Source: an uncultured Bacteroidales bacterium
GTDB taxonomy: Bacteria; Bacteroidota; Bacteroidia; Bacteroidales; P3
Direction: 5' to 3'
Length of the DNA: 64,000 bases
NCBI GenBank assembly: GCA_944321735.1
Contig: CALUMK010000005.1
Span: 54,040 to 118,039 of the forward strand
Position 1 is the stretch's first letter. Every line of letters starts with the position of its first letter. Shown one piece after another: positions 1 to 64,000 of this stretch. A program made the translations under genes and the position numbers. The notes below the pieces were generated by a model. The model did no database searches and was not told where the DNA came from. It saw only the letters and a list, made by a program, of their open reading frames with translations.

Positions 1-69
1 ACCAAACGCATGGTCATTACCGATTAAAACTTCGCCCCATCATAAGTCAAACAAATCACACCAGAACCA

Positions 70-102
70 ATGGGAGAACATCTCTAAAAGCAGTTCTCCC
101 AT
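70..102. other. Perfect 10-bp stem-loop just before the first gene
   Basis: ATGGGAGAAC (70-79) pairs with GTTCTCCCAT (93-102). It ends 15 bases before the ATG of the first gene. Only a weak T run follows, so it may be the end of a gene outside the window or a 5' leader hairpin. Confidence 0.5.
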
Positions 103-117
103 TTAAAACAGCATATC

Positions 118-1038
118 ATGAAAATCTCAAAACTAATCGGAACAATAACCTTCGCTTTTTCGTGCATCGCCTTTGCATTTTGCCAGGAGGAATTCACTTT
201 CAAGCTCTACATGGAATCCCTCGCCAACGGGAAAAAGGACACATTGGAATTAGGGGCTTCCCCCAACGGTCTCACTGGTTGCCAATATCTCCCAGCCACG
301 TGCACTCCCGTCTTTTATCCTTTTAACGACACATTAAACCACATCGGTGCATTTGCCGTAACAGGCGAACCATGGAACTTCGCACAAGAAGACCCTAATT
401 CCCCTAATTCCACCCTGCCTTTGGAATGTCCTGTATTTTTGAAATCAAAAATCACCCCACTCGCCTACGACATCCCTATTGTCGTTCCAGCCAGCGCCAC
501 CCCCGTTGTGGTCAGATGGGATTCCGTCCTGCTATCAAACCCATATGTAGCTACTCCTCTAATGACCGACTGGCAACCCCAATATCGATGGGACATAGGA
601 GGAGGATATATCGGCGGTCAATATAGACTATGGATGAACGAATGTTCTTCTTGGATCATACAAGAACTGGATTCCAGCCAAGCACATTGGGGACACCAGG
701 CTCTTTATGTCAACATACCCGATTCCGCCAATAACCCGCACCGATACTTGGCTTTCTTCATTTGCCTAGGATATGACAGAACTTTCAGCAATGAAAGCAA
801 TGAAAAAACAACTCAAACAATAAACATCCTTCCCAACCCTGTATCAGAATCTTTCACTTTTTACAGCGACATGACCCTGCATAATTGGCGCGTATTCAAC
901 ATCGCAGGGCAAATCATAGCCTCCGGTGCTGGCTCACAATCCCAAGTCGATTGCCGTGGATGGAGCAAAGGTCTGTACATCTTTGAGGGCACTTCGCCGC
1001 AAATGCAGAAACATCATGTCAAATTCATAAAAAGATAA
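118..1038 (+). CDS. Secreted T9SS cargo protein (type A sorting domain), function unknown
   Basis: A 306-residue protein. A Sec signal peptide covers about residues 1-22 (basic start, then FAFSCIAFAFC, then QEE). The body, about 23-235, matches no family I recognise and has several Cys and aromatic residues. The last ~70 residues form a type IX sorting domain: it starts ILPNPVSESF, continues with a WRVFNIAGQ strand and ends GLYIFEG...VKFIKR. In this family the domain directs export across the outer membrane and is then cleaved. The tail closely resembles that of the gene at 9276-10883, which suggests a shared sorting class. Two damaged T9SS-type genes follow on the same strand. Secretion class is well supported; function is unknown. 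Confidence 0.85.
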   Translation: MKISKLIGTITFAFSCIAFAFCQEEFTFKLYMESLANGKKDTLELGASPNGLTGCQYLPATCTPVFYPFNDTLNHIGAFAVTGEPWNFAQEDPNSPNSTLPLECPVFLKSKITPLAYDIPIVVPASATPVVVRWDSVLLSNPYVATPLMTDWQPQYRWDIGGGYIGGQYRLWMNECSSWIIQELDSSQAHWGHQALYVNIPDSANNPHRYLAFFICLGYDRTFSNESNEKTTQTINILPNPVSESFTFYSDMTLHNWRVFNIAGQIIASGAGSQSQVDCRGWSKGLYIFEGTSPQMQKHHVKFIKR

Positions 1039-1042
1039 AGCA

Positions 1043-1339
1043 ATGAAACGATAATTCATCATTATATGCTCGCTGCTCCCTGTCCTTTTGCACGGACAAG
1101 ATTACCATTTGGACAAGATGCCTATCGGTCCCTCTACAATGAAAGGGGCTGTAAATAGCACGTTCCCCAATCCTGGTATGGGAAATACAATATACCGTGA
1201 TTATATCCCGTACAATCTTGACAAGAAGGCAGAGGTAAATGTCAACTTGGTCTTTATCCAAAAGACAACGGGACAGGGAATTTTTAAGAAAACAATCCCG
1301 AACACCAATTGTTCTGGGAAACAGTCTCCGAAACCATAA
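1043..1339 (+). pseudogene. Remnant of a T9SS cargo gene with a stop in its signal peptide
   Basis: From the ATG at 1043 the frame reads MKR, stop (TAA 1052-1054), then FIIICSLLPVLLHGQ, which is a good signal-peptide core with a cleavage-like Gln. The same frame stays open to 1339. It contains a sorting-domain-like stretch, FPNPGMGN followed by YIP...DKKAEV and TGQGIFKKTIPN. This resembles type IX tails but has no mature body between signal and tail. After 1310 the expected C-terminus is lost, and another frame looks coding for a few codons. I read this as a decayed gene that lost its body. An ATG at 1088 would give an 83-residue product without a signal, which is unlikely to be real. Confidence 0.6.
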
Positions 1340-1406
1340 ATGAATATATTCTCTTAAAAAATCGTTGAAATATCGCACAAAAAACTGCAAATATAGAGCC
1401 AATACA

Positions 1407-2700
1407 ATGAAAACTTTGAATAAAAAGAATTATGCAGGTATGCAATTCAAAGATAATGCATCGGCTACCTACTCCAAAAAGAAATGGCGCAAATTTCTCT
1501 TTTTTCTCTTATGTTCAGGAGTAAGTTTTTGGGGAAGTATCAGTGCACAGTCTCCTTATTATCACTTCAATGGGAAAAAGATTCCTTTATCTGTCAGTAA
1601 AGAAAAAATTTGCATCCTAACCCCTAAAGTCCATGAAAGTACCTCACAAAAATTGCAAAATGCGGTCTTTGAATCTGAAATCTCCAATGATGATTTTATC
1701 ATCCATGTTGTTGACATGAAAGACACAAGTGCTTATTACGCATCTTATTATGGAAACGCAGATGCCGGCAGAAAGGAAAAATCGGATTTACGTAATGCCA
1801 TAGCACTGCCTGTTTATCATGACCGATTCGGCATGGATTTAGTATTGGCAAATCTGCTAAAGGTAAGATTGAAATCTGTCTCGGACACATCCCTGCTACA
1901 AGAAGAATGCCAGCGGTACAAACTCGAAATAAAAGAAAGTTCCGCATGGCTTCCCTTATGGTACGTTTTGAGTATCACTCCAGAAACAAGGATGAATACA
2001 TTGGACGTTGCTAATAGACTCCATGAAAGTGGTCTGTTTTTGGCGGCATGTCCGGAATTCTTCTGCAAAAACACAGTTGAATGCGTATCCGAACCCGATT
2101 TTGACCTGCAGTGGAACTTGTCGAACGAAATGCATCCCGGCATTGATATTTCTATCTGCCAAGCATGGGAAATCAGCCAAGGAAGAGGAGTGAACATAGC
2201 TATTGTGGACGGAGGAATAGACAAGGAACATATTGACTTGAAAGACAACATTCATCCCATGAGCTTCGATGCCATGACGCAAACATCCCCCAGCAAACAA
2301 TATAGCTCCCATGGCATGTCCTCATGTGTCTGGCATTGCCGCGCTACTTCTAAGTGTCAGGCCGGATTTGACTGGACAACAAGTTAGGGATATCATCGAA
2401 CAGACAGCAAAAAAAATCGGAGACACTTCCTATGCATATCATCCCGAAAGATCCAACGGGACTTGGAACAGAAAATACGGGTACGGCCTGGTGGATGCTG
2501 CTGCCGCCGTACGCAAAGCCTGCCCTGTAACATCCTTCACCGATAGGACAGTTACAGAGGACATCCAAGTGGAAGGCTGCCATGTGGAAACGGGGGACAT
2601 ATCCGTGGAAAACGGAGCTTCCGTCCTCATCGAAGCAGGTTCATCCGCTACTATCACCGGGAAAATCAAAGTCAAAGACGGTTCGTTCACTATAAAATGA
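1407..2700 (+). pseudogene. Subtilisin-like (S8) serine protease, disrupted by deletion and frameshift
   Basis: The ATG at 1407 opens a long N-region with a late hydrophobic signal (FLFFLLCSGVSFWGSISAQ), a ~190-residue propeptide-like part, and the catalytic Asp motif VNIAIVDGGID. The text then reaches SSHG, which looks like the catalytic His block, and jumps at about 2311 into a different frame reading MACPHVSGIAALLLS. That segment normally follows the catalytic Ser (GTSMACPHVSG). The whole stretch from His to Ser is missing, including the Ser. The downstream part continues in frame through RKYGYGLVDAAAAV to 2700, with a beta-repeat tail (GDISVENGASVLIEAG) common in Bacteroidota exoproteins. 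The upstream frame stops at 2387. The product cannot be an active protease. The 3' end overlaps the next gene by 4 bp (ATGA). Confidence 0.85.
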
Positions 2701-4049
2701 AAAGCATCATGAAAAAGACAATAACTGCGCTGACGAGCATCGCCCTGTTCTTGTCCTGCACAGCCACAAGTCAGGCACAATTACGATTTATTGACACTAT
2801 CCCTTATGGATGGAACATTTCTCTCCGTATTGAACCAAACCTCCGTGTTTTTAACGACACGCTATATCTATACACAGAATCAGGACTTTATATATACGAT
2901 TTAGAAAATCCCGGAAAGATGGAACTGGCGGGATTTGCGGGCGTCCCGACCTTGGATATGGTAAAGGATAGAAGCAGCATCATGGTTTTGGGCATCGGTT
3001 CGTCTGATGGAACCGATAGCTTGCTATTTTATTCGGAAGATAAAGGAAAGACGTTTTGCAACCATACTCCCCCGGAGCTGATAGACACCACCCGTGGATT
3101 CGTACACCCTCAAGTGGAAGCCATTACCCAAAACCCCTTGAACCCCTCCCGCTGGCTGATATTCCTGCCCTCAAAGGGATTTCATCACACCTTCAACCAT
3201 GGATCAACTTGGGAAAGAGCCGCCCTATGGTATCCGGTGGCATCCGGGGTACCTTGCAGTCAACTCACATTCCATCCTTTGGACACCACGCTTTTCTATC
3301 TGACGGGCGAATCCACATTTCAACTAGGCATGATCATGGTAACTGACACCAAAATCGATTCATTCTTTTACTATGAGACCAATAGCGATAGCCGCATCTA
3401 CAATATAGACTTCCACCCAAACAATGCAGGTTCGTTGATTTACTGCGACCTGCTGGGATCGGTCGGATTCTCTTCCGATACAGGGAAGACATGGAAATCC
3501 ACCTATCGGCATTCTGGACTCCAACGTGTGTTTTTCAATCCCGTACATCCGGACACGCTCTATGCCATAAGTAAAAATGGACAAGGTTCGCTACAGATTC
3601 TCGCCTCGTCCAATGGGGGAAGGGCATGGAAAGTGGCCTTTGAATCCAATGCCACACCCAATACCGCCGATTCGCTGTACCGGAGCAGCCGGACTTACGA
3701 CTTCCTACTCTACCGTGACCGCCTGTTCATTTACACTTCTGCAGGCCTGTTCGAAATGGACATGGATGCCTTGGACATACCGGAAAGACCTGATGTTTTG
3801 ACTGAGCGGTCTAAATCGAATTCCATTCGGATATATCCTAATCCTGCGCGAGAAACAATTTGGTACATGGGAATGGAAAACGTACAAAGAATCGAAATTC
3901 TGGACATGAGTGGCAGATTGGTTAAAACCATAATGCAGCCTTCAGAAAACCGGATAGATATAACAGACATTTCCCCTGGGTTGTATGTCGTCGGCTTTTA
4001 TGGCATCAATGGATATGCACAGGCCAAAATGATTGTTGCCACGCCCTGA
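2697..4049 (+). CDS. Secreted T9SS protein with Asp-box (BNR/sortilin-like) propeller
   Basis: A 450-residue protein. Start at 2697 overlaps the preceding TGA; an ATG at 2709 (MKKTITALTSIALFLSC) is equally plausible and gives a neater signal peptide. The body carries Asp-box repeats of the sialidase/sortilin propeller type: SEDKGKTF, NHGSTWERA, SSDTGKTWKS and SSNGGRAWKV, roughly 60-100 residues apart. The C-terminal ~75 residues are a type A sorting domain (IRIYPNPARETI, then IEILDMSGRLVKTI, then GLYVVGFYG). Asp-box folds occur in glycosidases and in binding proteins. I see no catalytic signature, so no enzyme activity is claimed. It is a paralogue of 9276-10883. A strong terminator follows. 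Confidence 0.85.
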   Translation: MKSIMKKTITALTSIALFLSCTATSQAQLRFIDTIPYGWNISLRIEPNLRVFNDTLYLYTESGLYIYDLENPGKMELAGFAGVPTLDMVKDRSSIMVLGIGSSDGTDSLLFYSEDKGKTFCNHTPPELIDTTRGFVHPQVEAITQNPLNPSRWLIFLPSKGFHHTFNHGSTWERAALWYPVASGVPCSQLTFHPLDTTLFYLTGESTFQLGMIMVTDTKIDSFFYYETNSDSRIYNIDFHPNNAGSLIYCDLLGSVGFSSDTGKTWKSTYRHSGLQRVFFNPVHPDTLYAISKNGQGSLQILASSNGGRAWKVAFESNATPNTADSLYRSSRTYDFLLYRDRLFIYTSAGLFEMDMDALDIPERPDVLTERSKSNSIRIYPNPARETIWYMGMENVQRIEILDMSGRLVKTIMQPSENRIDITDISPGLYVVGFYGINGYAQAKMIVATP

Positions 4050-4074
4050 TAAGCCAGAACTCAACTTTTTCATA

Positions 4075-4114
4075 AGGGCAGGAAAACGTGTGCGATTCCT
4101 GCCCTATTTTTTTT
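4075..4114 (+). terminator. Rho-independent terminator
   Basis: AGGGCAGGAA (4075-4084) pairs perfectly with TTCCTGCCCT (4096-4105) and is followed by eight T (4107-4114). Confidence 0.92.
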
Positions 4115-4158
4115 ACAATACATTTATTAACAACATTTTAAAACAAATACATAGAATC

Positions 4159-4190
4159 TTGGATATATCCTCCGGTTACACTACATTTGT
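4159..4190 (+). promoter_or_regulatory. Bacteroidota-type promoter for the SUI1-like gene
   Basis: TTG at 4159-4161, 20 bases, then TACATTTGT at 4182-4190, matching the TTG-n19-21-TAnnTTTG pattern. The ATG of the next gene lies 85 bases downstream. Confidence 0.6.
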
Positions 4191-4274
4191 CCTTGGCTGA
4201 AAACAATTTCAAAACCAAAGCCCCGATTGCCGCAAACGCGACAAAGCGATCATGGGGCAACATACCCGATTGCC

Positions 4275-4613
4275 ATGAACAAGAAACGACCCGTAGGCGT
4301 AGTCTATTCCACCGACCCCAACTTCCAATACCAATACGAAGAAGAACCCGAAGCCGAAACCCTGGAACCTTCGCATCAGGATTTGCGCGTGTTGCGCGAT
4401 GCCAAAGGCCGGGGAGGCAAGACCGTGACCCTGATTCGAGGTTTCGTAGGAACCGCTGCCGATTTGGAAGCCTTGGGCAAGCTGCTCAAAAACCGCTGCG
4501 GCATAGGCGGCTCGGTCAAAGATGGGGAAATCATCCTTCAAGGCGATGTCCGGGACAAAGCCTGCGATATCCTGACAAAAGAAGGCTACCGCTTCAAACG
4601 CGCCGGAGGCTGA
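4275..4613 (+). CDS. SUI1/eIF1-like translation initiation factor (YciH type)
   Basis: A 112-residue protein. The start is the ATG at 4275 (MNKKRPVGVVYSTDP); upstream codons in frame reach only a TTG and look non-coding. An acidic linker (YEEEPEAETL) precedes the SUI1 domain: LRVLRDAKGRGGKTVTLIRG, then DLEALGKLLKNRCGIGGSV, then GEIILQGDVRDKACDIL. The basic GRGGKTVT loop and the GGSVKDGEI turn are hallmarks of the eIF1 fold. Bacterial members bind the ribosome, but their cellular role is poorly settled. Length is normal. It is a single-gene unit with its own promoter. Confidence 0.93.
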   Translation: MNKKRPVGVVYSTDPNFQYQYEEEPEAETLEPSHQDLRVLRDAKGRGGKTVTLIRGFVGTAADLEALGKLLKNRCGIGGSVKDGEIILQGDVRDKACDILTKEGYRFKRAGG

Positions 4614-5154
4614 ATTCAATCAAGTTTAATTTCAAGCTCTGCGTTCGTTGGGCTATTATCGTTTCCGGATATTTATACTCTTTCCTGAAAGTCCCCAAAT
4701 CCCATGAACCACATGGTATTCCTATGTTTAACCTGTTTCTTATCAATTTTCGACATCACATCTGCAAAGCCCAAACGCCACCATCTACTGAAAAATTTTC
4801 CATAAAGAGGCGAGAATTCAAGAAAAATTCTTATACTTGTAAAATTTTCTTCGGGTAGGACGCAGGCATCTATCCGATGCAAGAACAGAAATCCCACCGT
4901 CCAAAGAAGAAGTAACAAACTGATTACAAACGAAAACCGAAGCAAACCGAGTACAGAGAGACAAGCATTGAGACAGTAAACATCCGCGATTTTTCCAAAA
5001 CAGTTCCCTCTTTTGAACGCAAAAAACCTTGCAAAAAACAAGGATGGGATTTTTACACTCCTGCAAAAGCGGAACTCAAAGGAGCGGATTCCCGGCAAAC
5101 AAGGCCGCCAAAAAACAAAAACAACAATTAACTACTAACCAAAACCAACCTCTT
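4614..5154. other. Gene-free interval and leader of the following gene
   Basis: About 540 bases with no ORF of quality on either strand. The only signal is a weak -7-like TATACTTG at 4832-4839 without a convincing -33 element. The sequence becomes A-rich just before the ATG at 5155, as is usual in this phylum. Confidence 0.6.
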
Positions 5155-8100
5155 ATGAAATCGAACATCTTTTTGAGCCTTCTGACTGGATTCTTCCTGA
5201 TTTGCGCTCCGCCGCTTGCCAACGCGCAAGAATTCATCGACATTGAACCGAATGAAATCCGGGACAAGGTACAAGGCGAAGACTATGAGAACATTTATCG
5301 AATCAGCAACCTGACCATTACGTTCATACAAACCAGCACCTACGACAATACCATTTATGCCCAGAACGACAATGGCGGCATCCAAATCAAAGACGATTAC
5401 GGAGTCCTCTATGAACGAACTTACCAAGTCGGGGACGTGCTGGAGGCCGTTTCCGGATACCTCATGGTACCAGGGATGCAAGCCGCCCATATGATTATAA
5501 CGAATGACCCCGGCGAGCCGACTCAGACCGGCCAAAACCCGAATCCTGTCACCGTGACGATTGACGAACTCAAAGCCAATCCACACGATTACGAATCCAG
5601 ACTGATCAAGATCGAAGACGTGGAGTTCTTCGAACGCACCGAAGGACAGACCTTTACGAGCAGTTCGGCCAATTACGCTATCCGCCAAAGCGCCGAGGGC
5701 AGCAGCATCAACGCCCGCAATTTAGATGCCAGCCTGGACGGCACGCCCGTACCGGCCACAGCCACGCTGGTTGGCATCTCCACCACGCCCAGCGGCACAA
5801 TCATCGGTCTCCGTAGCCCATCGGATATCACCAATATCGGAGAGCCTGAACCGGAACCAGAACCTGAGCCCGAGCCGGAACCCTCGCAGCCCAACCTCTT
5901 TTCCAACGGAGGCTTTGAAGAATGGGGAAATCCAAGCACATTCAATCCCAGCGGAAGCATCACCGATTGGACCAGCCAAATGGGTTATGAAAAGGAAACC
6001 ACCAACATCCTCGAAGGCGAAGCCGCATTGAAAATCAATAGCGGTGCGATGGCCAACTACCTGACCCAAGATATCGGCAGCGCGCTGAATCCCATCTTCA
6101 AAGCGGGCGACACCTGCCTTATCCTCATCAACTACTACTTAGTAGAAAGCCAAGGTGAAGACATCAGCATGGCCAGCACATGGAAAGGCTCAGCCGGAGT
6201 AGGCGAATTGGATCATGATGCCGACATCCTGAACAACGGCATCTTCTTTGGCGGCGAAACCGGGAAATGGCAGCAAAAGATATTCAAGACCACCGTGCCG
6301 GAAGGCGCCGTCTCTTTCACCTTCAACTTGGGCCTCAACAAAGAATCCACAATCATCTTCGATGACTTCCGATTCACCACCATCACCCCCACAGAAACCG
6401 AACCGGAGCCTGGACCAGCCGCTACCATCACCGCCAGCCCGGCACTGCTCTCTTTCGAAGCCGAAATCAATGGATGCGACAGCAGCGAGGTCGTTACCAT
6501 AGGGGGCAGCCATATCGCGTCGGACATCAAAGTGGAAATTGCCGGAAAGGATGCCGAATTCTTCCGCAGCCCGCTAAGCGCAATCCCGGCAGAAGACCTC
6601 AGCCGTTCGTTCAAGCTCTACTACAGCCCGCTAGAAGAAGGCCCGCATTCCGCTGTTTTGGTATTGAGCAATCCCGATGCCGATACCGTGGAAGTGGAAC
6701 TCAGAGGCACGACACCGCCGCCCCCGGGTGAAGCTATCATCACAGTGGACGGATTCAACCTGGAGCAATTCCAAGCACCCATCGGCGGCAAGCATGAAAA
6801 GACCGTGACCGTATCCTCGGAAAACCTGACGGAGCACATCACCGTGTCACGCGAAGGTAGCGGCATGGAGCATTTCCTTATCAGCACCACATTGCTCACG
6901 CGCAATACCGATGTCGAACTCGCCATCACCTACCAGCCCAAAGCCGCTGGCACGCATGAAGCCCAAATCGTCTTCACATCGGGCGAAACCGTCACTAAAG
7001 TCACCGTGAAAGGCGTTTGCGCCGAAACCGCCGAAGGCTGGAAAGAGACCTTTGAAAGCATGCCGGTACACGATGAATACGGCGACTTCTATGCCGAGGG
7101 CGACAAAGGAAGCTACCACCTTGTCAATGCCATCGCCACCGATGAAACCGATATAGAAAACCATTTGGTACGCCTGAACGGCAATGGTGCCTACCTCGCA
7201 ATGGATTTCGACATCCTGGACGGCATCAAAGACGTTACAGCCCATATTTCCAGCAGCCCCGATGCCGAACAAGCCGCCAAAGTACTGCTGCAAAGCTCTA
7301 CCGACTTCGGGCTCAGCTGGCAAAAGGTACAAGACACGATGAGCGCGCCCACCGACGGCTCCAGCCGAATCGCCACATGGACGGTGAACATTTCCGAACC
7401 GGTCCGCCTGCGCTGGATCGTAGTCAACCCTTCCGAGACCAAGACCGCCTTGGACATTGACAACATCACGCTCAATCCATCCGAAAGAGACAGCCTCGGC
7501 ATCGACCAGCTTCTGAACCTGGACGACTCCAAGCCCTTGGCATCGCTCGAAGAAAGCTTTGACGGAACCCGCCACAACAAACCGGTCGTATTGGAAGGCT
7601 GGCGCAACATCCTGCTCAAAGGCCAACGTCCTTGGTGGACCTACCAGCACAAGAACACCGAAACCGAAGAAGTAGAAAACTACTCAGCCAAGGCGACCGC
7701 CTACCTCTCTACCGCCGCCACGACCGAAGACTATGAAATGTGGTTGGTGACTCCGGCCTTGGACGGCACCGTGGCATCGAAAATCTTCACTTTCCGCGTG
7801 ATGGGAGACCTGCTGCCCGAAAAGGATTCCATGAACAGCATCGAATGCTACTATATTGAACGCGATGGCGAAGGTTATTTCAAATCGCTGATTGAAGTGG
7901 ATATGCCCAAGATTGCCGATGAAAACGGGGAATGGCGCGAGTTCCATGTGAACCTGTCGCAATCCGATATCAATGATGTCTTCTTCATGGCTTTCCGCTT
8001 TGCCGCTCCCGGCGGACGCGAAAACAGCGCGGTGTACTACATCGACGATGTCACCTACGGCAAGACCGATTTGGCTTCCATCAGCGCGTCCGTGCCGCAA

Positions 8101-8925
8101 ATCGATATCGAAAGTTCGGCCTACAAGATTGCGACCTCCGACTCCATAAAAGTGGAAGGCCATGGCCTCAGCCAGCCGATTTCGGTCAGCGTGAGCGGCA
8201 CGAATGCCGAGAATTTCGAACCCAGCCTGAAGACGCTCGATGCCCAAGGCGGCACATTGCAAGTGAACTTCCTGGCCATGGAACCCGGCACCTACACCGC
8301 AGAGCTGCGCCTCTCCTCGCAAGGAGCCGCCGACTTGGTGATTCCCATGCAAGCCATTGTAAGCGATGCCGTTCCTACCATCATCGTGGCGACCGAAGAC
8401 TTGAACATCGCCTTGCATGTTGCCAAAGGACAGGATTCCGTCACCTCCGAACCCATCATTGTCAATCCTTTGGTATTGACCGAGGATATCCGGATAAGCG
8501 TGGAAGGAGCGGATTCCAGCCTGTTCAGCCTCTCGCGTAGCAGCATCCCGATGGACGGCGTGAACGAGGCTTTCACCGTAACCTTCATACCTAGAGGAAA
8601 AGCCTCTGCCGCTGCCCAGATCCGGCTCAGTTCGGCCGGCGCGGAAGACGTGCTGATCCATTTAGTCGGCACTGCCGAGATCGACAATGCCAACGACCCG
8701 CTCCGCGAAGCCGGCATCCGGGTATGGAAACAAGGTGAAAGCCATTTTGTGGAAGCCCCTGGCTTGCAACAAGTCCGTGTCCTGGATATCAGCGGAAGAC
8801 TGGTTCAGCAGCACACCGACACGCAGGATTGCGTGGAATTCTCGCTGCAAGGCGAAGCCCGCGGCATCTACATCCTGCATATCCAGACACCGCAAGGCTG
8901 GTTCGGCATCAAGATTCTGAACTAA
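5155..8925 (+). CDS. Large multidomain T9SS surface protein (OB-fold-like, choice-of-anchor, Ig-like domains)
   Basis: A 1256-residue protein from the ATG at 5155; an in-frame extension back to 5029 lacks a signal and is rejected. Order: signal peptide (1-24, ending PPLANAQ); two OB-fold/DUF5689-like units (about 25-225) with YRISNLTITFI and SRLIKIEDVEF; a Glu-Pro spacer; a galactose-binding-like domain (NGGFEEWGNP to IIFDDFRF); two Ig-like repeats beginning ITASPALLSF and ITVDGFNLEQ; a ~170-residue choice-of-anchor/cleaved-adhesin type domain (YEMWLVTPALDG, AVYYIDDVTYG); two further Ig-like repeats; and a type A sorting tail (VRVLDISGRLVQQ, GIYILHIQTP). Likely a cell-surface adhesin or substrate-binding protein. 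No catalytic residues are evident. A long hairpin follows the stop. Confidence 0.88.
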   Translation: MKSNIFLSLLTGFFLICAPPLANAQEFIDIEPNEIRDKVQGEDYENIYRISNLTITFIQTSTYDNTIYAQNDNGGIQIKDDYGVLYERTYQVGDVLEAVSGYLMVPGMQAAHMIITNDPGEPTQTGQNPNPVTVTIDELKANPHDYESRLIKIEDVEFFERTEGQTFTSSSANYAIRQSAEGSSINARNLDASLDGTPVPATATLVGISTTPSGTIIGLRSPSDITNIGEPEPEPEPEPEPEPSQPNLFSNGGFEEWGNPSTFNPSGSITDWTSQMGYEKETTNILEGEAALKINSGAMANYLTQDIGSALNPIFKAGDTCLILINYYLVESQGEDISMASTWKGSAGVGELDHDADILNNGIFFGGETGKWQQKIFKTTVPEGAVSFTFNLGLNKESTIIFDDFRFTTITPTETEPEPGPAATITASPALLSFEAEINGCDSSEVVTIGGSHIASDIKVEIAGKDAEFFRSPLSAIPAEDLSRSFKLYYSPLEEGPHSAVLVLSNPDADTVEVELRGTTPPPPGEAIITVDGFNLEQFQAPIGGKHEKTVTVSSENLTEHITVSREGSGMEHFLISTTLLTRNTDVELAITYQPKAAGTHEAQIVFTSGETVTKVTVKGVCAETAEGWKETFESMPVHDEYGDFYAEGDKGSYHLVNAIATDETDIENHLVRLNGNGAYLAMDFDILDGIKDVTAHISSSPDAEQAAKVLLQSSTDFGLSWQKVQDTMSAPTDGSSRIATWTVNISEPVRLRWIVVNPSETKTALDIDNITLNPSERDSLGIDQLLNLDDSKPLASLEESFDGTRHNKPVVLEGWRNILLKGQRPWWTYQHKNTETEEVENYSAKATAYLSTAATTEDYEMWLVTPALDGTVASKIFTFRVMGDLLPEKDSMNSIECYYIERDGEGYFKSLIEVDMPKIADENGEWREFHVNLSQSDINDVFFMAFRFAAPGGRENSAVYYIDDVTYGKTDLASISASVPQIDIESSAYKIATSDSIKVEGHGLSQPISVSVSGTNAENFEPSLKTLDAQGGTLQVNFLAMEPGTYTAELRLSSQGAADLVIPMQAIVSDAVPTIIVATEDLNIALHVAKGQDSVTSEPIIVNPLVLTEDIRISVEGADSSLFSLSRSSIPMDGVNEAFTVTFIPRGKASAAAQIRLSSAGAEDVLIHLVGTAEIDNANDPLREAGIRVWKQGESHFVEAPGLQQVRVLDISGRLVQQHTDTQDCVEFSLQGEARGIYILHIQTPQGWFGIKILN
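5841..5884 (+). repeat. Glu-Pro (EP) codon repeat in the surface protein
   Basis: A run of alternating GAR/GAG and CCN codons encodes about eight EP pairs, forming a stiff linker between the OB-like and galactose-binding-like domains. It is prone to length change by slippage. Confidence 0.85.
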
Positions 8926-8937
8926 ACGAAATTGAAA

Positions 8938-8997
8938 AACGGCGGGAAACCTTCCTCTTTCTCGTGACAACAGAGAAAAGAAAGATTTCCCGCCGTT
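8938..8997 (+). terminator. Long stem-loop after the surface protein gene
   Basis: AACGGCGGGAAA (8938-8949) pairs perfectly with TTTCCCGCCGTT (8986-8997); CTTTCTC/GAGAAAAG extends the stem inside. There is no T run on either side, so it is either a weak terminator or an mRNA 3'-end stabiliser. Confidence 0.55.
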
Positions 8998-9086
8998 GCG
9001 GATGCGGAGCTTGCCATTGAGACCAAATCCGTTGATATTGCAGGCCTTTCCCGAACTGAACGTGAACACACCATCCTTTTCCAATC

Positions 9087-9139
9087 TTAACCGCAGACAT
9101 GACCCCAAAGTGGCATTGATAGCTTGAACCTGCGGTTAA
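9087..9139. other. Inverted repeat spanning the -33 region of the next promoter
   Basis: TTAACCGCAG (9087-9096) and CTGCGGTTAA (9130-9139) are perfect complements 33 bases apart. The right arm lies between the -33 and -7 elements of the promoter at 9124-9153. It could be an operator or an upstream terminator. Confidence 0.4.
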
Positions 9140-9153
9140 TTTCATACTTTTGC
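9124..9153 (+). promoter_or_regulatory. Bacteroidota-type promoter
   Basis: TTGA at 9124-9127 and TACTTTTGC at 9145-9153, a full match to TAnnTTTGC. It precedes the ATG at 9276. Confidence 0.65.
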
Positions 9154-9275
9154 ATAAAATAGTTCCTTATCGGAACGAACTTGCCAGAATCCCCAAAGGA
9201 AGCGGATTCACAAAGAAACCAACGACCCCAAAAGAGAACCCCAAAAAGTTTATAGCCACAACAAAAACTACTGCC

Positions 9276-10883
9276 ATGAAACGCTGTTTGTTAACAGCTA
9301 TCGCCCTGTTCACCGGGTTCGCCCTGAATGGACAGGAAATAGAATCCATCGCCGCCGGGCTTTCCACCGAGGATTTCCTGTATTCCGCCGCATCATCCGT
9401 GGATCAAAACAAAATACAGCCCACCCTCCAGATCATTAACGACACCTTGTTTGCCGCCATGGCAACAGGCATCCATTCCAAAAGAATGGCAAGGCCCAAA
9501 GGCTTCACGACATACGGCTTGACCGGCATCCCTGTCTTGGATTTTGTACGTTCAGGCAACTCCATGATGGCGATTTGCTTAAAACAGGACGAGCAAACGG
9601 ACAGCCTGCTTTTGCTCTCCATCAATCGAGGCGAGACCTTCCAAGACGCCACCTCCTTGCTGAACGCGCAAACGAGCGGCCTGGAAATGCAGAGCCTGGC
9701 GCAGAACCCGATGAACCCGGAATCCGTGCTGCTGGCCACCAACCAAGGCATTTACAAGACAACCGATTTCGGCGGGACTTGGAACAAGATATCCGATTCC
9801 GTCCTGTCCCCGGTCGTGATGAAATTCCACCCAAGCGACACCAACGTGATATTCCTGGCCGGGACATTTTCCACGGCCAATAAAGGCATCGTCGTCCGGA
9901 TGGACATGAACACGGACGAGACCTTTACCTTCTGGCTGGACGGAGAAGGCAGCCAAGCCACCGACGTGCTTTTCAACCCGGAAAATCCGGAAGAAATGTG
10001 GTTTGCGGGAAACGGGATCGAAAAGATAGGAAGGTCGCAAGACGGAGGAAAAACGTGGCAGACCGTAAATTCGGAAACATTGGGCTGGACTTCCACTATA
10101 TTCCACTGCACCAAGCTTTTCACAAACCCGCAGGCAGACACCTTGTTTGCCCTTGCCGGGACAAGCAATTCCGAGATTTACGCCTGGGCTTCGACAGACA
10201 AGGGGACAAACTGGAATCAAATCTATCATGAATGTTTTTTCTTAGGGGAGGTGATAGTCTATCCCTTTGACATCGTCCAATACCAAAACGACCTGATTTT
10301 CTACTTCTCTTCCGGAATCTACCGGCTGAACCTATCGGAAATCACTCAGGAAATGGAAGCAATCTACGGCAAGCTCATCCATGTGGACAACCCTCCTTTG
10401 GACAATCCTCCGCTACCCGGAATGGTCTGGGCGCTGGAATCGGAATATGGCCAATATATCCTCAACTACGAATCGGCTTGGATTGAAGCAGACACAAAAC
10501 TGGTTGTGGACGGCATTGAATATTCCTTGAACGATTCAGTAGAAATCAGCGGCAGGAGCGTTGCAAAACAAGACATCAACGAAAACAGCTACAAAGAATT
10601 GAAAATCAAAAGCATGAAGAAAATCACGGATGCGGGAATCGATTGCCCCAACTCACATACCCATCTTCTCATTTCTCCCAATCCGGCATCGGAAACGTTT
10701 GCCTATCAAAGCAAAACACCTATAAAAAACTGGATAGTCCGTAACATTTCCGGGCAATTGATCCTGCAAGGCGATGCCAACCAGACCGAAATCGACTGCC
10801 AAAGCTGGCCTGCCGGTTTGTACATCTTTGAATGGGAAACCGCAGGCGGACAAAAAGGAAGGACAAAGCTCGTAAAACGATAG
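9276..10883 (+). CDS. Secreted T9SS protein with Asp-box propeller repeats
   Basis: A 535-residue protein from the ATG at 9276 (MKRCLLTAIALFTGFALNGQ, a clean signal peptide); the in-frame extension to 9150 lies within the promoter/leader and is rejected. Asp-box motifs are INRGETFQDA, TDFGGTWNKI, SQDGGKTWQTV and STDKGTNWNQI. A Pro-rich turn (NPPLDNPPLPG) precedes the tail. The sorting domain is LLISPNPASETF ... WIVRNISGQLILQG ... GLYIFEWETA, ending in KLVKR. The first half aligns by eye with 2697-4049 (both read PxLD(F/M)V, then TDSLL and a Q-NP-NP motif), so they are paralogues. Ligand unknown. A terminator follows at once. Confidence 0.86.
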   Translation: MKRCLLTAIALFTGFALNGQEIESIAAGLSTEDFLYSAASSVDQNKIQPTLQIINDTLFAAMATGIHSKRMARPKGFTTYGLTGIPVLDFVRSGNSMMAICLKQDEQTDSLLLLSINRGETFQDATSLLNAQTSGLEMQSLAQNPMNPESVLLATNQGIYKTTDFGGTWNKISDSVLSPVVMKFHPSDTNVIFLAGTFSTANKGIVVRMDMNTDETFTFWLDGEGSQATDVLFNPENPEEMWFAGNGIEKIGRSQDGGKTWQTVNSETLGWTSTIFHCTKLFTNPQADTLFALAGTSNSEIYAWASTDKGTNWNQIYHECFFLGEVIVYPFDIVQYQNDLIFYFSSGIYRLNLSEITQEMEAIYGKLIHVDNPPLDNPPLPGMVWALESEYGQYILNYESAWIEADTKLVVDGIEYSLNDSVEISGRSVAKQDINENSYKELKIKSMKKITDAGIDCPNSHTHLLISPNPASETFAYQSKTPIKNWIVRNISGQLILQGDANQTEIDCQSWPAGLYIFEWETAGGQKGRTKLVKR

Positions 10884-10930
10884 TCCTCAGAACGCCCCGA
10901 TGGAAACGGGACTTTCCTGCACCTAAATGC

Positions 10931-10970
10931 AAAGCGACCCGGACAGGCTCCATTTAACCGGGTCGCTTTT
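10931..10970 (+). terminator. Rho-independent terminator
   Basis: AAAGCGACCCGG (10931-10942) pairs with CCGGGTCGCTTT (10958-10969) and is followed by a short T-rich run. Confidence 0.85.
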
Positions 10971-10984
10971 ATATACCCAAAACC

Positions 10985-12232
10985 TTGAACACCTTGAAAA
11001 GCGACATCCAGGAACACCGCGATTCCTTTGCCCGTGAAGCCATGCGCCCCGGGCATCCCCATTGGAAACAGGCCATCAGCCGCCAAACACCCTCACCGCT
11101 CAAACCCGATGAAATCCGAAGCGAATTCGACCGCGACAACGGCCGCATCCTGCATTCTTCGGCCTACTCCCGGCTCAAATCCAAGACCCAGGTCTTCTTC
11201 CATACCAACGATGACCGCATCTGCACCCGTATCGAGCATGTGAACCACGTCATTTCGGTCAGCAGCACGATAGCCCGTTTCCTCGGCCTCAATACCGAGC
11301 TCACCTACACCATCGCGATGGGCCACGACTTGGGCCACGCGCCTTTCGGGCATTCGGGCGAGGTCTTCCTTGACGAGCTTTGCCGCAAATACGGCTTGGG
11401 CGAATTCTGGCACGAAAAGAACTCCCTGCATGTGGTGGACGACATCGAGCTCCTGCAAGACACCCAAGGCCGTTTCAAGAACCTGAACCTGACCTACGCC
11501 GTGCGAGACGGCATCATTTCCCATTGCGGGGAGGTGAACCAAGCTCTGCTGCGCCCCCGCGAAGAAGCCATAGACCTGCACAAATTCAGCAAATACACCC
11601 GCTTCGAACCATACACCTGGGAAGGCTGCGTGATGAAAATCGCCGACAAGATAGCCTATTTAGGACGAGACCTGGAAGATGCCCAGAGACTCGGCATCCT
11701 GTCCAAGGAGCAATTGGACGAACTGGAACACATCCTCTTGGGATTCCCGCATGTGGAAGCGGCCAACAACACCAACTTCATCCATATCTTCATCACCGAC
11801 CTCTGCCGCCACAGCTCGCCGGAAACCGGACTTTGCTTCTCGCCGGAAATCTACGAGCTGATGAAGCTGCTGATGCGGTTCAACTACAAGCATATCTACA
11901 AGCATCCCCGGCTCAAGAATTACGAAAAATACGCCAAATTGGTCATCGAAACGCTTTACGAGGCGCTTTCGCAGACCTTCTACGGCCCGCAAAGCCTGAC
12001 CGCCGTCGAAAAGGATTTCATCCCGGTCTATCCTAAGCTGGGCGGCGCTTTCCTGCGCTGGATCCGTCTCCTGGCCAAGACCGACGAAGCCGGGAACGCC
12101 GAAAGCTCCCACCACAAGCGGATTTACGACCTCCACGAAGAAAAGGACTACAACCGGGCGGTCATCGACTTCCTGTCGCTGCTCACCGACCGGGCGGCCA
12201 TCGAGTATTTCAACGAACTGACCTCGTTCTGA
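10985..12232 (+). CDS. dgt: Deoxyguanosinetriphosphate triphosphohydrolase (dGTPase, HD family)
   Basis: A 415-residue protein that hydrolyses dGTP to deoxyguanosine and tripolyphosphate, in dNTP pool control. The N-terminal marker RSEFDRDNGRILHSSAYSRL is typical. HD-domain metal ligands are visible as His in RIEHVNHV, HD in AMGHDLGHAPFGHSGE, and a later Asp in KIADKIAYLGRDLED. Start choice is open: TTG at 10985 or 10994, or ATG at 11042. The codons before 11042 keep the G/C-rich third positions of the gene, so I prefer the longer form. It begins 14 bases after a terminator and no clear promoter is visible. The epimerase gene follows 98 bases downstream with its own -7 element. Confidence 0.95.
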   Translation: MNTLKSDIQEHRDSFAREAMRPGHPHWKQAISRQTPSPLKPDEIRSEFDRDNGRILHSSAYSRLKSKTQVFFHTNDDRICTRIEHVNHVISVSSTIARFLGLNTELTYTIAMGHDLGHAPFGHSGEVFLDELCRKYGLGEFWHEKNSLHVVDDIELLQDTQGRFKNLNLTYAVRDGIISHCGEVNQALLRPREEAIDLHKFSKYTRFEPYTWEGCVMKIADKIAYLGRDLEDAQRLGILSKEQLDELEHILLGFPHVEAANNTNFIHIFITDLCRHSSPETGLCFSPEIYELMKLLMRFNYKHIYKHPRLKNYEKYAKLVIETLYEALSQTFYGPQSLTAVEKDFIPVYPKLGGAFLRWIRLLAKTDEAGNAESSHHKRIYDLHEEKDYNRAVIDFLSLLTDRAAIEYFNELTSF

Positions 12233-12256
12233 AAAACGGCATCCGTAAAATAATTG

Positions 12257-12265
12257 TAACTTCGC
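12257..12265 (+). promoter_or_regulatory. Candidate -7 element before the epimerase gene
   Basis: TAACTTCGC differs by one base from TAnnTTTGC and lies 65 bases before the ATG at 12331. The -33 element is not clear. Confidence 0.4.
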
Positions 12266-12330
12266 GGCTGGAAAAGCCGGCAAAAGACCGGCAAGGACGT
12301 GTTTGATCAAACTCAAAAATTCGTAAAGAC

Positions 12331-12732
12331 ATGAAACCTACCCACATCGAACATCTTGGCATCGCCGTCAAGAACCTGGACGAATCCATCAAGTATTACG
12401 AAGAAGTCCTGGGACTGGAATGCTACAACATTGAAGAGGTAAAGGATCAGAAAGTACGTACCGCTTTCTTCAAATTGGGCGATACCAAATTGGAACTCCT
12501 GGAATCGACCGACCCCGAAGGCCCGATTGGCAAGTTCGTGGAAAAGAGAGGCGAAGGTATCCATCATATCGCTTTTGCCGTAGAAGACACGCAAAAAGCC
12601 TTGGACGATGCCGCAGCCAAAGGCGTCCAGCTGATTGACAAGACCCCTCGCAAGGGTGCCGAGAACCTCAACATCGGCTTCCTGCATCCCAAATCGACCC
12701 ACGGCGTGCTGACCGAATTCTGCTGCAAATAG
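12331..12732 (+). CDS. mce: Methylmalonyl-CoA epimerase
   Basis: A 133-residue protein of the vicinal-oxygen-chelate (glyoxalase) fold. It interconverts (R)- and (S)-methylmalonyl-CoA in the succinate-propionate pathway. Features: THIEHLGIAVKNLDESI with the first metal-binding His, VRTAFFKLGDTKLELLE with a Glu ligand, GEGIHHIAFAVED with the second His, and the closing GVLTEFC Glu. Length and start are standard for the family. The histidine kinase gene begins 27 bases downstream on the same strand and may be co-transcribed. The presence of this gene fits propionate production by a gut-type Bacteroidales. Confidence 0.95.
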   Translation: MKPTHIEHLGIAVKNLDESIKYYEEVLGLECYNIEEVKDQKVRTAFFKLGDTKLELLESTDPEGPIGKFVEKRGEGIHHIAFAVEDTQKALDDAAAKGVQLIDKTPRKGAENLNIGFLHPKSTHGVLTEFCCK

Positions 12733-12759
12733 CCGGCAACATACATTTAACGCATTTCT

Positions 12760-15397
12760 ATGGACAAGGCTGCCAACATTCCGCTCTCGGCCCGGGAACT
12801 TCTCGATTTCGGCCCGGAGAGTTTCCTGTGCCTGGCAGCCTTGTTCCTTATCGGCATCGTCCTCTTCTTCCTGATAGAGAAAACAGGACGCATCCGGCGC
12901 AAAGGCATTTTCCGGCTTTCTTTCCTGATAAGCTATTGCCTCCTCTGCGCAGCCGGGATTTTCTGGAACAGCAACCGCCAAGAGCATCTTAAAAGACTCG
13001 AATGGGCGGAACGGATTGCCTTTCCCCGCGATAGAGCCTTTGAAAAGGATTTCGCCAAGACCGCCCGGAAGATGCAGGAAGACACGGTCCTGCTACAGTT
13101 TTTCCGCGAACATCCCGAACCGGAATACCGGGACGAGTTCGCCCGCCTGATTCAAGAACGCCATTTTTCCACTTCCTTTCCCGACTATCTCTGTTTCTTC
13201 ACTTTCTGCCAAGGGCAGGAACAGCTCTTGATCGATGCCGAAGCCACGGCCGACTGCCAGGAATTCTTCGAGCAGAAAGCCTCGTCCGGGATTCCCACCG
13301 AGACAGAGGGCTTAAGCGCAATGGATTACGGCATCGAATACTACGCCTACCTCTACCGTTGCCACTGGGAAATCCCTTCTGCCCCATCCGATACTCCGGC
13401 AACAGGGCTCTCCGCCCTGCCGGCATCGAAAGACACGCTTTTCCTCAACGCGGAAATAGGACGGAAGAAATTTTCCGACCAGCCGGGCCGCCCCGGGCTT
13501 CATCTGCCAAGGCAATATTCGTACGCTTTCTATTCCGAAGGCGACTTATGGAGCCATAGCGGGGACTTCCTGTACAGTTTCCAAATGAGGCCGGGCAACG
13601 ACTCGCTGCATTTCGACAAATGGAAGCACTACAGCCACCTGTTTTATCCCTTGCCCGAATCCCGGCTTTTAATCCTGAGCACGCCCGAACCGAATCCCTG
13701 GGACATCTTCCATAACTTTTCGCTCTTGTTCCTGATTTTCGGGCTCTTGGGAGCGGTTTGCCTCTGGCTTACCGACAAAAACTTCCTTGGCAAGGCTGGA
13801 AGCTACGCCCAGCAGCTCCGGATCAGCACCTTCGCCCTGATCATACTGGTCTTTATCGTGTTCGGCGGTGTCAGCCTCTATTTCCTCCGGCAATGGAGCG
13901 AAAACGAGAATGCCAAGCTGCTCCGAAACCAGACCCTTTCCATTCTGACCGAGATGGAAGAACGCTACTTATACCTCCCGGCCCAAGAAATCCACGACGA
14001 GAGTTGCGGGGACAGCGTCTGCCTGAGCCTGAACGCCGACATAGCACAGCTCTCCAATCTTTTCCGCAACGATATTTACTTGTACGATACCGATGGGAAA
14101 CTGATTTCCGGGCCTTCCGGTTTCCGTCTGATCCCGGATTCGCTGGATGCCGCCATCCTCCTTGACCTGAGCGAGGAACAAAGCCACTTGGTCATCCGCC
14201 ATATCCAATTCACCGGGAAAGGAAGCGGGTTGCTGGCCTTCACGCCTTTCCGTAATGTGCAAAACCAGATTCTGGGCTATTTCTGCATCCCCTACTACAC
14301 GCACCCGGACGAGATTCGTTCGGAAATGAACCAGTTCATCGGGACTTACCTCAACATCGTGGTTCTGATGATTTTGGTATCGCTGCTACTGACCTACCTG
14401 CTGGCGCAACGGATAACCCAGCCTCTTTCGCTGATTGCCCAGAAGGTGTCGCAAATCCGGTTGACCCGAAAGAACGAGCATCTGGAATGGAAACGGGACG
14501 ATGAAATCGGGGCTTTGGTAAAGCAGTACAATGTATTAGTGGACGAACTGGAAAGCAGTTCGCGCAAACTGGCCGAATCCGAACGGGAAGGGGCATGGAA
14601 CGAGATGGCCCGGCAGATAGCGCACGAAATCAAGAACCCGTTAACCCCGATGAAACTGCAAGTGCAGCAACTGCAACGGGCATACAAGGACCAGAAACCG
14701 GACTTCAAGGAACGGCTGGAACGTTTCGCCTCCATGTTAGAGGGGCAAATCGACCATCTGGCAGCCATTGCCAGCATGTTCTCCCAGTTTGCCCAATGGC
14801 AGAAGCCGCAGATGCAGGCCGTTTCCCCGGCACAGATACTGGAACAGACCTGCCAGCTCTTCACTGCAGAGGAAAGAATCGATTTTGTCCTGGAGATTCC
14901 GCCGGAACTGAAGACCGCCACAGTGGATGCCGACCCCAAATACCTGGAACAGATTCTAATCAACCTGATCCGCAATGCCGTGCAAGCCTTGGAGGAAAAA
15001 GGGACGGAGCCGATGGCTGGCGCGCAAGCCTGCATCCGTTCGGGACTCCGGCAAATCCAGCCTGCCGGACTGGAAGATGGCGACAGTCCCGGAATGGCCA
15101 AGGCTCCCGGAACAGGAACACCCGGAGGTGCCGTGCCGGATCCGCCTCTACGTGGCCGACAACGGTCCCGGCATCCCGATTGAAAAACAAAGCCGGATTT
15201 TCGATCCGCATTTCACCACACGCAGTACAGGCACCGGCTTGGGACTGGCCATCTGCAAACGTCTGGCAGAAACCATGGGCGGACACATCTCTGTGAAATC
15301 CGAACCGGGGCAAGGAAGTTGCTTCTCCATAGACTTTCCTTCGAGCCAGAACGGATGTCCCGAACCGCAAAAAACGAGTACTGGAGGCATACTGTAA
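12760..15397 (+). CDS. NtrY-like membrane sensor histidine kinase, frameshifted in the ATPase domain
   Basis: Membrane segments lie near residues 23-41, 51-70, 325-345, 358-378 and 528-548, giving two extracytoplasmic sensor loops. A HAMP-like linker (RITQPLSLIAQKVSQI) leads to the phospho-acceptor box AHEIKNPLTPMKL with His622, then the N box LIRNAVQALEE. The frame then runs out at 15183 in Pro/Gly-rich text, while the G1 and G2 boxes continue in another frame to 15397: VADNGPGIPIEKQSRIF and TGTGLGLAICKRLAETMGG. A +1 (or -2) shift therefore lies between about 15010 and 15130. The kinase would be inactive unless this is a sequencing error or recoding. No response regulator is adjacent. Confidence 0.88.
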
Positions 15398-15660
15398 TTC
15401 AACGGCTGAAGCAAATCACAAAACAATCCATTTAATATATTTTCAAGTTATTGCAAATAAAAAGGTATCATTTTAGTAGTACTATTCCCGGTGTCCAGTA
15501 TTTTTCCCGTAACGTATTTTTTCCCTTTCTCCCGCTCATGACGTTTCTTCGTATTGCCGAGACACAGCACAAGAGGCAAGCCCCGTAATCCGGATACGAG
15601 ACGATGCCGGTCTCGGAAGAAAGCCCGCACGGGCAACCGAACAAACCAAAAATCCAAATT

Positions 15661-18600
15661 ATGAAAAAGCAACTGCTGACCTTATGCTGCGCCATAGGAA
15701 TAGCTTCTTCCAGTGTCATGGCACAGAACGTAAAAACCTCTTACGAGCAAAAGAGGCTAGCCTATGAACAGAAAAAAATAGACATCTTCCAAGGGGCGGA
15801 AAGCGATGTGATTCCGATCCTGCAAACATCCTCCATCGAAAGATACAATGATATAAGGCAGAAAAACAGCCACGGGGCGCACATGCGTTCATTAGCGGAA
15901 TATCCTGCCTTGTACCAGTCCGTCATTTCCCGAAAGACAAAGGATGATGCGGACAGACTGACCGCCATCGGGGAATTCGGCTCCATCTCATGGACCATGC
16001 TGACGAATCCAGAGAATGGCAATTCCATGCTCATCACGATAGAATACGACCCCTCCGATGTCGATCGGAACGGAGTACGCAATTATTCCCGCGGCGTCAC
16101 AATCACCTGCTACGACGACAGCCTCAAAGCCACGAAAGACTTTTACCTGAAAACCTCCGATACGACCCAGAGTGTCATCATCATGAGCCAATACTCTACC
16201 AATTACTTCAACTGGGACGACAAGATGGAATTCATGATTCATGCGCACAGCTTCGCTGCGGGATACGGACCCGAATCTTGCCGAGATACCATGTTCATTG
16301 TCAACGAAGACGGCGAGATTCTCCAGCGAATCGGAAACACCAGCGATGCCTCCCTGCATACTGCCCCTGGAGAATTCTTCGATGAAAACCGCATCGCCGT
16401 AAGTCCAGCCTACTACTCCGGCTTGCACGACACAACCTTCACCTACATCTATGAAGCCGAGAACTTCGTGGGCGAAACCCCTGTCCCGTTGTTCAGATTC
16501 GCTATTCCTGACAACCTTGTAGCCCACAGCTCCGGCCCCATGGCATCGATCATGGAAATCGAAGGGGAACCTTTTTATGTGACTACCCAATATGCCAAAC
16601 CTTTCATCTCTAACGGCGACATGCTGAATCCAATCGTTGAAAAAGACAACGAATTCAGGATTATCATGCTCGACATGAACTTCGACACAGTGAAAGACAT
16701 CCGGTTGCCGCTTTTTGGAATAGAAGAGAATGATTACAGCATGGCCTCGCTCGATTATTTCGACAAATACAGAATCACCCGCCATACCTTCAACAACGAC
16801 GATAAGATTGAAATCATCTACGGTATAAACCAGTATCACGCCGATTGCGACTGTGAAATGATGAATTTGTACTTGGTAGACGAAGACGGCAACATCATCC
16901 AGGACATAGCCGAACAGATTTCCGGCGTGAAACGCTTGCTTGACATTCCTGGCCAAGAGGATGAATACGCCATTTCCATGAGCCAAGGAGATGGCATATC
17001 GGGCTTCCAGATGTTCCGCATGCCGGACATGGAAAAAGGGTTCTTCTTTCCTGCCAATCTCAACGGGGATCAGCTTTCCTCTACTTTTGACCGTGCAGTC
17101 AACGTCAACGGCGGTTATGACTACATCTTCGCATTGGGGATGGGCGAAGCCGATGACGAAACCACATACGGTATCATCGCACGCTACGACCAAGAAGGGC
17201 AACCGACCCAACGAATCCAAATCAATATCGGTAAAAACGGCGCCGTGTTCTCCCCGTTGTTCAATGCTTCGACCCTGAATCCGTACACTTTTGTACCTGA
17301 TGAAGAAATGGAATACCTCTACATGTCCGCCACGCTCGACGATGCCGGCATGCACCGACGTTTGGGCATAGCCACAGCAGAAAAGAACCTCTACGTAATA
17401 GACGACAACCCGGAACACGGCAGCATAGCCAATGTCGGCCTGCTGCGCGACATGGCAGGAACCAAGAACCATGCCATGTTCGTCTCCTTCTCTCCCGACG
17501 GCATTTCGGTTTCCAAGACCATCTTCTACCAACTGCCGCTGGAAACCCCGGACACCTTGCAAGGACAAGGCACGGAAGAAGATCCTTATGTCATCACCAA
17601 CGCGTTCGAGCTGGATCAGATCCGGAACTATCCAGATGCATATTTCATTCTTGGAAACGACATCGACATGGCATCCTACTCAGGCCTCGATGGTTCGGGA
17701 TTCATCAGCATACCAGAATTCTACGGACATCTCGACGGACAGAACCACTGCCTCTCTAACCTGCATCTGACATCGCATGGCCTATTCGCTTTGCTGATGC
17801 CCGAAGCAAGCATCGAAAACCTCCGCATGGAGAACATCAGCTTCGAAGAAGGATACGCTATCATGGGAAGCATCGCAGGCCAATCCATGGGAGGCATCAT
17901 CCGAAACTGCCATGTGTCGACAGAACACTCCTCCTTCGGAAATGAGATGTTCGGCGGCATCGTCGGTGAAGCCTCCGCCTACACGATTATCGACCAATGC
18001 AGCTTCCAAGGCAGCATCAACGTAGCCAAAGGCGAAAACGTAGGTGGCATAGCAGGCCAGCTGAAAACCGGCAGCACCATCATGAACAGTACAACGAAAG
18101 GCTCGATAAAAGGCGTGGCATCGGTCGGCGGCATTTGCGGTTCGACCTCCCGCAACGGAGGCAACATCACAGACTGCTACTCCAGCATGGATGTAACCGG
18201 AAGCGAATCCTTCGGCGGTATCATCGGCGAAAACACCGGCCAGATTACAAGGACCTACGCCGATGGGAACATCCTGTTTGCCCAGAACGACCAGACTAAC
18301 TTTCCCGGCGGGGCCGGTGGCATCGCCGGAAGCACAAGCCTGACCGGAAGCGGCCAGATCAAATACTCGTTCGCCCTTAACGATACCGTCTGGGCACCGG
18401 AAAATTTTGCCAGAATTGCCTATGCCACTATGTACGACAATTACCAAGGAAGTCCTACATTAGACTCGAACTTCGCCAAAAAAGACATGCGGATTGGCGC
18501 ATCCATGGAAGAACTTGACCCTGTGAACGATACCAACTGCGCCATCAACCGCATGCACGGGGAATCGCACGAACTGGCAGACTTCACGCAGGAGTTCTAT

Positions 18601-19683
18601 TCCGATTACGGATGGACCTTCGGATCCGATTCCGCGGCCCCTTGGCAGATGTCCGGCAGCAAGCCTCGCCTCTGGTGGGAATTCAACGTGCGCGGCGTGG
18701 AGCTTCCCTTTGCCGAAACCACGCTTGACAAAGGGGAAAGCCTGACCCTTGTCCCGGTCATCATTCCTGCTGATGCCTCCAACAAGAACGTATTCTTTGC
18801 CACATCCGATGCCGCTGTCGCATCTGTGAACCAAGAAGGGGTCGTGACGGCCAACAACGCTGGCAGCGCGACCATCACCGTCACCACGGAAGAGGGCGGC
18901 ATGACGGCCTCCTGCATCATCAATGTCGAGATTCCTGTAGAAGAAGTCCGGTTCACCGCCGACACATTCTATGTGGCCAAAATGGCAGACATCACGGTAA
19001 CAGCAGAAGCATTTCCTGAAGATGCCACCAACAAAGGCTTGAGATACTATTCTTTGGATCCGAGTATCGCCAGAAGCGTAGGAAGCTTGATTACCGGCAT
19101 GGAACCCGGATATGCCAAAGTGGTGGCAGCCGCAGAAAAAGGCGATGCATCCGACACCTGCGTGGTACGGGTCTATATCCCCGTCGAACAAATCTTCCTG
19201 AACGAGAGCAGCATCACCCTGAACAATGCCACGCCATCGTTCCAGTTGCGAGCCACCCTCTACCCGGACGATGCCACCGAGGTGCCTCTGACATGGACTT
19301 CGACCGATGAAAACGTGGCTACCGTCAGCAATACAGGCATGGTCAGCGGTCATGCCATGGGTTCCGCCACCGTGACTGTCAGCACGTCCGACGGGGCTGT
19401 GTCCGCCTCCTGCTACGTCCAGGTAACCGAGAACGTGGCCAACGAAGGAGCGGATGCCGTTTCCCTCACCGGCAGGATAGATCACGGGGACTTTGTGCTG
19501 GAATGCTCCTTGCCGATTGCCGCTGTCCAGATTTACTCCACGGCTGGGAATCTGGCTTATGCAAACCATTCATTCAACGCCTGCATGGTCAGGATCCCGG
19601 GCGGAGGATTCTCCAATGGCCTCTACCTGATACGGGCCACCTTGGAAGACGGGCAGCAAGCCATCGTGAAACTGATCAAATAA
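15661..19683 (+). CDS. Giant T9SS surface protein with GLUG-like and Ig-like (BIG2) repeats, copy 1
   Basis: A 1340-residue protein from the ATG at 15661 (signal MKKQLLTLCCAIGIASSSV, then MAQ). Residues ~25-620 form a family-specific region of strand-rich repeats with motifs such as FIVNEDGEILQRIG and DKYRITRHTFNNDDKIEIIYG. Next comes GTEEDPYVITNAFELDQIRN, a typical entry into GLUG-type beta-helix repeats (GGIVGEAS, GGIAGQLK, GGICGSTS, GGIIGENT). Three BIG2-type Ig repeats follow (PADASNKN, FPEDATNKG, YPDDATEVPLTWTS), then a type A sorting tail ending IVKLIK. Likely an adhesin exported by T9SS. It shares its architecture with 20638-24693. It is followed by a hairpin and a 39-residue membrane microprotein. 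Two small leader hairpins precede it (15597-15615, 15623-15634). Confidence 0.88.
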   Translation: MKKQLLTLCCAIGIASSSVMAQNVKTSYEQKRLAYEQKKIDIFQGAESDVIPILQTSSIERYNDIRQKNSHGAHMRSLAEYPALYQSVISRKTKDDADRLTAIGEFGSISWTMLTNPENGNSMLITIEYDPSDVDRNGVRNYSRGVTITCYDDSLKATKDFYLKTSDTTQSVIIMSQYSTNYFNWDDKMEFMIHAHSFAAGYGPESCRDTMFIVNEDGEILQRIGNTSDASLHTAPGEFFDENRIAVSPAYYSGLHDTTFTYIYEAENFVGETPVPLFRFAIPDNLVAHSSGPMASIMEIEGEPFYVTTQYAKPFISNGDMLNPIVEKDNEFRIIMLDMNFDTVKDIRLPLFGIEENDYSMASLDYFDKYRITRHTFNNDDKIEIIYGINQYHADCDCEMMNLYLVDEDGNIIQDIAEQISGVKRLLDIPGQEDEYAISMSQGDGISGFQMFRMPDMEKGFFFPANLNGDQLSSTFDRAVNVNGGYDYIFALGMGEADDETTYGIIARYDQEGQPTQRIQINIGKNGAVFSPLFNASTLNPYTFVPDEEMEYLYMSATLDDAGMHRRLGIATAEKNLYVIDDNPEHGSIANVGLLRDMAGTKNHAMFVSFSPDGISVSKTIFYQLPLETPDTLQGQGTEEDPYVITNAFELDQIRNYPDAYFILGNDIDMASYSGLDGSGFISIPEFYGHLDGQNHCLSNLHLTSHGLFALLMPEASIENLRMENISFEEGYAIMGSIAGQSMGGIIRNCHVSTEHSSFGNEMFGGIVGEASAYTIIDQCSFQGSINVAKGENVGGIAGQLKTGSTIMNSTTKGSIKGVASVGGICGSTSRNGGNITDCYSSMDVTGSESFGGIIGENTGQITRTYADGNILFAQNDQTNFPGGAGGIAGSTSLTGSGQIKYSFALNDTVWAPENFARIAYATMYDNYQGSPTLDSNFAKKDMRIGASMEELDPVNDTNCAINRMHGESHELADFTQEFYSDYGWTFGSDSAAPWQMSGSKPRLWWEFNVRGVELPFAETTLDKGESLTLVPVIIPADASNKNVFFATSDAAVASVNQEGVVTANNAGSATITVTTEEGGMTASCIINVEIPVEEVRFTADTFYVAKMADITVTAEAFPEDATNKGLRYYSLDPSIARSVGSLITGMEPGYAKVVAAAEKGDASDTCVVRVYIPVEQIFLNESSITLNNATPSFQLRATLYPDDATEVPLTWTSTDENVATVSNTGMVSGHAMGSATVTVSTSDGAVSASCYVQVTENVANEGADAVSLTGRIDHGDFVLECSLPIAAVQIYSTAGNLAYANHSFNACMVRIPGGGFSNGLYLIRATLEDGQQAIVKLIK

Positions 19684-19697
19684 ACACATTTCTAATA

Positions 19698-19736
19698 TTG
19701 CCATGGAGGAGACTGCCGAGCCTCTCTCCATGGCAA
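19698..19736 (+). other. Stem-loop between surface protein 1 and its microprotein
   Basis: TTGCCATGGAG (19698-19708) pairs perfectly with CTCCATGGCAA (19726-19736). No T run follows, and the microprotein ATG is 13 bases downstream. The second module has a different sequence but the same 11-bp stem in the same place (24705-24750). Confidence 0.75.
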
Positions 19737-19749
19737 TAACCCGTACCGA

Positions 19750-19869
19750 ATGGAAAAAACTGAAAGTCATCCCAAAAACTTCATTTCCAAGAATCTGGTA
19801 CCCATCATGGTCATATCGCTGGCAGGCATTATCGTGGTTGTCATCTTACTGATCAGTACATTGGAATAG
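19750..19869 (+). CDS. 39-residue single-helix membrane microprotein, copy 1
   Basis: ATG at 19750 to TAG at 19867-19869. The N-terminus is polar and mildly basic (MEKTESHPKNFISKN). It leads to LVPIMVISLAGIIVVVILLI, a strong transmembrane helix, and a four-residue tail. It has no signal peptidase site, so it is probably an inner-membrane protein with a short cytoplasmic N-terminus. The reading frame is supported by a homologue at 24807-24926 with the same length, same position after a giant T9SS gene, and matching NLVPIM and SLAGIIV blocks. It belongs to no family I know. Role inferred only from linkage: a partner, chaperone or membrane tether for the upstream cargo. Confidence 0.75.
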   Translation: MEKTESHPKNFISKNLVPIMVISLAGIIVVVILLISTLE

Positions 19870-19890
19870 GCAAGCAACGGGCGATATGTC

Positions 19891-20131
19891 ATAATGAGCA
19901 ATCTGCTGCGTTTCTTGGGTTTCACCGAAAACAGGCTGCACCTCGGCCAAAAGCAGTGCAAGTCGAAGGCAGAGACAAAACTCGTTTCGGCTATGCTGAG
20001 ACGTAGCCTGTGTTCGCTGGAAAGCAAACTCAAACCTATCGGTTTGGTTCGGCTCTCGGTTTGCACTGTTTTTCGAGACTCGAACTCAGTCACGTACCTA
20101 AGATACACCCTCAACCCGCATTCCTCATAAT
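19891..20131. repeat. Large imperfect palindrome (BIME-like intergenic repeat)
   Basis: The ends ATAATGAG (19891-19898) and CTCATAAT (20124-20131) are near complements. The interior carries blocks shared with other copies: ATCTGCTGCGTT near the left end and TCGAACTCAGTCACG near the right, both also found at 36281-36405. No coding signal. Confidence 0.6.
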
Positions 20132-20146
20132 AAATATTGGTTTTGG

Positions 20147-20245
20147 TTAACCCCAAATCGGTCATCAGACTTTGGGGTAACTGGTTTTTGGTTGGAGAGG
20201 GGGCCGCAAGCCTCCTCTTTTTTATCGATGACCGATCCGGGTTTA
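20147..20245. repeat. MITE-like element with AACCCCAAATCGGTCAT ends
   Basis: TTAACCCCAAATCGGTCATC at 20147-20166 is inversely repeated as GATGACCGATCCGGGTTTA at 20227-20245. The same terminal sequence forms the ends of the element at 52297-52498. The module terminator sits inside this copy. Confidence 0.6.
20196..20223 (+). terminator. Terminator of module 1
   Basis: AGAGGGGGC pairs with GCCTCCTCT (one bulge) around CGCAA, followed by a run of T. It shares the preceding GGTTTTTGGTT text with the module 2 terminator. Confidence 0.85.
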
Positions 20246-20248
20246 CCA

Positions 20249-20341
20249 GAAGCGAGCAGTCTACGTTGGGACAAAACTTCCGCCTCGCTGATATTGTACC
20301 GCTGACAGATACCGGAAGCGAGCGGCCTACGTTGGGACAAA
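20249..20341. repeat. 27-bp imperfect direct repeat pair
   Basis: GAAGCGAGC, two variable positions, then CTACGTTGGGACAAA, occurs at 20249-20275 and 20315-20341, 66 bases apart start to start. Confidence 0.7.
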
Positions 20342-20399
20342 GCCCCGATGACGCTTCCCCCTGCTCGCAAAATAAATCCGCACAGTTTTGAAGGTACTG

Positions 20400-20431
20400 G
20401 AAAGAATCCGCCAAGGCGGATTCTTTCATTT
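20400..20431 (+). terminator. 13-bp near-loopless hairpin
   Basis: GAAAGAATCCGCC (20400-20412) pairs with GGCGGATTCTTTC (20415-20427), then ATTTT. An (AT)9 run follows at 20444-20461. It is probably a terminator insulating module 2 from upstream transcription. Confidence 0.55.
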
Positions 20432-20637
20432 TGTAACCAATTGATATATATATATATATATCGACTCTTGCAGTACATCCCCCGTACTACCATTTTCAAG
20501 AACGGTAAATTTTCCGTAGCTGTTTTTTTCTATCCTTGTCCAATTCTCTTTTTCTTCGAGCCAAGAAAATCCCGGAAGCAAAGGACGGCCAGGCTGCAGA
20601 TGGCCGCATCCCTGACCGGATAACAAAAAAAAGCATC

Positions 20638-23600
20638 ATGAAGAGAACATTGCTAACATTGAGCCTCGCCATAGGGATCGTATCCTCCGGCCTCATGGCG
20701 CAAAACGCTTTCTTTCCACAGAACGCGCAGACCGAACAAGAAAAAGCCGTTGAACAGCAACGCATGGAAATCTTTGCCGGGGCCACGGCGGAAACCCTGC
20801 CCCACGTTCCTGCGCACAAGCTATCCGACTGGGCCGACCGGACCGACAAGGTCTTCCAAGAACCGAACTGGTGGCCCCTGTCCAGCAATCCGGCTCTATA
20901 CAATGCCGTCAAAGCCAAAAGCGTAACAAACACAGGAACGGACAACCTCTCCGTGGAAGCCACTTTGGCCGTATCCGGCTGGGGATCGTTGAGCAGCACG
21001 GAAGACGGGACGCAGATGCTGTACTCCATCGAGCCGATTCCTTCCAACGTTGTCTATGGCACTCAACAATACTATAAAGGAATCCGTTTCACTTACTACA
21101 ACGACTCCTTGAAGCCCATCAAGGAATTCGAGTTGTACTCCAACACGGATACGACGCAGACCTTTTCCATCATGACGCAATACTCTTCCCGCGTCTTCAA
21201 CACAGACAACAAACTGGAATTCGTCATCCAGGCCCACAGCTTCTCCGGCGGATTCGGATTGGGTCCCATCAGCTGCCGCGACACGATTTATGTCGTCAAC
21301 GAGGACGGGGAAATCCTCGCCAAACGTGGTTCGACCCAAGGCCTCAATCTCCACCAAGCACCTTCCGGATATTCAACGGAGAACCGGGCGTTGATTACAC
21401 GCAGCAACTATTCCCCCATCTCCGACACGGCCCATGTCGAAGTCTGGAACACGCGCGACCTCCTCGAACCCGACGGGCAGCCCCTCCACGTGTTCAGCTT
21501 AGCCAACAACCTGACCTCCTATACCGAAGGCCCCTTCATTGAAACGATGGAAATAGAAGGAGACTTCTTCTATGTCGTCCGCCACAACCAGAAGCCTTTC
21601 GTGGCCAACGGGGACCAGATGAACCCGGTGGTGGAAAAGAACAACCGCTACATGATTGACATTTACAACCCGGACTTCAGCCTGGCCAAAAGCATCGCCT
21701 TGCCCTTGATCGGTCAGGACGAGAACGAATGGAGCGTGGGTTCGCAGCTCTACTTTGACAAATACCGGCTCACCCGCCACACTTTCAACGGGGATGACAA
21801 GTTCGAAGTGCTGTACGGCATGAGCCGCTATGTGGCAAGCTGCGACTGCAACATCCTTTATTTCTATTTGATGGACGAGGATGGAAACATGATTAAGGAA
21901 CTGCTGCCCGATGGCTTGAGCGGGATGACCCGTCTTCAGGACATTCCCGGCCAGAATACCCAGTACGGACTCTGGATGGACAACGGCGGCGGCATCACCG
22001 GCGTGGGGATGTACGACATCGATGCCCAGGAATTCGTCTACACTTTCCCGGCCCGGCACAACGGCTTCATGATTTCGCTCAACTACGATCGGATCCCTGA
22101 CAAGAACGGTAGCTACGAATACGTGTTCGGCTTGGGGAGCAGCGAAGCCGGGGAGAACACGACCTACGGCTTGGTAGCCCACTACGATACCGAGGGCAAC
22201 GAGCTCAAGCGCGTACGCATCGACTTGGGACCCAACGCCGCTTCTTTCCAGCCCATCCTGAATGTCAGCACCCTCAACCCTTATGCCTTCATTTCCGATG
22301 AAAAACTGGAATACCTCTGGTTCGCAAGGGAATATTATGTGGAAACCGGAAGCTACGGCGGAGGCTTCGGCATGTCCAACGAGGATTCCACGCTTTATGT
22401 ATGGCGGATTTCCGACGGCCTGCCCTTGGACGGGGCCGGTGTCCTGGCCGATGCAACCCGGACGAAACTGCAATGGCTGTATGTAAGTTACGTGGATGTC
22501 TACGGCGAATCCAAAACCGACTTCTACCGTCTGCCTTTGGACGAGCCGAGCCTGCAAGGGGAAGGTACGGAAGAAAATCCCTACATCATCACCAATCCCG
22601 TGGAACTGGACCTGGTGCGCAACCATCCCGATGCCTGGTTTGAATTAGGCAACGACATCGACATGAGCGCCTTCAGCGGCGTGAGCGGCAGCGGATTCCC
22701 CGCCATTGAAACCTTCAGCGGCCATTTCGATGGCAAGAACCACTATATCAAGAATATCACGATACACGAGCATGAGGGGTGCGCCGGCCTGTTCGCCAAC
22801 GTGAACAACGGCAGCATCCAGAACCTTCAGATGAAGAATGTCTCGTTCACGCTCAACGCCCCGTATCATATCGGCTGCATTGCCGCCAGCCTGACAGGAG
22901 ATTTGAAAAACTGCCACGTGGAAGCCGATTTCGAAATTCTCACGGATGCCACGGTAGGAGGTCTTGCCGGTACCGTCATAGGCAGCATCGACCAATGCAG
23001 CTTTTCCGGAACGATGAACATCACCGGCGATGCGACCACGGGCGGCATTGCCGGCAAGCTGATGGCCCAACGCTCGGTAACCAACTCCACCACTTCGGGT
23101 GCCATCCTCGGAACCAGCAATGCGGCCGGAGGTATCGTGGGCAGCACCATGATGAACGCCTCCATCCGGAACTGCCATTCCGGAATGGATGTGACCGCGG
23201 TGTCCTATGCCGGGGGCATCGTGGGCGACAACCGGGGTTTCACGGAAAACGCCTACGCTACCGGAAGCATCACCTCGCTCTACGATGAAACCACGCAATG
23301 GCACAATAACATGGCCGGCGGCATTGCCGGGAACACCCAATTGGGCATGATGCCTGGCTATGTAAAACATTCGTTCGCTTTGAACGACACCATCGTGTCG
23401 CCTATCGACTACGCTCGTGTAGCCAATGCAGACTATTATTCCAACTACAGCGGCAACATCGCCATGGATTCCAACTACGCTCTCAACACCTTGCTGGTAG
23501 GGCCAAGGGCAGATTCGTTGTACGCCCCTGCCGCCAGCGACACCATGACCCAGGCAAACCGCAAGCACGGCCAGACCGGCACCTTGGAAGAATTCAACCA

Positions 23601-24693
23601 GGCCTTCTACGAAGCCAATACCTGGACTTTCGGGCAAGACTCTCTGGCTCCTTGGGTCATGAGCGGCAACATGCCACGCCTGTGGTTCGAGTTCAATGTC
23701 CGTGCCGTGGAACTGCCTTTTGCAGAAACGTCCATCGAAAAGGGTTCAAGCCTCACCCTCCTGCCTACAATTATCCCTGCTGATGCCACCGACAAGACTT
23801 GCCGGTTCAGCAGTTCGGACGTGGCCATCGCTTCCGTGAACCAGGACGGCGTAGTGACCGGAAACAATGCCGGTACGGCCACCATCACCGTAACCACCAA
23901 CGACGGCGGCTTCACCGCTTCCTGCCAGGTACATGTCACCATCCCGGTAGAACAAGTCATCCTGGCTGAAGACACCGTGACGACCAGCCCGTACGGCACC
24001 CTTACCCTCGAATACACCGTACTGCCCGAAGAGGCCACCAACCAGCACGTCTTGTTCCGGTCCGCCAACGAAGGTATCGTGATGTGCTACGGTAGCACCC
24101 TCATGGGCGTAGCGGTCGGCACAACGCAGGTAATCGCCGTATCCGAAGACGGCCATGCCTCCGACACCTGCGTGGTCAATGTCATTATCCCGATTGAAGA
24201 CATTACCTTGAACGAAAGCAGCATCACCCTCAACAATGCCACGCCTTCCTTCCAGTTGCGGGCGACCCTCTATCCGGAAGACGCTACCGAAGTGCCTTTG
24301 GTTTGGACATCCGAAGACGAAACCGTAGCCACTGTCAGCAATAACGGACTGGTCAGCGGACATGCCAAGGGTTCCACCACGGTAACTGTCAGCACGGAAG
24401 ACAATGCCATATCTGCCTCATGCTTTGTCACGGTATCTGAAAACGTGGCCAACGAAAACATGACGGACGGCTTTATCTCCGCTCGCATCGATATGGACTA
24501 CTTCGTAGTGGAAAGTTCCAACCTCATCCGTTCGGCAAGCGTTTATTCCGCCATCGGAACCTTGGTTTACGAAAACGCGACGGTAGCCTCCGAATCGCTC
24601 AGGATTCCCGCACAACATCTTGACAACGGCCTCTACCTGATCCGTGTCACCATGGAAAACGGGCAAACGGCCACCCTCAAGATTGTCAAATAG
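20638..24693 (+). CDS. Giant T9SS surface protein with GLUG-like and Ig-like (BIG2) repeats, copy 2
   Basis: A 1351-residue paralogue of 15661-19683 with the same domain order. Signal MKRTLLTLSLAIGIVSSGLM then AQ; start at ATG 20638, since the upstream extension begins at a TTG in leader sequence. Parallel motifs include YVVNEDGEILAKRG, DKYRLTRHTFNGDDKFEVLYG, GTEENPYIITNPVELDLVRN, GLUG-like GGIAGKLM / GGIVGDNR, and three BIG2 repeats. The block LNESSITLNNATPSFQLR is identical in both copies, while other Ig segments differ clearly. The tail ends TLKIVK, a type A sorting end. It also has a stem-loop and a 39-residue membrane microprotein after it. Likely T9SS adhesin; ligand unknown. Confidence 0.88.
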   Translation: MKRTLLTLSLAIGIVSSGLMAQNAFFPQNAQTEQEKAVEQQRMEIFAGATAETLPHVPAHKLSDWADRTDKVFQEPNWWPLSSNPALYNAVKAKSVTNTGTDNLSVEATLAVSGWGSLSSTEDGTQMLYSIEPIPSNVVYGTQQYYKGIRFTYYNDSLKPIKEFELYSNTDTTQTFSIMTQYSSRVFNTDNKLEFVIQAHSFSGGFGLGPISCRDTIYVVNEDGEILAKRGSTQGLNLHQAPSGYSTENRALITRSNYSPISDTAHVEVWNTRDLLEPDGQPLHVFSLANNLTSYTEGPFIETMEIEGDFFYVVRHNQKPFVANGDQMNPVVEKNNRYMIDIYNPDFSLAKSIALPLIGQDENEWSVGSQLYFDKYRLTRHTFNGDDKFEVLYGMSRYVASCDCNILYFYLMDEDGNMIKELLPDGLSGMTRLQDIPGQNTQYGLWMDNGGGITGVGMYDIDAQEFVYTFPARHNGFMISLNYDRIPDKNGSYEYVFGLGSSEAGENTTYGLVAHYDTEGNELKRVRIDLGPNAASFQPILNVSTLNPYAFISDEKLEYLWFAREYYVETGSYGGGFGMSNEDSTLYVWRISDGLPLDGAGVLADATRTKLQWLYVSYVDVYGESKTDFYRLPLDEPSLQGEGTEENPYIITNPVELDLVRNHPDAWFELGNDIDMSAFSGVSGSGFPAIETFSGHFDGKNHYIKNITIHEHEGCAGLFANVNNGSIQNLQMKNVSFTLNAPYHIGCIAASLTGDLKNCHVEADFEILTDATVGGLAGTVIGSIDQCSFSGTMNITGDATTGGIAGKLMAQRSVTNSTTSGAILGTSNAAGGIVGSTMMNASIRNCHSGMDVTAVSYAGGIVGDNRGFTENAYATGSITSLYDETTQWHNNMAGGIAGNTQLGMMPGYVKHSFALNDTIVSPIDYARVANADYYSNYSGNIAMDSNYALNTLLVGPRADSLYAPAASDTMTQANRKHGQTGTLEEFNQAFYEANTWTFGQDSLAPWVMSGNMPRLWFEFNVRAVELPFAETSIEKGSSLTLLPTIIPADATDKTCRFSSSDVAIASVNQDGVVTGNNAGTATITVTTNDGGFTASCQVHVTIPVEQVILAEDTVTTSPYGTLTLEYTVLPEEATNQHVLFRSANEGIVMCYGSTLMGVAVGTTQVIAVSEDGHASDTCVVNVIIPIEDITLNESSITLNNATPSFQLRATLYPEDATEVPLVWTSEDETVATVSNNGLVSGHAKGSTTVTVSTEDNAISASCFVTVSENVANENMTDGFISARIDMDYFVVESSNLIRSASVYSAIGTLVYENATVASESLRIPAQHLDNGLYLIRVTMENGQTATLKIVK

Positions 24694-24704
24694 CAGCCTG
24701 TGTC

Positions 24705-24750
24705 GCCAGAACGGGCCGGTCTGAACAAGGTGTTAGAGACCCGTTCTGGC
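24705..24750 (+). other. Stem-loop between surface protein 2 and its microprotein
   Basis: GCCAGAACGGG (24705-24715) pairs perfectly with CCCGTTCTGGC (24740-24750). It is not followed by a T run. Position and stem length match the hairpin of module 1, although the sequence is unrelated. Confidence 0.75.
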
Positions 24751-24806
24751 TATCACCTTGAGCGTACAGGTTTTGCATCCTGATACACTGCCACAGCTTT
24801 GAATTA

Positions 24807-24926
24807 ATGGAAAATACAGAAAAACAAAACAAAGGAATCATACTCCGGAACCTGGTTCCCATCATGATATTCTCTTTAGCCGGCATCATCGTGATTGTGA
24901 TTCTTTTGATTAGAACAATTTCATAA
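24807..24926 (+). CDS. 39-residue single-helix membrane microprotein, copy 2
   Basis: ATG at 24807 to TAA at 24924-24926, exactly the length of the copy at 19750-19869. It starts MENTEKQNKGIILRN, then LVPIMIFSLAGIIVIVILLI as the membrane helix, then RTIS. About half of the residues match copy 1, concentrated in NLVPIM, SLAGIIV and VILLI. Retention of length, helix and position in diverged neighbours argues for a real gene rather than chance. A terminator follows 30 bases downstream, so it should be the last cistron of the unit. Function unknown. Confidence 0.75.
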   Translation: MENTEKQNKGIILRNLVPIMIFSLAGIIVIVILLIRTIS

Positions 24927-24955
24927 CATTAGGTTTTTGGTTAGTTTTGGTTGTC

Positions 24956-24983
24956 AGAGGGGGCTTCGGCTCCCTCTTTTTTT
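24956..24983 (+). terminator. Terminator of module 2
   Basis: AGAGGG-GGC pairs with GCT-CCCTCT around TTCG, followed by at least seven T (to 24983). It marks the end of the + strand cargo region; the next genes are on the - strand. Confidence 0.92.
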
Positions 24984-25238
24984 GCCCCGCTCCAGCCATC
25001 ATCAAAGCCCTCCGGAAACGGGTCGAACACGGCATCAGCAGCTCGCTGCCCGTCTACTCAAAGGCAACAGGGTCATCAATGCCGGACACCATCTTCCTTG
25101 TCCGCCTCTTCCGAGGTCGCTGGCTCAAACCCGGCCATGCCAGAAGCGCGAAAACCCAATGAATAAGACCTCTGCAAAACGAAAAATACCTTGTTGCAGA
25201 ACGGAAAAATGCATAAAGGAAAACAATTTGCCGAGGTA
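24984..25238. other. Gene-free interval before the RloAB cassette
   Basis: No supported gene. A tRNA T-arm-like sequence near 25120 has no matching acceptor or anticodon arm. The interval separates convergent units. Confidence 0.5.
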
Positions 25239-25868
25239 TCAAAAAATGCCTAAGAAATCAAAAAGCTTATGCATCCCGGAATGGCCTCGCTCCAACTGCT
25301 CCAAATCAAATCGCTCGGTAATCCGAGCATTATCTATGGCTTGTGACAAAAATGGCTTCAGACGAAGATATATATCGTTCTTTTCAGCTGTAAAATACCG
25401 CTTTGTCTTCTCGTAACCCGAAAAAAGCGAATGCTTTTGCATCTCCTTTATAACGGATTCGCAAGAATCGTAATACCGAGTTGTCCGAACCGCATGCAAT
25501 AGAAACCAAAATTCAAGGCAAGGGGTATTGGCTATGAAAACCACATTAATCGGTAATTTTTGCAAGCATTCGTTCAAAACATGCCGAGGCGATTTGCCCC
25601 GACCGGAATGTTGCCGGGTTTCCCGGATTATCGTGTCAGTATCCACAATCCATATCACCTCCGAATAAGCTTTGCTCAATGCCTTTACACAACAAAACTG
25701 TTCCTGTACACTCTTCTTCTGAGGGAGTTCCGGTTTGATGGCCAAACCACGTAACGATGGCTCGTTCCGTTTCAGCATATTCAGATACCAGACTTCGGTC
25801 ACCCCGTCCACCACGCAGGCGATAGCCCGCCTCAAATCCTTTCCCCGGCTACTTCCCTTCATCCTCAT
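25239..25868 (-). CDS. RloB-like TOPRIM-fold protein (probable Abi-type defence effector)
   Basis: A 209-residue protein resembling RloB. TOPRIM-like features are an N-terminal VVDGVTEVWYLNML with Glu25 after the glycine turn, the acidic pair VIWIVDTDTI (Asp76, Asp78), and the family block NTPCLEFWFLLH at about 114-125. The usual family motif is close to NPCFELWLLLH. RloB-type proteins occur with AAA ATPases as two-gene systems linked to restriction islands and abortive infection; a nuclease role is assumed for the TOPRIM part. The start (ATG 25868 or 25862) lies inside the end of the upstream ATPase gene, a 20-bp overlap that implies translational coupling. Confidence 0.82.
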   Translation of the reverse strand: MRMKGSSRGKDLRRAIACVVDGVTEVWYLNMLKRNEPSLRGLAIKPELPQKKSVQEQFCCVKALSKAYSEVIWIVDTDTIIRETRQHSGRGKSPRHVLNECLQKLPINVVFIANTPCLEFWFLLHAVRTTRYYDSCESVIKEMQKHSLFSGYEKTKRYFTAEKNDIYLRLKPFLSQAIDNARITERFDLEQLERGHSGMHKLFDFLGIF

Positions 25869-27156
25869 CCAGATTCAGATAATAATCCCCAAGATTGGGA
25901 ACTGCCCCTAAACGACCTGCTGTATAGGCATTGAGTATGTTGGTCGTATCTCTGACCACATCGGATTTAAAATCAGACAACTTATATACCGTAGTTGCAG
26001 AATTTTCATCCTTTTCCGTAAAAACGATCATGTCGTTCCGATAGATGTCCTTATTGTTCAGAAACTCCCGGTTGTGCGTCGTCGCTATCAATTGCGAATG
26101 CTTGGCATTGACACAAAACGTCAAAAGGAAATGCTTGGCAAGTTCTGGATGGATGGAACTTTCCAATTCATCCAAACAATAGCAAGTGTCTTTTGTTACC
26201 AAGCGGTATAAAATACCGGCCAATCCAAAATAACGTTGCGTCCCCAACGATTCTTCATTGAATTTTATATCTGAATAATGCATGCCATTGCTATCATGCT
26301 GGAACTTGAGATCCAAAGTTTCAAATCCGGGAGTCCCCTGCATGGGCTTGATAAATGCAGGTTTCCTCTCAAATGGAATTTGCATCGTCCTTATGTCTCC
26401 TATGGAAGCCCCCTTTTGAATCAATATATCCGAAATGTTGAAGTCCGCTTTATTCAAAATCGACAACAATTTCTCTTTTAAAATCTTACCTTCATCAATC
26501 TGAGTAATCACATAAGAGGACAAATCATGCCTCGGCATCACCATATTGTTCAAATACAACAAAAACCAATCCGAAACAGAACGGAGCACCGGCTGATCCA
26601 TGTTGGTCTTCAGAAAACCGCATATGACCGATTCGTTCCACAAGGTGTTTGTTATCAATGCCCCAAGGACATTTTTATCGGTCAACGATTCAAACGTACC
26701 CCATTTGATGACAGTCAACTGCTTTTCGATATCCGTCATCCGAGAATAAACTGTTCTGCCGCGTTTTCCGGTTTTCAACACTTCATTGACAATACAGGCT
26801 GCATTGAATTCGATACGGTAATAATAATCCTGCCCCTGCTGGATAAAACGGATCTCAAATACGGTATTCTGCTTCCGGGAAACTTCATCCATCAAAAAAG
26901 GACGTACACCTATTCCGTCTGTTTTAGATCTTTTCGGCAAACAAACCAGTTTCTGCAAGAAATCCAATGCCTTTAAAACCGTAGTCTTCCCCGATGCATT
27001 GGCTCCGTAAATCAACGCCACTTTAAGCAACCTATGTCCTCCCAAGGATACCGTATAATACTCATCAAGATGATGTATGTTCTTTTTAGCAACGAAAGAC
27101 AAGGTTTGCTTCTCCCTAATCGAAGCAAAGTTCTCTATGCTGAAATCGACAATCAT
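25849..27156 (-). CDS. RloA-like AAA family ATPase (probable defence ATPase)
   Basis: A 435-residue SMC/ABC-like ATPase. It opens MIVDFSIENFASIREKQTLS, the common start of OLD/RloA-type ATPases. Walker A is GANASGKT at 51-58. A signature-like segment (ESLGTQRYFGLAG) precedes Walker B CYCLDELESSIHPELAK, and the switch His is in IATTHNREFL. A middle insertion (about 150-250) holds no recognised motif. With RloB it forms a two-gene cassette like the AbiL/RloAB type of anti-phage system, in which the ATPase senses or gates and the TOPRIM protein acts. The region is visibly richer in A+T than its neighbours, which suggests acquisition by transfer. Confidence 0.85.
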   Translation of the reverse strand: MIVDFSIENFASIREKQTLSFVAKKNIHHLDEYYTVSLGGHRLLKVALIYGANASGKTTVLKALDFLQKLVCLPKRSKTDGIGVRPFLMDEVSRKQNTVFEIRFIQQGQDYYYRIEFNAACIVNEVLKTGKRGRTVYSRMTDIEKQLTVIKWGTFESLTDKNVLGALITNTLWNESVICGFLKTNMDQPVLRSVSDWFLLYLNNMVMPRHDLSSYVITQIDEGKILKEKLLSILNKADFNISDILIQKGASIGDIRTMQIPFERKPAFIKPMQGTPGFETLDLKFQHDSNGMHYSDIKFNEESLGTQRYFGLAGILYRLVTKDTCYCLDELESSIHPELAKHFLLTFCVNAKHSQLIATTHNREFLNNKDIYRNDMIVFTEKDENSATTVYKLSDFKSDVVRDTTNILNAYTAGRLGAVPNLGDYYLNLDEDEGK

Positions 27157-27208
27157 AGCGAATCAATTGGGTGAATACTCTTTCAAACAAAATACAAGAA
27201 AGAGACAG

Positions 27209-27217
27209 CCAAAGATA
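27209..27217 (-). promoter_or_regulatory. Candidate -7 element of the RloAB cassette
   Basis: The - strand reads TATCTTTGG, a TAnnTTTG match 53 bases before the ATPase ATG. The -33 element is unclear in this AT-rich stretch. Confidence 0.4.
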
Positions 27218-27339
27218 TAAAAAATTAGACAAATTCATGATTTATGTAATACATTTACAAAAATGAGCATTAAAAACAAAAAAAATCATGACAAACAGCA
27301 CACTTATTCCTATCTGCAAAAACAAGCCTGCACCAGCAT

Positions 27340-27378
27340 AAAAAAACGGCATCGGAAGGAATTTCTTCCGATGCCGTT
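27340..27378 (-). terminator. Rho-independent terminator of the Omp28 operon
   Basis: AACGGCATCGGAAG (27345-27358) pairs with CTTCCGATGCCGTT (27365-27378). On the - strand it is followed by a run of T. It closes the operon that ends at 27422. Confidence 0.93.
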
Positions 27379-27421
27379 CTCCATAAAAGGCAAAGCAAAG
27401 GCTGCCTTGTGATAGCTTCAA

Positions 27422-28183
27422 CTACCGAACCACAAGCTTGCGAGTTACCACTGCCTTACCGTTTTCTTCAACACTGTAGAAGTAAACACCGGCATTCAAA
27501 GCTTCCAGATTCATGCTCAATTCGGTTTCGCCTTTTACAGCCACCGACTCTACCACACGGCCGTTCATATCGCGCAGCACCACCTTCGAACCAGCCTTTA
27601 CATTAGCCAGCATGAAGTGAACTTCGCCCATGGTCGGGTTGGGATAAGCGGAAATCGCTATACGGTCCAAACCTTCATTAGCTGTTGTATCTTCACCTTT
27701 AGGAAGAGGAACAAAACGGATTGAGAAATTCAAGCTAGCACCGGCCGTCTTGTCGGTAAACACGCAATTAACAGTCCACGGGTTATAATCGCCCGATGCA
27801 GGCTGGTATGCAAAATCGAATGGAACGGGATCCAAATCAGTAGGTTCTCCCACCGTCGCTCCAGCGGCAATAGTCTGATCGGGTATTTCCCATGTCACGG
27901 CGCAAGAGCCAAATGAGCAATTCTGCCACATAGCACCTTCAGGAAGCGGGGTGGCCCCTTCCATTGTCGCAGCAAAAACCAAATCCGCAGCCGAAGTATT
28001 GGTCAACGTCCAATGAGCCACTACCGTCATTGCATTCCAATCAGCCGGGTCTATTACCGAAGAAACCTCAATCGTAGCACCTTCAGTAACTTCTTGCCCT
28101 TCAACATTCACAGTGAAATTTTGAGCACTAGCCATGCCCAGCCCTGCCATGGCAAAGGCCATATAAGCAAAAATCTTTTTCAT
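27422..28183 (-). CDS. Small T9SS cargo protein at the end of the Omp28 operon
   Basis: A 253-residue protein with a signal peptide at about 1-20 (KKIFAYMAFAMAGLGMAS then AQ). A ~140-residue beta-rich domain follows (VAHWTLTNTSAADLVFAA, CSFGSCAVTWEIPDQ) with a short Cys pair. A complete type A sorting tail ends it: ISAYPNPTMGEVHFMLA, VVLRDMNGRVVESV, GVYFYSVEENGK, KLVVR. It is the last gene of the TlpA / DUF6029 / Omp28 unit, 52 bases after Omp28, and a strong terminator follows. In this phylum small proteins of this type often accompany Omp28; the function is unknown. Confidence 0.87.
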   Translation of the reverse strand: MKKIFAYMAFAMAGLGMASAQNFTVNVEGQEVTEGATIEVSSVIDPADWNAMTVVAHWTLTNTSAADLVFAATMEGATPLPEGAMWQNCSFGSCAVTWEIPDQTIAAGATVGEPTDLDPVPFDFAYQPASGDYNPWTVNCVFTDKTAGASLNFSIRFVPLPKGEDTTANEGLDRIAISAYPNPTMGEVHFMLANVKAGSKVVLRDMNGRVVESVAVKGETELSMNLEALNAGVYFYSVEENGKAVVTRKLVVR

Positions 28184-28235
28184 TTTTAATTATTTTTAAT
28201 TTTTAAATTCCCTTGAACTCGCAAACCGAAAGCCA

Positions 28236-29060
28236 TTATTCATCTCCAAGATGAACAATCTCCACTTGTATCACCTCCCGGCTATTCGCATTCACTACGG
28301 CAGCCACTACAGACAGTTTATTGGTTCTCCATGCCTTATCTACCGTCCCACTGAGAGAGGTGCTGAATGTCGTTCCCCGGGTAGGTGCTTCCGAAGCCAC
28401 CTGGCTTCCCCATTCAGGTCCCAAGACTGCACGCAAGACATGGTTATGGACATAATTGCCATTGACCCCCGTCGGCGTTGTCTGGGGAGCCACAATACTA
28501 TCCTCCAGAATCATGGTAATCAGATTAACGGCTCCGTCCGCCTCATAATTCTCCACAAAACTGCCTTCCACACTAACCGCTATCGTGGAATCCGTAGACA
28601 TATTGGCTGTCAGCGATAAATCCACATAATTGATTCCCCCGCTAATCACTTCCGCTATCGCTCCGCCCCATTCTTGATATCCTATCACTTCCTGACGATT
28701 TACCATCCCGTTAGGAAACTGCTCAATCGCAAATTCAGTAGCCCAAGTCTGCGCCACCGAAGACCGCAGGTCGCGGTTCGGATCCCACGGCTGGGTCAAG
28801 CCAGTAGGCTGCATCGGATAAACCCCCACCACAATGATATTATCGCCGTAAAATTCCTGCAAGCGTTCAATCTCCGCCGCAGCCGTCGGACAGTTCACAC
28901 AACGAACCCCGGTATAGTCTTCCAAAAGAACTTTACGCTCGCTCGAAATGGGGCCAGTATAATCCGTCTTGTAATCGTCCTTCTCCACCGTGTCGCAAGC
29001 AGCCGCCAGCAAGCCGAAACCTGCCAGCATTACAGCTCCGATATATCTCAAATTCTTCAT
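28236..29060 (-). CDS. Omp28-related lipoprotein with thioredoxin-like CxxC
   Basis: A 274-residue lipoprotein with lipobox LLAAAC (Cys22), so it should be anchored at the periplasmic or outer face of the outer membrane. After KVLLEDYTGVRCVNCPTAAAE the pair Cys54/Cys57 forms a CxxC at the head of a thioredoxin-like fold (IIVVGVYPMQPTG). This opening is the hallmark of the Omp28 family. The second half (VDLSLTANMSTDSTIAVSV onward) is an Ig-like domain. Neighbours are a DUF6029 barrel protein 18 bases upstream and a TlpA-like thioredoxin further up. The operon therefore carries two thioredoxin-fold proteins, suggesting a shared role in thiol chemistry or outer-membrane biogenesis (inference). 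Confidence 0.9.
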   Translation of the reverse strand: MKNLRYIGAVMLAGFGLLAAACDTVEKDDYKTDYTGPISSERKVLLEDYTGVRCVNCPTAAAEIERLQEFYGDNIIVVGVYPMQPTGLTQPWDPNRDLRSSVAQTWATEFAIEQFPNGMVNRQEVIGYQEWGGAIAEVISGGINYVDLSLTANMSTDSTIAVSVEGSFVENYEADGAVNLITMILEDSIVAPQTTPTGVNGNYVHNHVLRAVLGPEWGSQVASEAPTRGTTFSTSLSGTVDKAWRTNKLSVVAAVVNANSREVIQVEIVHLGDE

Positions 29061-29078
29061 AATCTATACCTCCTGTTT

Positions 29079-30797
29079 TTAGAATGAGGAACTCAAAGTC
29101 AACATAACCCCGTTCGATGCCGGCACTTCGCGGCAAACCCCGCCCGAGCACATGATACCCTGACGAATCTTGCCGTAAGACAACGAAATACGGGTGGCAT
29201 CGTGGATATAACCGGCCGACACGTAATAATAATGGAAACGGCGATCCTTGTCATCGTTGCCCACATTCCACTGGTCGGATACCGAAACGAACCAAGAAGG
29301 AGCGAAAGTGTACTCCAACGTACCCATCAGCCAATCCTGGTCAATCTGCTTGGTATGCAAGTACTGCAATTCCAACCGCAAGGCATGTTTCTTCAGAAAC
29401 ATATAAGTGAAGTCGCCCACCGCGATATGCGCATAAGCCCTCGGCTCGCCATGGCCTTCCACCACTTCCTGATTGTAAAGCTCGAACATGTACATCAAGG
29501 TCATCTTGAAGTTCTTGTTGAACTTGTGACCGATTTCCAAGTTGGCATCGATAAAGTATATATTATCGGCATCCATATGGAACGGCTTCACATCGTAGCC
29601 CCAAGTACCCTGCGCCGGCGTAGTGCCGCCTTCTTCCGCACTGGTTATATTGGTGTGTTCCGGAGCAAAAGCCACCGAAGCGTTCAACTTCAAGTCCGTG
29701 CCATACTTGCCGCCCAGAAACGTTCCGCGCTTGATCTTGTATTGGATATCCGCCTGGAATGCCACTTCCCCCTGTGTCTGGCAAGCGTATGGATAAAGCG
29801 AAGCCAGACTGTAGGTATGCTGACGGGTCAACGCCGGCATATAGTTAATCATACCGTAATTGCCCAACTCGGCGCGGTCGCCACGGAAGCCCATGTTATC
29901 CACGCTCTTGGCCTGCAACAAGATACCGAAACCGCGCATGGAGTAACCGGCATTCAGCAAGATAGCCTGCCCCGGACGGTATATATAGCCGTTTTCCGCC
30001 GAGGGGTCGTTGGCCTTGTAGACATATTCCCCACCTACTGTAAAGCCGCCGCTCTCAACATTCAAACGAGCCGCCGCCGACCCTACGTTTTCCGGCAGGT
30101 TCAACTGATAAGGCGTCAAACCGTTTTCGGTATTTTCAATCACCAATTTGGTCCCAGCCTCCTGGTATTTCGAAACAAAGCTACCGCCCAAGGTAATCCG
30201 CGTGCCCCAGCTCTGCATCGGCTTGATAAAGTCGTTGAAAGCCAAGTCCAAGTCCACCCCGCGAATCAAGCCCACATGATCCCAGAAGTGACGCTGCGTC
30301 CCGATGATACCCTTGATCGTGATACCGTTCACCGGACGAACGATGGCGCGTACCCCGCTAATCGCGTTGTCGATACCCAAGTTCCAATCCTGGTAAGCCC
30401 GCAGAATCATCCCCGAACCGAACTGTTCGTAGAACGAACCGGCGGTCACATCGATGATGTCGCCGCTGAAACGGGCAAAATAATAAGGCAATCCCCAGCC
30501 GTCCAGACGGGCATCGTAGCCGAGCATCGGCTTGAAATAGCCTTCAAAACGGGCACCGACCGAAAACTTGCCGTTGGTGTACTGCAAATACGCAAAGCTG
30601 TTGCTGCGCAGTTTTTCCGGAACATCCGGCACCCCGATCAAAGAATCCTTGAAATACATCTGGGCATCGATCTGGATATTCCCCGAAAGGGTTCCCCGCC
30701 CTAACATTTCCTCGAACTTGCTTTCCTGGGCATGGCCAGCAAACGGGCAAGCCAAAGCAGCCACCAATCCAGCAAACGCTAATCTTTTTAATTTCAT
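29079..30797 (-). CDS. DUF6029 family outer-membrane barrel-like protein
   Basis: A 572-residue protein with a signal peptide (RLAFAGLVAALACPFAGHAQ). The body matches DUF6029 proteins: GRGTLSGNIQIDAQMYFKDS near the start, LGYDARLDGWGLPYYFARFS, and AGSFYEQFGSGMILRAYQD. It consists of alternating amphipathic strands ending in an aromatic residue (VMLTLSSSF), as expected of an outer-membrane beta-barrel. A Cys pair lies near the C-terminus (CSGGVCREVP). It sits between TlpA and Omp28 in one transcription unit. The family has no assigned function. A long antisense open frame over this gene is a composition artefact. Confidence 0.88.
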   Translation of the reverse strand: MKLKRLAFAGLVAALACPFAGHAQESKFEEMLGRGTLSGNIQIDAQMYFKDSLIGVPDVPEKLRSNSFAYLQYTNGKFSVGARFEGYFKPMLGYDARLDGWGLPYYFARFSGDIIDVTAGSFYEQFGSGMILRAYQDWNLGIDNAISGVRAIVRPVNGITIKGIIGTQRHFWDHVGLIRGVDLDLAFNDFIKPMQSWGTRITLGGSFVSKYQEAGTKLVIENTENGLTPYQLNLPENVGSAAARLNVESGGFTVGGEYVYKANDPSAENGYIYRPGQAILLNAGYSMRGFGILLQAKSVDNMGFRGDRAELGNYGMINYMPALTRQHTYSLASLYPYACQTQGEVAFQADIQYKIKRGTFLGGKYGTDLKLNASVAFAPEHTNITSAEEGGTTPAQGTWGYDVKPFHMDADNIYFIDANLEIGHKFNKNFKMTLMYMFELYNQEVVEGHGEPRAYAHIAVGDFTYMFLKKHALRLELQYLHTKQIDQDWLMGTLEYTFAPSWFVSVSDQWNVGNDDKDRRFHYYYVSAGYIHDATRISLSYGKIRQGIMCSGGVCREVPASNGVMLTLSSSF

Positions 30798-30904
30798 GCG
30801 GATAGCATTTTCTTAAACACGGCTCAATCCAGCCGGCATGTTTCCTTTTATTATATGACAAACCGGAGGCAAACCGGTAACAAGCCGCCTGCCTCCATCT
30901 TCCC

Positions 30905-30979
30905 CTATTCAGAGAGCTTCTTCAACGAATCGCGTTTAGCCTTGCGATCCTTGGCCCCCCAAATGGCATTATAGAGAGT
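30905..30979 (-). other. In-frame 23-codon open tail after the TlpA stop
   Basis: Directly after the TGA of the TlpA-like gene the same frame continues with TLYNAIWGAKDRKAKRDSLK and three more residues before the next stop (TAG 30905-30907). The peptide has a charged helix character. The TGA may have arisen inside a once longer C-terminus, or it could be read through at low level. Confidence 0.4.
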
Positions 30980-31486
30980 TCACTGCTTTTCGATAGGTTC
31001 GCCGGCATTGAGCTTGCGAACCACTTCAATCAGCTCTTCCTCACTGCCGTCAGAATAACCGTTGTGCTGGAAAACCACGTTGCCATTCCCATCCACTACA
31101 AATACGTGCGGAGGGTTCACCACGTTCATGGCACGCTTGAAATCGCCGTTCACATCCAACAGCACATCGAAATCCCAAGCCTGGGCGTTGGCCATCGTCT
31201 TTACACGGGAAGAAGAACGGGAATCGTCAATAGATACGGCGTACATTTTCACACCGGTTTCATCCTGCCAGTCGATATACACATCGTTGATGGCGCTCAT
31301 TTCTTTCAAGCAAGGCTTGCACCAAGTAGCCCAGAAATTGATAATCATAGGCTTGCCATCGTTCGACAAATCGGCGGTATTGATTTGTTTGCCACTCAAA
31401 TCGGTTACCGTAACCGAAGGCAATTGCTGAGCAAAAGCAAAGCAGGCACTCATCATCAAGGCTGCCAACAAAACAATCTTTTTCAT
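30980..31486 (-). CDS. TlpA-like periplasmic thiol-disulfide oxidoreductase
   Basis: A 168-residue thioredoxin-fold protein with a cleaved signal (ending SACFAFAQ). The active site is FWATWCKPCLKEM with Cys56 and Cys59. The segment VDIYIDW... seen here as DVYIDWQDETGVKMYAVSID, and NPPHVFVVDGNGNVVFQHNG supply the remaining strands; the cis-Pro loop reads NPPH. It should act in the periplasm as a reductase or isomerase for partner proteins. First gene of the operon with DUF6029, Omp28 and a small T9SS protein; 182 bases separate it from DUF6029. A perfect -7 element lies 150 bases upstream. Confidence 0.92.
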   Translation of the reverse strand: MKKIVLLAALMMSACFAFAQQLPSVTVTDLSGKQINTADLSNDGKPMIINFWATWCKPCLKEMSAINDVYIDWQDETGVKMYAVSIDDSRSSSRVKTMANAQAWDFDVLLDVNGDFKRAMNVVNPPHVFVVDGNGNVVFQHNGYSDGSEEELIEVVRKLNAGEPIEKQ

Positions 31487-31639
31487 GTATTCAAGGTTTT
31501 TAGTTTCTATTCGTTCTGTCTTTCAGCATAGTTCGCCATCTTCCCCCTCCTATCTCCCAGGAACTCCCACCACCGTATCGTATGTACCGTCTCTGCTCCT
31601 CTCCGTACCGTTTCCCAAAAGACGGGAAAACTCCACGCT

Positions 31640-31648
31640 GCAAACTTA
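31640..31648 (-). promoter_or_regulatory. -7 element of the TlpA/Omp28 operon
   Basis: The - strand reads TAAGTTTGC, a perfect TAnnTTTGC, 154 bases before the TlpA ATG. A -33 TTTG at the usual spacing is not obvious. Confidence 0.5.
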
Positions 31649-31858
31649 CAAATTTTTAGCAAAACAAGAAGCCACAAATCTTTATGACAAGCAGAATCGC
31701 TGTCTAGAACCGGATAGCCGCATTCTCGGATTGAATAAGCTGCCTCATCGTATCAAGGTTTCAAGCCAGAATCGGATTGGCCGTATCCCCGAAATCCTCA
31801 CGAACATTCCTCTCAAACCATCATTCCCGCCGATAACCGGTTTTAGCCCGCCAAAAGC
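31649..31858. other. Gene-free stretch downstream of the methyltransferase
   Basis: The 372 bases between the TlpA ATG and the methyltransferase stop contain only the promoter above. I see no repeat, hairpin or ORF of quality in this part. Confidence 0.5.
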
Positions 31859-32992
31859 TTATCTTATTTTGCAGACATTCAAAAAGGCCGGCTTCAGACC
31901 CTCCCTCAGCTCGTATTCCTTTTCCGGTGTCAGCATCAACGAATCCCGCAAATCGGACTCCCGTATCGTATAAATCATCGCCGTGCAACCGGAATAATTC
32001 TCTTTCAAGACCTTGCCCAATTCGCTATAGAAAGAAGTAGCCGAAAATTCCACCCCTCGCACCATCACCGGCATCGGCACGCAAAGCGTCAGGTTCGACA
32101 AGTCATCCAAGCCTTCCGGGCGTTTCCCTCGCATGAAATCCGTCAACGACAGATTCACATCCTGATGCATCCGGATCTTTTTCAAGAATTCTTCCGTCGT
32201 ACCCACAATCATCGGGTCGCTGTCCGATGCCCAGACCGTCCCTTCGGGGTCATGGATGGCATCGATGGCTTCCGCCTTGACCTCTTTCCATAATTTAGGA
32301 TCGAAATCGTTCCAATACTCGAACGAGAAACCTTTGCGGTAATAGCCGGCGGGCATATTCATCGCCTGCATGGCCGCCTCCAACGCCACAATGCCGTTAC
32401 CGCAGAAAGGCACGTACAAATCCGTGTCGGGATTCCAGCCGCCCAACTTCAACAGGCCCGATGCCAGCACTTCGTTGAAAGCCTCCGAAGCCGGCTTGCG
32501 GTATCCCCGATGGTTAAGCGCCATGCCGGAAGCATCCAGCAAGACCTCGCAATGGTTCTTACGGATAAAAACTTCAACCCTGATGGTATAATACTCGCTA
32601 TCTACCGAAGGCTTCTGCCCCAGCACACGGCGGAAACGATCCAAAATGGCAATCTTGGCATAATGGGAAGCAAAACGGGACTGAGAGAAAACCGATTCCA
32701 AAGAGGAGGAATCGACCGTGAACACAGCATCTACCGGGAAAATCTTTTCCCACGGCATCTCGTAAACCCTGTCATAGAGTTCTTCTTCCTTGCTTATCTC
32801 AAACTCATTGAGAATCTTTGAAATTCGCAAAGCCGTCCGGCAAAGGTAATTGGCTTTGTAAAGGACTTCCTGGCTGCAATCGAACAGAACGGCCCGTTTG
32901 GAAAGCGTCACATCGGTAGCACCCAAGTCCACAAGTTCTTGAGAAAGGGTTTCTTCCAACCCTTGGTAGGTTTTGGCAATGTATTTTGGCAT
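31859..32992 (-). CDS. THUMP-domain class I RNA methyltransferase with eroded catalytic motifs
   Basis: A 377-residue protein from ATG 32992 (MPKYIAKTYQGLEETLSQEL). The N-terminal ferredoxin-like/THUMP region (about 1-165) resembles RlmL-type 23S rRNA guanine-N2 methyltransferases. The link DASGMALNHRGYRKPASEAF is conserved. The SAM-binding motif reads LYVPFCGNGIVALEAAMQA where the family has DPFCGSGT. The catalytic NPPYG motif is replaced by VPMPVMVRG near residue 300, although the following YSELGKVLKENYSGCTAMIYT strand is normal. The protein may still bind RNA but lack methyl transfer, or act on another target. A separate -7 element lies ~190 bases upstream. Confidence 0.85.
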   Translation of the reverse strand: MPKYIAKTYQGLEETLSQELVDLGATDVTLSKRAVLFDCSQEVLYKANYLCRTALRISKILNEFEISKEEELYDRVYEMPWEKIFPVDAVFTVDSSSLESVFSQSRFASHYAKIAILDRFRRVLGQKPSVDSEYYTIRVEVFIRKNHCEVLLDASGMALNHRGYRKPASEAFNEVLASGLLKLGGWNPDTDLYVPFCGNGIVALEAAMQAMNMPAGYYRKGFSFEYWNDFDPKLWKEVKAEAIDAIHDPEGTVWASDSDPMIVGTTEEFLKKIRMHQDVNLSLTDFMRGKRPEGLDDLSNLTLCVPMPVMVRGVEFSATSFYSELGKVLKENYSGCTAMIYTIRESDLRDSLMLTPEKEYELREGLKPAFLNVCKIR

Positions 32993-33184
32993 TCTCAGCT
33001 TTATCGCGCAAGGAGAAAACAAACCAAGACAACGCACAAGCCCTGTCCAGCGCACTTTCTCCTTGAATTCTTATCAAAGAACAATACCGGAGGCGAACCA
33101 AAAGCCACAGATCGTACGCCGCATCCCCCTCTCCCACTGCACATTACACCGCACAACCCCGCCAATCCTCACCCTCCGAGCACC

Positions 33185-33193
33185 GCAAAAGTA
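33185..33193 (-). promoter_or_regulatory. -7 element of the THUMP methyltransferase gene
   Basis: The - strand reads TACTTTTGC, a perfect TAnnTTTGC. It abuts the repeat element that begins at 33202. Confidence 0.5.
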
Positions 33194-33201
33194 TATAAAA
33201 T

Positions 33202-33299
33202 ATAGTGAAAGTCGAGAGCAGAGCCGGAATCTCGGCATAGCGAAAGCATTATTGGAGCGGAAAGCCAAGCTTGCTTGAGCTTGCCAATCCAATAATGCT
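33202..33299. repeat. REP-like element with nested stem-loop
   Basis: It begins ATAGTGAAAGTCGAGAGCA (33202-33220), also found exactly at 37974-37992. AGCATTATTGGA (33245-33256) pairs with TCCAATAATGCT (33288-33299), and inside CAAGCT pairs with AGCTTG. The inner 19 bases recur inverted at 34165-34183. Confidence 0.75.
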
Positions 33300-33301
33300 T
33301 T

Positions 33302-33520
33302 CAGCAATGCCAAACGAAGTTTGGCGCTATGCCGAGACGCATCCTTATTGTCAACTCCGTTGACAAATATCTCTCCCGCAAGCCAAGCTCGCTTGAGCTT
33401 ACGTCCCCAATAAAATTTTCAGCAATGCCAAACGAAGTTTGGCGCTATGCCGAACCGCATCCTATATTGTCAACTCCGTTGACAAATATCTCTCCCGAAA
33501 ACCAAGCTCGCCCCTACTCA
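33302..33520. repeat. Two tandem ~119-bp repeats, each with twin small hairpins
   Basis: Units start at 33302 and 33421. Each holds GCCAAAC-GAA-GTTTGGC (33309-33325; 33427-33443) and TTGTCAAC-TCC-GTTGACAA (33348-33366; 33467-33485), joined by TGCCGA..CGCATCCT. They lie between the thioesterase stop and the methyltransferase promoter. Confidence 0.85.
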
Positions 33521-33530
33521 TCCCCAAACC

Positions 33531-33938
33531 TTAGAATCCGTTGCAATAGAACTTATTCTTCAACGCCTTTTCCATAAACGGCTCCTTCTGAACCAAGAAC
33601 CTCTCATGACGGGCACTGCCGATAGGCGTAAGGTCGTCCCGCGTCTCGATTTCGAACACGAACTTGCGGCCTTCCACCGCCACCAACGTCGCCTTGCAAT
33701 GCACGTACATCCCAATCAAGGTCGCTTTGGTATGCTTCACATCCATCGCAATACCCACCGTGGTCTCGCCTTCGTCCATATAAGGTTCCAGCAATTTGCA
33801 GCAAGTCTCTTCCATGAACGCCACCATGGCCGGCGTGGCATAGACCTCCAGCGAGCCGGACTTATGGGTCGTAGCCAAATCCTCTTCCCAAACCACGGTC
33901 ACATCTTCCCGAGTCAATCCTGTTTCAATCGGTTTCAT
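33531..33938 (-). CDS. FlK-like hotdog-fold thioesterase
   Basis: A 135-residue protein of the fluoroacetyl-CoA thioesterase-like (hotdog) family. Motifs: ATTHKSGSLEVYATPAMVAF at the N-terminus with the Thr and Ser typical of FlK, MEETCCKLLEPYMDEGETTV containing the active-site Glu, DVKHTKATLIG, and the basic ARHERFLVQKEPF end. Members hydrolyse acyl-CoA thioesters; substrate specificity cannot be read here and fluoroacetyl-CoA is unlikely in this host. A single gene, flanked downstream by the tandem repeat block and upstream by a degenerate -7-like TATCTTAG. Confidence 0.87.
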   Translation of the reverse strand: MKPIETGLTREDVTVVWEEDLATTHKSGSLEVYATPAMVAFMEETCCKLLEPYMDEGETTVGIAMDVKHTKATLIGMYVHCKATLVAVEGRKFVFEIETRDDLTPIGSARHERFLVQKEPFMEKALKNKFYCNGF

Positions 33939-34164
33939 AACATCTTGCTTTTAATGATTTAAACTTCCATACAAAAACCGGCAAATCCGCCAGCCTCCAA
34001 TTTGCTAAGATAGCACAAATTTCAGTGCTTGCAGGATTCTTCCCAACATACAGAAAGAGGAAGCGCGGTTTTCCACACTTCCTCTTCCTATCACCTCTCA
34101 TCAAGAGGCTCTTATCACACGCCGCGTCGCAAACAGAGTCTGCAATAAACGCCGCGCCTCGGCA

Positions 34165-34183
34165 AAGCTCAAGCAAGCTTGGC
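34165..34183. repeat. Inverted copy of the 19-bp REP core
   Basis: AAGCTCAAGCAAGCTTGGC is the exact reverse complement of 33264-33282. It lies just after the 3' end of kbl, within a G/C-rich tail that may serve as its terminator. Confidence 0.65.
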
Positions 34184-34202
34184 CCTGCACTCGGCTTGCA
34201 GT

Positions 34203-35393
34203 TTATTTCAACACGCCGAGTTCCTTGCCGATCTTGGTAAAGGCAGCCACGCACTTGTCGAGGTGAGCCTTTTCGTGGGCAGCCGAAACCTGAACACGGA
34301 TACGAGCCTGTCCCTTAGGCACAACCGGGTAATAGAAACCGGTAACGTAGATGCCTTCTTCCTGCAATTTGGCAGCGAACTTCTGCGAAAGCGGAGCATC
34401 GTACAGCATCACGGCGCAGATAGCCGATTGCGTAGGCTTGATGTCGAAGCCGGCTTCCTTCATCTTGCCGACGAAGTATTCGGTATTGGAATGCAGCTTG
34501 TCTTGCAAATCGTTGCTTTCGCTGATCATGTTGAACATTTCGATAGCGGCAGCAGCTACCATCGGAGGAATGGAGTTGGAGAACAGGTACGGACGCGAAC
34601 GCTGACGCAGCATGTCGATGATTTCCTTGCGACCGGTGGTGAATCCGCCCACAGCTCCGCCGAAAGCCTTGCCCAAGGTACCGGTCAGGATATCCACTTT
34701 GCCACGGCAGTTGAACTGTTCGGTAACACCGCGACCCGTCTTGCCGACAACACCGGCCGAGTGGCTTTCGTCCACCATAACCAAGGCATCGTATTTTTCA
34801 GCCAAAGGCAGAATCTTGTCCAGAGGAGCCACATTGCCGTCCATCGAGAACACACCATCGGTAACGATGATGCGGAAACGCTGGGCCTGAGCTTCTTTCA
34901 AGCAGTTTTCCAGTTCGGTCATGTCGCCGTTGGCATAGCGGTAACGTTTAGCCTTGCAAAGACGAACCCCGTCGATAATCGAAGCGTGGTTCAAGGCATC
35001 GGAAATGATAGCGTCCTGATCGGTGAAAAGAGGTTCGAACACACCGCCGTTGGCATCGAAGCAAGCCGCATACAGGATAGCGTCTTCCGTCCCGAAGAAT
35101 TCGGCAATCTTGCGTTCCAATTCCTTGTGCAGGTCCTGGGTACCGCAGATGAAACGGACCGAACTCATGCCATAGCCTCTTTCGTCCATGGCTTTCTTGG
35201 CGGCAGCAATCAGACGCGGGCTGTTGGCCAAGCCCAAGTAGTTGTTGGCGCAGAAGTTCAGAACTTCCTGACCGCCGTTCACTTTGATGTCCGCGCTTTG
35301 AGGGGTGATGATCACACGTTCGTCTTTGTAAAGACCGGCATCACGAATCCCTTTGAGTTCCTCTTGCAGGAATTGTTGAAATTTTCCGTACAT
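34203..35393 (-). CDS. kbl: Glycine C-acetyltransferase (2-amino-3-ketobutyrate CoA ligase)
   Basis: A 396-residue PLP enzyme of the alpha-oxoamine synthase family. It cleaves 2-amino-3-ketobutyrate with CoA to glycine and acetyl-CoA in threonine breakdown. Marker segments: NFCANNYLGLANSP, YGMSSVRFICGTQDLHKELE, LNHASIIDG, MVDESHSAG (Asp208, His211 contact PLP), and TGTLGKAFGGAVGG with Schiff-base Lys242. The C-terminus FYYPVVPKGQARIRVQVSA is also standard. Full length and intact. Threonine dehydrogenase (tdh) is not adjacent here. A -7 element, TAAATTTGC, lies 90 bases upstream. Confidence 0.97.
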   Translation of the reverse strand: MYGKFQQFLQEELKGIRDAGLYKDERVIITPQSADIKVNGGQEVLNFCANNYLGLANSPRLIAAAKKAMDERGYGMSSVRFICGTQDLHKELERKIAEFFGTEDAILYAACFDANGGVFEPLFTDQDAIISDALNHASIIDGVRLCKAKRYRYANGDMTELENCLKEAQAQRFRIIVTDGVFSMDGNVAPLDKILPLAEKYDALVMVDESHSAGVVGKTGRGVTEQFNCRGKVDILTGTLGKAFGGAVGGFTTGRKEIIDMLRQRSRPYLFSNSIPPMVAAAAIEMFNMISESNDLQDKLHSNTEYFVGKMKEAGFDIKPTQSAICAVMLYDAPLSQKFAAKLQEEGIYVTGFYYPVVPKGQARIRVQVSAAHEKAHLDKCVAAFTKIGKELGVLK

Positions 35394-35482
35394 GGTATTT
35401 TGGTTTTAAATCGTTAACTGTATTGTTTATAGCTTTTTGGAAGCCGTTCCATCCCTGAACCGTCCCCCGCTTGTAAGCGGCT

Positions 35483-35491
35483 GCAAATTTA
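35483..35491 (-). promoter_or_regulatory. -7 element of kbl
   Basis: The - strand reads TAAATTTGC, a perfect TAnnTTTGC match 90 bases before the ATG. The upstream -33 region is AT-rich without a clear TTTG. Confidence 0.5.
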
Positions 35492-35586
35492 GATATAAAT
35501 CACGATTTATATGCCAGCGGAATAAGAAAAATCAAGTCTACTATCTTTATGAAGTGGTCTTGCCTCTTTCTTAGAGGAAAGATACG

Positions 35587-35628
35587 AAAAAAGCCTCAGC
35601 CCTGTATTTTGCTCCAGGATTGAGGCTT
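35587..35628 (-). terminator. Rho-independent terminator of the OMP gene
   Basis: AAGCCTCA (35591-35598) pairs with TGAGGCTT (35621-35628). On the - strand six T follow the stem. Confidence 0.85.
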
Positions 35629-35659
35629 TCCGATGCCCATCGGGCAAAAGCCGCTTCAA

Positions 35660-36265
35660 TTAGAACTTGAAGTTGATACCGAGGTTGACCCAGGACTGTT
35701 CCCACAAATTACCCATATCGAACTCAAGCGTAGCAGCCATGGCATCCGTAAACTGGTAAGAAGTACCCAAAATGAACGCACCCGAAACGCCTCCGTGCAC
35801 ACCATGCGACTTCTCTTTGGTATTTACAGATTCTCCAGCCACATCACCCTTTAAAGTTGCCTTTGATACATAAGGGTTAACATAACCGCCAATACCCACA
35901 CCGGCATAAACTTCCCATTCAGGAACCACCACATTGAAACGATAAGTTGTACGAACTTTAATGTCAATGTAGTTATTGCTATATTTAACCTTGCTCTTAA
36001 CCCCATACAATGTTTCCGTCCGGCTATTGCCTTCCCACATATACCCAACCTGTCCACCAATCGTGAAAGTACCTTTCCATACGCGGGCCAAGGCATAATC
36101 GTAGGTCGCATTCACCCCCACGATATTGGACAAACCAAGTCTCACACCCACTATCGAAGAACCGGGTGCAACACCATCGTAAACACCGCCAGCCTTAGCC
36201 GGTTGAACCATGGCCATACAGCCAACTGCAATGGCCGTAACCAATGCGATAATCACTTTTTTCAT
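35660..36265 (-). CDS. Outer-membrane beta-barrel protein
   Basis: A 201-residue protein with a signal peptide (VIIALVTAIAVGCMAMVQPAKA). The mature part alternates short polar turns with amphipathic strands (WKGTFTIGGQVGYMWEG, NYIDIKVRTTYRFNVVVP, WEVYAGVGIGGYVNPY) and ends LGINFKF with a C-terminal Phe, the usual sign for barrel insertion. About eight strands fit an OmpX/OmpW-sized barrel. Single gene with its own terminator; a large palindromic repeat sits in its 5' flank. Function unknown. Confidence 0.85.
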   Translation of the reverse strand: MKKVIIALVTAIAVGCMAMVQPAKAGGVYDGVAPGSSIVGVRLGLSNIVGVNATYDYALARVWKGTFTIGGQVGYMWEGNSRTETLYGVKSKVKYSNNYIDIKVRTTYRFNVVVPEWEVYAGVGIGGYVNPYVSKATLKGDVAGESVNTKEKSHGVHGGVSGAFILGTSYQFTDAMAATLEFDMGNLWEQSWVNLGINFKF

Positions 36266-36280
36266 GTTGTTGTGTTTTTA

Positions 36281-36405
36281 GGAGTCGTATCATTACGGGC
36301 AATCTGCTGCGTTGCTATCGAGCCTCGAACTCAGTCACGCACCCAAGTACGCTCCTTCGTTCTCGCTCTCAGCGCCTTGCATCTCACCCATCCTGATACG
36401 CCTCC
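36281..36405. repeat. Large imperfect palindrome (BIME-like)
   Basis: GGAGTCGTATCA (36281-36292) is mirrored by TGATACGCCTCC (36394-36405) with one mismatch, and complementarity continues inward. It contains ATCTGCTGCGTT, TCGAACTCAGTCACG and AAGTACGCTCC blocks shared with 19891-20131 and 47284-47407. Confidence 0.7.
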
Positions 36406-36467
36406 TGAGATTATTTTCTAAATCATTATCAATGTGTCACCTGATTCCATTGACTGTCACACAGCTT

Positions 36468-37859
36468 TTATTCCTTGGCGCAAGCTTCTTCCACTTCGGC
36501 CACCGTCTTGGGAATCGGCTGCCCCAGCACCTTGCAGCCCTTCTCGGTAATCAACACGTCGTCCTCGATGCGGATGCCGCCGAAATCCTTGTAGGCTTCC
36601 ACCTTGTCGTAATCGATATACTGAGTAAACTTATCCTTGCTCCGCCACATATCGATCAATGCCGGAATGAAATAGATGCCCGGTTCCACCGTCAGCACGA
36701 AGCCCGGCTGCAACCTACGTCCCAGACGCAGATAAGACAGGCCGAATTGGTCGGAACGCTTGATTTCATCATCATAGCCGAACAGGTTCTCGCCCATGTT
36801 TTCCATATCATGGACATCCAGGCCCATCATGTGACCCAAACCGTGCGGCATGAACATGGCGTGCGCCCCTTCCATCACCGCCTGCTCGATCTCGCCCTTC
36901 ATCAGGCCGAGATCCTTCAAGCCCTGCGCAATCACCTTGCAAGCCGCAATATGGTAATCACGGTAAGGCAGACCCGGCTTCAAGGTCTCAATCGTGGTCA
37001 TGTTGGCCTTCAGAACAATCTCGTAAATCTCTTTCTGGCGGGCATTGAACTTGCCGCCCACCGGAGTGGAACGGGTAATATCCGAACAGTAGTTGCTATG
37101 GGCTTCAGCTCCCACGTCGGCCACCATCATGCGGCCTTCCTTGAGCGGATTGCTATGGTCATGGTTGTGCAACGTCTGCCCGTTAATCGACACAATCGGA
37201 GGGAAGGACATCCCGCCGTGGTGACGCAAGGCGATGCCTTCCATCGCACCGGCAACCTGGTATTCGTAAGCCCCCGGCTTGCACATCTTCATCGCGGTGG
37301 TATGCATCTTGTAGGCAATATCCATCGCGATTTCGATTTCAGCCAGTTCTTCCTTGCCCTTGATGGAACGCTGGTCGGAAATAGCCTTGATCAGTTCCAC
37401 CGACTGGCTGTCTTTCAGCTTGGCAACCGGTATCGAAAGCCATTCGCTCATCTTCTGGGCAATCTGCATATTGTACGGAGCCACGAAATGCACCCGCCGA
37501 CGGCTCAAAGCCGCCTTATGCAACAGATTGCGCAATTCCTCTACCGGAGCGGTATCCGCGATACCCACTTCGGCCGCCATGTCGGCCACCGAAGGCAGAT
37601 GCCCCATCCAGATGATGTCGTCCATCGTCAGGTCATCGGCATAAAGGTAATCCTTGTCAGCGTCCAAATCGATTACCCCGTACATGTCCGGCTTCTGCAA
37701 ACCGAAGAAGTACAGGAAATTGCTATCTTGTCTGAACGGATAGGTATTGCCAGCGTAGTTGCAAGGCACTTCGGGATTGCCCGGAAAGAAAACCAGCCCG
37801 CCTTTCAAGCTCTGTCTCAACTTGGCACGACGAGCAGCATAAATCTTTTTGTCAAACAT
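36468..37859 (-). CDS. pepP: Xaa-Pro aminopeptidase (aminopeptidase P family, M24)
   Basis: A 463-residue protein that removes an N-terminal residue before proline. The N-terminal creatinase-like domain begins MFDKKIYAARRAKLRQSLKG and has the SNFLYFFGLQKPD segment. The M24 pita-bread metal ligands are Asp in VADVGAEAHSNYCSDITRS, His in MPHGLGHMMGLDVHDM, Glu in LTVEPGIYF and Glu in GGIRIEDDVLIT. Length is normal. Start ATG 37859 is preceded by a good promoter at 37968-37999. Single gene. Confidence 0.95.
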   Translation of the reverse strand: MFDKKIYAARRAKLRQSLKGGLVFFPGNPEVPCNYAGNTYPFRQDSNFLYFFGLQKPDMYGVIDLDADKDYLYADDLTMDDIIWMGHLPSVADMAAEVGIADTAPVEELRNLLHKAALSRRRVHFVAPYNMQIAQKMSEWLSIPVAKLKDSQSVELIKAISDQRSIKGKEELAEIEIAMDIAYKMHTTAMKMCKPGAYEYQVAGAMEGIALRHHGGMSFPPIVSINGQTLHNHDHSNPLKEGRMMVADVGAEAHSNYCSDITRSTPVGGKFNARQKEIYEIVLKANMTTIETLKPGLPYRDYHIAACKVIAQGLKDLGLMKGEIEQAVMEGAHAMFMPHGLGHMMGLDVHDMENMGENLFGYDDEIKRSDQFGLSYLRLGRRLQPGFVLTVEPGIYFIPALIDMWRSKDKFTQYIDYDKVEAYKDFGGIRIEDDVLITEKGCKVLGQPIPKTVAEVEEACAKE

Positions 37860-37967
37860 AATCTGCTATTAATAGGATTGCAAAAACGGCTCGACCCTGC
37901 TGCCAGCCAAGCCCTTATTCTCATAAGGCCACATGGCAGCAAGCCGACCTCCGTCAACTCAACGTTT

Positions 37968-37999
37968 GCAAAGATAGTGAAAGTCGAGAGCAATGCAAA
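37968..37999 (-). promoter_or_regulatory. Promoter of pepP
   Basis: The - strand carries TTTG (37996-37999), 19 bases, then TATCTTTGC (37968-37976), matching the Bacteroidota consensus. The -33 part lies in one arm of the repeat hairpin at 37990-38024. Confidence 0.65.
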
Positions 38000-38037
38000 A
38001 GGTGCTTGCTCTGTTTTGCATTGCCGAGGCGCATCCT
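37974..38037. repeat. Compact REP-like element fused to the pepP promoter
   Basis: It starts ATAGTGAAAGTCGAGAGCA (identical to 33202-33220) and ends TGCCGAGGCGCATCCT. GCAATGCAAAA (37990-38000) pairs with TTTTGCATTGC (38014-38024). It lies between the feoAB stop and the pepP promoter. Confidence 0.75.
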
Positions 38038-38154
38038 ACCTTCGGCGACAGCCAAAGATACGAAATTTTCTTGCCTGTCGGCATTAAAAAAACAACGAAA
38101 ACTCCCGAACGAGGCCGATGCGCGAATCCATCAAATCATTCAATCTGCGGCCTG

Positions 38155-40602
38155 TCAGAACACACCGCAGATCAACCGTCCCACCTGAAAGACAATAAAC
38201 GACACAATCCAAGCCACCGTCGTTGTATAGAAAGCCATGAAGATAGCCCATTTCCAGCTGCCGCTCTCCCGCGCCACGGTCGAAAAGACCCCGATACAAG
38301 GGAAATAGAGCAGAACGAACATCAAAAAGGACAAAGCGGTTATCGCGGTAAACGAACTTGCCGGATCCATGATCATACTCATAGTGCTTACCACCACTTC
38401 CTTAGCCGAGATACCTGCCAACAGGCAGACTCCCATCTCCCAGTTCATGCCCAATGGCCGGATTGCCGGTTCGATGAACTGCCCAATACGGGCCAGATAG
38501 GATTGTTCCAGATGCGCCTTGTCCAACTGCGCCTGCATTTCAGCGGTCACTTCCACGCCCGCCGGAGCTTCAGGCCCTACTGGGAAATAGCCCAATGCCC
38601 AGACTATAATCGAGGCAATCAAGATGATACCCCCGATTTTCTTCAAATACTGCTTGCCTCGAACCCAAAGGCTGCGTCCCACCGAACGCCAGGTCGGCCA
38701 GCGGTAAGGCGGCATTTCCATCACAAAAGGGCTGTCGAAGGCTTTCAGAATCGTATGCCGGAACAACAAAGCCGACAAAATCGACACCAGAATCCCGAAC
38801 AGGTAAAGCAAGAATATCACCGTCCCGGCATGTTTCGGGAAAAACAGACCTACCAACAGCACATAAACCGGAAGACGGGCGCTGCAAGACATAAAGGGGA
38901 TAATCAGCATCGTAATCAACCGGTCCTTGCGGCTCTCAATGGTCCGGGTGGCCATGATGGCCGGCACATTGCAGCCGAAACCGATAATCATCGGAATGAA
39001 CGACTTGCCGTGCAGCCCTATCGTATGCATCAATTTGTCCATGATGAATGCCACCCTCGCCATATAGCCGGTGGATTCCATAATAGAAACGAAGAAAAAC
39101 AGAATCAATATATTAGGAAGAAACACAAGCACACCGCCAGCTCCCTGCACGACCCCGTCCACTAAAACCGCCCGGAAGATATTGTCTGGCAGAACGCTAT
39201 TGAGCCAGCCTGCCAGCCAAGCCACTCCGGCATCGATCCAGTCCATAGGATACTGCCCTACGGTAAATGTGGCCTGGAACATGATCCACAAGAAAGCCAA
39301 AAAGATAGGGAAACCCCAAATCCGATGGGTTAGAATCCTGTCCAGCTGCTCGGTAATCCGGCGGCGGGAAGAAGCTACCGCCACCGCACCTTCATCCTCC
39401 TTGGCATCGGCCGCTTCCTGCCTGTCTGCCGCTTTGACGGAATCCGCTTTGGGCGCGGGCTTGTAGGCTTCGCGCAACGCACCCCGCACAAAAGCGTAAC
39501 GGTAATCGGCAAACACTTGGTCCACGTCCTCTCCAAAAAGTTTCTGCAAACGGACACCCTCTGTTCCGGCCACGGACTTCAACTCCGCCAAATGCTCCAA
39601 AATATTCGCTTTCTCAATCCATTCGGTATCGCCTTCCAGCAACTTGATAGCCAAATACCGGGAAGAATAAATCTGGTCGTACCAAGGGTCTTTCCAGATT
39701 TCTTCCTGCAACAGCCTCAAGCTATTCTCCACTTCCTCGGCATAGGGAATATGCACATGGCGGACCGTCTTGTCCCTATCCTCGTTGACCTCGATAATCT
39801 TGTCCAGCAAGGCATCGACCCCTTTCTTGGTCCGTCCCACCGTCGGCACAATCGGCATCCCGATCAGCATGCCGAGACGTCCCATATCCAGAACCGCTCC
39901 CGAAGCCTGCAATTCATCGTACATGTTCAAGGCCATGACACCCCGGTAATCCATGTCTATCAACTGGGTGGTCATATACAGGTTACGTTCCAGATTGGAA
40001 GCATCCACCACATTGACCAAGACATCAGGCTTGTGTTCCAGCAGATAGGCCATCACCAACTTTTCTTCCGGGGAATAAGGAGACAAGGAATACGTCCCCG
40101 GCAAATCTGTCAGTCGAATCTTATGGCCTTTGTAAGTGAACTCTATCGTTTTGGTATCGACAGTGACCCCGCTGTAATTCCCCACATGCTCGAAAGCCCC
40201 CGAAAGCGCGTTGTAAAGCGAAGTCTTGCCTGTATTGGGATTGCCCACCATGCAGACCTCGATGACCGAATGACTGTCGATTTCCCGTTCCAGCGGCGCG
40301 GACTGCGGATCCTCATGAGGTTGGAGGCAAGCCACTTGTCCAGTCTGCAATTCCCTGTATTTCAACGCCTCATCGGGTGTGCAAACCAAGACTTCTATCA
40401 ACTCGGCCTCGGCCCGACGCAAGGATATCTCGCTATCCAAAACTCGGAATTCCACCGGGTCTTTCAGAGGGGCCGACCTCAGTACGGTGACCATTTGCCC
40501 GCGGACAAACCCCATCTCGATAATTCTATGACGGAATGCCCCGCGTCCTTTCACCTTCAGAATCATGGCCTGCTGGCCTTCTTTCAAATCGTTCAGCGTC
40601 AT
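38155..40602 (-). CDS. feoB: Ferrous iron transporter, FeoA-FeoB fusion
   Basis: An 815-residue fusion from ATG 40602 (MTLNDLKEGQ). Residues 1-75 are a FeoA SH3-like domain (RHRIIEMGFVRGQMVTVL). The FeoB GTPase follows: G1 GNPNTGKT (120-127), G2 region NYSGVTVDTKT, G3 DLPGTYSL, and NMYD as the G4-like motif. A charged spacer (VKAADRQEAADAKEDEGAVA) leads to the membrane part with Gate repeats, e.g. MIIGFGCNVPAIMATRTIES, MSCSARLPVYVLL and LAGISAKEVVVSTM. It imports Fe2+ across the inner membrane. FeoA-FeoB fusions are usual in Bacteroidota. A palindrome upstream (40676-40695) is a candidate iron-regulator site. Confidence 0.96.
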   Translation of the reverse strand: MTLNDLKEGQQAMILKVKGRGAFRHRIIEMGFVRGQMVTVLRSAPLKDPVEFRVLDSEISLRRAEAELIEVLVCTPDEALKYRELQTGQVACLQPHEDPQSAPLEREIDSHSVIEVCMVGNPNTGKTSLYNALSGAFEHVGNYSGVTVDTKTIEFTYKGHKIRLTDLPGTYSLSPYSPEEKLVMAYLLEHKPDVLVNVVDASNLERNLYMTTQLIDMDYRGVMALNMYDELQASGAVLDMGRLGMLIGMPIVPTVGRTKKGVDALLDKIIEVNEDRDKTVRHVHIPYAEEVENSLRLLQEEIWKDPWYDQIYSSRYLAIKLLEGDTEWIEKANILEHLAELKSVAGTEGVRLQKLFGEDVDQVFADYRYAFVRGALREAYKPAPKADSVKAADRQEAADAKEDEGAVAVASSRRRITEQLDRILTHRIWGFPIFLAFLWIMFQATFTVGQYPMDWIDAGVAWLAGWLNSVLPDNIFRAVLVDGVVQGAGGVLVFLPNILILFFFVSIMESTGYMARVAFIMDKLMHTIGLHGKSFIPMIIGFGCNVPAIMATRTIESRKDRLITMLIIPFMSCSARLPVYVLLVGLFFPKHAGTVIFLLYLFGILVSILSALLFRHTILKAFDSPFVMEMPPYRWPTWRSVGRSLWVRGKQYLKKIGGIILIASIIVWALGYFPVGPEAPAGVEVTAEMQAQLDKAHLEQSYLARIGQFIEPAIRPLGMNWEMGVCLLAGISAKEVVVSTMSMIMDPASSFTAITALSFLMFVLLYFPCIGVFSTVARESGSWKWAIFMAFYTTTVAWIVSFIVFQVGRLICGVF

Positions 40603-40675
40603 AATCAATGCTTTATCAACAATTTTCCACCCATGGAAAATCCGAGCGAAAATAAAATATGTAGCAGTGTAATGC

Positions 40676-40695
40676 AATACCTACATATAGGTATT
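40676..40695. promoter_or_regulatory. Palindromic candidate operator upstream of feoAB
   Basis: AATACCTA, four bases, TAGGTATT: a perfect 8-bp inverted repeat 74 bases before the feoAB ATG. The AGGT-containing half-sites recall DtxR/MntR-type iron boxes, but the assignment to a regulator is inference. Confidence 0.5.
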
Positions 40696-40845
40696 TTGAA
40701 TCTGCCTGGTAAATCCAGCAATCCGTTGGCCTGAACCCAACAAAGTCAAGAAACACTATTGGTGCAGAATGCACATAACGAAAGAGAGGGAGGAAACGTA
40801 AAAAAAACGTAAATAAAGGAAAAAACCAAAATTCCCGGATCTATG

Positions 40846-40876
40846 CCGGCGTATCAGAACGGGCAAGATACGCCGG
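40846..40876 (-). terminator. Stem-loop immediately after glmS
   Basis: CCGGCGTATC (40846-40855) pairs perfectly with GATACGCCGG (40867-40876), touching the glmS stop codon. No T run follows on the - strand, so termination may be partial. Confidence 0.6.
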
Positions 40877-42730
40877 TTATTCCACGGTGACAGACTTAGC
40901 CAGGTTCCTCGGCTGATCCACATTACAACCCCGTTGAACGGCAATATGGTATGCTAAAAGCTGCAATGGAATGCAAGCAAGAATCGGCACCAGCATCTCT
41001 TCCGTCTCCGGAATTTCCACCGAGAAGTCAGACAAAGCCTTCACTTCCACATCCCCCTCGCTCACAATCGAAATAATCCGACCCTGACGAGCCTTGACTT
41101 CTTGTATATTGCTGACAATCTTCTCGTAATTCCCTTTCTTGGTAGCAATCACCACAATGGGCATCTCGGCATCAATCAAGGCGATAGGCCCGTGCTTCAT
41201 TTCGGCGGCAGGATAACCTTCGGCATGGATATAGGAAATTTCCTTGAGCTTCAACGCCCCTTCCAAAGCCAACGGGTAATTGTAACCGCGCCCCAAATAA
41301 AGGAAGTTGCGCGAATAGGTGAAAATCTTGGCGAAATCGGCAATCTGGACATTCTTTGTCAAGACCTGCTCCATCTTTTCAGGCAGTTCATGGATAGCCT
41401 TGACGATGCTTTCAAAACGGCTCGGCTTGATAGTTCCTTTCAACTTGCCCAATGCCAAAGCCAGCAAAGTCAGCACGCAGACCTGGGCTGTGAAAGCCTT
41501 GGTTGAAGCCACCCCGATTTCAGGGCCGGCATGGGTGTACGTCCCGCTATCGGTAGCCCGGGCTATCGAAGAACCGACCACATTGCAGATACCGTAGATA
41601 AACGCCCCTTTCTGCTTGGCCAGCTTGACCGCTGCCAAGGTATCGGCCGTTTCTCCGGACTGGGAAATCGCAATTACCACATCATCCGGGTAAACCAAGG
41701 GATCCCGGTAACGGAATTCCGAAGCATATTCCACTTCCACCGGTATCCGGGCGTATTCTTCTATGGCGTACTCGCCCACCAAACCGGCATGCCAGGATGT
41801 CCCGCATCCAACAATGATGATACGGCGGGCATTGAGGAACTTATCCTTGTGGTCAATCACTCCGGAGAGAGACACCGTATTCAAATCCACATTGATACGA
41901 CCGCTCAAGCTATCGCGCAAAGTCCTCGGCTGCTCGTAAATCTCTTTGAGCATGAAATGGGGGAAACCGTTCTTCTCCAACATCGAAAGGCTCATTTCCA
42001 GTTTCTGAATCAATGGCACTTTCTTGACGTTCTTCAAATTGGTTATCTCCATCTTAGGCTTGCCTCTGAGCGGCAGGCTCAAAACCGCGATCTCCTCATC
42101 CTCAAGATAAACCACATCCTTGGTGTATTCCACAATCGGCGTGGCATCCGAGGCGGCCAGAAATTCATCCTTGCCGATACCAATCACCAAAGGACTGCCC
42201 TTGCGAGCCACGATGATGCTGCGCGGCATCTCTTTCGACATAATGGCAATCGCATAGGCCCCCACCACCTGGCTCAAAGCCTGGTGCACGGCGTCAACCA
42301 AGGAGATATTGCTGCTCATCCGGATATAATCGATGAACTGCACCAGGACTTCGGTATCGGTCTCGCTGTAGAAAGTCCGACCCTGCTTGATTAATTCCTT
42401 CTTGATTGTCTGGTAATTCTCGATAATCCCATTGTGAATCAAAACCAAATCCCCGTACTGGGAAACATGTGGATGGGCATTGATCTGGTTGGGTTCGCCA
42501 TGGGTCGCCCAACGGGTATGGGCAATCCCGAGGCTCCCGCTCACATCCTTGCCTTGAACGGATTCTTCCAAATCCGAAACCTTTCCCCTCTTCTTATAGA
42601 CATTAAGCCGATTATGGTTATACAGGCATATCCCGGCACTATCGTACCCCCTGTATTCCAGCCTGTGCAAACCTTTAATCAAGATGGGATAAGCTTGCTT
42701 TTTACCTATGTATGCTACGATTCCACACAT
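40877..42730 (-). CDS. glmS: Glutamine--fructose-6-phosphate aminotransferase (isomerizing)
   Basis: A 617-residue enzyme that makes glucosamine-6-phosphate from fructose-6-phosphate and glutamine, the entry to peptidoglycan and LPS amino sugars. Cys2 (MCGIVAYIG) is the glutaminase nucleophile. Other N-domain motifs are HTRWATHGEPN and HNGIIENYQ. Two SIS domains follow (VGCGTSWHAGLVGEYAIEE; YSRNFLYLGRGYNYPLALEG), then the C-tail PRNLAKSVTVE. It starts 3 bases after the DUF4270 stop, so it is the third gene of an operon. No glmS ribozyme is possible in that gap. Confidence 0.98.
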   Translation of the reverse strand: MCGIVAYIGKKQAYPILIKGLHRLEYRGYDSAGICLYNHNRLNVYKKRGKVSDLEESVQGKDVSGSLGIAHTRWATHGEPNQINAHPHVSQYGDLVLIHNGIIENYQTIKKELIKQGRTFYSETDTEVLVQFIDYIRMSSNISLVDAVHQALSQVVGAYAIAIMSKEMPRSIIVARKGSPLVIGIGKDEFLAASDATPIVEYTKDVVYLEDEEIAVLSLPLRGKPKMEITNLKNVKKVPLIQKLEMSLSMLEKNGFPHFMLKEIYEQPRTLRDSLSGRINVDLNTVSLSGVIDHKDKFLNARRIIIVGCGTSWHAGLVGEYAIEEYARIPVEVEYASEFRYRDPLVYPDDVVIAISQSGETADTLAAVKLAKQKGAFIYGICNVVGSSIARATDSGTYTHAGPEIGVASTKAFTAQVCVLTLLALALGKLKGTIKPSRFESIVKAIHELPEKMEQVLTKNVQIADFAKIFTYSRNFLYLGRGYNYPLALEGALKLKEISYIHAEGYPAAEMKHGPIALIDAEMPIVVIATKKGNYEKIVSNIQEVKARQGRIISIVSEGDVEVKALSDFSVEIPETEEMLVPILACIPLQLLAYHIAVQRGCNVDQPRNLAKSVTVE

Positions 42731-42733
42731 CTA

Positions 42734-44152
42734 TCACCGATTTATTGAATCATTAATAATCGTATAAATCACTTCCAGCCGCATATAATCCTTTTCGGCC
42801 CGAGGACCGTAAAGCACCACGCGGGTCGGCCGCTCGTATCTCTCCGTCGTAACAGGCGCTACATCTATATAATCCCTGAAATACTTGCGATTGGCCGTAT
42901 CCACAGTGGTCATATAAGCCAGCTTCTGAAAGTACCGGGTCACGTTCAAGCGGTATTCGCCTGCCGATTCGTCATAATATCCTCCCGGATCCGAAGCATC
43001 GGGCAACTCGGATTCGGAAGCCTTGCCATGGTAGAGGAAACACTGCAACTGCTCCGGGTAGCCGATATCCGATTCTTCCCCCTTATCCACGTTTTTCAGA
43101 ACCAAGACAGCCTGATTGATCACAATTTTGTCCCCGTCTATTTCTGTCGGGAAATTCGGAATCCTGAAACGAACCCGGCTGCCTCCGGACCCTTCTATAT
43201 ACAGACGCTGACCACCGCTGGCGGTATCTCCGGACTCCTCCATTTGAGACTTGTACAACAAATCCGTCGAAAGATTCCTGTCCCTCAACACATGCGTAAA
43301 ACGCATCGGACCCAAAATAAAATCCTGATAGGAGGTGCTGGTTCCATCCCCGTTGAAATAAACCGTAATCATCGCGCCTTCCGCATACAGGTTCGACACC
43401 AAAAAGACAATGCTCTGATTCTCACTATAGCATGGTTCCACTTTCAGATACATCCCCTTGAAATATTTCGGCATGGCCGATATATCCTCCTGCTCGGTGG
43501 AAGTCATCTGCAAAACGCTATTCAGCAACTTTTCACCAAGCTTGTTATCAACACGGACACGCAAGTCCGGTATCACCGTCATCGCTGTCCCATTGACCGT
43601 GTCCGTAACGGTATCATACGGGCGAGGATAAACCGTTATCGGAGCGCTCAAGGCCACCGGGTCGTATTTCACTTGATAATTGGAAGAATAAGCGCTGTCC
43701 GCCCCGGTGCCATCCACCAAATCCTCGGTCACTTCGTAAAGCGAAAAAGTCAAAGGCCGACCATCCATCTTCTTATGGGTCGGATAGAACGTGGAATAAG
43801 GAAGATTCAAGACCACGGAATCCACCCTGAATCCCGCCGTCAGCTCCCCGGCATGATAGGCAGTATCCGAAGTCCTCATGGAAAGCAGCTGAACCACCAA
43901 ATTATACGTGGCACCACCAAACACCGGACTATACGAAGCTCCTATCAGGACATCGCTTCCGTTCTGAAGGATCAACGAATCGTCAGAGACGCTGAAAGCT
44001 TCTATCTTGAAAGCCGTATCGTACTTTGCGACCAGCACGTTATTGTCATGCATCCCGTTCCCCAAAATGGAATCCGGATCAGTCTTGCAGGCGGCCGAAA
44101 AAGCCAGGATTACAGGCAATATCGCCCACAATCTCTTTCGGAAAAATTTCAT
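42734..44152 (-). CDS. DUF4270 family outer-membrane lipoprotein
   Basis: A 472-residue lipoprotein: signal FRKRLWAILPVILAFSAAC with the lipid-anchor Cys, then KTDPDSILGNG, the typical start of DUF4270. The body is beta-rich (VDSVVLNLPYSTFYPTH, VLRDRNLSTDLLYKS, RVRFRIPNFPTEIDGDK). It lies in a tight operon, 3 bases from the GT5 protein upstream and 3 from glmS downstream. This arrangement is one I associate with Bacteroidales generally. Its constancy suggests a link to envelope polysaccharide or amino-sugar metabolism, but DUF4270 has no proven role. Confidence 0.9.
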   Translation of the reverse strand: MKFFRKRLWAILPVILAFSAACKTDPDSILGNGMHDNNVLVAKYDTAFKIEAFSVSDDSLILQNGSDVLIGASYSPVFGGATYNLVVQLLSMRTSDTAYHAGELTAGFRVDSVVLNLPYSTFYPTHKKMDGRPLTFSLYEVTEDLVDGTGADSAYSSNYQVKYDPVALSAPITVYPRPYDTVTDTVNGTAMTVIPDLRVRVDNKLGEKLLNSVLQMTSTEQEDISAMPKYFKGMYLKVEPCYSENQSIVFLVSNLYAEGAMITVYFNGDGTSTSYQDFILGPMRFTHVLRDRNLSTDLLYKSQMEESGDTASGGQRLYIEGSGGSRVRFRIPNFPTEIDGDKIVINQAVLVLKNVDKGEESDIGYPEQLQCFLYHGKASESELPDASDPGGYYDESAGEYRLNVTRYFQKLAYMTTVDTANRKYFRDYIDVAPVTTERYERPTRVVLYGPRAEKDYMRLEVIYTIINDSINR

Positions 44153-44155
44153 GGA

Positions 44156-44977
44156 TTATTTCTTTTTCTTGAGGAACTTTGCGTAAAACGCATTGACTTT
44201 TTCCACATAGCCGTCATCTCCCGGATAGTCTAAAACAGGTTTCTTGGTAGCGCCAACCAATTCTCCCAACCAAGACGAACCCGCATCGGGATCCCCGCAT
44301 ATCAGCCCGTCCGAGAAATCAATGGCCAGACGGGTCAAATCCCGGAAAGAAAAATGTCCGTACTGATTGATATCCCGATTAGACACATTGTCAAAAGCCA
44401 ATTTCTTGGGAAAATCGGCAGGAAAGTCCCCTTCAAACCCGTCTTGATACAATGTGGACACCACCTTGGTATGCGAAAACAAGGGACTGTCTTTATAAAT
44501 CCTTTTGACATACAGAGGCAGTAGCGAGGAAAACCATCCGCTGCAGTGGATTATATCAGGAGCCCAAGCCAGTTTCTTCACGGTCTCCAATACCCCCCGG
44601 GCAAAAAAGATGCATTTTTCATCATTGTCCGGATAGAAATTCCCCTCCGCATCGTAAAACATATTCTTCTTATAAAAGAATTCCTCGTTATCAATGAAAT
44701 AAATCTGCATCCTCGCCGATTGGATTGAAGCGACCTTAATGATAAGCGGATGATCCGCATCATTGATAATCAAGTTAATGCCTGAAAGCCGGATTACTTC
44801 ATGCAATTGATTCCGCCGCTCGTTTATGACACCGTAACGAGGCATAAAGGTACGGATTTCATTGCCTTGCTCCTGGATTCCCTGAGGCAGGAACCGCCCC
44901 ACTTTCGACATCGGAGTCTCCACCGTGTAAGGGAAAATCTCCTGACTGACAAATAATATTTTTGGCTTCTCCATCAA
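44156..44977 (-). CDS. Glycogen/starch synthase-like protein with only the GT5 N-terminal domain
   Basis: A 273-residue protein. It matches the N-terminal Rossmann domain of GT5 glycogen synthases: KPKILFVSQEIFPYTVETPM, MSKVGRFLPQGIQEQGNEI, TFMPRYGVINERRNQLHEV and APDIIHCSGWFSSLLPLYVK. The C-terminal GT-B domain that binds ADP-glucose is absent, and the KxGGL-type loop reads PMSKVGR. It ends in a Lys run (FLKKKK). Such short forms are a known Bacteroidota variant. Without the donor domain, glycogen synthesis is doubtful. Start ATG 44977 or 44974. First gene of the operon with DUF4270 and glmS, driven by the promoter at 45103-45134. Confidence 0.88.
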   Translation of the reverse strand: MMEKPKILFVSQEIFPYTVETPMSKVGRFLPQGIQEQGNEIRTFMPRYGVINERRNQLHEVIRLSGINLIINDADHPLIIKVASIQSARMQIYFIDNEEFFYKKNMFYDAEGNFYPDNDEKCIFFARGVLETVKKLAWAPDIIHCSGWFSSLLPLYVKRIYKDSPLFSHTKVVSTLYQDGFEGDFPADFPKKLAFDNVSNRDINQYGHFSFRDLTRLAIDFSDGLICGDPDAGSSWLGELVGATKKPVLDYPGDDGYVEKVNAFYAKFLKKKK

Positions 44978-45102
44978 ACTTGTATTTTTCTGCGCCCCTT
45001 CTTCCTCGCCCTATAGGAAAATCCCGATTAAGGACACAACAAACAGAACAGGCACAGGTTCTGACCCGCAGCATCTTTTTCCGGGCCACAATCCAAGGTT
45101 TT

Positions 45103-45134
45103 GCAAAGTTACAAAATAATTACCAGTCTATCAA
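45103..45134 (-). promoter_or_regulatory. Promoter of the GT5/DUF4270/glmS operon
   Basis: The - strand has TTG (45132-45134), a 20-base spacer and TAACTTTGC (45103-45111), a textbook Bacteroidota promoter 126 bases before the operon start. Confidence 0.75.
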
Positions 45135-45219
45135 GTTCCTTCTTTTTGTCAAAAAAGTGCAATATTTTGACTATCAAAAATTTTCACCAGAGACTTTTTA
45201 AAATACGGCCACCGAAGGA

Positions 45220-45250
45220 TTGCTCTCTTGTCAAAAAAATCTTACCTTTG
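45220..45250 (+). promoter_or_regulatory. Promoter of recJ
   Basis: TTG (45220-45222), 20 bases, TACCTTTG (45243-45250). It is divergent from the glmS operon promoter ~110 bases away. It implies a ~250-base untranslated leader for recJ, in which I see no recognisable regulatory structure. Confidence 0.65.
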
Positions 45251-45507
45251 TAAGTTTGCATAGCGTGACAAAAAAGGTGTTCTTGCCGCAAGAAGCGAAA
45301 CATCTGTGCATTCACGGCATCACAAGCCCGAATTCCCGGCAAAAGCAAGAATCATGCAGGCATGAGGGAAAAGCCGGAAGAATTTGGCCAATGACGAATG
45401 GATTTGAAGCCCGTGTCGCTTTTCTGGATTCATGCGATACTCCCCCGCTTCGGTTCTCCGCAACAGAAGAGACCCGTCCATTCCCCTGCTTTGTTTAATA
45501 TACTAAG

Positions 45508-47298
45508 ATGAATAAATTATGGGTTTCCAAGAAAACAGAAGGAGACATACCAAAGAACCTACATCCTGATCCGCATATAGCCAAGTTGCTGTATCAGCGC
45601 GGCATCAGAAATCCGGAGGAAGCCGAACGCTTCTTCCATCCGCAAATCGAGCATCTCCACGACCCTTTCCTGATGAAGGATATGGACAAAGCCGTGGAAA
45701 GGCTCAAACGGGCTGTTGATGAAAAGGAAAGAATCTGCGTTTACGGAGACTATGACGTGGACGGGATTACGGCGGTTGCCTTGTTCTACCTTTTCTTGGA
45801 AAAAATAGTGGCCTGCACCGAAGATTTGGGATTCTTTGTCCCGGATCGCTATCTGGACGGGTACGGCCTTTCGAAACGAGGCGTGGATTACGCCTACGAC
45901 AACAATGTCACTTTGATGGTCGTCCTCGACTGCGGCATCAAAGCCAACGAAGAGGTCTTGTATGCCAAGGAAAAGGGCATCGATGTGATTGTCTGCGACC
46001 ACCATTTGGCCGAAGGAGAGATACCACAGGCATACGCGGTACTGGATCCCAAAAGAGAGGATTGCAACTACCCCTGCAAGGATCTTTCGGGCTGCGGGGT
46101 AGGATTCAAGCTGGTTTCTGCCTATTGCCTGAAATACGGCCTGAACCTGCGCCAGTATGCCTATCCTTTGCTGGATCTGGCTGCTATGAGCGTGGCTTCG
46201 GACATTGTTCCTATCTTAGGGGAAAACCGGGTTCTATCCTATTTCGGGCTGATGCTGCTCAACACCCATCCCCGACCCGGCGTGCAAGCCTTGTTCGAAT
46301 TGGCCAATATCAAGCCTTTCCATACGGAAAACGCAACCCGGACAGCACCTCCAGCCAGAGGTTGCTCCCAAGCCCGTTTCTTTACCCGGGAGCTGACCAC
46401 CAACGATTTGGTTTTCTCCTTAGGCCCTCGGCTCAATGCTGCCGGACGGGTACAGGACGGGAAAAACGCGGTTCGGCTGCTGCTTTGCAAGGACGAACGC
46501 TCGGCACGGGAAATCGCCAGACTGATCGATGTGAACAACCGGGAAAGGAAAAACTTGGATCATTTGGCTACAGAAGAAGCATTGGAACAAATCAAGCAGG
46601 ATCCGGAAGCCGAAACCAAATCCTCTACCATCGTCTTCAAGGATTCCTGGAACCAAGGCATCATCGGAATTGTAGCCTCGCGCTTGATTGAAACCTATTA
46701 CCGGCCGACGATTGTCTTCACCACCACGGCAAACGCCGACAAGAACACCTTGGTCGGCTCGGCCCGCTCCGTAAAGAATTTCAACATCTACGATGCCATT
46801 ACCGCTTGTTCCGAATTGCTGGAACACTATGGCGGGCACAAATACGCGGCAGGTTTGACTATCAAGGCCGAGAATCTGGAAACCTTCATAAGGAAATTCG
46901 AACAGGTTGTCAAGGAGTCTCTGCAAGGCGAAGAGCCTATCCAAGAAATCGAGATAGACGACGAACTGCTATTCGAGGAAATCACGCCCGAATTGGTGTC
47001 TGCGGTCAAGGAGTTTGCGCCTTTCGGACCCTTGAACCCGAATCCGATTTTCATGAGCACGCATATCAAGGACGATGGTGGAAGTCGGAGACTGAAGAAC
47101 AACCATCTCAAGCTATCGCTGTTCCAAACCAAATCGCGGTCGTACCCTATCAACGGCATCGCGTTCCAGCAAGGGGATGCCTACGAAATAATCAAGGAAG
47201 GGCATTCGTTCGACATTTGCTATCATCTGGAAGAGAATACGTTTAATGGGGTTACTTCTATTCAGTTGAACGTCCAAGACATTAAAACGAATTTCTGA
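45508..47298 (+). CDS. recJ: Single-stranded-DNA-specific exonuclease RecJ
   Basis: A 596-residue DHH-family 5'-3' exonuclease used in recombination and mismatch repair. DHH motifs: YGDYDVDGIT (Asp81, Asp83), LDCGI (141-144), CDHHLAEGEIP (DHH at 164-166), LLDLAAMSVASDIVPI, and the DHHA1 part VGSARSVKNFNIYDAI with HYGGHKYAAGLTI. A ~20-residue insertion (NATRTAPPARGCSQARFFTR) lies before LTTNDLVFSLGPRLNAAGR. Start ATG 45508 is the only reasonable choice. The stop codon lies inside the left arm of the palindrome at 47284-47407. Confidence 0.97.
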   Translation: MNKLWVSKKTEGDIPKNLHPDPHIAKLLYQRGIRNPEEAERFFHPQIEHLHDPFLMKDMDKAVERLKRAVDEKERICVYGDYDVDGITAVALFYLFLEKIVACTEDLGFFVPDRYLDGYGLSKRGVDYAYDNNVTLMVVLDCGIKANEEVLYAKEKGIDVIVCDHHLAEGEIPQAYAVLDPKREDCNYPCKDLSGCGVGFKLVSAYCLKYGLNLRQYAYPLLDLAAMSVASDIVPILGENRVLSYFGLMLLNTHPRPGVQALFELANIKPFHTENATRTAPPARGCSQARFFTRELTTNDLVFSLGPRLNAAGRVQDGKNAVRLLLCKDERSAREIARLIDVNNRERKNLDHLATEEALEQIKQDPEAETKSSTIVFKDSWNQGIIGIVASRLIETYYRPTIVFTTTANADKNTLVGSARSVKNFNIYDAITACSELLEHYGGHKYAAGLTIKAENLETFIRKFEQVVKESLQGEEPIQEIEIDDELLFEEITPELVSAVKEFAPFGPLNPNPIFMSTHIKDDGGSRRLKNNHLKLSLFQTKSRSYPINGIAFQQGDAYEIIKEGHSFDICYHLEENTFNGVTSIQLNVQDIKTNF

Positions 47299-47407
47299 CA
47301 GGCATCTGCGGCGTTACGCGCGGGATTCGAAAATGCTCACGTACGTTAGTACGCTCCGCTTTTCTCACCCGTGCGTGCCTTGCAGCTGACTGCCAGAAAT
47401 TCGTTTT
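47284..47407. repeat. Large imperfect palindrome overlapping the recJ stop
   Basis: AAAACGAATTTCTG (47284-47297) and CAGAAATTCGTTTT (47394-47407) are perfect complements. The interior carries CTGCGGCGTT, GTACG-TTAG-TACG and GTGCCTTGCAG blocks that make most of the ~124 bases self-complementary. It can fold on either strand and serve recJ and the convergent flavokinase gene. Confidence 0.8.
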
Positions 47408-47468
47408 ACTCCGTTCTCAAAAGTACCCGACCTCGCCACACGACCCCGCGACACCTCGCAGCCACTCG

Positions 47469-48038
47469 CTATAAGTCCTTCTTGACCCTTAGAATCTGTT
47501 GCGCGGCGGATTTGTCGGCTGCCAGCTGGGCCTTGAGGGCTTCGAGAGAGGCGAATTTACGCTCGCTGCGAATCCGGGAAACCAGTTCCACACGCAATCG
47601 GAGACCATACAAATCACCGGAAAAGCCGAAAAGGTGGACTTCGATGCTGACCTCCGCGGACCGGCACACCGTAGGACGGGTTCCCACGTTCAACATGGCA
47701 TCGTAAACAGGCATCCCCGATTCCACCGCCTCGCTCTCCTTAGCCCGATCCAATACCGCCCCTGTTCCCATCGACAAGACCCGAACCCGACAGGCAAAGA
47801 CACCGGCCGGCAAAACCGTGTCGGTCCGAATGTTCGCCGTCGGGAAACCTATTGTCCGCCCAAGCTGGTTGCCTTTGACCACCACGCCCTCGAAAACAAG
47901 CCCATGAACCTCGAAGCCGTCACACCCCTCGTCCCCAACAGCCAAACCGCCGAATCCCGCATCGGTTCTCCTTTCGGAATCCACCGTATCATGCAACACC
48001 CTCGAACCGGCATCGCCCAAAATCCCTTCCCCTAACAT
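47469..48038 (-). CDS. Stand-alone riboflavin kinase domain (RibF C-terminal half only)
   Basis: A 189-residue protein. Residues ~45-189 match the flavokinase half of RibF: GVVVKGNQLGRTIGFPTANI, LPAGVFACRV, YDAMLNVGTRPTV, IEVHLFGFSGDLYGLRL and RIRSERKFASLEALKAQL. It should phosphorylate riboflavin to FMN. The FMN adenylyltransferase half (GTFDGVHLGH type motifs) is absent; the first ~44 residues are Gly/Asp-rich and unlike it. The ATG (48038) overlaps the pyk stop by 7 bases, so the two are translationally coupled. Another FAD synthetase is presumably encoded elsewhere. A downstream in-frame start near the domain edge is possible. Confidence 0.82.
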   Translation of the reverse strand: MLGEGILGDAGSRVLHDTVDSERRTDAGFGGLAVGDEGCDGFEVHGLVFEGVVVKGNQLGRTIGFPTANIRTDTVLPAGVFACRVRVLSMGTGAVLDRAKESEAVESGMPVYDAMLNVGTRPTVCRSAEVSIEVHLFGFSGDLYGLRLRVELVSRIRSERKFASLEALKAQLAADKSAAQQILRVKKDL

Positions 48039-49489
48039 GTTTCCAAACGGATTGTATTGAGGCTTTCCCCACGCTGATGGAACGGGATATGGCTCAGATA
48101 GACCACGCGCGAACCATGATGGATCCGGCCTTCGCGCAACAGCACCTCGTTGGCGTATGCCGCTGCCTGCGCCGTCCTCTCCATGGGTTCAATCGGGAAG
48201 ACACAAGCGCTCCAAGTGAATCCCAACTGACTTTTCAGCAAAGGATTGATCGTAAAGACAAAAATCTTGCAGTTGGGGCGGTACGAAGCTACGCTCATCA
48301 CCTCGTTCTTGTTCTCGGCAAAAAGCACTATCGCTTCGGCCTGGGCGCTGTCGGCCATCTGCACGGCACTGTAGCTGACCACCTCCTTGGTAAAGTCCGG
48401 ATCTTCCGGATTGGGAGTTTTACATGGCCGGTAGCAGAAACCCTTGCGTTCGGTAAAACGGATAATGCTTTCCATGGCTTTGACGCTTTCCACCGGGTAT
48501 TCCCCTACGGCGGTTTCCCCGCTCAGCATCACGGCATCCGCTCCATCCAAGACCGCATTGGCCACATCGTTAGCCTCGGCCCGAGTCGGCGCGAAATTAT
48601 GAATCATACTCTCCAGCATCTGGGTGGCCACCACTACCGGCTTGCCTTTGGCCACAGCGCGGCGGATGACTTCTTTCTGGATGATAGGCACTTGCTCGAA
48701 AGAAACTTCCACACCCAAGTCGCCCCGGGCCACCATGATGCCATCCGAGCAATCCAGCACCTGGTCTATATTGCCGAGCACTTCCGGCTTCTCGATCTTG
48801 GCGAGGATGGACACCTGGCCTTCCTTGCCTTGCTGCTTGACCAAAGCCCGCAGCTCTTTCATGTCCTGAGGCTTGCGGACAAACGAAAGCCCAATCCAGT
48901 CCACGCCCTGCTCCATCGCGAAAATGGCATCCCGATGGTCTTTTTCGGTCAAACTGGGCAGGCTGACGTATGTCTGGGGCAGGTTCACCCCCTTGCGGCT
49001 GTAAAGCGGGCCTCCATTGACCACCTCGGTTTCCACCCTGTCCGCATTGTTGGTCCCGGTCACTTTCAAGCGGATCTTCCCGTCGTCAATCAGGATTTCT
49101 TCCCCCTCGTTGACCACCTTGGGCAAATCGTAATAACCGATACTGGCTCCCTGGGTCGTGCCCGTCATCGGTTCGGTACTCAGGAAAAACGGGGCGCCCG
49201 CTTCCAGCACCGTGCCTTCTTCCACCTGGCCAATCCGGATTTTCGGTCCCTGCAAGTCGGCCAGAATGGAAATATTGAGGTTCAGCTTCCCGGCTATCTC
49301 CCGGATCATCCGGATCGAACCGGCATGCAAATCGTAATCCCCATGGGAAAAATTAAGGCGGAACACATCCACCCCGGCTTTCATCATCGCCGTCAACGTC
49401 TCTTCATTGCGGCAGGCTGGGCCGATGGTCGCCACCACCTTGGCCTGGGAATACTGCCGCTCTTTTTCCAAATTCTTCAAATAAGACAT
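48032..49489 (-). CDS. pyk: Pyruvate kinase
   Basis: A 485-residue glycolytic enzyme converting PEP and ADP to pyruvate and ATP. Start at ATG 49489 (MSYLKNLEKERQ); the 36-residue extension upstream overlaps the terminator of the previous gene and is rejected. Motifs: KVVATIGPACRN, FRLNFSHGDYDLH, ILADLQGPKIRIG, SILAKIEKPEVLGN (catalytic Lys), IMVARGDLGVEVSFEQVP, VVVATQMLESMIHNFAPTRA and DAVMLSGETAVGEYPVE. The C-domain is full. The flavokinase gene overlaps its 3' end. Confidence 0.97.
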   Translation of the reverse strand: MSYLKNLEKERQYSQAKVVATIGPACRNEETLTAMMKAGVDVFRLNFSHGDYDLHAGSIRMIREIAGKLNLNISILADLQGPKIRIGQVEEGTVLEAGAPFFLSTEPMTGTTQGASIGYYDLPKVVNEGEEILIDDGKIRLKVTGTNNADRVETEVVNGGPLYSRKGVNLPQTYVSLPSLTEKDHRDAIFAMEQGVDWIGLSFVRKPQDMKELRALVKQQGKEGQVSILAKIEKPEVLGNIDQVLDCSDGIMVARGDLGVEVSFEQVPIIQKEVIRRAVAKGKPVVVATQMLESMIHNFAPTRAEANDVANAVLDGADAVMLSGETAVGEYPVESVKAMESIIRFTERKGFCYRPCKTPNPEDPDFTKEVVSYSAVQMADSAQAEAIVLFAENKNEVMSVASYRPNCKIFVFTINPLLKSQLGFTWSACVFPIEPMERTAQAAAYANEVLLREGRIHHGSRVVYLSHIPFHQRGESLNTIRLETC

Positions 49490-49541
49490 CTTTGTTGTAT
49501 TTGTATCTGTTTCCAAAGCACCCCTCAAACGGTATAAAAGT

Positions 49542-49570
49542 TTCGCCCTGAGCGAGGGGCCCAGGGCGAA
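49542..49570 (-). terminator. Terminator between OMP and pyk
   Basis: TTCGCCCTG (49542-49550) pairs with CAGGGCGAA (49562-49570). On the - strand the stem is followed by ACTTTTATA, a weak T run. Confidence 0.7.
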
Positions 49571-49580
49571 GCATTCTTTA

Positions 49581-50159
49581 TCAGAACTCGAATCCAATCT
49601 TAAGCCCGATCAGATTCGTCTTCAAACGCAGCCTATCTATACTCCCCGTCATATTCGCAACATCATAGCCGAGAGAATACAGTTCGTAACGCACCGCAAA
49701 ATTCATTCCGAATTTTTCCGTGAAGCGGGTGGCGATGCCGAATTCCGGCCTCAACAGAAAGCCTCCCGACATGCCATAGTTGTAATCCAACTTGGTTCCC
49801 AAGTTCACACCGAACATCAAATCCACCTTCTTTGCCACCGGAGCATAACCTCGCAAGTCCACGTACAAAGGCACTAACACCCCTTCGTCCTCAAAATTGG
49901 CAGATGCACCGCCTCCCACGCCAGCAAAGAAATACCGATTGAACCGGACACCATTGACCCATTCAAGATTCAGATAGCTGATCTCATCCTCGATGCCATA
50001 AGCATAACTAAGGTCTATTTCCGTCTGATAACGGATTTTTTTCACCGGTTTTCCAGATTTCTCCTTGGCTTGGGATGCATCGGGAGAAACCGGGGCTTCC
50101 TGAGCCTGCATCGCAAATACGGCAAACAGGGTCAACACCAACAAGCAAAACTTTTTCAT
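49581..50159 (-). CDS. Outer-membrane beta-barrel protein downstream of sppA
   Basis: A 192-residue protein with signal KKFCLLVLTLFAVFAMQAQ. A short basic/polar lead (EKSGKPVKKIRYQTEIDLSY) opens a barrel of amphipathic strands: VRFNRYFFAGVGGGASANF, LVPLYVDLRGYAP, LDYNYGMSGGFLLRPEFGIA, ending LIGLKIGFEF with a terminal Phe. The size fits an 8-strand barrel. It begins 26 bases after sppA on the same strand and is probably co-transcribed. Function unknown. Confidence 0.83.
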   Translation of the reverse strand: MKKFCLLVLTLFAVFAMQAQEAPVSPDASQAKEKSGKPVKKIRYQTEIDLSYAYGIEDEISYLNLEWVNGVRFNRYFFAGVGGGASANFEDEGVLVPLYVDLRGYAPVAKKVDLMFGVNLGTKLDYNYGMSGGFLLRPEFGIATRFTEKFGMNFAVRYELYSLGYDVANMTGSIDRLRLKTNLIGLKIGFEF

Positions 50160-50185
50160 AGTTCTGTTTTTTTTAGTTAGACGGT

Positions 50186-51997
50186 TTAATTGAACTCAAG
50201 AATATACGGCAGCCGGGCCCAGACCTGAGGACCTTCGGCCGAGAGGATGCTCTCCAAACCGGACATCGCTTCCAGACCGGCCGCGCCGAAATACTTGGCG
50301 ATATGCGAACGGGCCGAACGGGCTTCCATTTCGGAGAACATCTCCAAGAGTTGCGTGGTCAAGTCCTTGGCCTTGGGATATTCCTCCACCTTGTAATTGT
50401 CCAAACCGGCCATTTCCGCTGCCGAAGCAATGGCATCGTCCAAGCCGCCCAATTCATCCACAAGCCCGATTTCAAGCGCATTGGTACCGCTCCATACACG
50501 TCCCTGCCCAATCTCGTCCACTTCCTCGAAGCTCATGTCCCGGCCTTCCGCCACCTTGCCCACAAAACCGGCATAGATTTCCTCGATGCTCTGCTGCATC
50601 ACCGCCTCTTCATACGAAGTCATCGGACGCGCCAGCGAACTGAAGGCCGTGGAGTTCTTGTTGGTCCCCACATGGTCGAAAGTGAAACCCAATTTGTCGG
50701 TCAGCAAGCCCTCGGCACTGGGAATCGTCCCGAAAACCCCGATGCTTCCGGTCAATGTATTAGGCTGAGCGATAATCTTGTCGGCCAGACAAGAGATATA
50801 GTAACCGCCGCTGGCCGCGTAATTGCCGTAAGAAGCCACCACCGGCATCTTGCTCTTGGCATTCAGCATTTCCTGATAGATGATATCGGCGGTAAGCACC
50901 GCGCCGCCGGGAGAGTTGACCCGCAACACCAAGGCTTTCACATCCTTGTCTTTCAAAATTTTCTTGATCTGCGATGCCAGATCGGTCCCGATCGAAGTGG
51001 AGGAACCCTCACCCACGACAATATTGCCTTCGGCATACAGGACGGCTATCTTATCCTTGGTCTTGAGCGTCTTGAGGCTTTCTTCCGTCTTCACGTTAGC
51101 CACGTAATCCGAAAACTTGACAAAATGGGATGCATTGTCGACCGTGTCGGACAAACCCAGGCGGGAGGGCAGGAATTTCCCTTCCACATAGCTCTGCGCC
51201 ACCAAGGCATCCACCAGCCCCGAACGGAGGCTTCCGCTGGCCGTGAAGCCCAACAGGCTGTCGGCAATCTCGTTGATTCTTGCCGGGCTCAAATGACGGG
51301 CTTCGCTCACATCGGCCACGACTTCCTTCCACATCGAGTTGAACATCACCGAATACTGCTTGCGGTTGGCTTCGCTCATATCCGTCCTGAAATAGGGTTC
51401 CACCGCGCTCTTGAACTGCCCGTGACGGATCACTTGCATCTCGATGCCCACTTTCTCGAAGAACTTGGTGTAGAACATAATCTGGGCGGACAAACCCTGG
51501 AAAGTAATCGCGCCCTGCGGCTGCAGGAACACGGAATCGGCCGCCGATGCCAGATGATAAGCGCTCTGGGTGTAGCCGTCGGCAAAGGCATAGACGAACT
51601 TGCCCGACTCCTTGAAATCGGCCAAGGCCTCGCGCAGTTCCTGCGTGGTGGCAAAGCCGATGCCGGCACCATCGTAATGCAAATAAATACCCTTAATCCG
51701 GTCGTCGTCCTTGGCGGCACGGATGCCTTTGATATAATCGTTCAAACCCATCGCCGAGGAGAAGTCGGTCGGGTTCATGAAATCGAAATTGTCGAAATTG
51801 GACTCCTGCGTCTTGTCGGCAATCGTCTTGTCGAGGTCGATCCGCAAGATGGAATTGTCCTTGACAGGCTTCGTAGTGGAAGAACCGCTGGAAGCGAACA
51901 TGGCGCCGATCGTGCCAATCGTCACAAAGAACATGATCAGGGAAACGATAAGCATCCCGATGACCGTAGCAAGAAGGTACTTGAAAAAGGATTTCAT
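50186..51997 (-). CDS. sppA: Signal peptide peptidase SppA (67 kDa type)
   Basis: A 603-residue membrane serine protease that degrades cleaved signal peptides. Start ATG 51997 (MKSFFKYLLATVIGMLIVSL); the longer frame to 52153 is leader. One N-terminal membrane helix (about 9-33). Duplicated Clp-like domains: the first holds the catalytic Lys196 in RHGQFKSAVEP, the second the nucleophile Ser396 in YGNYAASGGYYISC. LRVNSPGGAVLTADIIYQEM and NTLTGSIGVFGTIPS are also standard. Intact and of normal length. An OMP gene follows 26 bases downstream. Confidence 0.96.
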   Translation of the reverse strand: MKSFFKYLLATVIGMLIVSLIMFFVTIGTIGAMFASSGSSTTKPVKDNSILRIDLDKTIADKTQESNFDNFDFMNPTDFSSAMGLNDYIKGIRAAKDDDRIKGIYLHYDGAGIGFATTQELREALADFKESGKFVYAFADGYTQSAYHLASAADSVFLQPQGAITFQGLSAQIMFYTKFFEKVGIEMQVIRHGQFKSAVEPYFRTDMSEANRKQYSVMFNSMWKEVVADVSEARHLSPARINEIADSLLGFTASGSLRSGLVDALVAQSYVEGKFLPSRLGLSDTVDNASHFVKFSDYVANVKTEESLKTLKTKDKIAVLYAEGNIVVGEGSSTSIGTDLASQIKKILKDKDVKALVLRVNSPGGAVLTADIIYQEMLNAKSKMPVVASYGNYAASGGYYISCLADKIIAQPNTLTGSIGVFGTIPSAEGLLTDKLGFTFDHVGTNKNSTAFSSLARPMTSYEEAVMQQSIEEIYAGFVGKVAEGRDMSFEEVDEIGQGRVWSGTNALEIGLVDELGGLDDAIASAAEMAGLDNYKVEEYPKAKDLTTQLLEMFSEMEARSARSHIAKYFGAAGLEAMSGLESILSAEGPQVWARLPYILEFN

Positions 51998-52296
51998 ATT
52001 TTCAGGTTTTAATGAACAGTTCAACTGCTCGGACAAAGACCGATGCGGCCAAGGCCATGAGCCGGAATCGCCCCCGACTTTGAAGCCTCCCACAAACAGC
52101 TCCTGCGCGAGCCTCGCGAAAATACGACAAATCCGGCATCCGACCAAAGGCAAAGCAAGACAGAAACGTTAAATTTTCCTAAAGCTGGAGAACGCCGCCC
52201 CGGGAACAGCCTCGCAAGATTCCGCTCGCGGACCCGAAGAGAACATCCCGGGCTGGAACGCCCCTCCGGAACATCTTGACGCAAGGAAGAATCCCT

Positions 52297-52498
52297 TTAA
52301 CCCAAATCGGTCATTAGACACGCCGTGTCCGTTTCTGATTGGGGAAATGAGGCTTTCGGGCATCTTGCCCGCTTCTGTCCGCATCCTGTTTCTCGCTACG
52401 CCTCGACGTAGCCCGCTACGCCTTCGGCTAGGCGAGAAGCATGCTGCATGACACAAGCGGGCAATCTACCCAAAGTCTAATGACCGATTTGGGTTTAA
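52297..52498. repeat. MITE-like element with 21-bp inverted ends
   Basis: AACCCAAATCGGTCATTAGAC (first 20 of 21 bases shared by family; 52299-52319) is exactly inverted at 52475-52495. Inside are further complements (GGGCA..TTGCCCGC and GCGGGCAA; CTACGCC/GGCG). The ends match those of 20147-20245. It lies between sppA's leader and the folK stop, which it touches. Confidence 0.75.
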
Positions 52499-53763
52499 CC
52501 CAGCTGGCGGGCGGCGGCTTGAATCCGGGAAAGGACCTCCCGGTAATCGGCTTCGTTGTGGATGAAATCCATATCCGTCACGTCAATCCACAAACTCCGG
52601 GCCGGATCCAGCGTCTTCATGTACTCCCGGTAGCCGTTCTCTATCGTCTTGAGGTAGGCCGGATCCATATTGGCTTCGTACGAACGGCCTCTTTGCCGGA
52701 TATTGCGCATCAAACGATCCACATCGCTATGGATATAGACATAGAGGTCAGGCTTGGGTATCGTGGTCAGAATGATGTCGTAGAGCCGCTTGAAAAGGCG
52801 GTATTCGTCTTCCTGCAATGTATTCTGGGCAAAAATCAGGCTTTTGCTGATGGAAAAATCGCTGACGAGGAAGGGGCTGAACAGTTCCTGCACGAAGTCT
52901 TCCTTGGCCTGACGGTAGCGTTCGGCTAAGAACGTCAGTTCCAGTGGGAAAGCAAAGCGTTCCTTGTCGGCGTAGAACTTGGGCAGGAACACGTTTTCTT
53001 CAAAGCTCTCCACGACCCATTTGGCACCGAACTGCGTGGCGATTCTGCGAGACAAGGAGGTCTTCCCGGCCCCGATATTGCCTTCGATAGCCAAGAATCG
53101 CATATTCTCGGGCCAAAACGCGGCGGAAGTCCCGCAACTTCCCGTGGGTACACATTCTGCCAAAGTCGAACCGGCCTCCCTCCCATCCGGGAAAGGCTTT
53201 TCCGCCACATCCGAATAGATTTCCTGTTCCGGCATCGGGCAAGCATGTATCTTGGAAGAATCGTCCGGGCATTTGGCCAACAACTCGGCCACGCTCACGC
53301 CAAACACCGGATGAAGGAAAGCGGGAACAAGCTCGGCCAAAGGCACCAGGACAAAGGCGCGTTGCTGCATCAAAGGATGCGGCAGGCTCAGGTTCCGGCT
53401 CCGGATCACGAAATCCTCGTAAAACAGGATATCTATATCTATCGTCCGGGAGGCGTATTGCTTAGAGGCTGCCGCCGTTTTTTCGGGTGCGGTTGCCGTT
53501 TGCGGGCGAACCCGCCCCAGTTCGGTTTCTATCTGCAAGAGCTGCTGCAAGAGCGCATAAGGGTCGAGCGTGGTCTGCAATTCCAGTACCTGGTTATAAA
53601 AAAGCTCCTTGGCCTCGAAGCCCCAGGAAGGCGAGGTATAAAGCCGCGAAGCCCGGCTGATACGGCCGCTCCGCAAGGCAATCTTTTCGCGGGCCGCCTT
53701 GAATGTCTGCACGCAATCGCCCAAATTGCCGCCCAACAACAAATATGCTGTATATGTTTCCAT
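52495..53763 (-). CDS. folK: Bifunctional FolK (HPPK) - deoxynucleoside kinase fusion
   Basis: A 422-residue protein from ATG 53763; the frame extends only to a TTG before it. Residues 1-165 are FolK, which pyrophosphorylates 6-hydroxymethyl-dihydropterin in folate synthesis: LLLGGNLGD, TSPSWGF, RTIDIDILFYED and LPHPLMQQRAFVLVPLAEL. A ~55-residue linker follows. Residues ~221-422 are a deoxynucleoside kinase of the dGK/dCK type: P-loop IEGNIGAGKTS (228-235), SFEENVFLPKFYADKERF, SDFSISKSLIFAQ, and IRQRGRSYEANMDPAYL as lid. Both halves look complete. The fusion ties folate and dNTP salvage on one chain. Confidence 0.92.
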   Translation of the reverse strand: METYTAYLLLGGNLGDCVQTFKAAREKIALRSGRISRASRLYTSPSWGFEAKELFYNQVLELQTTLDPYALLQQLLQIETELGRVRPQTATAPEKTAAASKQYASRTIDIDILFYEDFVIRSRNLSLPHPLMQQRAFVLVPLAELVPAFLHPVFGVSVAELLAKCPDDSSKIHACPMPEQEIYSDVAEKPFPDGREAGSTLAECVPTGSCGTSAAFWPENMRFLAIEGNIGAGKTSLSRRIATQFGAKWVVESFEENVFLPKFYADKERFAFPLELTFLAERYRQAKEDFVQELFSPFLVSDFSISKSLIFAQNTLQEDEYRLFKRLYDIILTTIPKPDLYVYIHSDVDRLMRNIRQRGRSYEANMDPAYLKTIENGYREYMKTLDPARSLWIDVTDMDFIHNEADYREVLSRIQAAARQLG

Positions 53764-53876
53764 AATCAAAGTCTTTCCATTGGGAAGATACGAGGCGAAT
53801 CAACCATCCTCGAATTTCAACCTTTTTTTTACAGAAAATCCCAACACTTACACATCTAACTAAAAATCAACGCAAA

Positions 53877-53917
53877 CGACCGAAAAACGACCGAAAAACG
53901 ACCGAAAAACGACCGAA
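53877..53917. repeat. 11-bp tandem repeat (3.7 copies)
   Basis: CGACCGAAAAA repeats from 53877, ending at the stop codon of the AlbA_2-type gene. Copies are identical apart from the partial last one. Confidence 0.9.
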
Positions 53918-53918
53918 A

Positions 53919-54686
53919 TCAAGATTTCAAATCCAATTCACCCTTATCCGTTATCATCCAAACTTTACCCGTTACTGATTTTGAAATCAATCCGTCATGA
54001 GCCAGCTCTACCAACAGACGACCAATGTAACGCAATTTTTCATCCCGACTACTTCCTAAAGGCAAACTATGCTGCAAAGCATCAAAAGCATCCATCCTCT
54101 TAAATCCCATTTTCCCCGCATTATGAGCTAACTGCAAAGCAAGCTTCTTCAATGCATCTTTTGCCAACCCTTGCTCTTTGGTGTAATGCCCCACTTGCCG
54201 AGTCAATTTAGCCACTGTCAATGAAATCATATAATGCGGATGTCGGCCTTCTATCAATCCTTTTCCTCTAAGGTGTTTGGCAGCTTCTTTTGTAATTGGA
54301 CGATGCTTTTGCACTGCATCCAGCCAGATGCATTCTTTCAAAGACAAAGAGGCTTCACGCTTCAGCAAAGATGTGTATTTTTCATCAATCATCTTGCCAT
54401 AAATTGTCACCCCGACTGTCCGTTTTTCGTTATCAATCTCATAGTCGGGCATAGGGAAAAAGCGGCTTCTTTGCTCCGTATATATCTTTTTAATCCCTCT
54501 CCCCACCGTATCTATCATGTTGAAATTGAACATTCCTCTACACAAACATTCGTTACGGTAATGCAAAGCAGAAAAATATTTACCTAATTCATCTATATCA
54601 AAGCCTGTTTCTGCCTTTTTAAACTCAACTATTTCGTTTTCGGCATGTCGCCACAAACGATAAAAGACCTCTACCGGATTCTCCAT
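53919..54686 (-). pseudogene. AlbA_2/RecG-like DNA-binding protein with large in-frame internal deletion
   Basis: The 255-residue frame opens like Bacteroidota AlbA_2 (divergent AAA-4) proteins: YRLWRHAENEIVEFKKAETG, then DIDELGKYFSAL. There the family continues for roughly 250-300 residues, but this frame jumps straight to HYRNECLCRGMFNFNMIDTV and GRGIKKIYTEQRSRFFPMPD, the C-terminal part of the ATPase-like core. Winged-helix-like and CTD segments follow (PITKEAAKHLRGKGLIEGRH). The frame is intact, so a shortened protein could still be made, but the AlbA_2 core is gone. It is A+T-rich, with an 11-bp tandem repeat starting at its stop. Full-length relatives are usually found singly or near mobile DNA. 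Confidence 0.65.
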
Positions 54687-54969
54687 AACGATTTGCCTTT
54701 CTTCCTGTAATATGCAATCCCTTCCCGCAGAACACCCACTCTCACCACATTTGCAAATTTAAGGAAAACCGAACATTCTCCCTATAAAATCATAAGCCCC
54801 ATTCCCAAACACAATCGACAAGTCTTCGAAAACAACGCATCTGCATCATTTTCGTGTAAAACGAGGCAGATTATGGCAGGATGAGGCAGATTCATGTGTC
54901 AAAAGATTCGCGGACGAAAATCCGGGACAAGCCTTCCAAAAGGACGGAGCAAACGCCCCAAGGGAAATG

Positions 54970-55788
54970 TCAGCGGGCGGATGGGCAGAGGATGGCGGAA
55001 TCGAGCCAGGCCGAGGATTGCGGGCCGCAGTTGAAAAGCAGGTCAAGAATGCTCAGATGCGCCGGGGCGGCATCGCAAGGGAATGTCTGCAAATAGGAAT
55101 CGAACCGGAAGTACGGAGGCTTCTGCGGGTCGAAATCCAGAGGAGGGATATAGCCGGCAGCCTCAGATAAAACCTGCGCCGGTTTCGAATCTTTCCCCGC
55201 CGCCGGAAAACTTTCATCATAAAAAACGGGATGGCCATCGGCATCCATATCGAAAGGCAAGGGAGCCACTTCCATCGGATTCGCCTCCATCGGCACGTCC
55301 GCGAGACTGTTCCACACCGGCATCGACCGAGCCTCTTCCATAGAGACCTGTTGAACCGGAAGATGCAGCTTGGCCAACACGAAATCGAGCAGACGCTGGT
55401 TGAAATCGGCCAAAAACAGGCCGTCCTTGGCTTCGGCTTCGGCCTGACGGTATAGGGCTTCCAGTTCGTCCTGGTAATACAAAAGATAGGGAGACTTGTT
55501 GTAAGCCGTGCGGATGCCGCGCCAATGCTCGCGGGCCCAATGCCGCTTAGGGTCGAGCAAGACTTCCGAAACCGGCGTATGATTGCCTTTGGGTCGGACG
55601 CAAGGCAGGGAAAGCGGCAACACGCCCTGGGATGTCACAAGGCAGGTACGGTTGCGGAACGTCTGCTTGGGATAGGTCTCGTCCGTATCAATACAGAAAC
55701 TGCCCGCCTTTAAAATAGCGGCAAAATAGTCCAAAGGCGGCAGATAAGCCGTGCATACGCGCAAAATTCCCTGATTTTCCATCGTCAT
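54970..55788 (-). CDS. WbqC-like family protein
   Basis: A 272-residue protein with WbqC-family motifs: CTAYLPPLDYFAAILKAG, DTDETYPKQTFRNRTCL, GVLPLSLPCVRPKGNHTP, ADFNQRLLDFVLAKL and a late YIPPLDFD. WbqC proteins are found in O-antigen/capsule loci and are predicted to act in sugar or acyl group chemistry; no activity is proven. Start ATG 55788 overlaps the upstream T9SS gene stop (ATGA), with an alternative ATG at 55782. Co-expression with that gene is likely. No capsule cluster is nearby. Confidence 0.85.
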   Translation of the reverse strand: MTMENQGILRVCTAYLPPLDYFAAILKAGSFCIDTDETYPKQTFRNRTCLVTSQGVLPLSLPCVRPKGNHTPVSEVLLDPKRHWAREHWRGIRTAYNKSPYLLYYQDELEALYRQAEAEAKDGLFLADFNQRLLDFVLAKLHLPVQQVSMEEARSMPVWNSLADVPMEANPMEVAPLPFDMDADGHPVFYDESFPAAGKDSKPAQVLSEAAGYIPPLDFDPQKPPYFRFDSYLQTFPCDAAPAHLSILDLLFNCGPQSSAWLDSAILCPSAR

Positions 55789-58367
55789 AACTTTACAATC
55801 TTGAACCCCGGCGAACCGTCTGTCCCGCCATTTGAGGCCTGGAAACGCCCGATATAAATCCCCGGCATCATATCCTGCAACTCAATATACTGTTTTCCGG
55901 CTCCCACATGACAGCGGCGAACCAAGCGGCCTCCAGCATCGAACAAGCTGAAAACACCGGGACAAGGGATTTCCAGATAAAAACCGGAATACACCGGATT
56001 GGGATAGAGCCTGATATCCAACTTGGGCGAGGGCGGCGCGGAGGCGGCGTCCTCCCAGATGCTTAGCGCGTCGGAAGTGAAATACTGCAAGCCGCCGCAT
56101 TGATTGCCCACAATTAATTCCGGCAGACCGTCGCCCGTAAAATCGTACAGCAGAGGAGCGGCATGAATCCCCACATCCAGCTTCCGGGACGCCGCCTCCG
56201 CGCCGCCCTCGCCCAAGCCGCTGCACGCCACTTTGCCCAAATAGGTGAAAGTTCCGTCCAGATTGCCCCGGATGCCCGAATAAAGGAAAACCTCCCCGTT
56301 CTCGCTGCCGCAAGCCAGATAAATCTCCCCGTCCTCCGCCTGGAAGAAAGAGGGCCGGGCGTAGCCGAAATTGGAGAAACTGCGGTCAATCACGTCCACG
56401 CCCCCCAGACTGTCGGTCTGTTTGACAAAGACCGGGATACCGTCCGTCCCCGCCCCTTGGTTCTCGAAATAAGTCAAACTGCCTTTCGTTAGACGCTGAG
56501 GCCGGGTCTGCCACACATGCTGGCGTTCGCCCGCAATCAAATCCGGCAAGCCGTCCTGGTTCAAATCGAAAAAGACCGGCGTAGAAAAACGGTTCAAGGT
56601 CACGTCCAAGAAATTGGAATCCAAAAGAACCGCCCGACCCAAGGATTTCCCCAAGCCGGCATCCTGTATCCTGAAAAGCCAGAGCCGTCCGTCTTCCATG
56701 CCCAGCACCATCTCATCCTGCCCGTCCCCATCCAAATCACTAAAACAAGGATACAAAGCCCTCAATCCCCATTCGGAAAGCCCAAGAAAATCATCCGAAA
56801 CCAATTCAAAAGCAGGCTGGCTCGCCGTGCCGACATTCCGCAACAAAGCCAAAGAAGAAACCATCACCGTGTTCCAATCACCCAGTTCGTAATAAGCCCC
56901 CGTTTTCCGGCCATAATTGCCCACCACCAAATCGGTCAGCCCGTCGTGGTCGTAATCGTAAGCCACCGGATAAGCCCCCGATCCGAAATCCAGCATCCTG
57001 TCTTGCAGGAAATCCTTCTGCAACAGGCGGCTCCAAGCCGGCCCGGAACCCGTCTCGGCATAACGCCAGACGCTTTGCGAGCCTTCGGCATTGAACGGGT
57101 CGGTCTCGTAAGGAGACAACAGGTAGCACAGCGTATCCTGGTAATATATCGTGGAAATGACCGGAAAATTGTACAACCGAACCGGCTCGCTCAAAGGGAA
57201 CACCGTATCATAAGCCGCAATATGCGCTTCTTCCGGCGTACCCCCGTTCTGCAAATAATACAGCCCCGGATAGCCCACATCGCCCAGAACTATATCGTAT
57301 AGACCGCTCTGCGGATTCTCTATGCCGAATATCGTCGAGCCGGCATGCTTGGCCTCGTTCTTGGCATCACAGGCCATCGCTCCGGCTTCTTTCCCGGCTT
57401 CTTCGATACCGATTCCGACCTCATCGACCCAACCTTCTTGTCCATCCTTGCCCGAACCCGGAACGCCACCAAGAATAGATACAGCATCTCCCGAACTAGA
57501 ATCCAACCTCCCAAGCATTTCCATCCTGGCCACATTCCGACTTTCATTGCGGCTGCTGCAACTGTCCAAGAAAATCTGGTTCGACTCCTCGCTTTCCACA
57601 AAACAGCCCCAGCTCCAATCGGCCACCTCCAAGCAGAAGGTATCCGCCCGTCCCAGATTCTCCATCGCGAAATTCCGGTAAAACAGCAGGAAGTCGCCCG
57701 AGGAAGGCACCCAGAAGTTCAAGATGTCCCAATCCCCGTCCCCGTCTATGTCGGCAATGACCGGGAAATCCTCGTTGGTGCAATAAACCGGGGTCGGACT
57801 CCCGAACATCAAGGCAGGAAGCCCATCCGTGACCAAAGTAAAAGCCAAATGATACCCGTCTTCACCGGCATAGGACTCGTTGCGGTAAAGCCGGATTCCC
57901 GAAATGCCGTTGAAGGTGAAGATATCTTTTAGTCCATCCTGATTGTAATCGAGCGTCTGCACCCAGTACGACAAAGCCGGCAGTTGGTTTTCCAAGCCCG
58001 GCATCGCCTCCCAGGCAGAAGAGAAGCATCGTACCCGCGAACCGATACGGTCAAAGAGGATATAATCGTCCGTGCCGTCCCCGTCCAAGTCGATAGCCGC
58101 CGTATGGACGGCATTCAAGCCTCCGAACCAAGCGTTCTCCAAAACACGCCCGTCTTGCCAACGAACCACCGGTTCCGAATCCGATTTCCGGAATGCAAAA
58201 GGCAGGTTCACAAGACTATCCTCGGAAAAAATCGCATTCTGTCCCCAAGCAGGAAGCGGGGGAAAAAGCCAAATCAAGGTTAAAACACAACCCAAACAAG
58301 CCTGCAAACGCAAGAAAAAACGAAAAAGCGGTTTGACAGAAGCCGGACTTTGCTGATTCACCTTCAT
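55785..58367 (-). CDS. T9SS-exported FG-GAP/VCBS propeller protein
   Basis: An 860-residue protein from ATG 58367 (MKVNQQSPASVKPLFRFFLR). The signal anchor region is basic and then hydrophobic (ACLGCVLTLIWLFPPLPAWG). The body is an FG-GAP/VCBS beta-propeller with calcium-type loops: DLDGDGTDDYILFD, DYNQDGLKDIFTFNG, DIDGDGDWDILNFW, DYDHDGLTDLVVGNYG, DLDGDGQDEMVLGME, DLNQDGLPDLIAGE and DFTGDGLPELIVGN. A type A sorting tail (IRLYPNPVYSGFYLEI, GIYIGRFQASN, FKIVKL) ends it. Likely a surface binding protein. A low-complexity insertion (about 345-385) interrupts the propeller. WbqC follows with a 4-bp overlap. Confidence 0.88.
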   Translation of the reverse strand: MKVNQQSPASVKPLFRFFLRLQACLGCVLTLIWLFPPLPAWGQNAIFSEDSLVNLPFAFRKSDSEPVVRWQDGRVLENAWFGGLNAVHTAAIDLDGDGTDDYILFDRIGSRVRCFSSAWEAMPGLENQLPALSYWVQTLDYNQDGLKDIFTFNGISGIRLYRNESYAGEDGYHLAFTLVTDGLPALMFGSPTPVYCTNEDFPVIADIDGDGDWDILNFWVPSSGDFLLFYRNFAMENLGRADTFCLEVADWSWGCFVESEESNQIFLDSCSSRNESRNVARMEMLGRLDSSSGDAVSILGGVPGSGKDGQEGWVDEVGIGIEEAGKEAGAMACDAKNEAKHAGSTIFGIENPQSGLYDIVLGDVGYPGLYYLQNGGTPEEAHIAAYDTVFPLSEPVRLYNFPVISTIYYQDTLCYLLSPYETDPFNAEGSQSVWRYAETGSGPAWSRLLQKDFLQDRMLDFGSGAYPVAYDYDHDGLTDLVVGNYGRKTGAYYELGDWNTVMVSSLALLRNVGTASQPAFELVSDDFLGLSEWGLRALYPCFSDLDGDGQDEMVLGMEDGRLWLFRIQDAGLGKSLGRAVLLDSNFLDVTLNRFSTPVFFDLNQDGLPDLIAGERQHVWQTRPQRLTKGSLTYFENQGAGTDGIPVFVKQTDSLGGVDVIDRSFSNFGYARPSFFQAEDGEIYLACGSENGEVFLYSGIRGNLDGTFTYLGKVACSGLGEGGAEAASRKLDVGIHAAPLLYDFTGDGLPELIVGNQCGGLQYFTSDALSIWEDAASAPPSPKLDIRLYPNPVYSGFYLEIPCPGVFSLFDAGGRLVRRCHVGAGKQYIELQDMMPGIYIGRFQASNGGTDGSPGFKIVKL

Positions 58368-58543
58368 CGGTTCGGGTTTATAAAATTGAAACAAGACACA
58401 AAACACAGCGGCGTGCTGAAACGCGATGGGTTCATCCCCCACAACCCAAACAGCCTCAAGCCGCAAAAACACAATTCGTTACGGAACGGGTTCAACGCAA
58501 TTCATTCCAATTCAACCCAATCCAATCCGTCCCATTCCAAGAA

Positions 58544-59974
58544 TCAGCGTTCAAAAAGCAGACGTTCTCCCCGGTAATCGGGCATCAGGACTTCGCCCTT
58601 GTCATAAACCAGATGGCCGTTGACAAAGGTGGAAAGCACCTTGCCGTGCAGCACCTGGCCTTCGAGCGCGCTCCAGCCGCATTTGTAATCGATATTGCTT
58701 TTGTCCACCTGCCAGGCTTGGCCCGGATCCACCACCGCGAGGTCGGCAGCATAACCCGGCCGCAGGAATCCTCGCCCGGCAATCTGGAACAGACGCGCCG
58801 GCCTATGGCACATGGCTTCAACTACTTCCGTCAAAGAAAATACGCCTTGATGTACCAATTCCAGCATCATCGGCAGGCTGTGGCCGACCCAAGGCGAACC
58901 CGATGGGCATTCGAAATAGGGCTTCTGCTTTTCTTCGTAGGTATGGGGCGCATGATCGGTAGCCACGACCAATTGGCCGCTCTTGACGGCCCGGCGCAAA
59001 GCCTCCCGGTCCTCTGCCGTCTTGATAGCCGGATTGCACTTCATCCTCCAGCCGTATTTCCCGTAGTCCTGATCCGAAAACCAGAGGTAATGCACGCAAA
59101 TCTCGCCCGAAATGCCGTCATCGCCCAGCAGTTCCAATTCCTTGGCCGTGGAAAGATGCAGGATATGCAGCTTGGCGCCATGCTTGCGAGCCAAAGCCGC
59201 CGCCTTGCTCGAAGACTGGTAGCAGGCTTCCGCGCTCCTGACCAAGGGATGTATCGAAAAAGGAGCCTCCTCCCCGTATCGAGCCTTGAAATCGGCTGTG
59301 TTCTGCCGTATCACGCTCTCTTCCTCGCAATGCGCCGCCACTATCGTAGGGGCGTTGGCAAACAATGCCTCCAAATAGGCCGGATTCTGCACCAGCATAT
59401 TGCCGGTGGACGAACCGAGAAAGACCTTGATGCCGCAGACATCGCGGGGATCGGTCTTGAGCACTTCCTCCAAGTTGTCCTCGCTGCATCCCATATAAAA
59501 GGAATAGTTGATGCGGCTGTCTTCGGCTCCCATCCGGTATTTCTGCGCCAAAAGTTCCTGGGTCAGCGTCTGGGGCTTGGTGTTGGGCATATCCATGAAC
59601 GAAGTGACCCCGCCTTTGAGCGCGGCCAAGGACTCGGAAGCGATATCGCCCTTATAGGTCAGTCCGGGCTGCCGGAAATGCACTTGGTCGTCGATGATGC
59701 CGGGCAGCACATAAGCCCCTTTCAAGTCGATTTCCTGATAAGGCCCCGGAAAGGTTTCTGCCTGAGCCGTCGAATCCATTCCGGCAACAGCATCCGATGC
59801 CCGTTCGACACCCTCAGCCGCCCCTCTCCCCGCTGCGCAGATGCCAACGGACTCATCCTCTCCCGCTGCCGTTTCCCAGCAAACCGACTCTATCTTCCCG
59901 TCCTTAATCCGGATTTCCCCTTTCCGGCATCGGCCTTCGTTGACCAAGACCGCGTTCTTCAACAGATAATTCAT
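58544..59974 (-). CDS. pyrC: Dihydroorotase (class I)
   Basis: A 476-residue amidohydrolase closing carbamoyl-aspartate to dihydroorotate in pyrimidine synthesis. Features: PGIIDDQVHFRQPGLTYKG, where the usual HxH reads Q97-V-H99; carboxylated Lys183 in CGIKVFLGSSTGNM; His215 (AAHCEEES); His273 (LHILHLSTAKEL); Asp340 (ATDHAPHT). PSGSPWVGHSLPMMLELV is typical of the clade. The Gln97 change recurs, from memory, in other Bacteroidota enzymes. A Gly/Ala-rich ~45-residue insert (about 35-78) sits between the N-terminal beta domain and the barrel. It follows metK by 55 bases on the same strand. Confidence 0.93.
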   Translation of the reverse strand: MNYLLKNAVLVNEGRCRKGEIRIKDGKIESVCWETAAGEDESVGICAAGRGAAEGVERASDAVAGMDSTAQAETFPGPYQEIDLKGAYVLPGIIDDQVHFRQPGLTYKGDIASESLAALKGGVTSFMDMPNTKPQTLTQELLAQKYRMGAEDSRINYSFYMGCSEDNLEEVLKTDPRDVCGIKVFLGSSTGNMLVQNPAYLEALFANAPTIVAAHCEEESVIRQNTADFKARYGEEAPFSIHPLVRSAEACYQSSSKAAALARKHGAKLHILHLSTAKELELLGDDGISGEICVHYLWFSDQDYGKYGWRMKCNPAIKTAEDREALRRAVKSGQLVVATDHAPHTYEEKQKPYFECPSGSPWVGHSLPMMLELVHQGVFSLTEVVEAMCHRPARLFQIAGRGFLRPGYAADLAVVDPGQAWQVDKSNIDYKCGWSALEGQVLHGKVLSTFVNGHLVYDKGEVLMPDYRGERLLFER

Positions 59975-60029
59975 GGTTTTCGCATTTTATCAAGCGATTC
60001 CGAACCAAGCCAAACAGGCCGGAACCGAA

Positions 60030-61313
60030 TCAGCACCCGAACAATTCCTTGAACAAAGGTACTAAATCGGTCTTTTCCCAAGCAAAGAAATCCACTTTCT
60101 TGAAGTAATGCTCCTGCTTTCCGATTTTCTTGACCTTGGTGGTATCGTCCTGATAGAACACCTCAACCTCTTCAGTGTAGGGCTTGCGGCCGAAATGCCC
60201 GTAGGAAGCCGTCGGGCCGAATATCGGGTTGCGGAGCCCGAAACGCTTCACAATCGCATAAGGCCGCAAATCCACATTCTTGCGCAGAATCTCGGCAATC
60301 CTGCCATCGGAAATCTTCAAATGCGAAGTGCCGCAGGTATTCACATACAGGCCCACCGGTTCGGCCACCCCGATGGCGTAGGCCACCTGCACCATCGCCT
60401 CGTCGCAGACCCCAGCCGCCACCAAGTTCTTGGCGATATGCCGCATCGCGTAAGCCGCCGAACGGTCCACCTTCGAGGAATCCTTTCCCGAAAAAGCCCC
60501 GCCGCCATGCCCGGATCGGCCGCCATACGTATCCACGATAATCTTGCGGCCCGTCAACCCGGTATCCCCGTGCGGCCCGCCAATGACGAACTTGCCCGTC
60601 GGATTCACCAAAAGACGGAACTTCTTGTCGAACAACGCCCGGATATCCGGCGTCATCTTATCCAATACCGCCGGCAAAAGGATATTGCGCACGTCTTCGG
60701 TAATCGTCTCCCGCATTTCCTTTTCCGAAGCAAAATCATCGTGCTGGCAGGAAAGAACCAAGGTATCGATGCCTTCCGGTTTCCCCTCATCCGAATAGCG
60801 AATCGTCACCTGGCTCTTGGCATCAGGCCGGAGATAGGTCATCTGCTTGCCTTCGTGACGGATACGATCCAACTCCTTCAAAATGGAATGCGCTAAATAA
60901 ATCGGGAGCGGCATGTACTCCTCGGTGTCGCGGCAGGCATAACCGAACATCATGCCTTGGTCGCCCGCGCCCTGGTCTTCTTCCTTTTTACGCTCCACCC
61001 CTTGGTTGATGTCGGGCGACTGGCTGTGAATAGTCGAAATCACCCCGCAGGAATTGCCTTCGAAACGGTATTCCCCTTTGGTATAGCCAATTTTAATAAT
61101 CGTGTTCCGCGCCACATTCTGCACATCCACATAGCCATGGGTCTTGACTTCCCCGGCGCACACCACCAAACCCGTCGTCACCAAGGTTTCGCAAGCCACT
61201 TTCGCCTGCGGGTCCTGACGCAGAAACTCGTCGAGCAAGGCATCCGAAATCATATCGGCCACTTTGTCGGGATGCCCGGCCGATACGGACTCTGAAGTAA
61301 ATAAATAAGACAT
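60030..61313 (-). CDS. metK: S-adenosylmethionine synthetase
   Basis: A 427-residue enzyme that makes SAM from methionine and ATP. Start ATG 61313 ([20 protein letters not shown]); the ten-residue extension upstream is leader. Motifs: [74 protein letters not shown] (the ATP/phosphate loop) and [22 protein letters not shown]-terminal extension ([20 protein letters not shown]) makes it longer than the E. coli form, as in other Bacteroidota. Dihydroorotase follows. Confidence 0.98.
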
Positions 61314-61330
61314 ATTCCTTGTTTTTTTCC

Positions 61331-61419
61331 GGAATCTGTCCATTTGTCAAACAGATTCCACGTTGTTATCTGAATAAGAGCAGGATTGCGCCAAAGCGAC
61401 TCGCGGATTCGCGCGAATC
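61331..61419 (-). other. Leader hairpin and palindrome upstream of metK
   Basis: GGAATCTG (61331-61338) pairs with CAGATTCC (61352-61359), 18 bases before the ATG. The perfect palindrome GATTCGCGCGAATC lies at 61406-61419. I could not match either to a known SAM riboswitch class. Confidence 0.45.
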
Positions 61420-61790
61420 GGATAGACCCTGCAAGTCCATAAGCCTGGAAGATTCGGAATACGCTTGAAACAAGAGAAAAGCATAAGATACAACGACAAG
61501 GGATTTGCGAAATCCGGATTATCTTATAAGATGAACCCACAGCCACAGATTGCCAATCGCTCCGGTCTCTGTACGTTCGCTTCAGTTTTCCGGTATCCCG
61601 TATCGTGCATTTTAGCTTTTTTTCGTGTGGTAGCAAGCAGCCAAATCCTTCCACATGCATTACGGACATCTCGCGGCTTTAGTTGTCATCGGCAAAACAC
61701 CCACAGACAACTTAAAGCCAACGCAAAAAATTTTTCTTCGCAATGCGGATGCAAAATTAATAAAAATTTTCGCTTTTTATAAAAAAGTAG
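61420..61790. other. Gene-free interval between metK leader and tRNA promoter
   Basis: No ORF of quality. It becomes strongly A+T-rich towards 61790. The metK promoter is presumably here but is not recognisable by consensus. Confidence 0.5.
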
Positions 61791-61799
61791 TATCTTTGC
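61791..61799 (+). promoter_or_regulatory. -7 element of the tRNA genes
   Basis: TATCTTTGC, a perfect TAnnTTTGC match, with a TTTT-rich -33 region 19 bases upstream. tRNA-Pro starts 96 bases downstream. Confidence 0.6.
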
Positions 61800-61894
61800 C
61801 GTCCAAAATAAAATCGGCTATTGTCTTACACAGAACTGCAAACTCTGAATGACAAGCTGATACGAAAGCTGAGGATAAAAAAATCCAAAGCAAT

Positions 61895-61967
61895 CGGGAT
61901 GTAGCGCAGTTGGTAGCGTGCAACGTTCGGGACGTTGAGGTCGCAAGTTCGAATCTTGTCATCCCGA
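61895..61967 (+). tRNA. tRNA-Pro (anticodon CGG)
   Basis: 73 bases. The acceptor CGGGATG pairs with CATCCCG plus discriminator A. The anticodon loop is TTCGGGA between CAACG and CGTTG, giving anticodon CGG (codon CCG). The T arm is GCAAG-TTCGAAT-CTTGT. No CCA is encoded. Confidence 0.95.
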
Positions 61968-62064
61968 CAAAGGAATTTTCCTGCCGAAGAAGGAATCTTT
62001 CCAAAAGTTCTTTTCCGGCGATACCGGAAAGGGCGGATAAAGCAGGAAGTAGTTTCCTTGTCAA

Positions 62065-62136
62065 GCCTCGTTAGCTCAGCGGTAGAGCAGCTCACTCGTA
62101 ATGAGCAGGTCGAGAGTTCAAATCTCTTGCGAGGCT
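62065..62136 (+). tRNA. tRNA-Thr (anticodon CGT)
   Basis: 72 bases. The acceptor GCCTCGT pairs with GCGAGGC (one G-T). The anticodon loop CTCGTAA between GCTCA and TGAGC gives CGT (codon ACG). The T arm is GAGAG-TTCAAAT-CTCTT. No CCA is encoded. Ninety-seven bases separate it from tRNA-Pro, so both are likely on one transcript. Confidence 0.95.
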
Positions 62137-62144
62137 CTTCTTTG

Positions 62145-62170
62145 AAGCGTGCCTTCCGGCACGCTTTTTT
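62145..62170 (+). terminator. Terminator of the tRNA unit
   Basis: AAGCGTGCC (62145-62153) pairs with GGCACGCTT (62158-62166) around TTCC, followed by six T. It lies 8 bases after tRNA-Thr. Confidence 0.95.
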
Positions 62171-62242
62171 CGTATCCCCCCCAGGCTAATAATCTGTTTG
62201 ACTTGACTCTTGGGGCCGTATTGACCCGCCAGGCAGAAACAC

Positions 62243-62271
62243 AAAAAGCCGCGCCCATTTCTAGACGCGGC
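62243..62271 (-). terminator. Terminator of secG
   Basis: GCCGCG (62248-62253) pairs with CGCGGC (62266-62271). On the - strand the stem is followed by five T. Confidence 0.85.
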
Positions 62272-62293
62272 CGACTATGAAAACAAGAATCTT

Positions 62294-62656
62294 TTACTCA
62301 GCAATAGGCTCTTGATCCGATGCGGGAGCAGCAGCCGGAGCACCAGCCACAGGCAACTGCGTGGGCAGAACCATATTCTGGTCCACCGACAATTCCGTCT
62401 GAGGCGCACCAGTACTATCTTGCGGCTTCGGAATCACGTATGCGGCAACCAGACTCAGCACCAGCAAAACGATAGAAAGTGTCCAAGTTCCTTTTTCCAA
62501 GAAATCGGCGGTCTTGCGAACCCCCATCACTTGATTCCCTTGGCCTCCAAAAGTGGAAGAAAGTCCGCCTCCTTTGGGGTTTTGAATCAACACAATCAGT
62601 CCTAAAAGCACACAGACAATCAGGATCAACACCGAGATAAAAATGTAGAAACCCAT
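62294..62656 (-). CDS. secG: Preprotein translocase subunit SecG
   Basis: A 120-residue inner-membrane protein of the SecYEG channel. Two membrane helices (about 3-23 and 58-77) flank the conserved loop IQNPKGGGLSSTFGGQGNQV and the VRKTADFLEKGTW turn. The C-terminal ~35 residues are Pro/Ala-rich and vary among Bacteroidota. It starts 12 bases after the upstream gene's stop and is followed by a terminator, so the two form an operon. Confidence 0.95.
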   Translation of the reverse strand: MGFYIFISVLILIVCVLLGLIVLIQNPKGGGLSSTFGGQGNQVMGVRKTADFLEKGTWTLSIVLLVLSLVAAYVIPKPQDSTGAPQTELSVDQNMVLPTQLPVAGAPAAAPASDQEPIAE

Positions 62657-62668
62657 TTTAACTTATTA

Positions 62669-63790
62669 TTATTTAATGGAATACTTCTTCCTCACCTTAC
62701 GAATGAGTTCGGCAAAGTAACTACTTTTTTCGGGAAATTTCAAACGTAAATGTTCATAAACCGCAATCGCTTTCTCCGGCGTATTGCTTTTGAGGTACAT
62801 TTCAGCCAAGGTTTCGGTTCCAAAACTGAAATCTTCAATCGAACTTCCTCCTTGATCCGGGTCGAAGGAACTGTAATCGAAATTCTCATCAATCCGAATC
62901 GGATGTTCGCCACCTCCTTGCAAGAAACGATCTATCAATTCACCCGACGAAAGCCGAGCATTCCCTGCACGGGCATCCGCAGCATGCCGGACTGCCGCCA
63001 TCAACGGATGTCTTACCGACAATGATGACTCTTGCCTTGAATTTTCCGGCTGACCCGATTCATCCTGCCGTACCGACCCCCTATCCGGACTCATCGAAGA
63101 TTTTTCCACTGGAAATGGAATGCCTTGCAAAGACGACTCTGCCGCATCGGATAAGTTCCTGCTCAATGTCTCGTCAGAAGACGCCTTTTTCCCGTTCGCT
63201 GCCCGCCCCTTATGCAACATGGCTCGAACTTGTTCCACATCGATATGCTTAGGAGCATCCATCGGGGCAGATTGTTCCTCGACAACAGGGACAAAGCCGG
63301 CCCTCCGGATCTGTTGTTCTCTTCGGGCTTCGGCATCCGATACCGTTTTTTGAATCTTCCGACCAGGCTGCTCTGGTCGCGCAGGGGGAGTAGGAGATTG
63401 AGCATTCTCCTTTTCTGCCTTCAAAACAGGTTTTGCCAAGGGTCGTGCGGTCTGTCTTCGGCGATTCTCTGCCCAAGGCATACGTTCTTCCTTCTTTGGC
63501 AAAGAGGATGAGGCCCGAATCTGGGAATCCGGTTCTACCGACAAACGTCCAGTATTCCCGATATTCTCTACCTGCAACTTGAGACGATCCCGGTCCGGCA
63601 CAGAAATAGCCACCCGGGACAATAACGAACGATAGGTTTCCTCGTCGCCCAGTTTCTTGAGGTTGAGCAAGAGCATAAACTGGGCATACTGGCAATAGGG
63701 ATAACGGCTCACAACCTCCTTGTATTCCAGAAGGCTATCCGGATCCAAAAGATCCAATCGGTCGTTATATAAAGAAAACTTCTTGCCCAT
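62669..63790 (-). CDS. Conserved hypothetical protein with C-terminal TPR-like segment
   Basis: A 373-residue protein from ATG 63790 (MGKKFSLYNDRLDLLDPDSL); the longer frame to 63880 runs through the promoter. The N-terminal ~75 residues are helical (YPYCQYAQFMLLLNLKKLGD). A long disordered, Arg/Gln/Pro-rich middle follows (about 85-300). The end is ordered: FSFGTETLAEMYLKSNTPEK, then AIAVYEHLRLKFPEKSSYFA, a TPR-like pair. No signal peptide or membrane helix, so probably cytoplasmic. In Bacteroidales a TPR protein next to secG is familiar, but its role is unknown. Confidence 0.8.
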   Translation of the reverse strand: MGKKFSLYNDRLDLLDPDSLLEYKEVVSRYPYCQYAQFMLLLNLKKLGDEETYRSLLSRVAISVPDRDRLKLQVENIGNTGRLSVEPDSQIRASSSLPKKEERMPWAENRRRQTARPLAKPVLKAEKENAQSPTPPARPEQPGRKIQKTVSDAEARREQQIRRAGFVPVVEEQSAPMDAPKHIDVEQVRAMLHKGRAANGKKASSDETLSRNLSDAAESSLQGIPFPVEKSSMSPDRGSVRQDESGQPENSRQESSLSVRHPLMAAVRHAADARAGNARLSSGELIDRFLQGGGEHPIRIDENFDYSSFDPDQGGSSIEDFSFGTETLAEMYLKSNTPEKAIAVYEHLRLKFPEKSSYFAELIRKVRKKYSIK

Positions 63791-63796
63791 GATTCT

Positions 63797-63805
63797 GCAA
63801 AAGTA
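63797..63805 (-). promoter_or_regulatory. -7 element just before the hypothetical gene
   Basis: The - strand reads TACTTTTGC, a perfect TAnnTTTGC ending 6 bases before the ATG at 63790. With the usual TSS spacing of about 7 bases, the transcript would be leaderless or nearly so. Confidence 0.5.
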
Positions 63806-63820
63806 GGAAAAACCATGTAA

Positions 63821-64000
63821 TTCGCTATGGGTTGGCTGCGCCGAAGATTGGCTATCGCCGAAGCTCCTACGCCTCAGCAAACTCGAGCAAGCTCGGTTTG
63901 CGTTCGGCTCAATCGGAGCTTTGGCTTGGTCTCGGCATAATCAAAGCAAGCTTTGCTTCTGCTCTCGACTTTCGCTATCGTTGGCTGCGCCGAAGATAGC
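63821..64000. repeat. REP-like element with ~30-bp terminal direct repeats, cut by the window edge
   Basis: TTCGCTAT, then GTTGGCTGCGCCGAAGAT, occurs at 63821-63848 (one extra G) and 63971-63997. Between them are CTCGAGCAAGCTCGG and, at 63960-63978, the inverted form of the ATAGTGAAAGTCGAGAGCA block with one mismatch. A further unit may continue outside the window. Confidence 0.75.

What the first reader, a model, noticed from the sequence alone, without database searches (positions are those of the whole stretch)
19750..24926. A pair of unannotated 39-residue membrane microproteins, each behind a giant T9SS protein
Seen: two ORFs of exactly 39 codons (19750-19869, 24807-24926) sit after the two giant paralogues. 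Both have a polar N-terminus, NLVPIM, then SLAGIIV..VILLI as one membrane helix and a short tail. About half the residues match, although flanking DNA has diverged. Known: ORFs this short are often missed by gene callers. Inferred: a small inner-membrane partner, export tether or chaperone for the cargo.
Basis: partly seen in the sequence, partly recalled or inferred. Interest (0 to 1): 0.8.

Follow-up and report, generated by a model that had tools for sequence, protein, structure and literature searches.

The report
Membrane microproteins behind T9SS surface proteins
Two tiny 39-residue membrane proteins, each apparently made from the end of the transcript of a giant secreted surface protein in an uncultured Bacteroidales bacterium, look like real conserved genes, but what they do for the surface protein is not yet known.

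Summary
Two 39-codon ORFs (19750-19869, 24807-24926) are 64% identical, more alike than their giant neighbours (47.5%). They are genes: amino-acid changes between homologues fall far below chance (8 against 15.9 expected, P=0.00005; 12 against 21.6). In the window neither has a T-run terminator or exact promoter motif between giant stop and ATG; five related giants without the microprotein all terminate 13-26 nt after their stop. One homologue (B of G006) does have a terminator-like hairpin before it. The model is one helix, residues 9-38.
The family is narrow: 3 of 13 genomes in the genus, only weak hits beyond it among 190 family and 393 order genomes. A second microprotein family (42 aa, same layout, homology unproven) sits 4 nt behind an unrelated T9SS cargo in 4 of 13 genus genomes. 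It is not a general T9SS habit, and related giants do without it.
Best reading: a co-expressed, N-in, single-helix inner-membrane partner acting on the cargo before or during export. The gene is near certain; this role is inferred.

The parts
15604..19683 (+). giant A, Big_2/Glug protein with T9SS-CTD-like end; likely start MKKQ at 15661
   Evidence: ORF, Pfam/NCBIfam
19696..19738 (+). hairpin between giant A stop and microprotein A, no T-run
   Evidence: stretch folds at -29.4 kcal/mol, z -6.0; similar stem in G007 (z -4.6)
19750..19869 (+). microprotein A, 39 aa
   Evidence: translation, selection test, helix model
20195..20219 (+). T-run terminator taken as the end of unit A; an intergenic repeat lies between; weaker terminator-like sites also lie between it and the microprotein
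20536..24693 (+). giant B, paralogue of A; likely start MKRT at 20638
   Evidence: ORF, TIGR04183 over cut-off
24290..24983 (+). 3' end of unit B (end of last Big_2, CTD, hairpin, microprotein, terminator), where near-identity to the sister genome G006 ends abruptly
   Evidence: alignment, identities
24705..24750 (+). hairpin between giant B stop and microprotein B, no T-run
   Evidence: whole stretch z -2.1
24807..24926 (+). microprotein B, 39 aa
   Evidence: translation, selection test
24956..24983 (+). T-run terminator of unit B

Best explanation
The two ORFs encode a small family of bitopic membrane microproteins. A polar N-terminus of about 15 residues with net charge +1 or +2 would stay in the cytoplasm, one helix would cross the inner membrane, and only a few residues would reach the periplasm. 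They are made from the tail of the cargo mRNA, after a hairpin, so output follows the cargo, perhaps reduced by that hairpin. Most likely mechanism (inferred): the helix sits beside the Sec translocon or the T9SS motor region and helps the giant cargo through the inner-membrane stage, as a local accessory or tether. Shown by computation: the genes are coding and constrained, and in the window nothing separates them from the cargo's transcript. Inferred: topology, location and partner.
For: Fewer amino-acid changes than expected in all 8 comparisons (P 0.002 or less). The microprotein is better conserved than its giant: 79.5 vs 67.3% (A, G000/G007), 64.1 vs 47.5% (A/B), and 68.4% against 55.0% for the last 80 aa of the giant (B, G000/G006). 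Terminators: with bulges allowed, no hairpin plus T-run lies before the microprotein in 4 of 5 intact A/B-type units, while 5 of 5 giants without one have it 13-26 nt after the stop (contiguous stems only). No exact TANNTTTG motif (Bacteroidota -7 element, recalled) lies between stop and ATG in the window. One helix, 9-38. A second microprotein of the same layout starts 4 nt after the stop of an unrelated CTD cargo in G000, G001, G006 and G007 (in G007 only the last codons of the cargo are on the contig). A third, unlike in sequence, starts 3 nt behind the divergent giant of G006:C4.
Against: Giants of G003, G005, G010 and both giants of G189 do without it. B of G006 has a strong terminator-like hairpin with CTTTTTG before the microprotein. 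The G007:C10 copy is interrupted. Only 3 genomes hold the family convincingly. Nearly all other T9SS cargo read in the same genome has none. No localisation, expression or interaction data; no PDB chain matched.
Confidence: 0.37

Rival explanations
1. A small membrane regulator co-expressed with the cargo but acting on something else, such as a sensor kinase, transporter or envelope-stress circuit, in the way the small membrane peptide MgrB (name recalled) feeds back on PhoQ.
For: Small single-helix proteins of this size are known regulators (PMC2789325 and PMC11539335, titles and abstract beginnings in the listing). Two ORFs with HisKA/HAMP and HATPase_c domains lie just upstream of giant A.
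Against: No such kinase was seen beside giant A in G007:C16, where the ORF just upstream is 537 aa on the other strand (that ORF was not annotated). The constant neighbour is the cargo.
Confidence: 0.35
2. A toxic or immunity-like peptide carried with the cargo, like a type I toxin or a contact-toxin immunity gene that moves with the 3' end of its gene.
For: Hydrophobic and short; hairpins precede it; the end of giant B and the microprotein differ together between G000 and G006.
Against: What differs in the giant is the end of a Big_2 domain and the sorting domain; no toxin domain passed a cut-off in Pfam or NCBIfam. The joint difference may just be the edge of a recently shared block. No Rfam match.
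Confidence: 0.1
3. The element works as RNA: the hairpin stabilises or processes the cargo mRNA, and the peptide is incidental.
For: Hairpins, mostly of unlike sequence, stand at the five A/B/C10-type loci folded (z -2.1 to -6.0). In the second family the hairpin overlaps N-terminal codons.
Against: Amino-acid constraint on the ORF, including the membrane part of the second family, which lies outside the hairpin (4 changes vs 8.7 expected, 6 vs 12.3).
Confidence: 0.1
4. Chance ORFs.
For: One copy is broken (G007:C10); five related giants have none.
Against: Selection tests, conserved length and frame, a three-codon in-frame insertion in B of G006.
Confidence: 0.02

Closest known systems
Bacterial single-helix small membrane proteins (MgrB and similar, names recalled)
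   Same: Under 50 residues, one predicted membrane helix, no catalytic parts
   Different: No significant match in Pfam, NCBIfam, PADLOC or PDB; encoded in the tail of a T9SS cargo unit
PorP/SprF partners of type B T9SS cargo
   Same: Gene usually clustered with one secreted cargo and thought to serve it (passages of PMC10202324)
   Different: PorP/SprF are PorV-like beta-barrels (same passages); here a single helix of 39 residues beside cargo with a type A-like CTD
Sec61beta / archaeal SecG-like tail-anchored translocon accessories (recalled; the search listed one review, not read)
   Same: Polar cytoplasmic N-terminus, one C-terminal helix, tiny tail (recalled)
   Different: No PDB sequence match; cargo-linked and found in three genomes only

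Membership tests
Protein-coding small ORF | Purifying selection on the amino-acid sequence | tested here: met
   A G000/G007 8 aa changes vs 15.9 expected, P 0.00005, dN 0.10 dS 1.39; B G000/G006 12 vs 21.6 (dS saturated, not used); A/B 14 vs 23.2
Protein-coding small ORF | Translated in the cell | not testable with these tools
   No ribosome profiling or proteomics at hand
Single-helix small membrane protein | One hydrophobic helix long enough to cross a bilayer | tested here: met
   Kyte-Doolittle maxima 3.16 and 3.06 over 18 residues; helix 9-38 in the model, mean pLDDT 93 and 91 for its second half
Single-helix small membrane protein | Located in the inner membrane | not testable with these tools
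   Inferred from sequence alone
Partner gene of a T9SS cargo | Same transcription unit as the cargo | tested here: met
   For both window loci by terminator placement and lack of an exact promoter motif; 4 of 5 intact A/B units, B of G006 being the exception; no RNA data
Partner gene of a T9SS cargo | Present wherever that cargo family occurs | tested here: not met
   Absent behind 5 of 12 giants read: G003, G005, G010 and two of G189
PorP/SprF cargo partners | Outer-membrane beta-barrel | tested here: not met
   39 aa, modelled as one helix
Type I toxin peptide | Toxic on overproduction, antisense RNA antitoxin | not testable with these tools
   No Rfam match at gathering scores in 15300-25500
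Second (C9) microprotein family as homologue of the A/B family | Significant sequence similarity | tested here: inconclusive
   hhalign E 0.0012 but probability 19.8% over 21 membrane residues; shuffles P 0.005-0.24 in eight comparisons

The most novel reading that the evidence does not exclude
In this clade some T9SS cargo genes carry, in their 3' unit after a hairpin, a dedicated inner-membrane microprotein partner matched to the cargo's C-terminal sorting region. At least two sequence-distinct families do the same job behind unrelated cargo. This would be a cargo-specific step of type IX export at the inner membrane that the searches here did not find described.
Probability: 0.15. Interest if true: 0.72.

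Novelty: new variant of a known kind. Interest (0 to 1): 0.43.

Why it matters
The cargo-specific T9SS partners described in the review passages seen here (PorP/SprF) are beta-barrels thought to act at the cell surface. A microprotein made from the cargo's own mRNA tail and under selection would point to cargo-specific handling at the inner membrane. It also marks the 3' ends of T9SS cargo genes as places to look for missed small genes. If the role proves unrelated to export, it remains a small, well-supported orphan gene family.

Tried and rejected
Stop-codon read-through joining the helix to the giant: rejected, because the frame relative to the giant varies (0 for A, 2 for B, 1 for C10) and in unit A, where it is in frame, more stops intervene.
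General T9SS rule: rejected. In G000, 92 places were read: 91 of the 98 CTD hits (B among them) plus giant A, which is not among the hits; 7 hits were not read. 7 of 92 have a hydrophobic ORF of 25-75 aa within 250 nt, against 2 of 92 on the reversed downstream strand; by eye only A, B and C9 have the single-helix polar-N layout. In G007, 70 of 79 hits were read (2 with under 250 nt downstream; the A and C10 giants, read elsewhere, are among the 9 left out): 5 of 70 against 1 of 70 control. Of these five, two come from a repeat, one looks two-helix, and one 32-aa ORF (L212) is a possible further case.
Homology of the C4 microprotein of G006 to A/B: not supported (P 0.22-0.85); no significant hairpin (z -1.4); no other strong match in 13 genus genomes (best E 0.085).
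Weak hits outside the genus: 4 genomes and 9, E 0.001-0.01, 18-21 bits against 54-95 for accepted members. 13 of the 14 rows lie in frames over 100 aa or hold stops; the last (G061, 30-aa frame) has neither. None was read further.
My first codon count for B G000/G006 (4 synonymous, 24 not) used a wrong gap placement; one search replaces it with the gap as in the protein alignment. In one search several cargo stops were read in the wrong frame; one search replaces it.
A fold search of the model was not run: a lone helix is uninformative.

Full report
What is there. The ORFs 19750-19869 and 24807-24926 are as described: 39 codons each and 25 of 39 residues identical. The giants before them (1359 and 1385 aa) carry Big_2 and Glug domains; giant B passes one T9SS sorting-domain cut-off and giant A resembles it but is below threshold. 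The genome has 98 T9SS sorting-domain hits at E up to 1, 83 of them over the cut-off (at that E the control genomes also ring, over the cut-off in 1 of 14). T9SS machinery genes were not searched.

Homologues. Searching 13 genomes of the genus with the two-row profile gave matches in 3: G000 (two), G006 (two) and G007 (one). G006 carries an identical A protein with two synonymous changes and a 41-aa B protein; G007 carries a 39-aa A protein. Among 190 family genomes 4 more, and among 393 order genomes 9 others, had weak hits (E 0.001-0.01) that I do not accept. The public genome scan gave 2 loci, on the contigs of G006 and G007. No Pfam or PADLOC family matched the microproteins; NCBIfam gave one chance-level hit (E 0.68) for B; no PDB chain matched.

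Coding. With substitutions placed at random, A of G000 against G007 should show 15.9 amino-acid changes and shows 8 (P 0.00005; dN 0.10, dS 1.39). B of G000 against G006 shows 12 against 21.6, and A against B 14 against 23.2. The microproteins are better conserved than the giants beside them (79.5 vs 67.3%, 64.1 vs 47.5%). The model is one helix, residues 9-38, with mean pLDDT 93 and 91 for residues 21-30 and 31-39.

Transcription unit. I read the DNA after 12 giants. Seven have a microprotein or its remains (A and B in G000 and G006, A and C10 in G007, C4 in G006) and five have none (G003, G005, G010, two of G189). With bulged stems allowed, all five giants without one have a hairpin with T-run starting 13-26 nt after the stop. 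Of the five intact A/B units, four (both of the window, A of G006, A of G007) have none before the microprotein; B of G006 has one (-23.7 kcal/mol, then CTTTTTGA) 7-45 nt after the stop, 54 nt before its ATG. The C4 and C9 units show no strong terminator just after the microprotein. Elsewhere in the genome 21 of 90 cargo genes have a contiguous-stem terminator within 60 nt, against 0 in shuffled sequence. A hairpin stands between stop and ATG at each A/B/C10-type locus folded (z -6.0, -4.6, -2.1, -3.8, -3.0). So the microprotein is made as a read-through product of the cargo transcript, freely in the window and perhaps attenuated in B of G006.

The 3' end of unit B. G000 and G006 are 90-100% identical per 100-nt window through unit A and giant B up to about 24290 (first 1200 aa of B 99.1%). 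From there identity falls to 41-80% per 100-nt window through sorting domain, hairpin and microprotein: last 80 aa 55.0%, microprotein 68.4%. The genes after it differ: an AbiLi/AbiLii-like pair here, other genes in G006. Order resumes at window 27422-29060 (protein identities 48 and 76%), and the DNA after that is 87% identical. The near-identical block is thus more alike than what follows, so its edge inside giant B may simply be the end of a recent exchange. Sorting domain and microprotein fall on the same side of that edge. This shows linkage by position; it does not prove that they must match.

A second family. Behind an unrelated 1435-aa CTD protein (CARDB, Cleaved_Adhesin, CarboxypepD_reg) a 42-aa ORF starts 4 nt after the stop. 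It is present in G000, G001 (identical), G006 (70%) and G007 (59%), 4 of 13 genus genomes, each time 4 nt after a sorting-domain tail, of which G007 shows only the last codons at the contig start. A three-row profile in 10 further genus genomes gave only G001 strongly (E 1.9e-28; the next best 0.26). Its membrane part shows 4 changes against 8.7 expected and 6 against 12.3. Its hairpin overlaps the N-terminal codons. Distant homology to the A/B family is possible but unproven. A tree of 12 giants needs two changes of the microprotein label, with a warning about long branches.

Against. Five giants lack it; the G007:C10 copy keeps only about its first 9 codons before a repeat at the contig end (insertion or assembly break); B of G006 has a terminator-like site before it; the family is confined to three genomes; and surveys of 92 and 70 cargo places show that such ORFs are rare.

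Mechanism. Shown by computation: coding, constrained, one helix, not separated from the cargo's transcript in the window. Inferred: N-terminus inside, inner membrane, action on the cargo at the Sec or T9SS-motor stage. T9SS cargo first crosses the inner membrane by Sec, and cargo-linked partners (PorP/SprF) are known for type B cargo (passages of PMC10202324). I put the partner role at 0.37 and the gene itself at above 0.95.

Literature. Searches (2 papers; none; none; 1; 23, 8 shown) of the held library listed no paper whose title or abstract start describes a microprotein linked to T9SS cargo; others were background. Only passages of PMC10202324 were read; the others were seen as listings. 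Absence from this library is not proof of novelty.

Noticed in passing
window 25239-27156 (-): AbiLi/AbiLii-like pair (AAA_21 ATPase and RloB protein), a candidate phage-defence system, in the segment that differs from the sister genome G006.
   Followed up: partly
window 12760-15397 (+): HisKA/HAMP domains (12760-15183) and the HATPase_c domain (14975-15397) of what looks like one histidine kinase lie in two different reading frames.
   Followed up: no
window about 15000-24290 against L012: Units A and B are nearly identical between G000 and G006, while the next shared DNA (window 29078-30027) is 87% identical, so the giant pair may have been exchanged recently.
   Followed up: partly
window about 19870-20190; L048 about 4415; L177, L209: An intergenic repeat (marker 19-mer at 20079-20097) that recurs behind the C4 microprotein of G006 and in G007; in unit A it lies between the microprotein and its terminator.
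   Followed up: partly
L044 (G007:C10:1-291): A 75-nt repeat, two copies head to tail at the contig end, runs into the microprotein gene after about 9 codons.
   Followed up: partly
L108 (G000:C5:38950-40000): A 70-aa DUF6722 protein starts 36 nt after a CTD-bearing ORF of 1421 aa.
   Followed up: no
L046, L047, L048: Giants of G010, G003 and G006:C4 are followed on the same strand by a gene of about 600 aa; the products were not annotated here.
   Followed up: no
L212 (G007:C25:11580-12690): A 32-aa lysine-then-hydrophobic ORF 42 nt behind another CTD cargo, a possible further microprotein.
   Followed up: no
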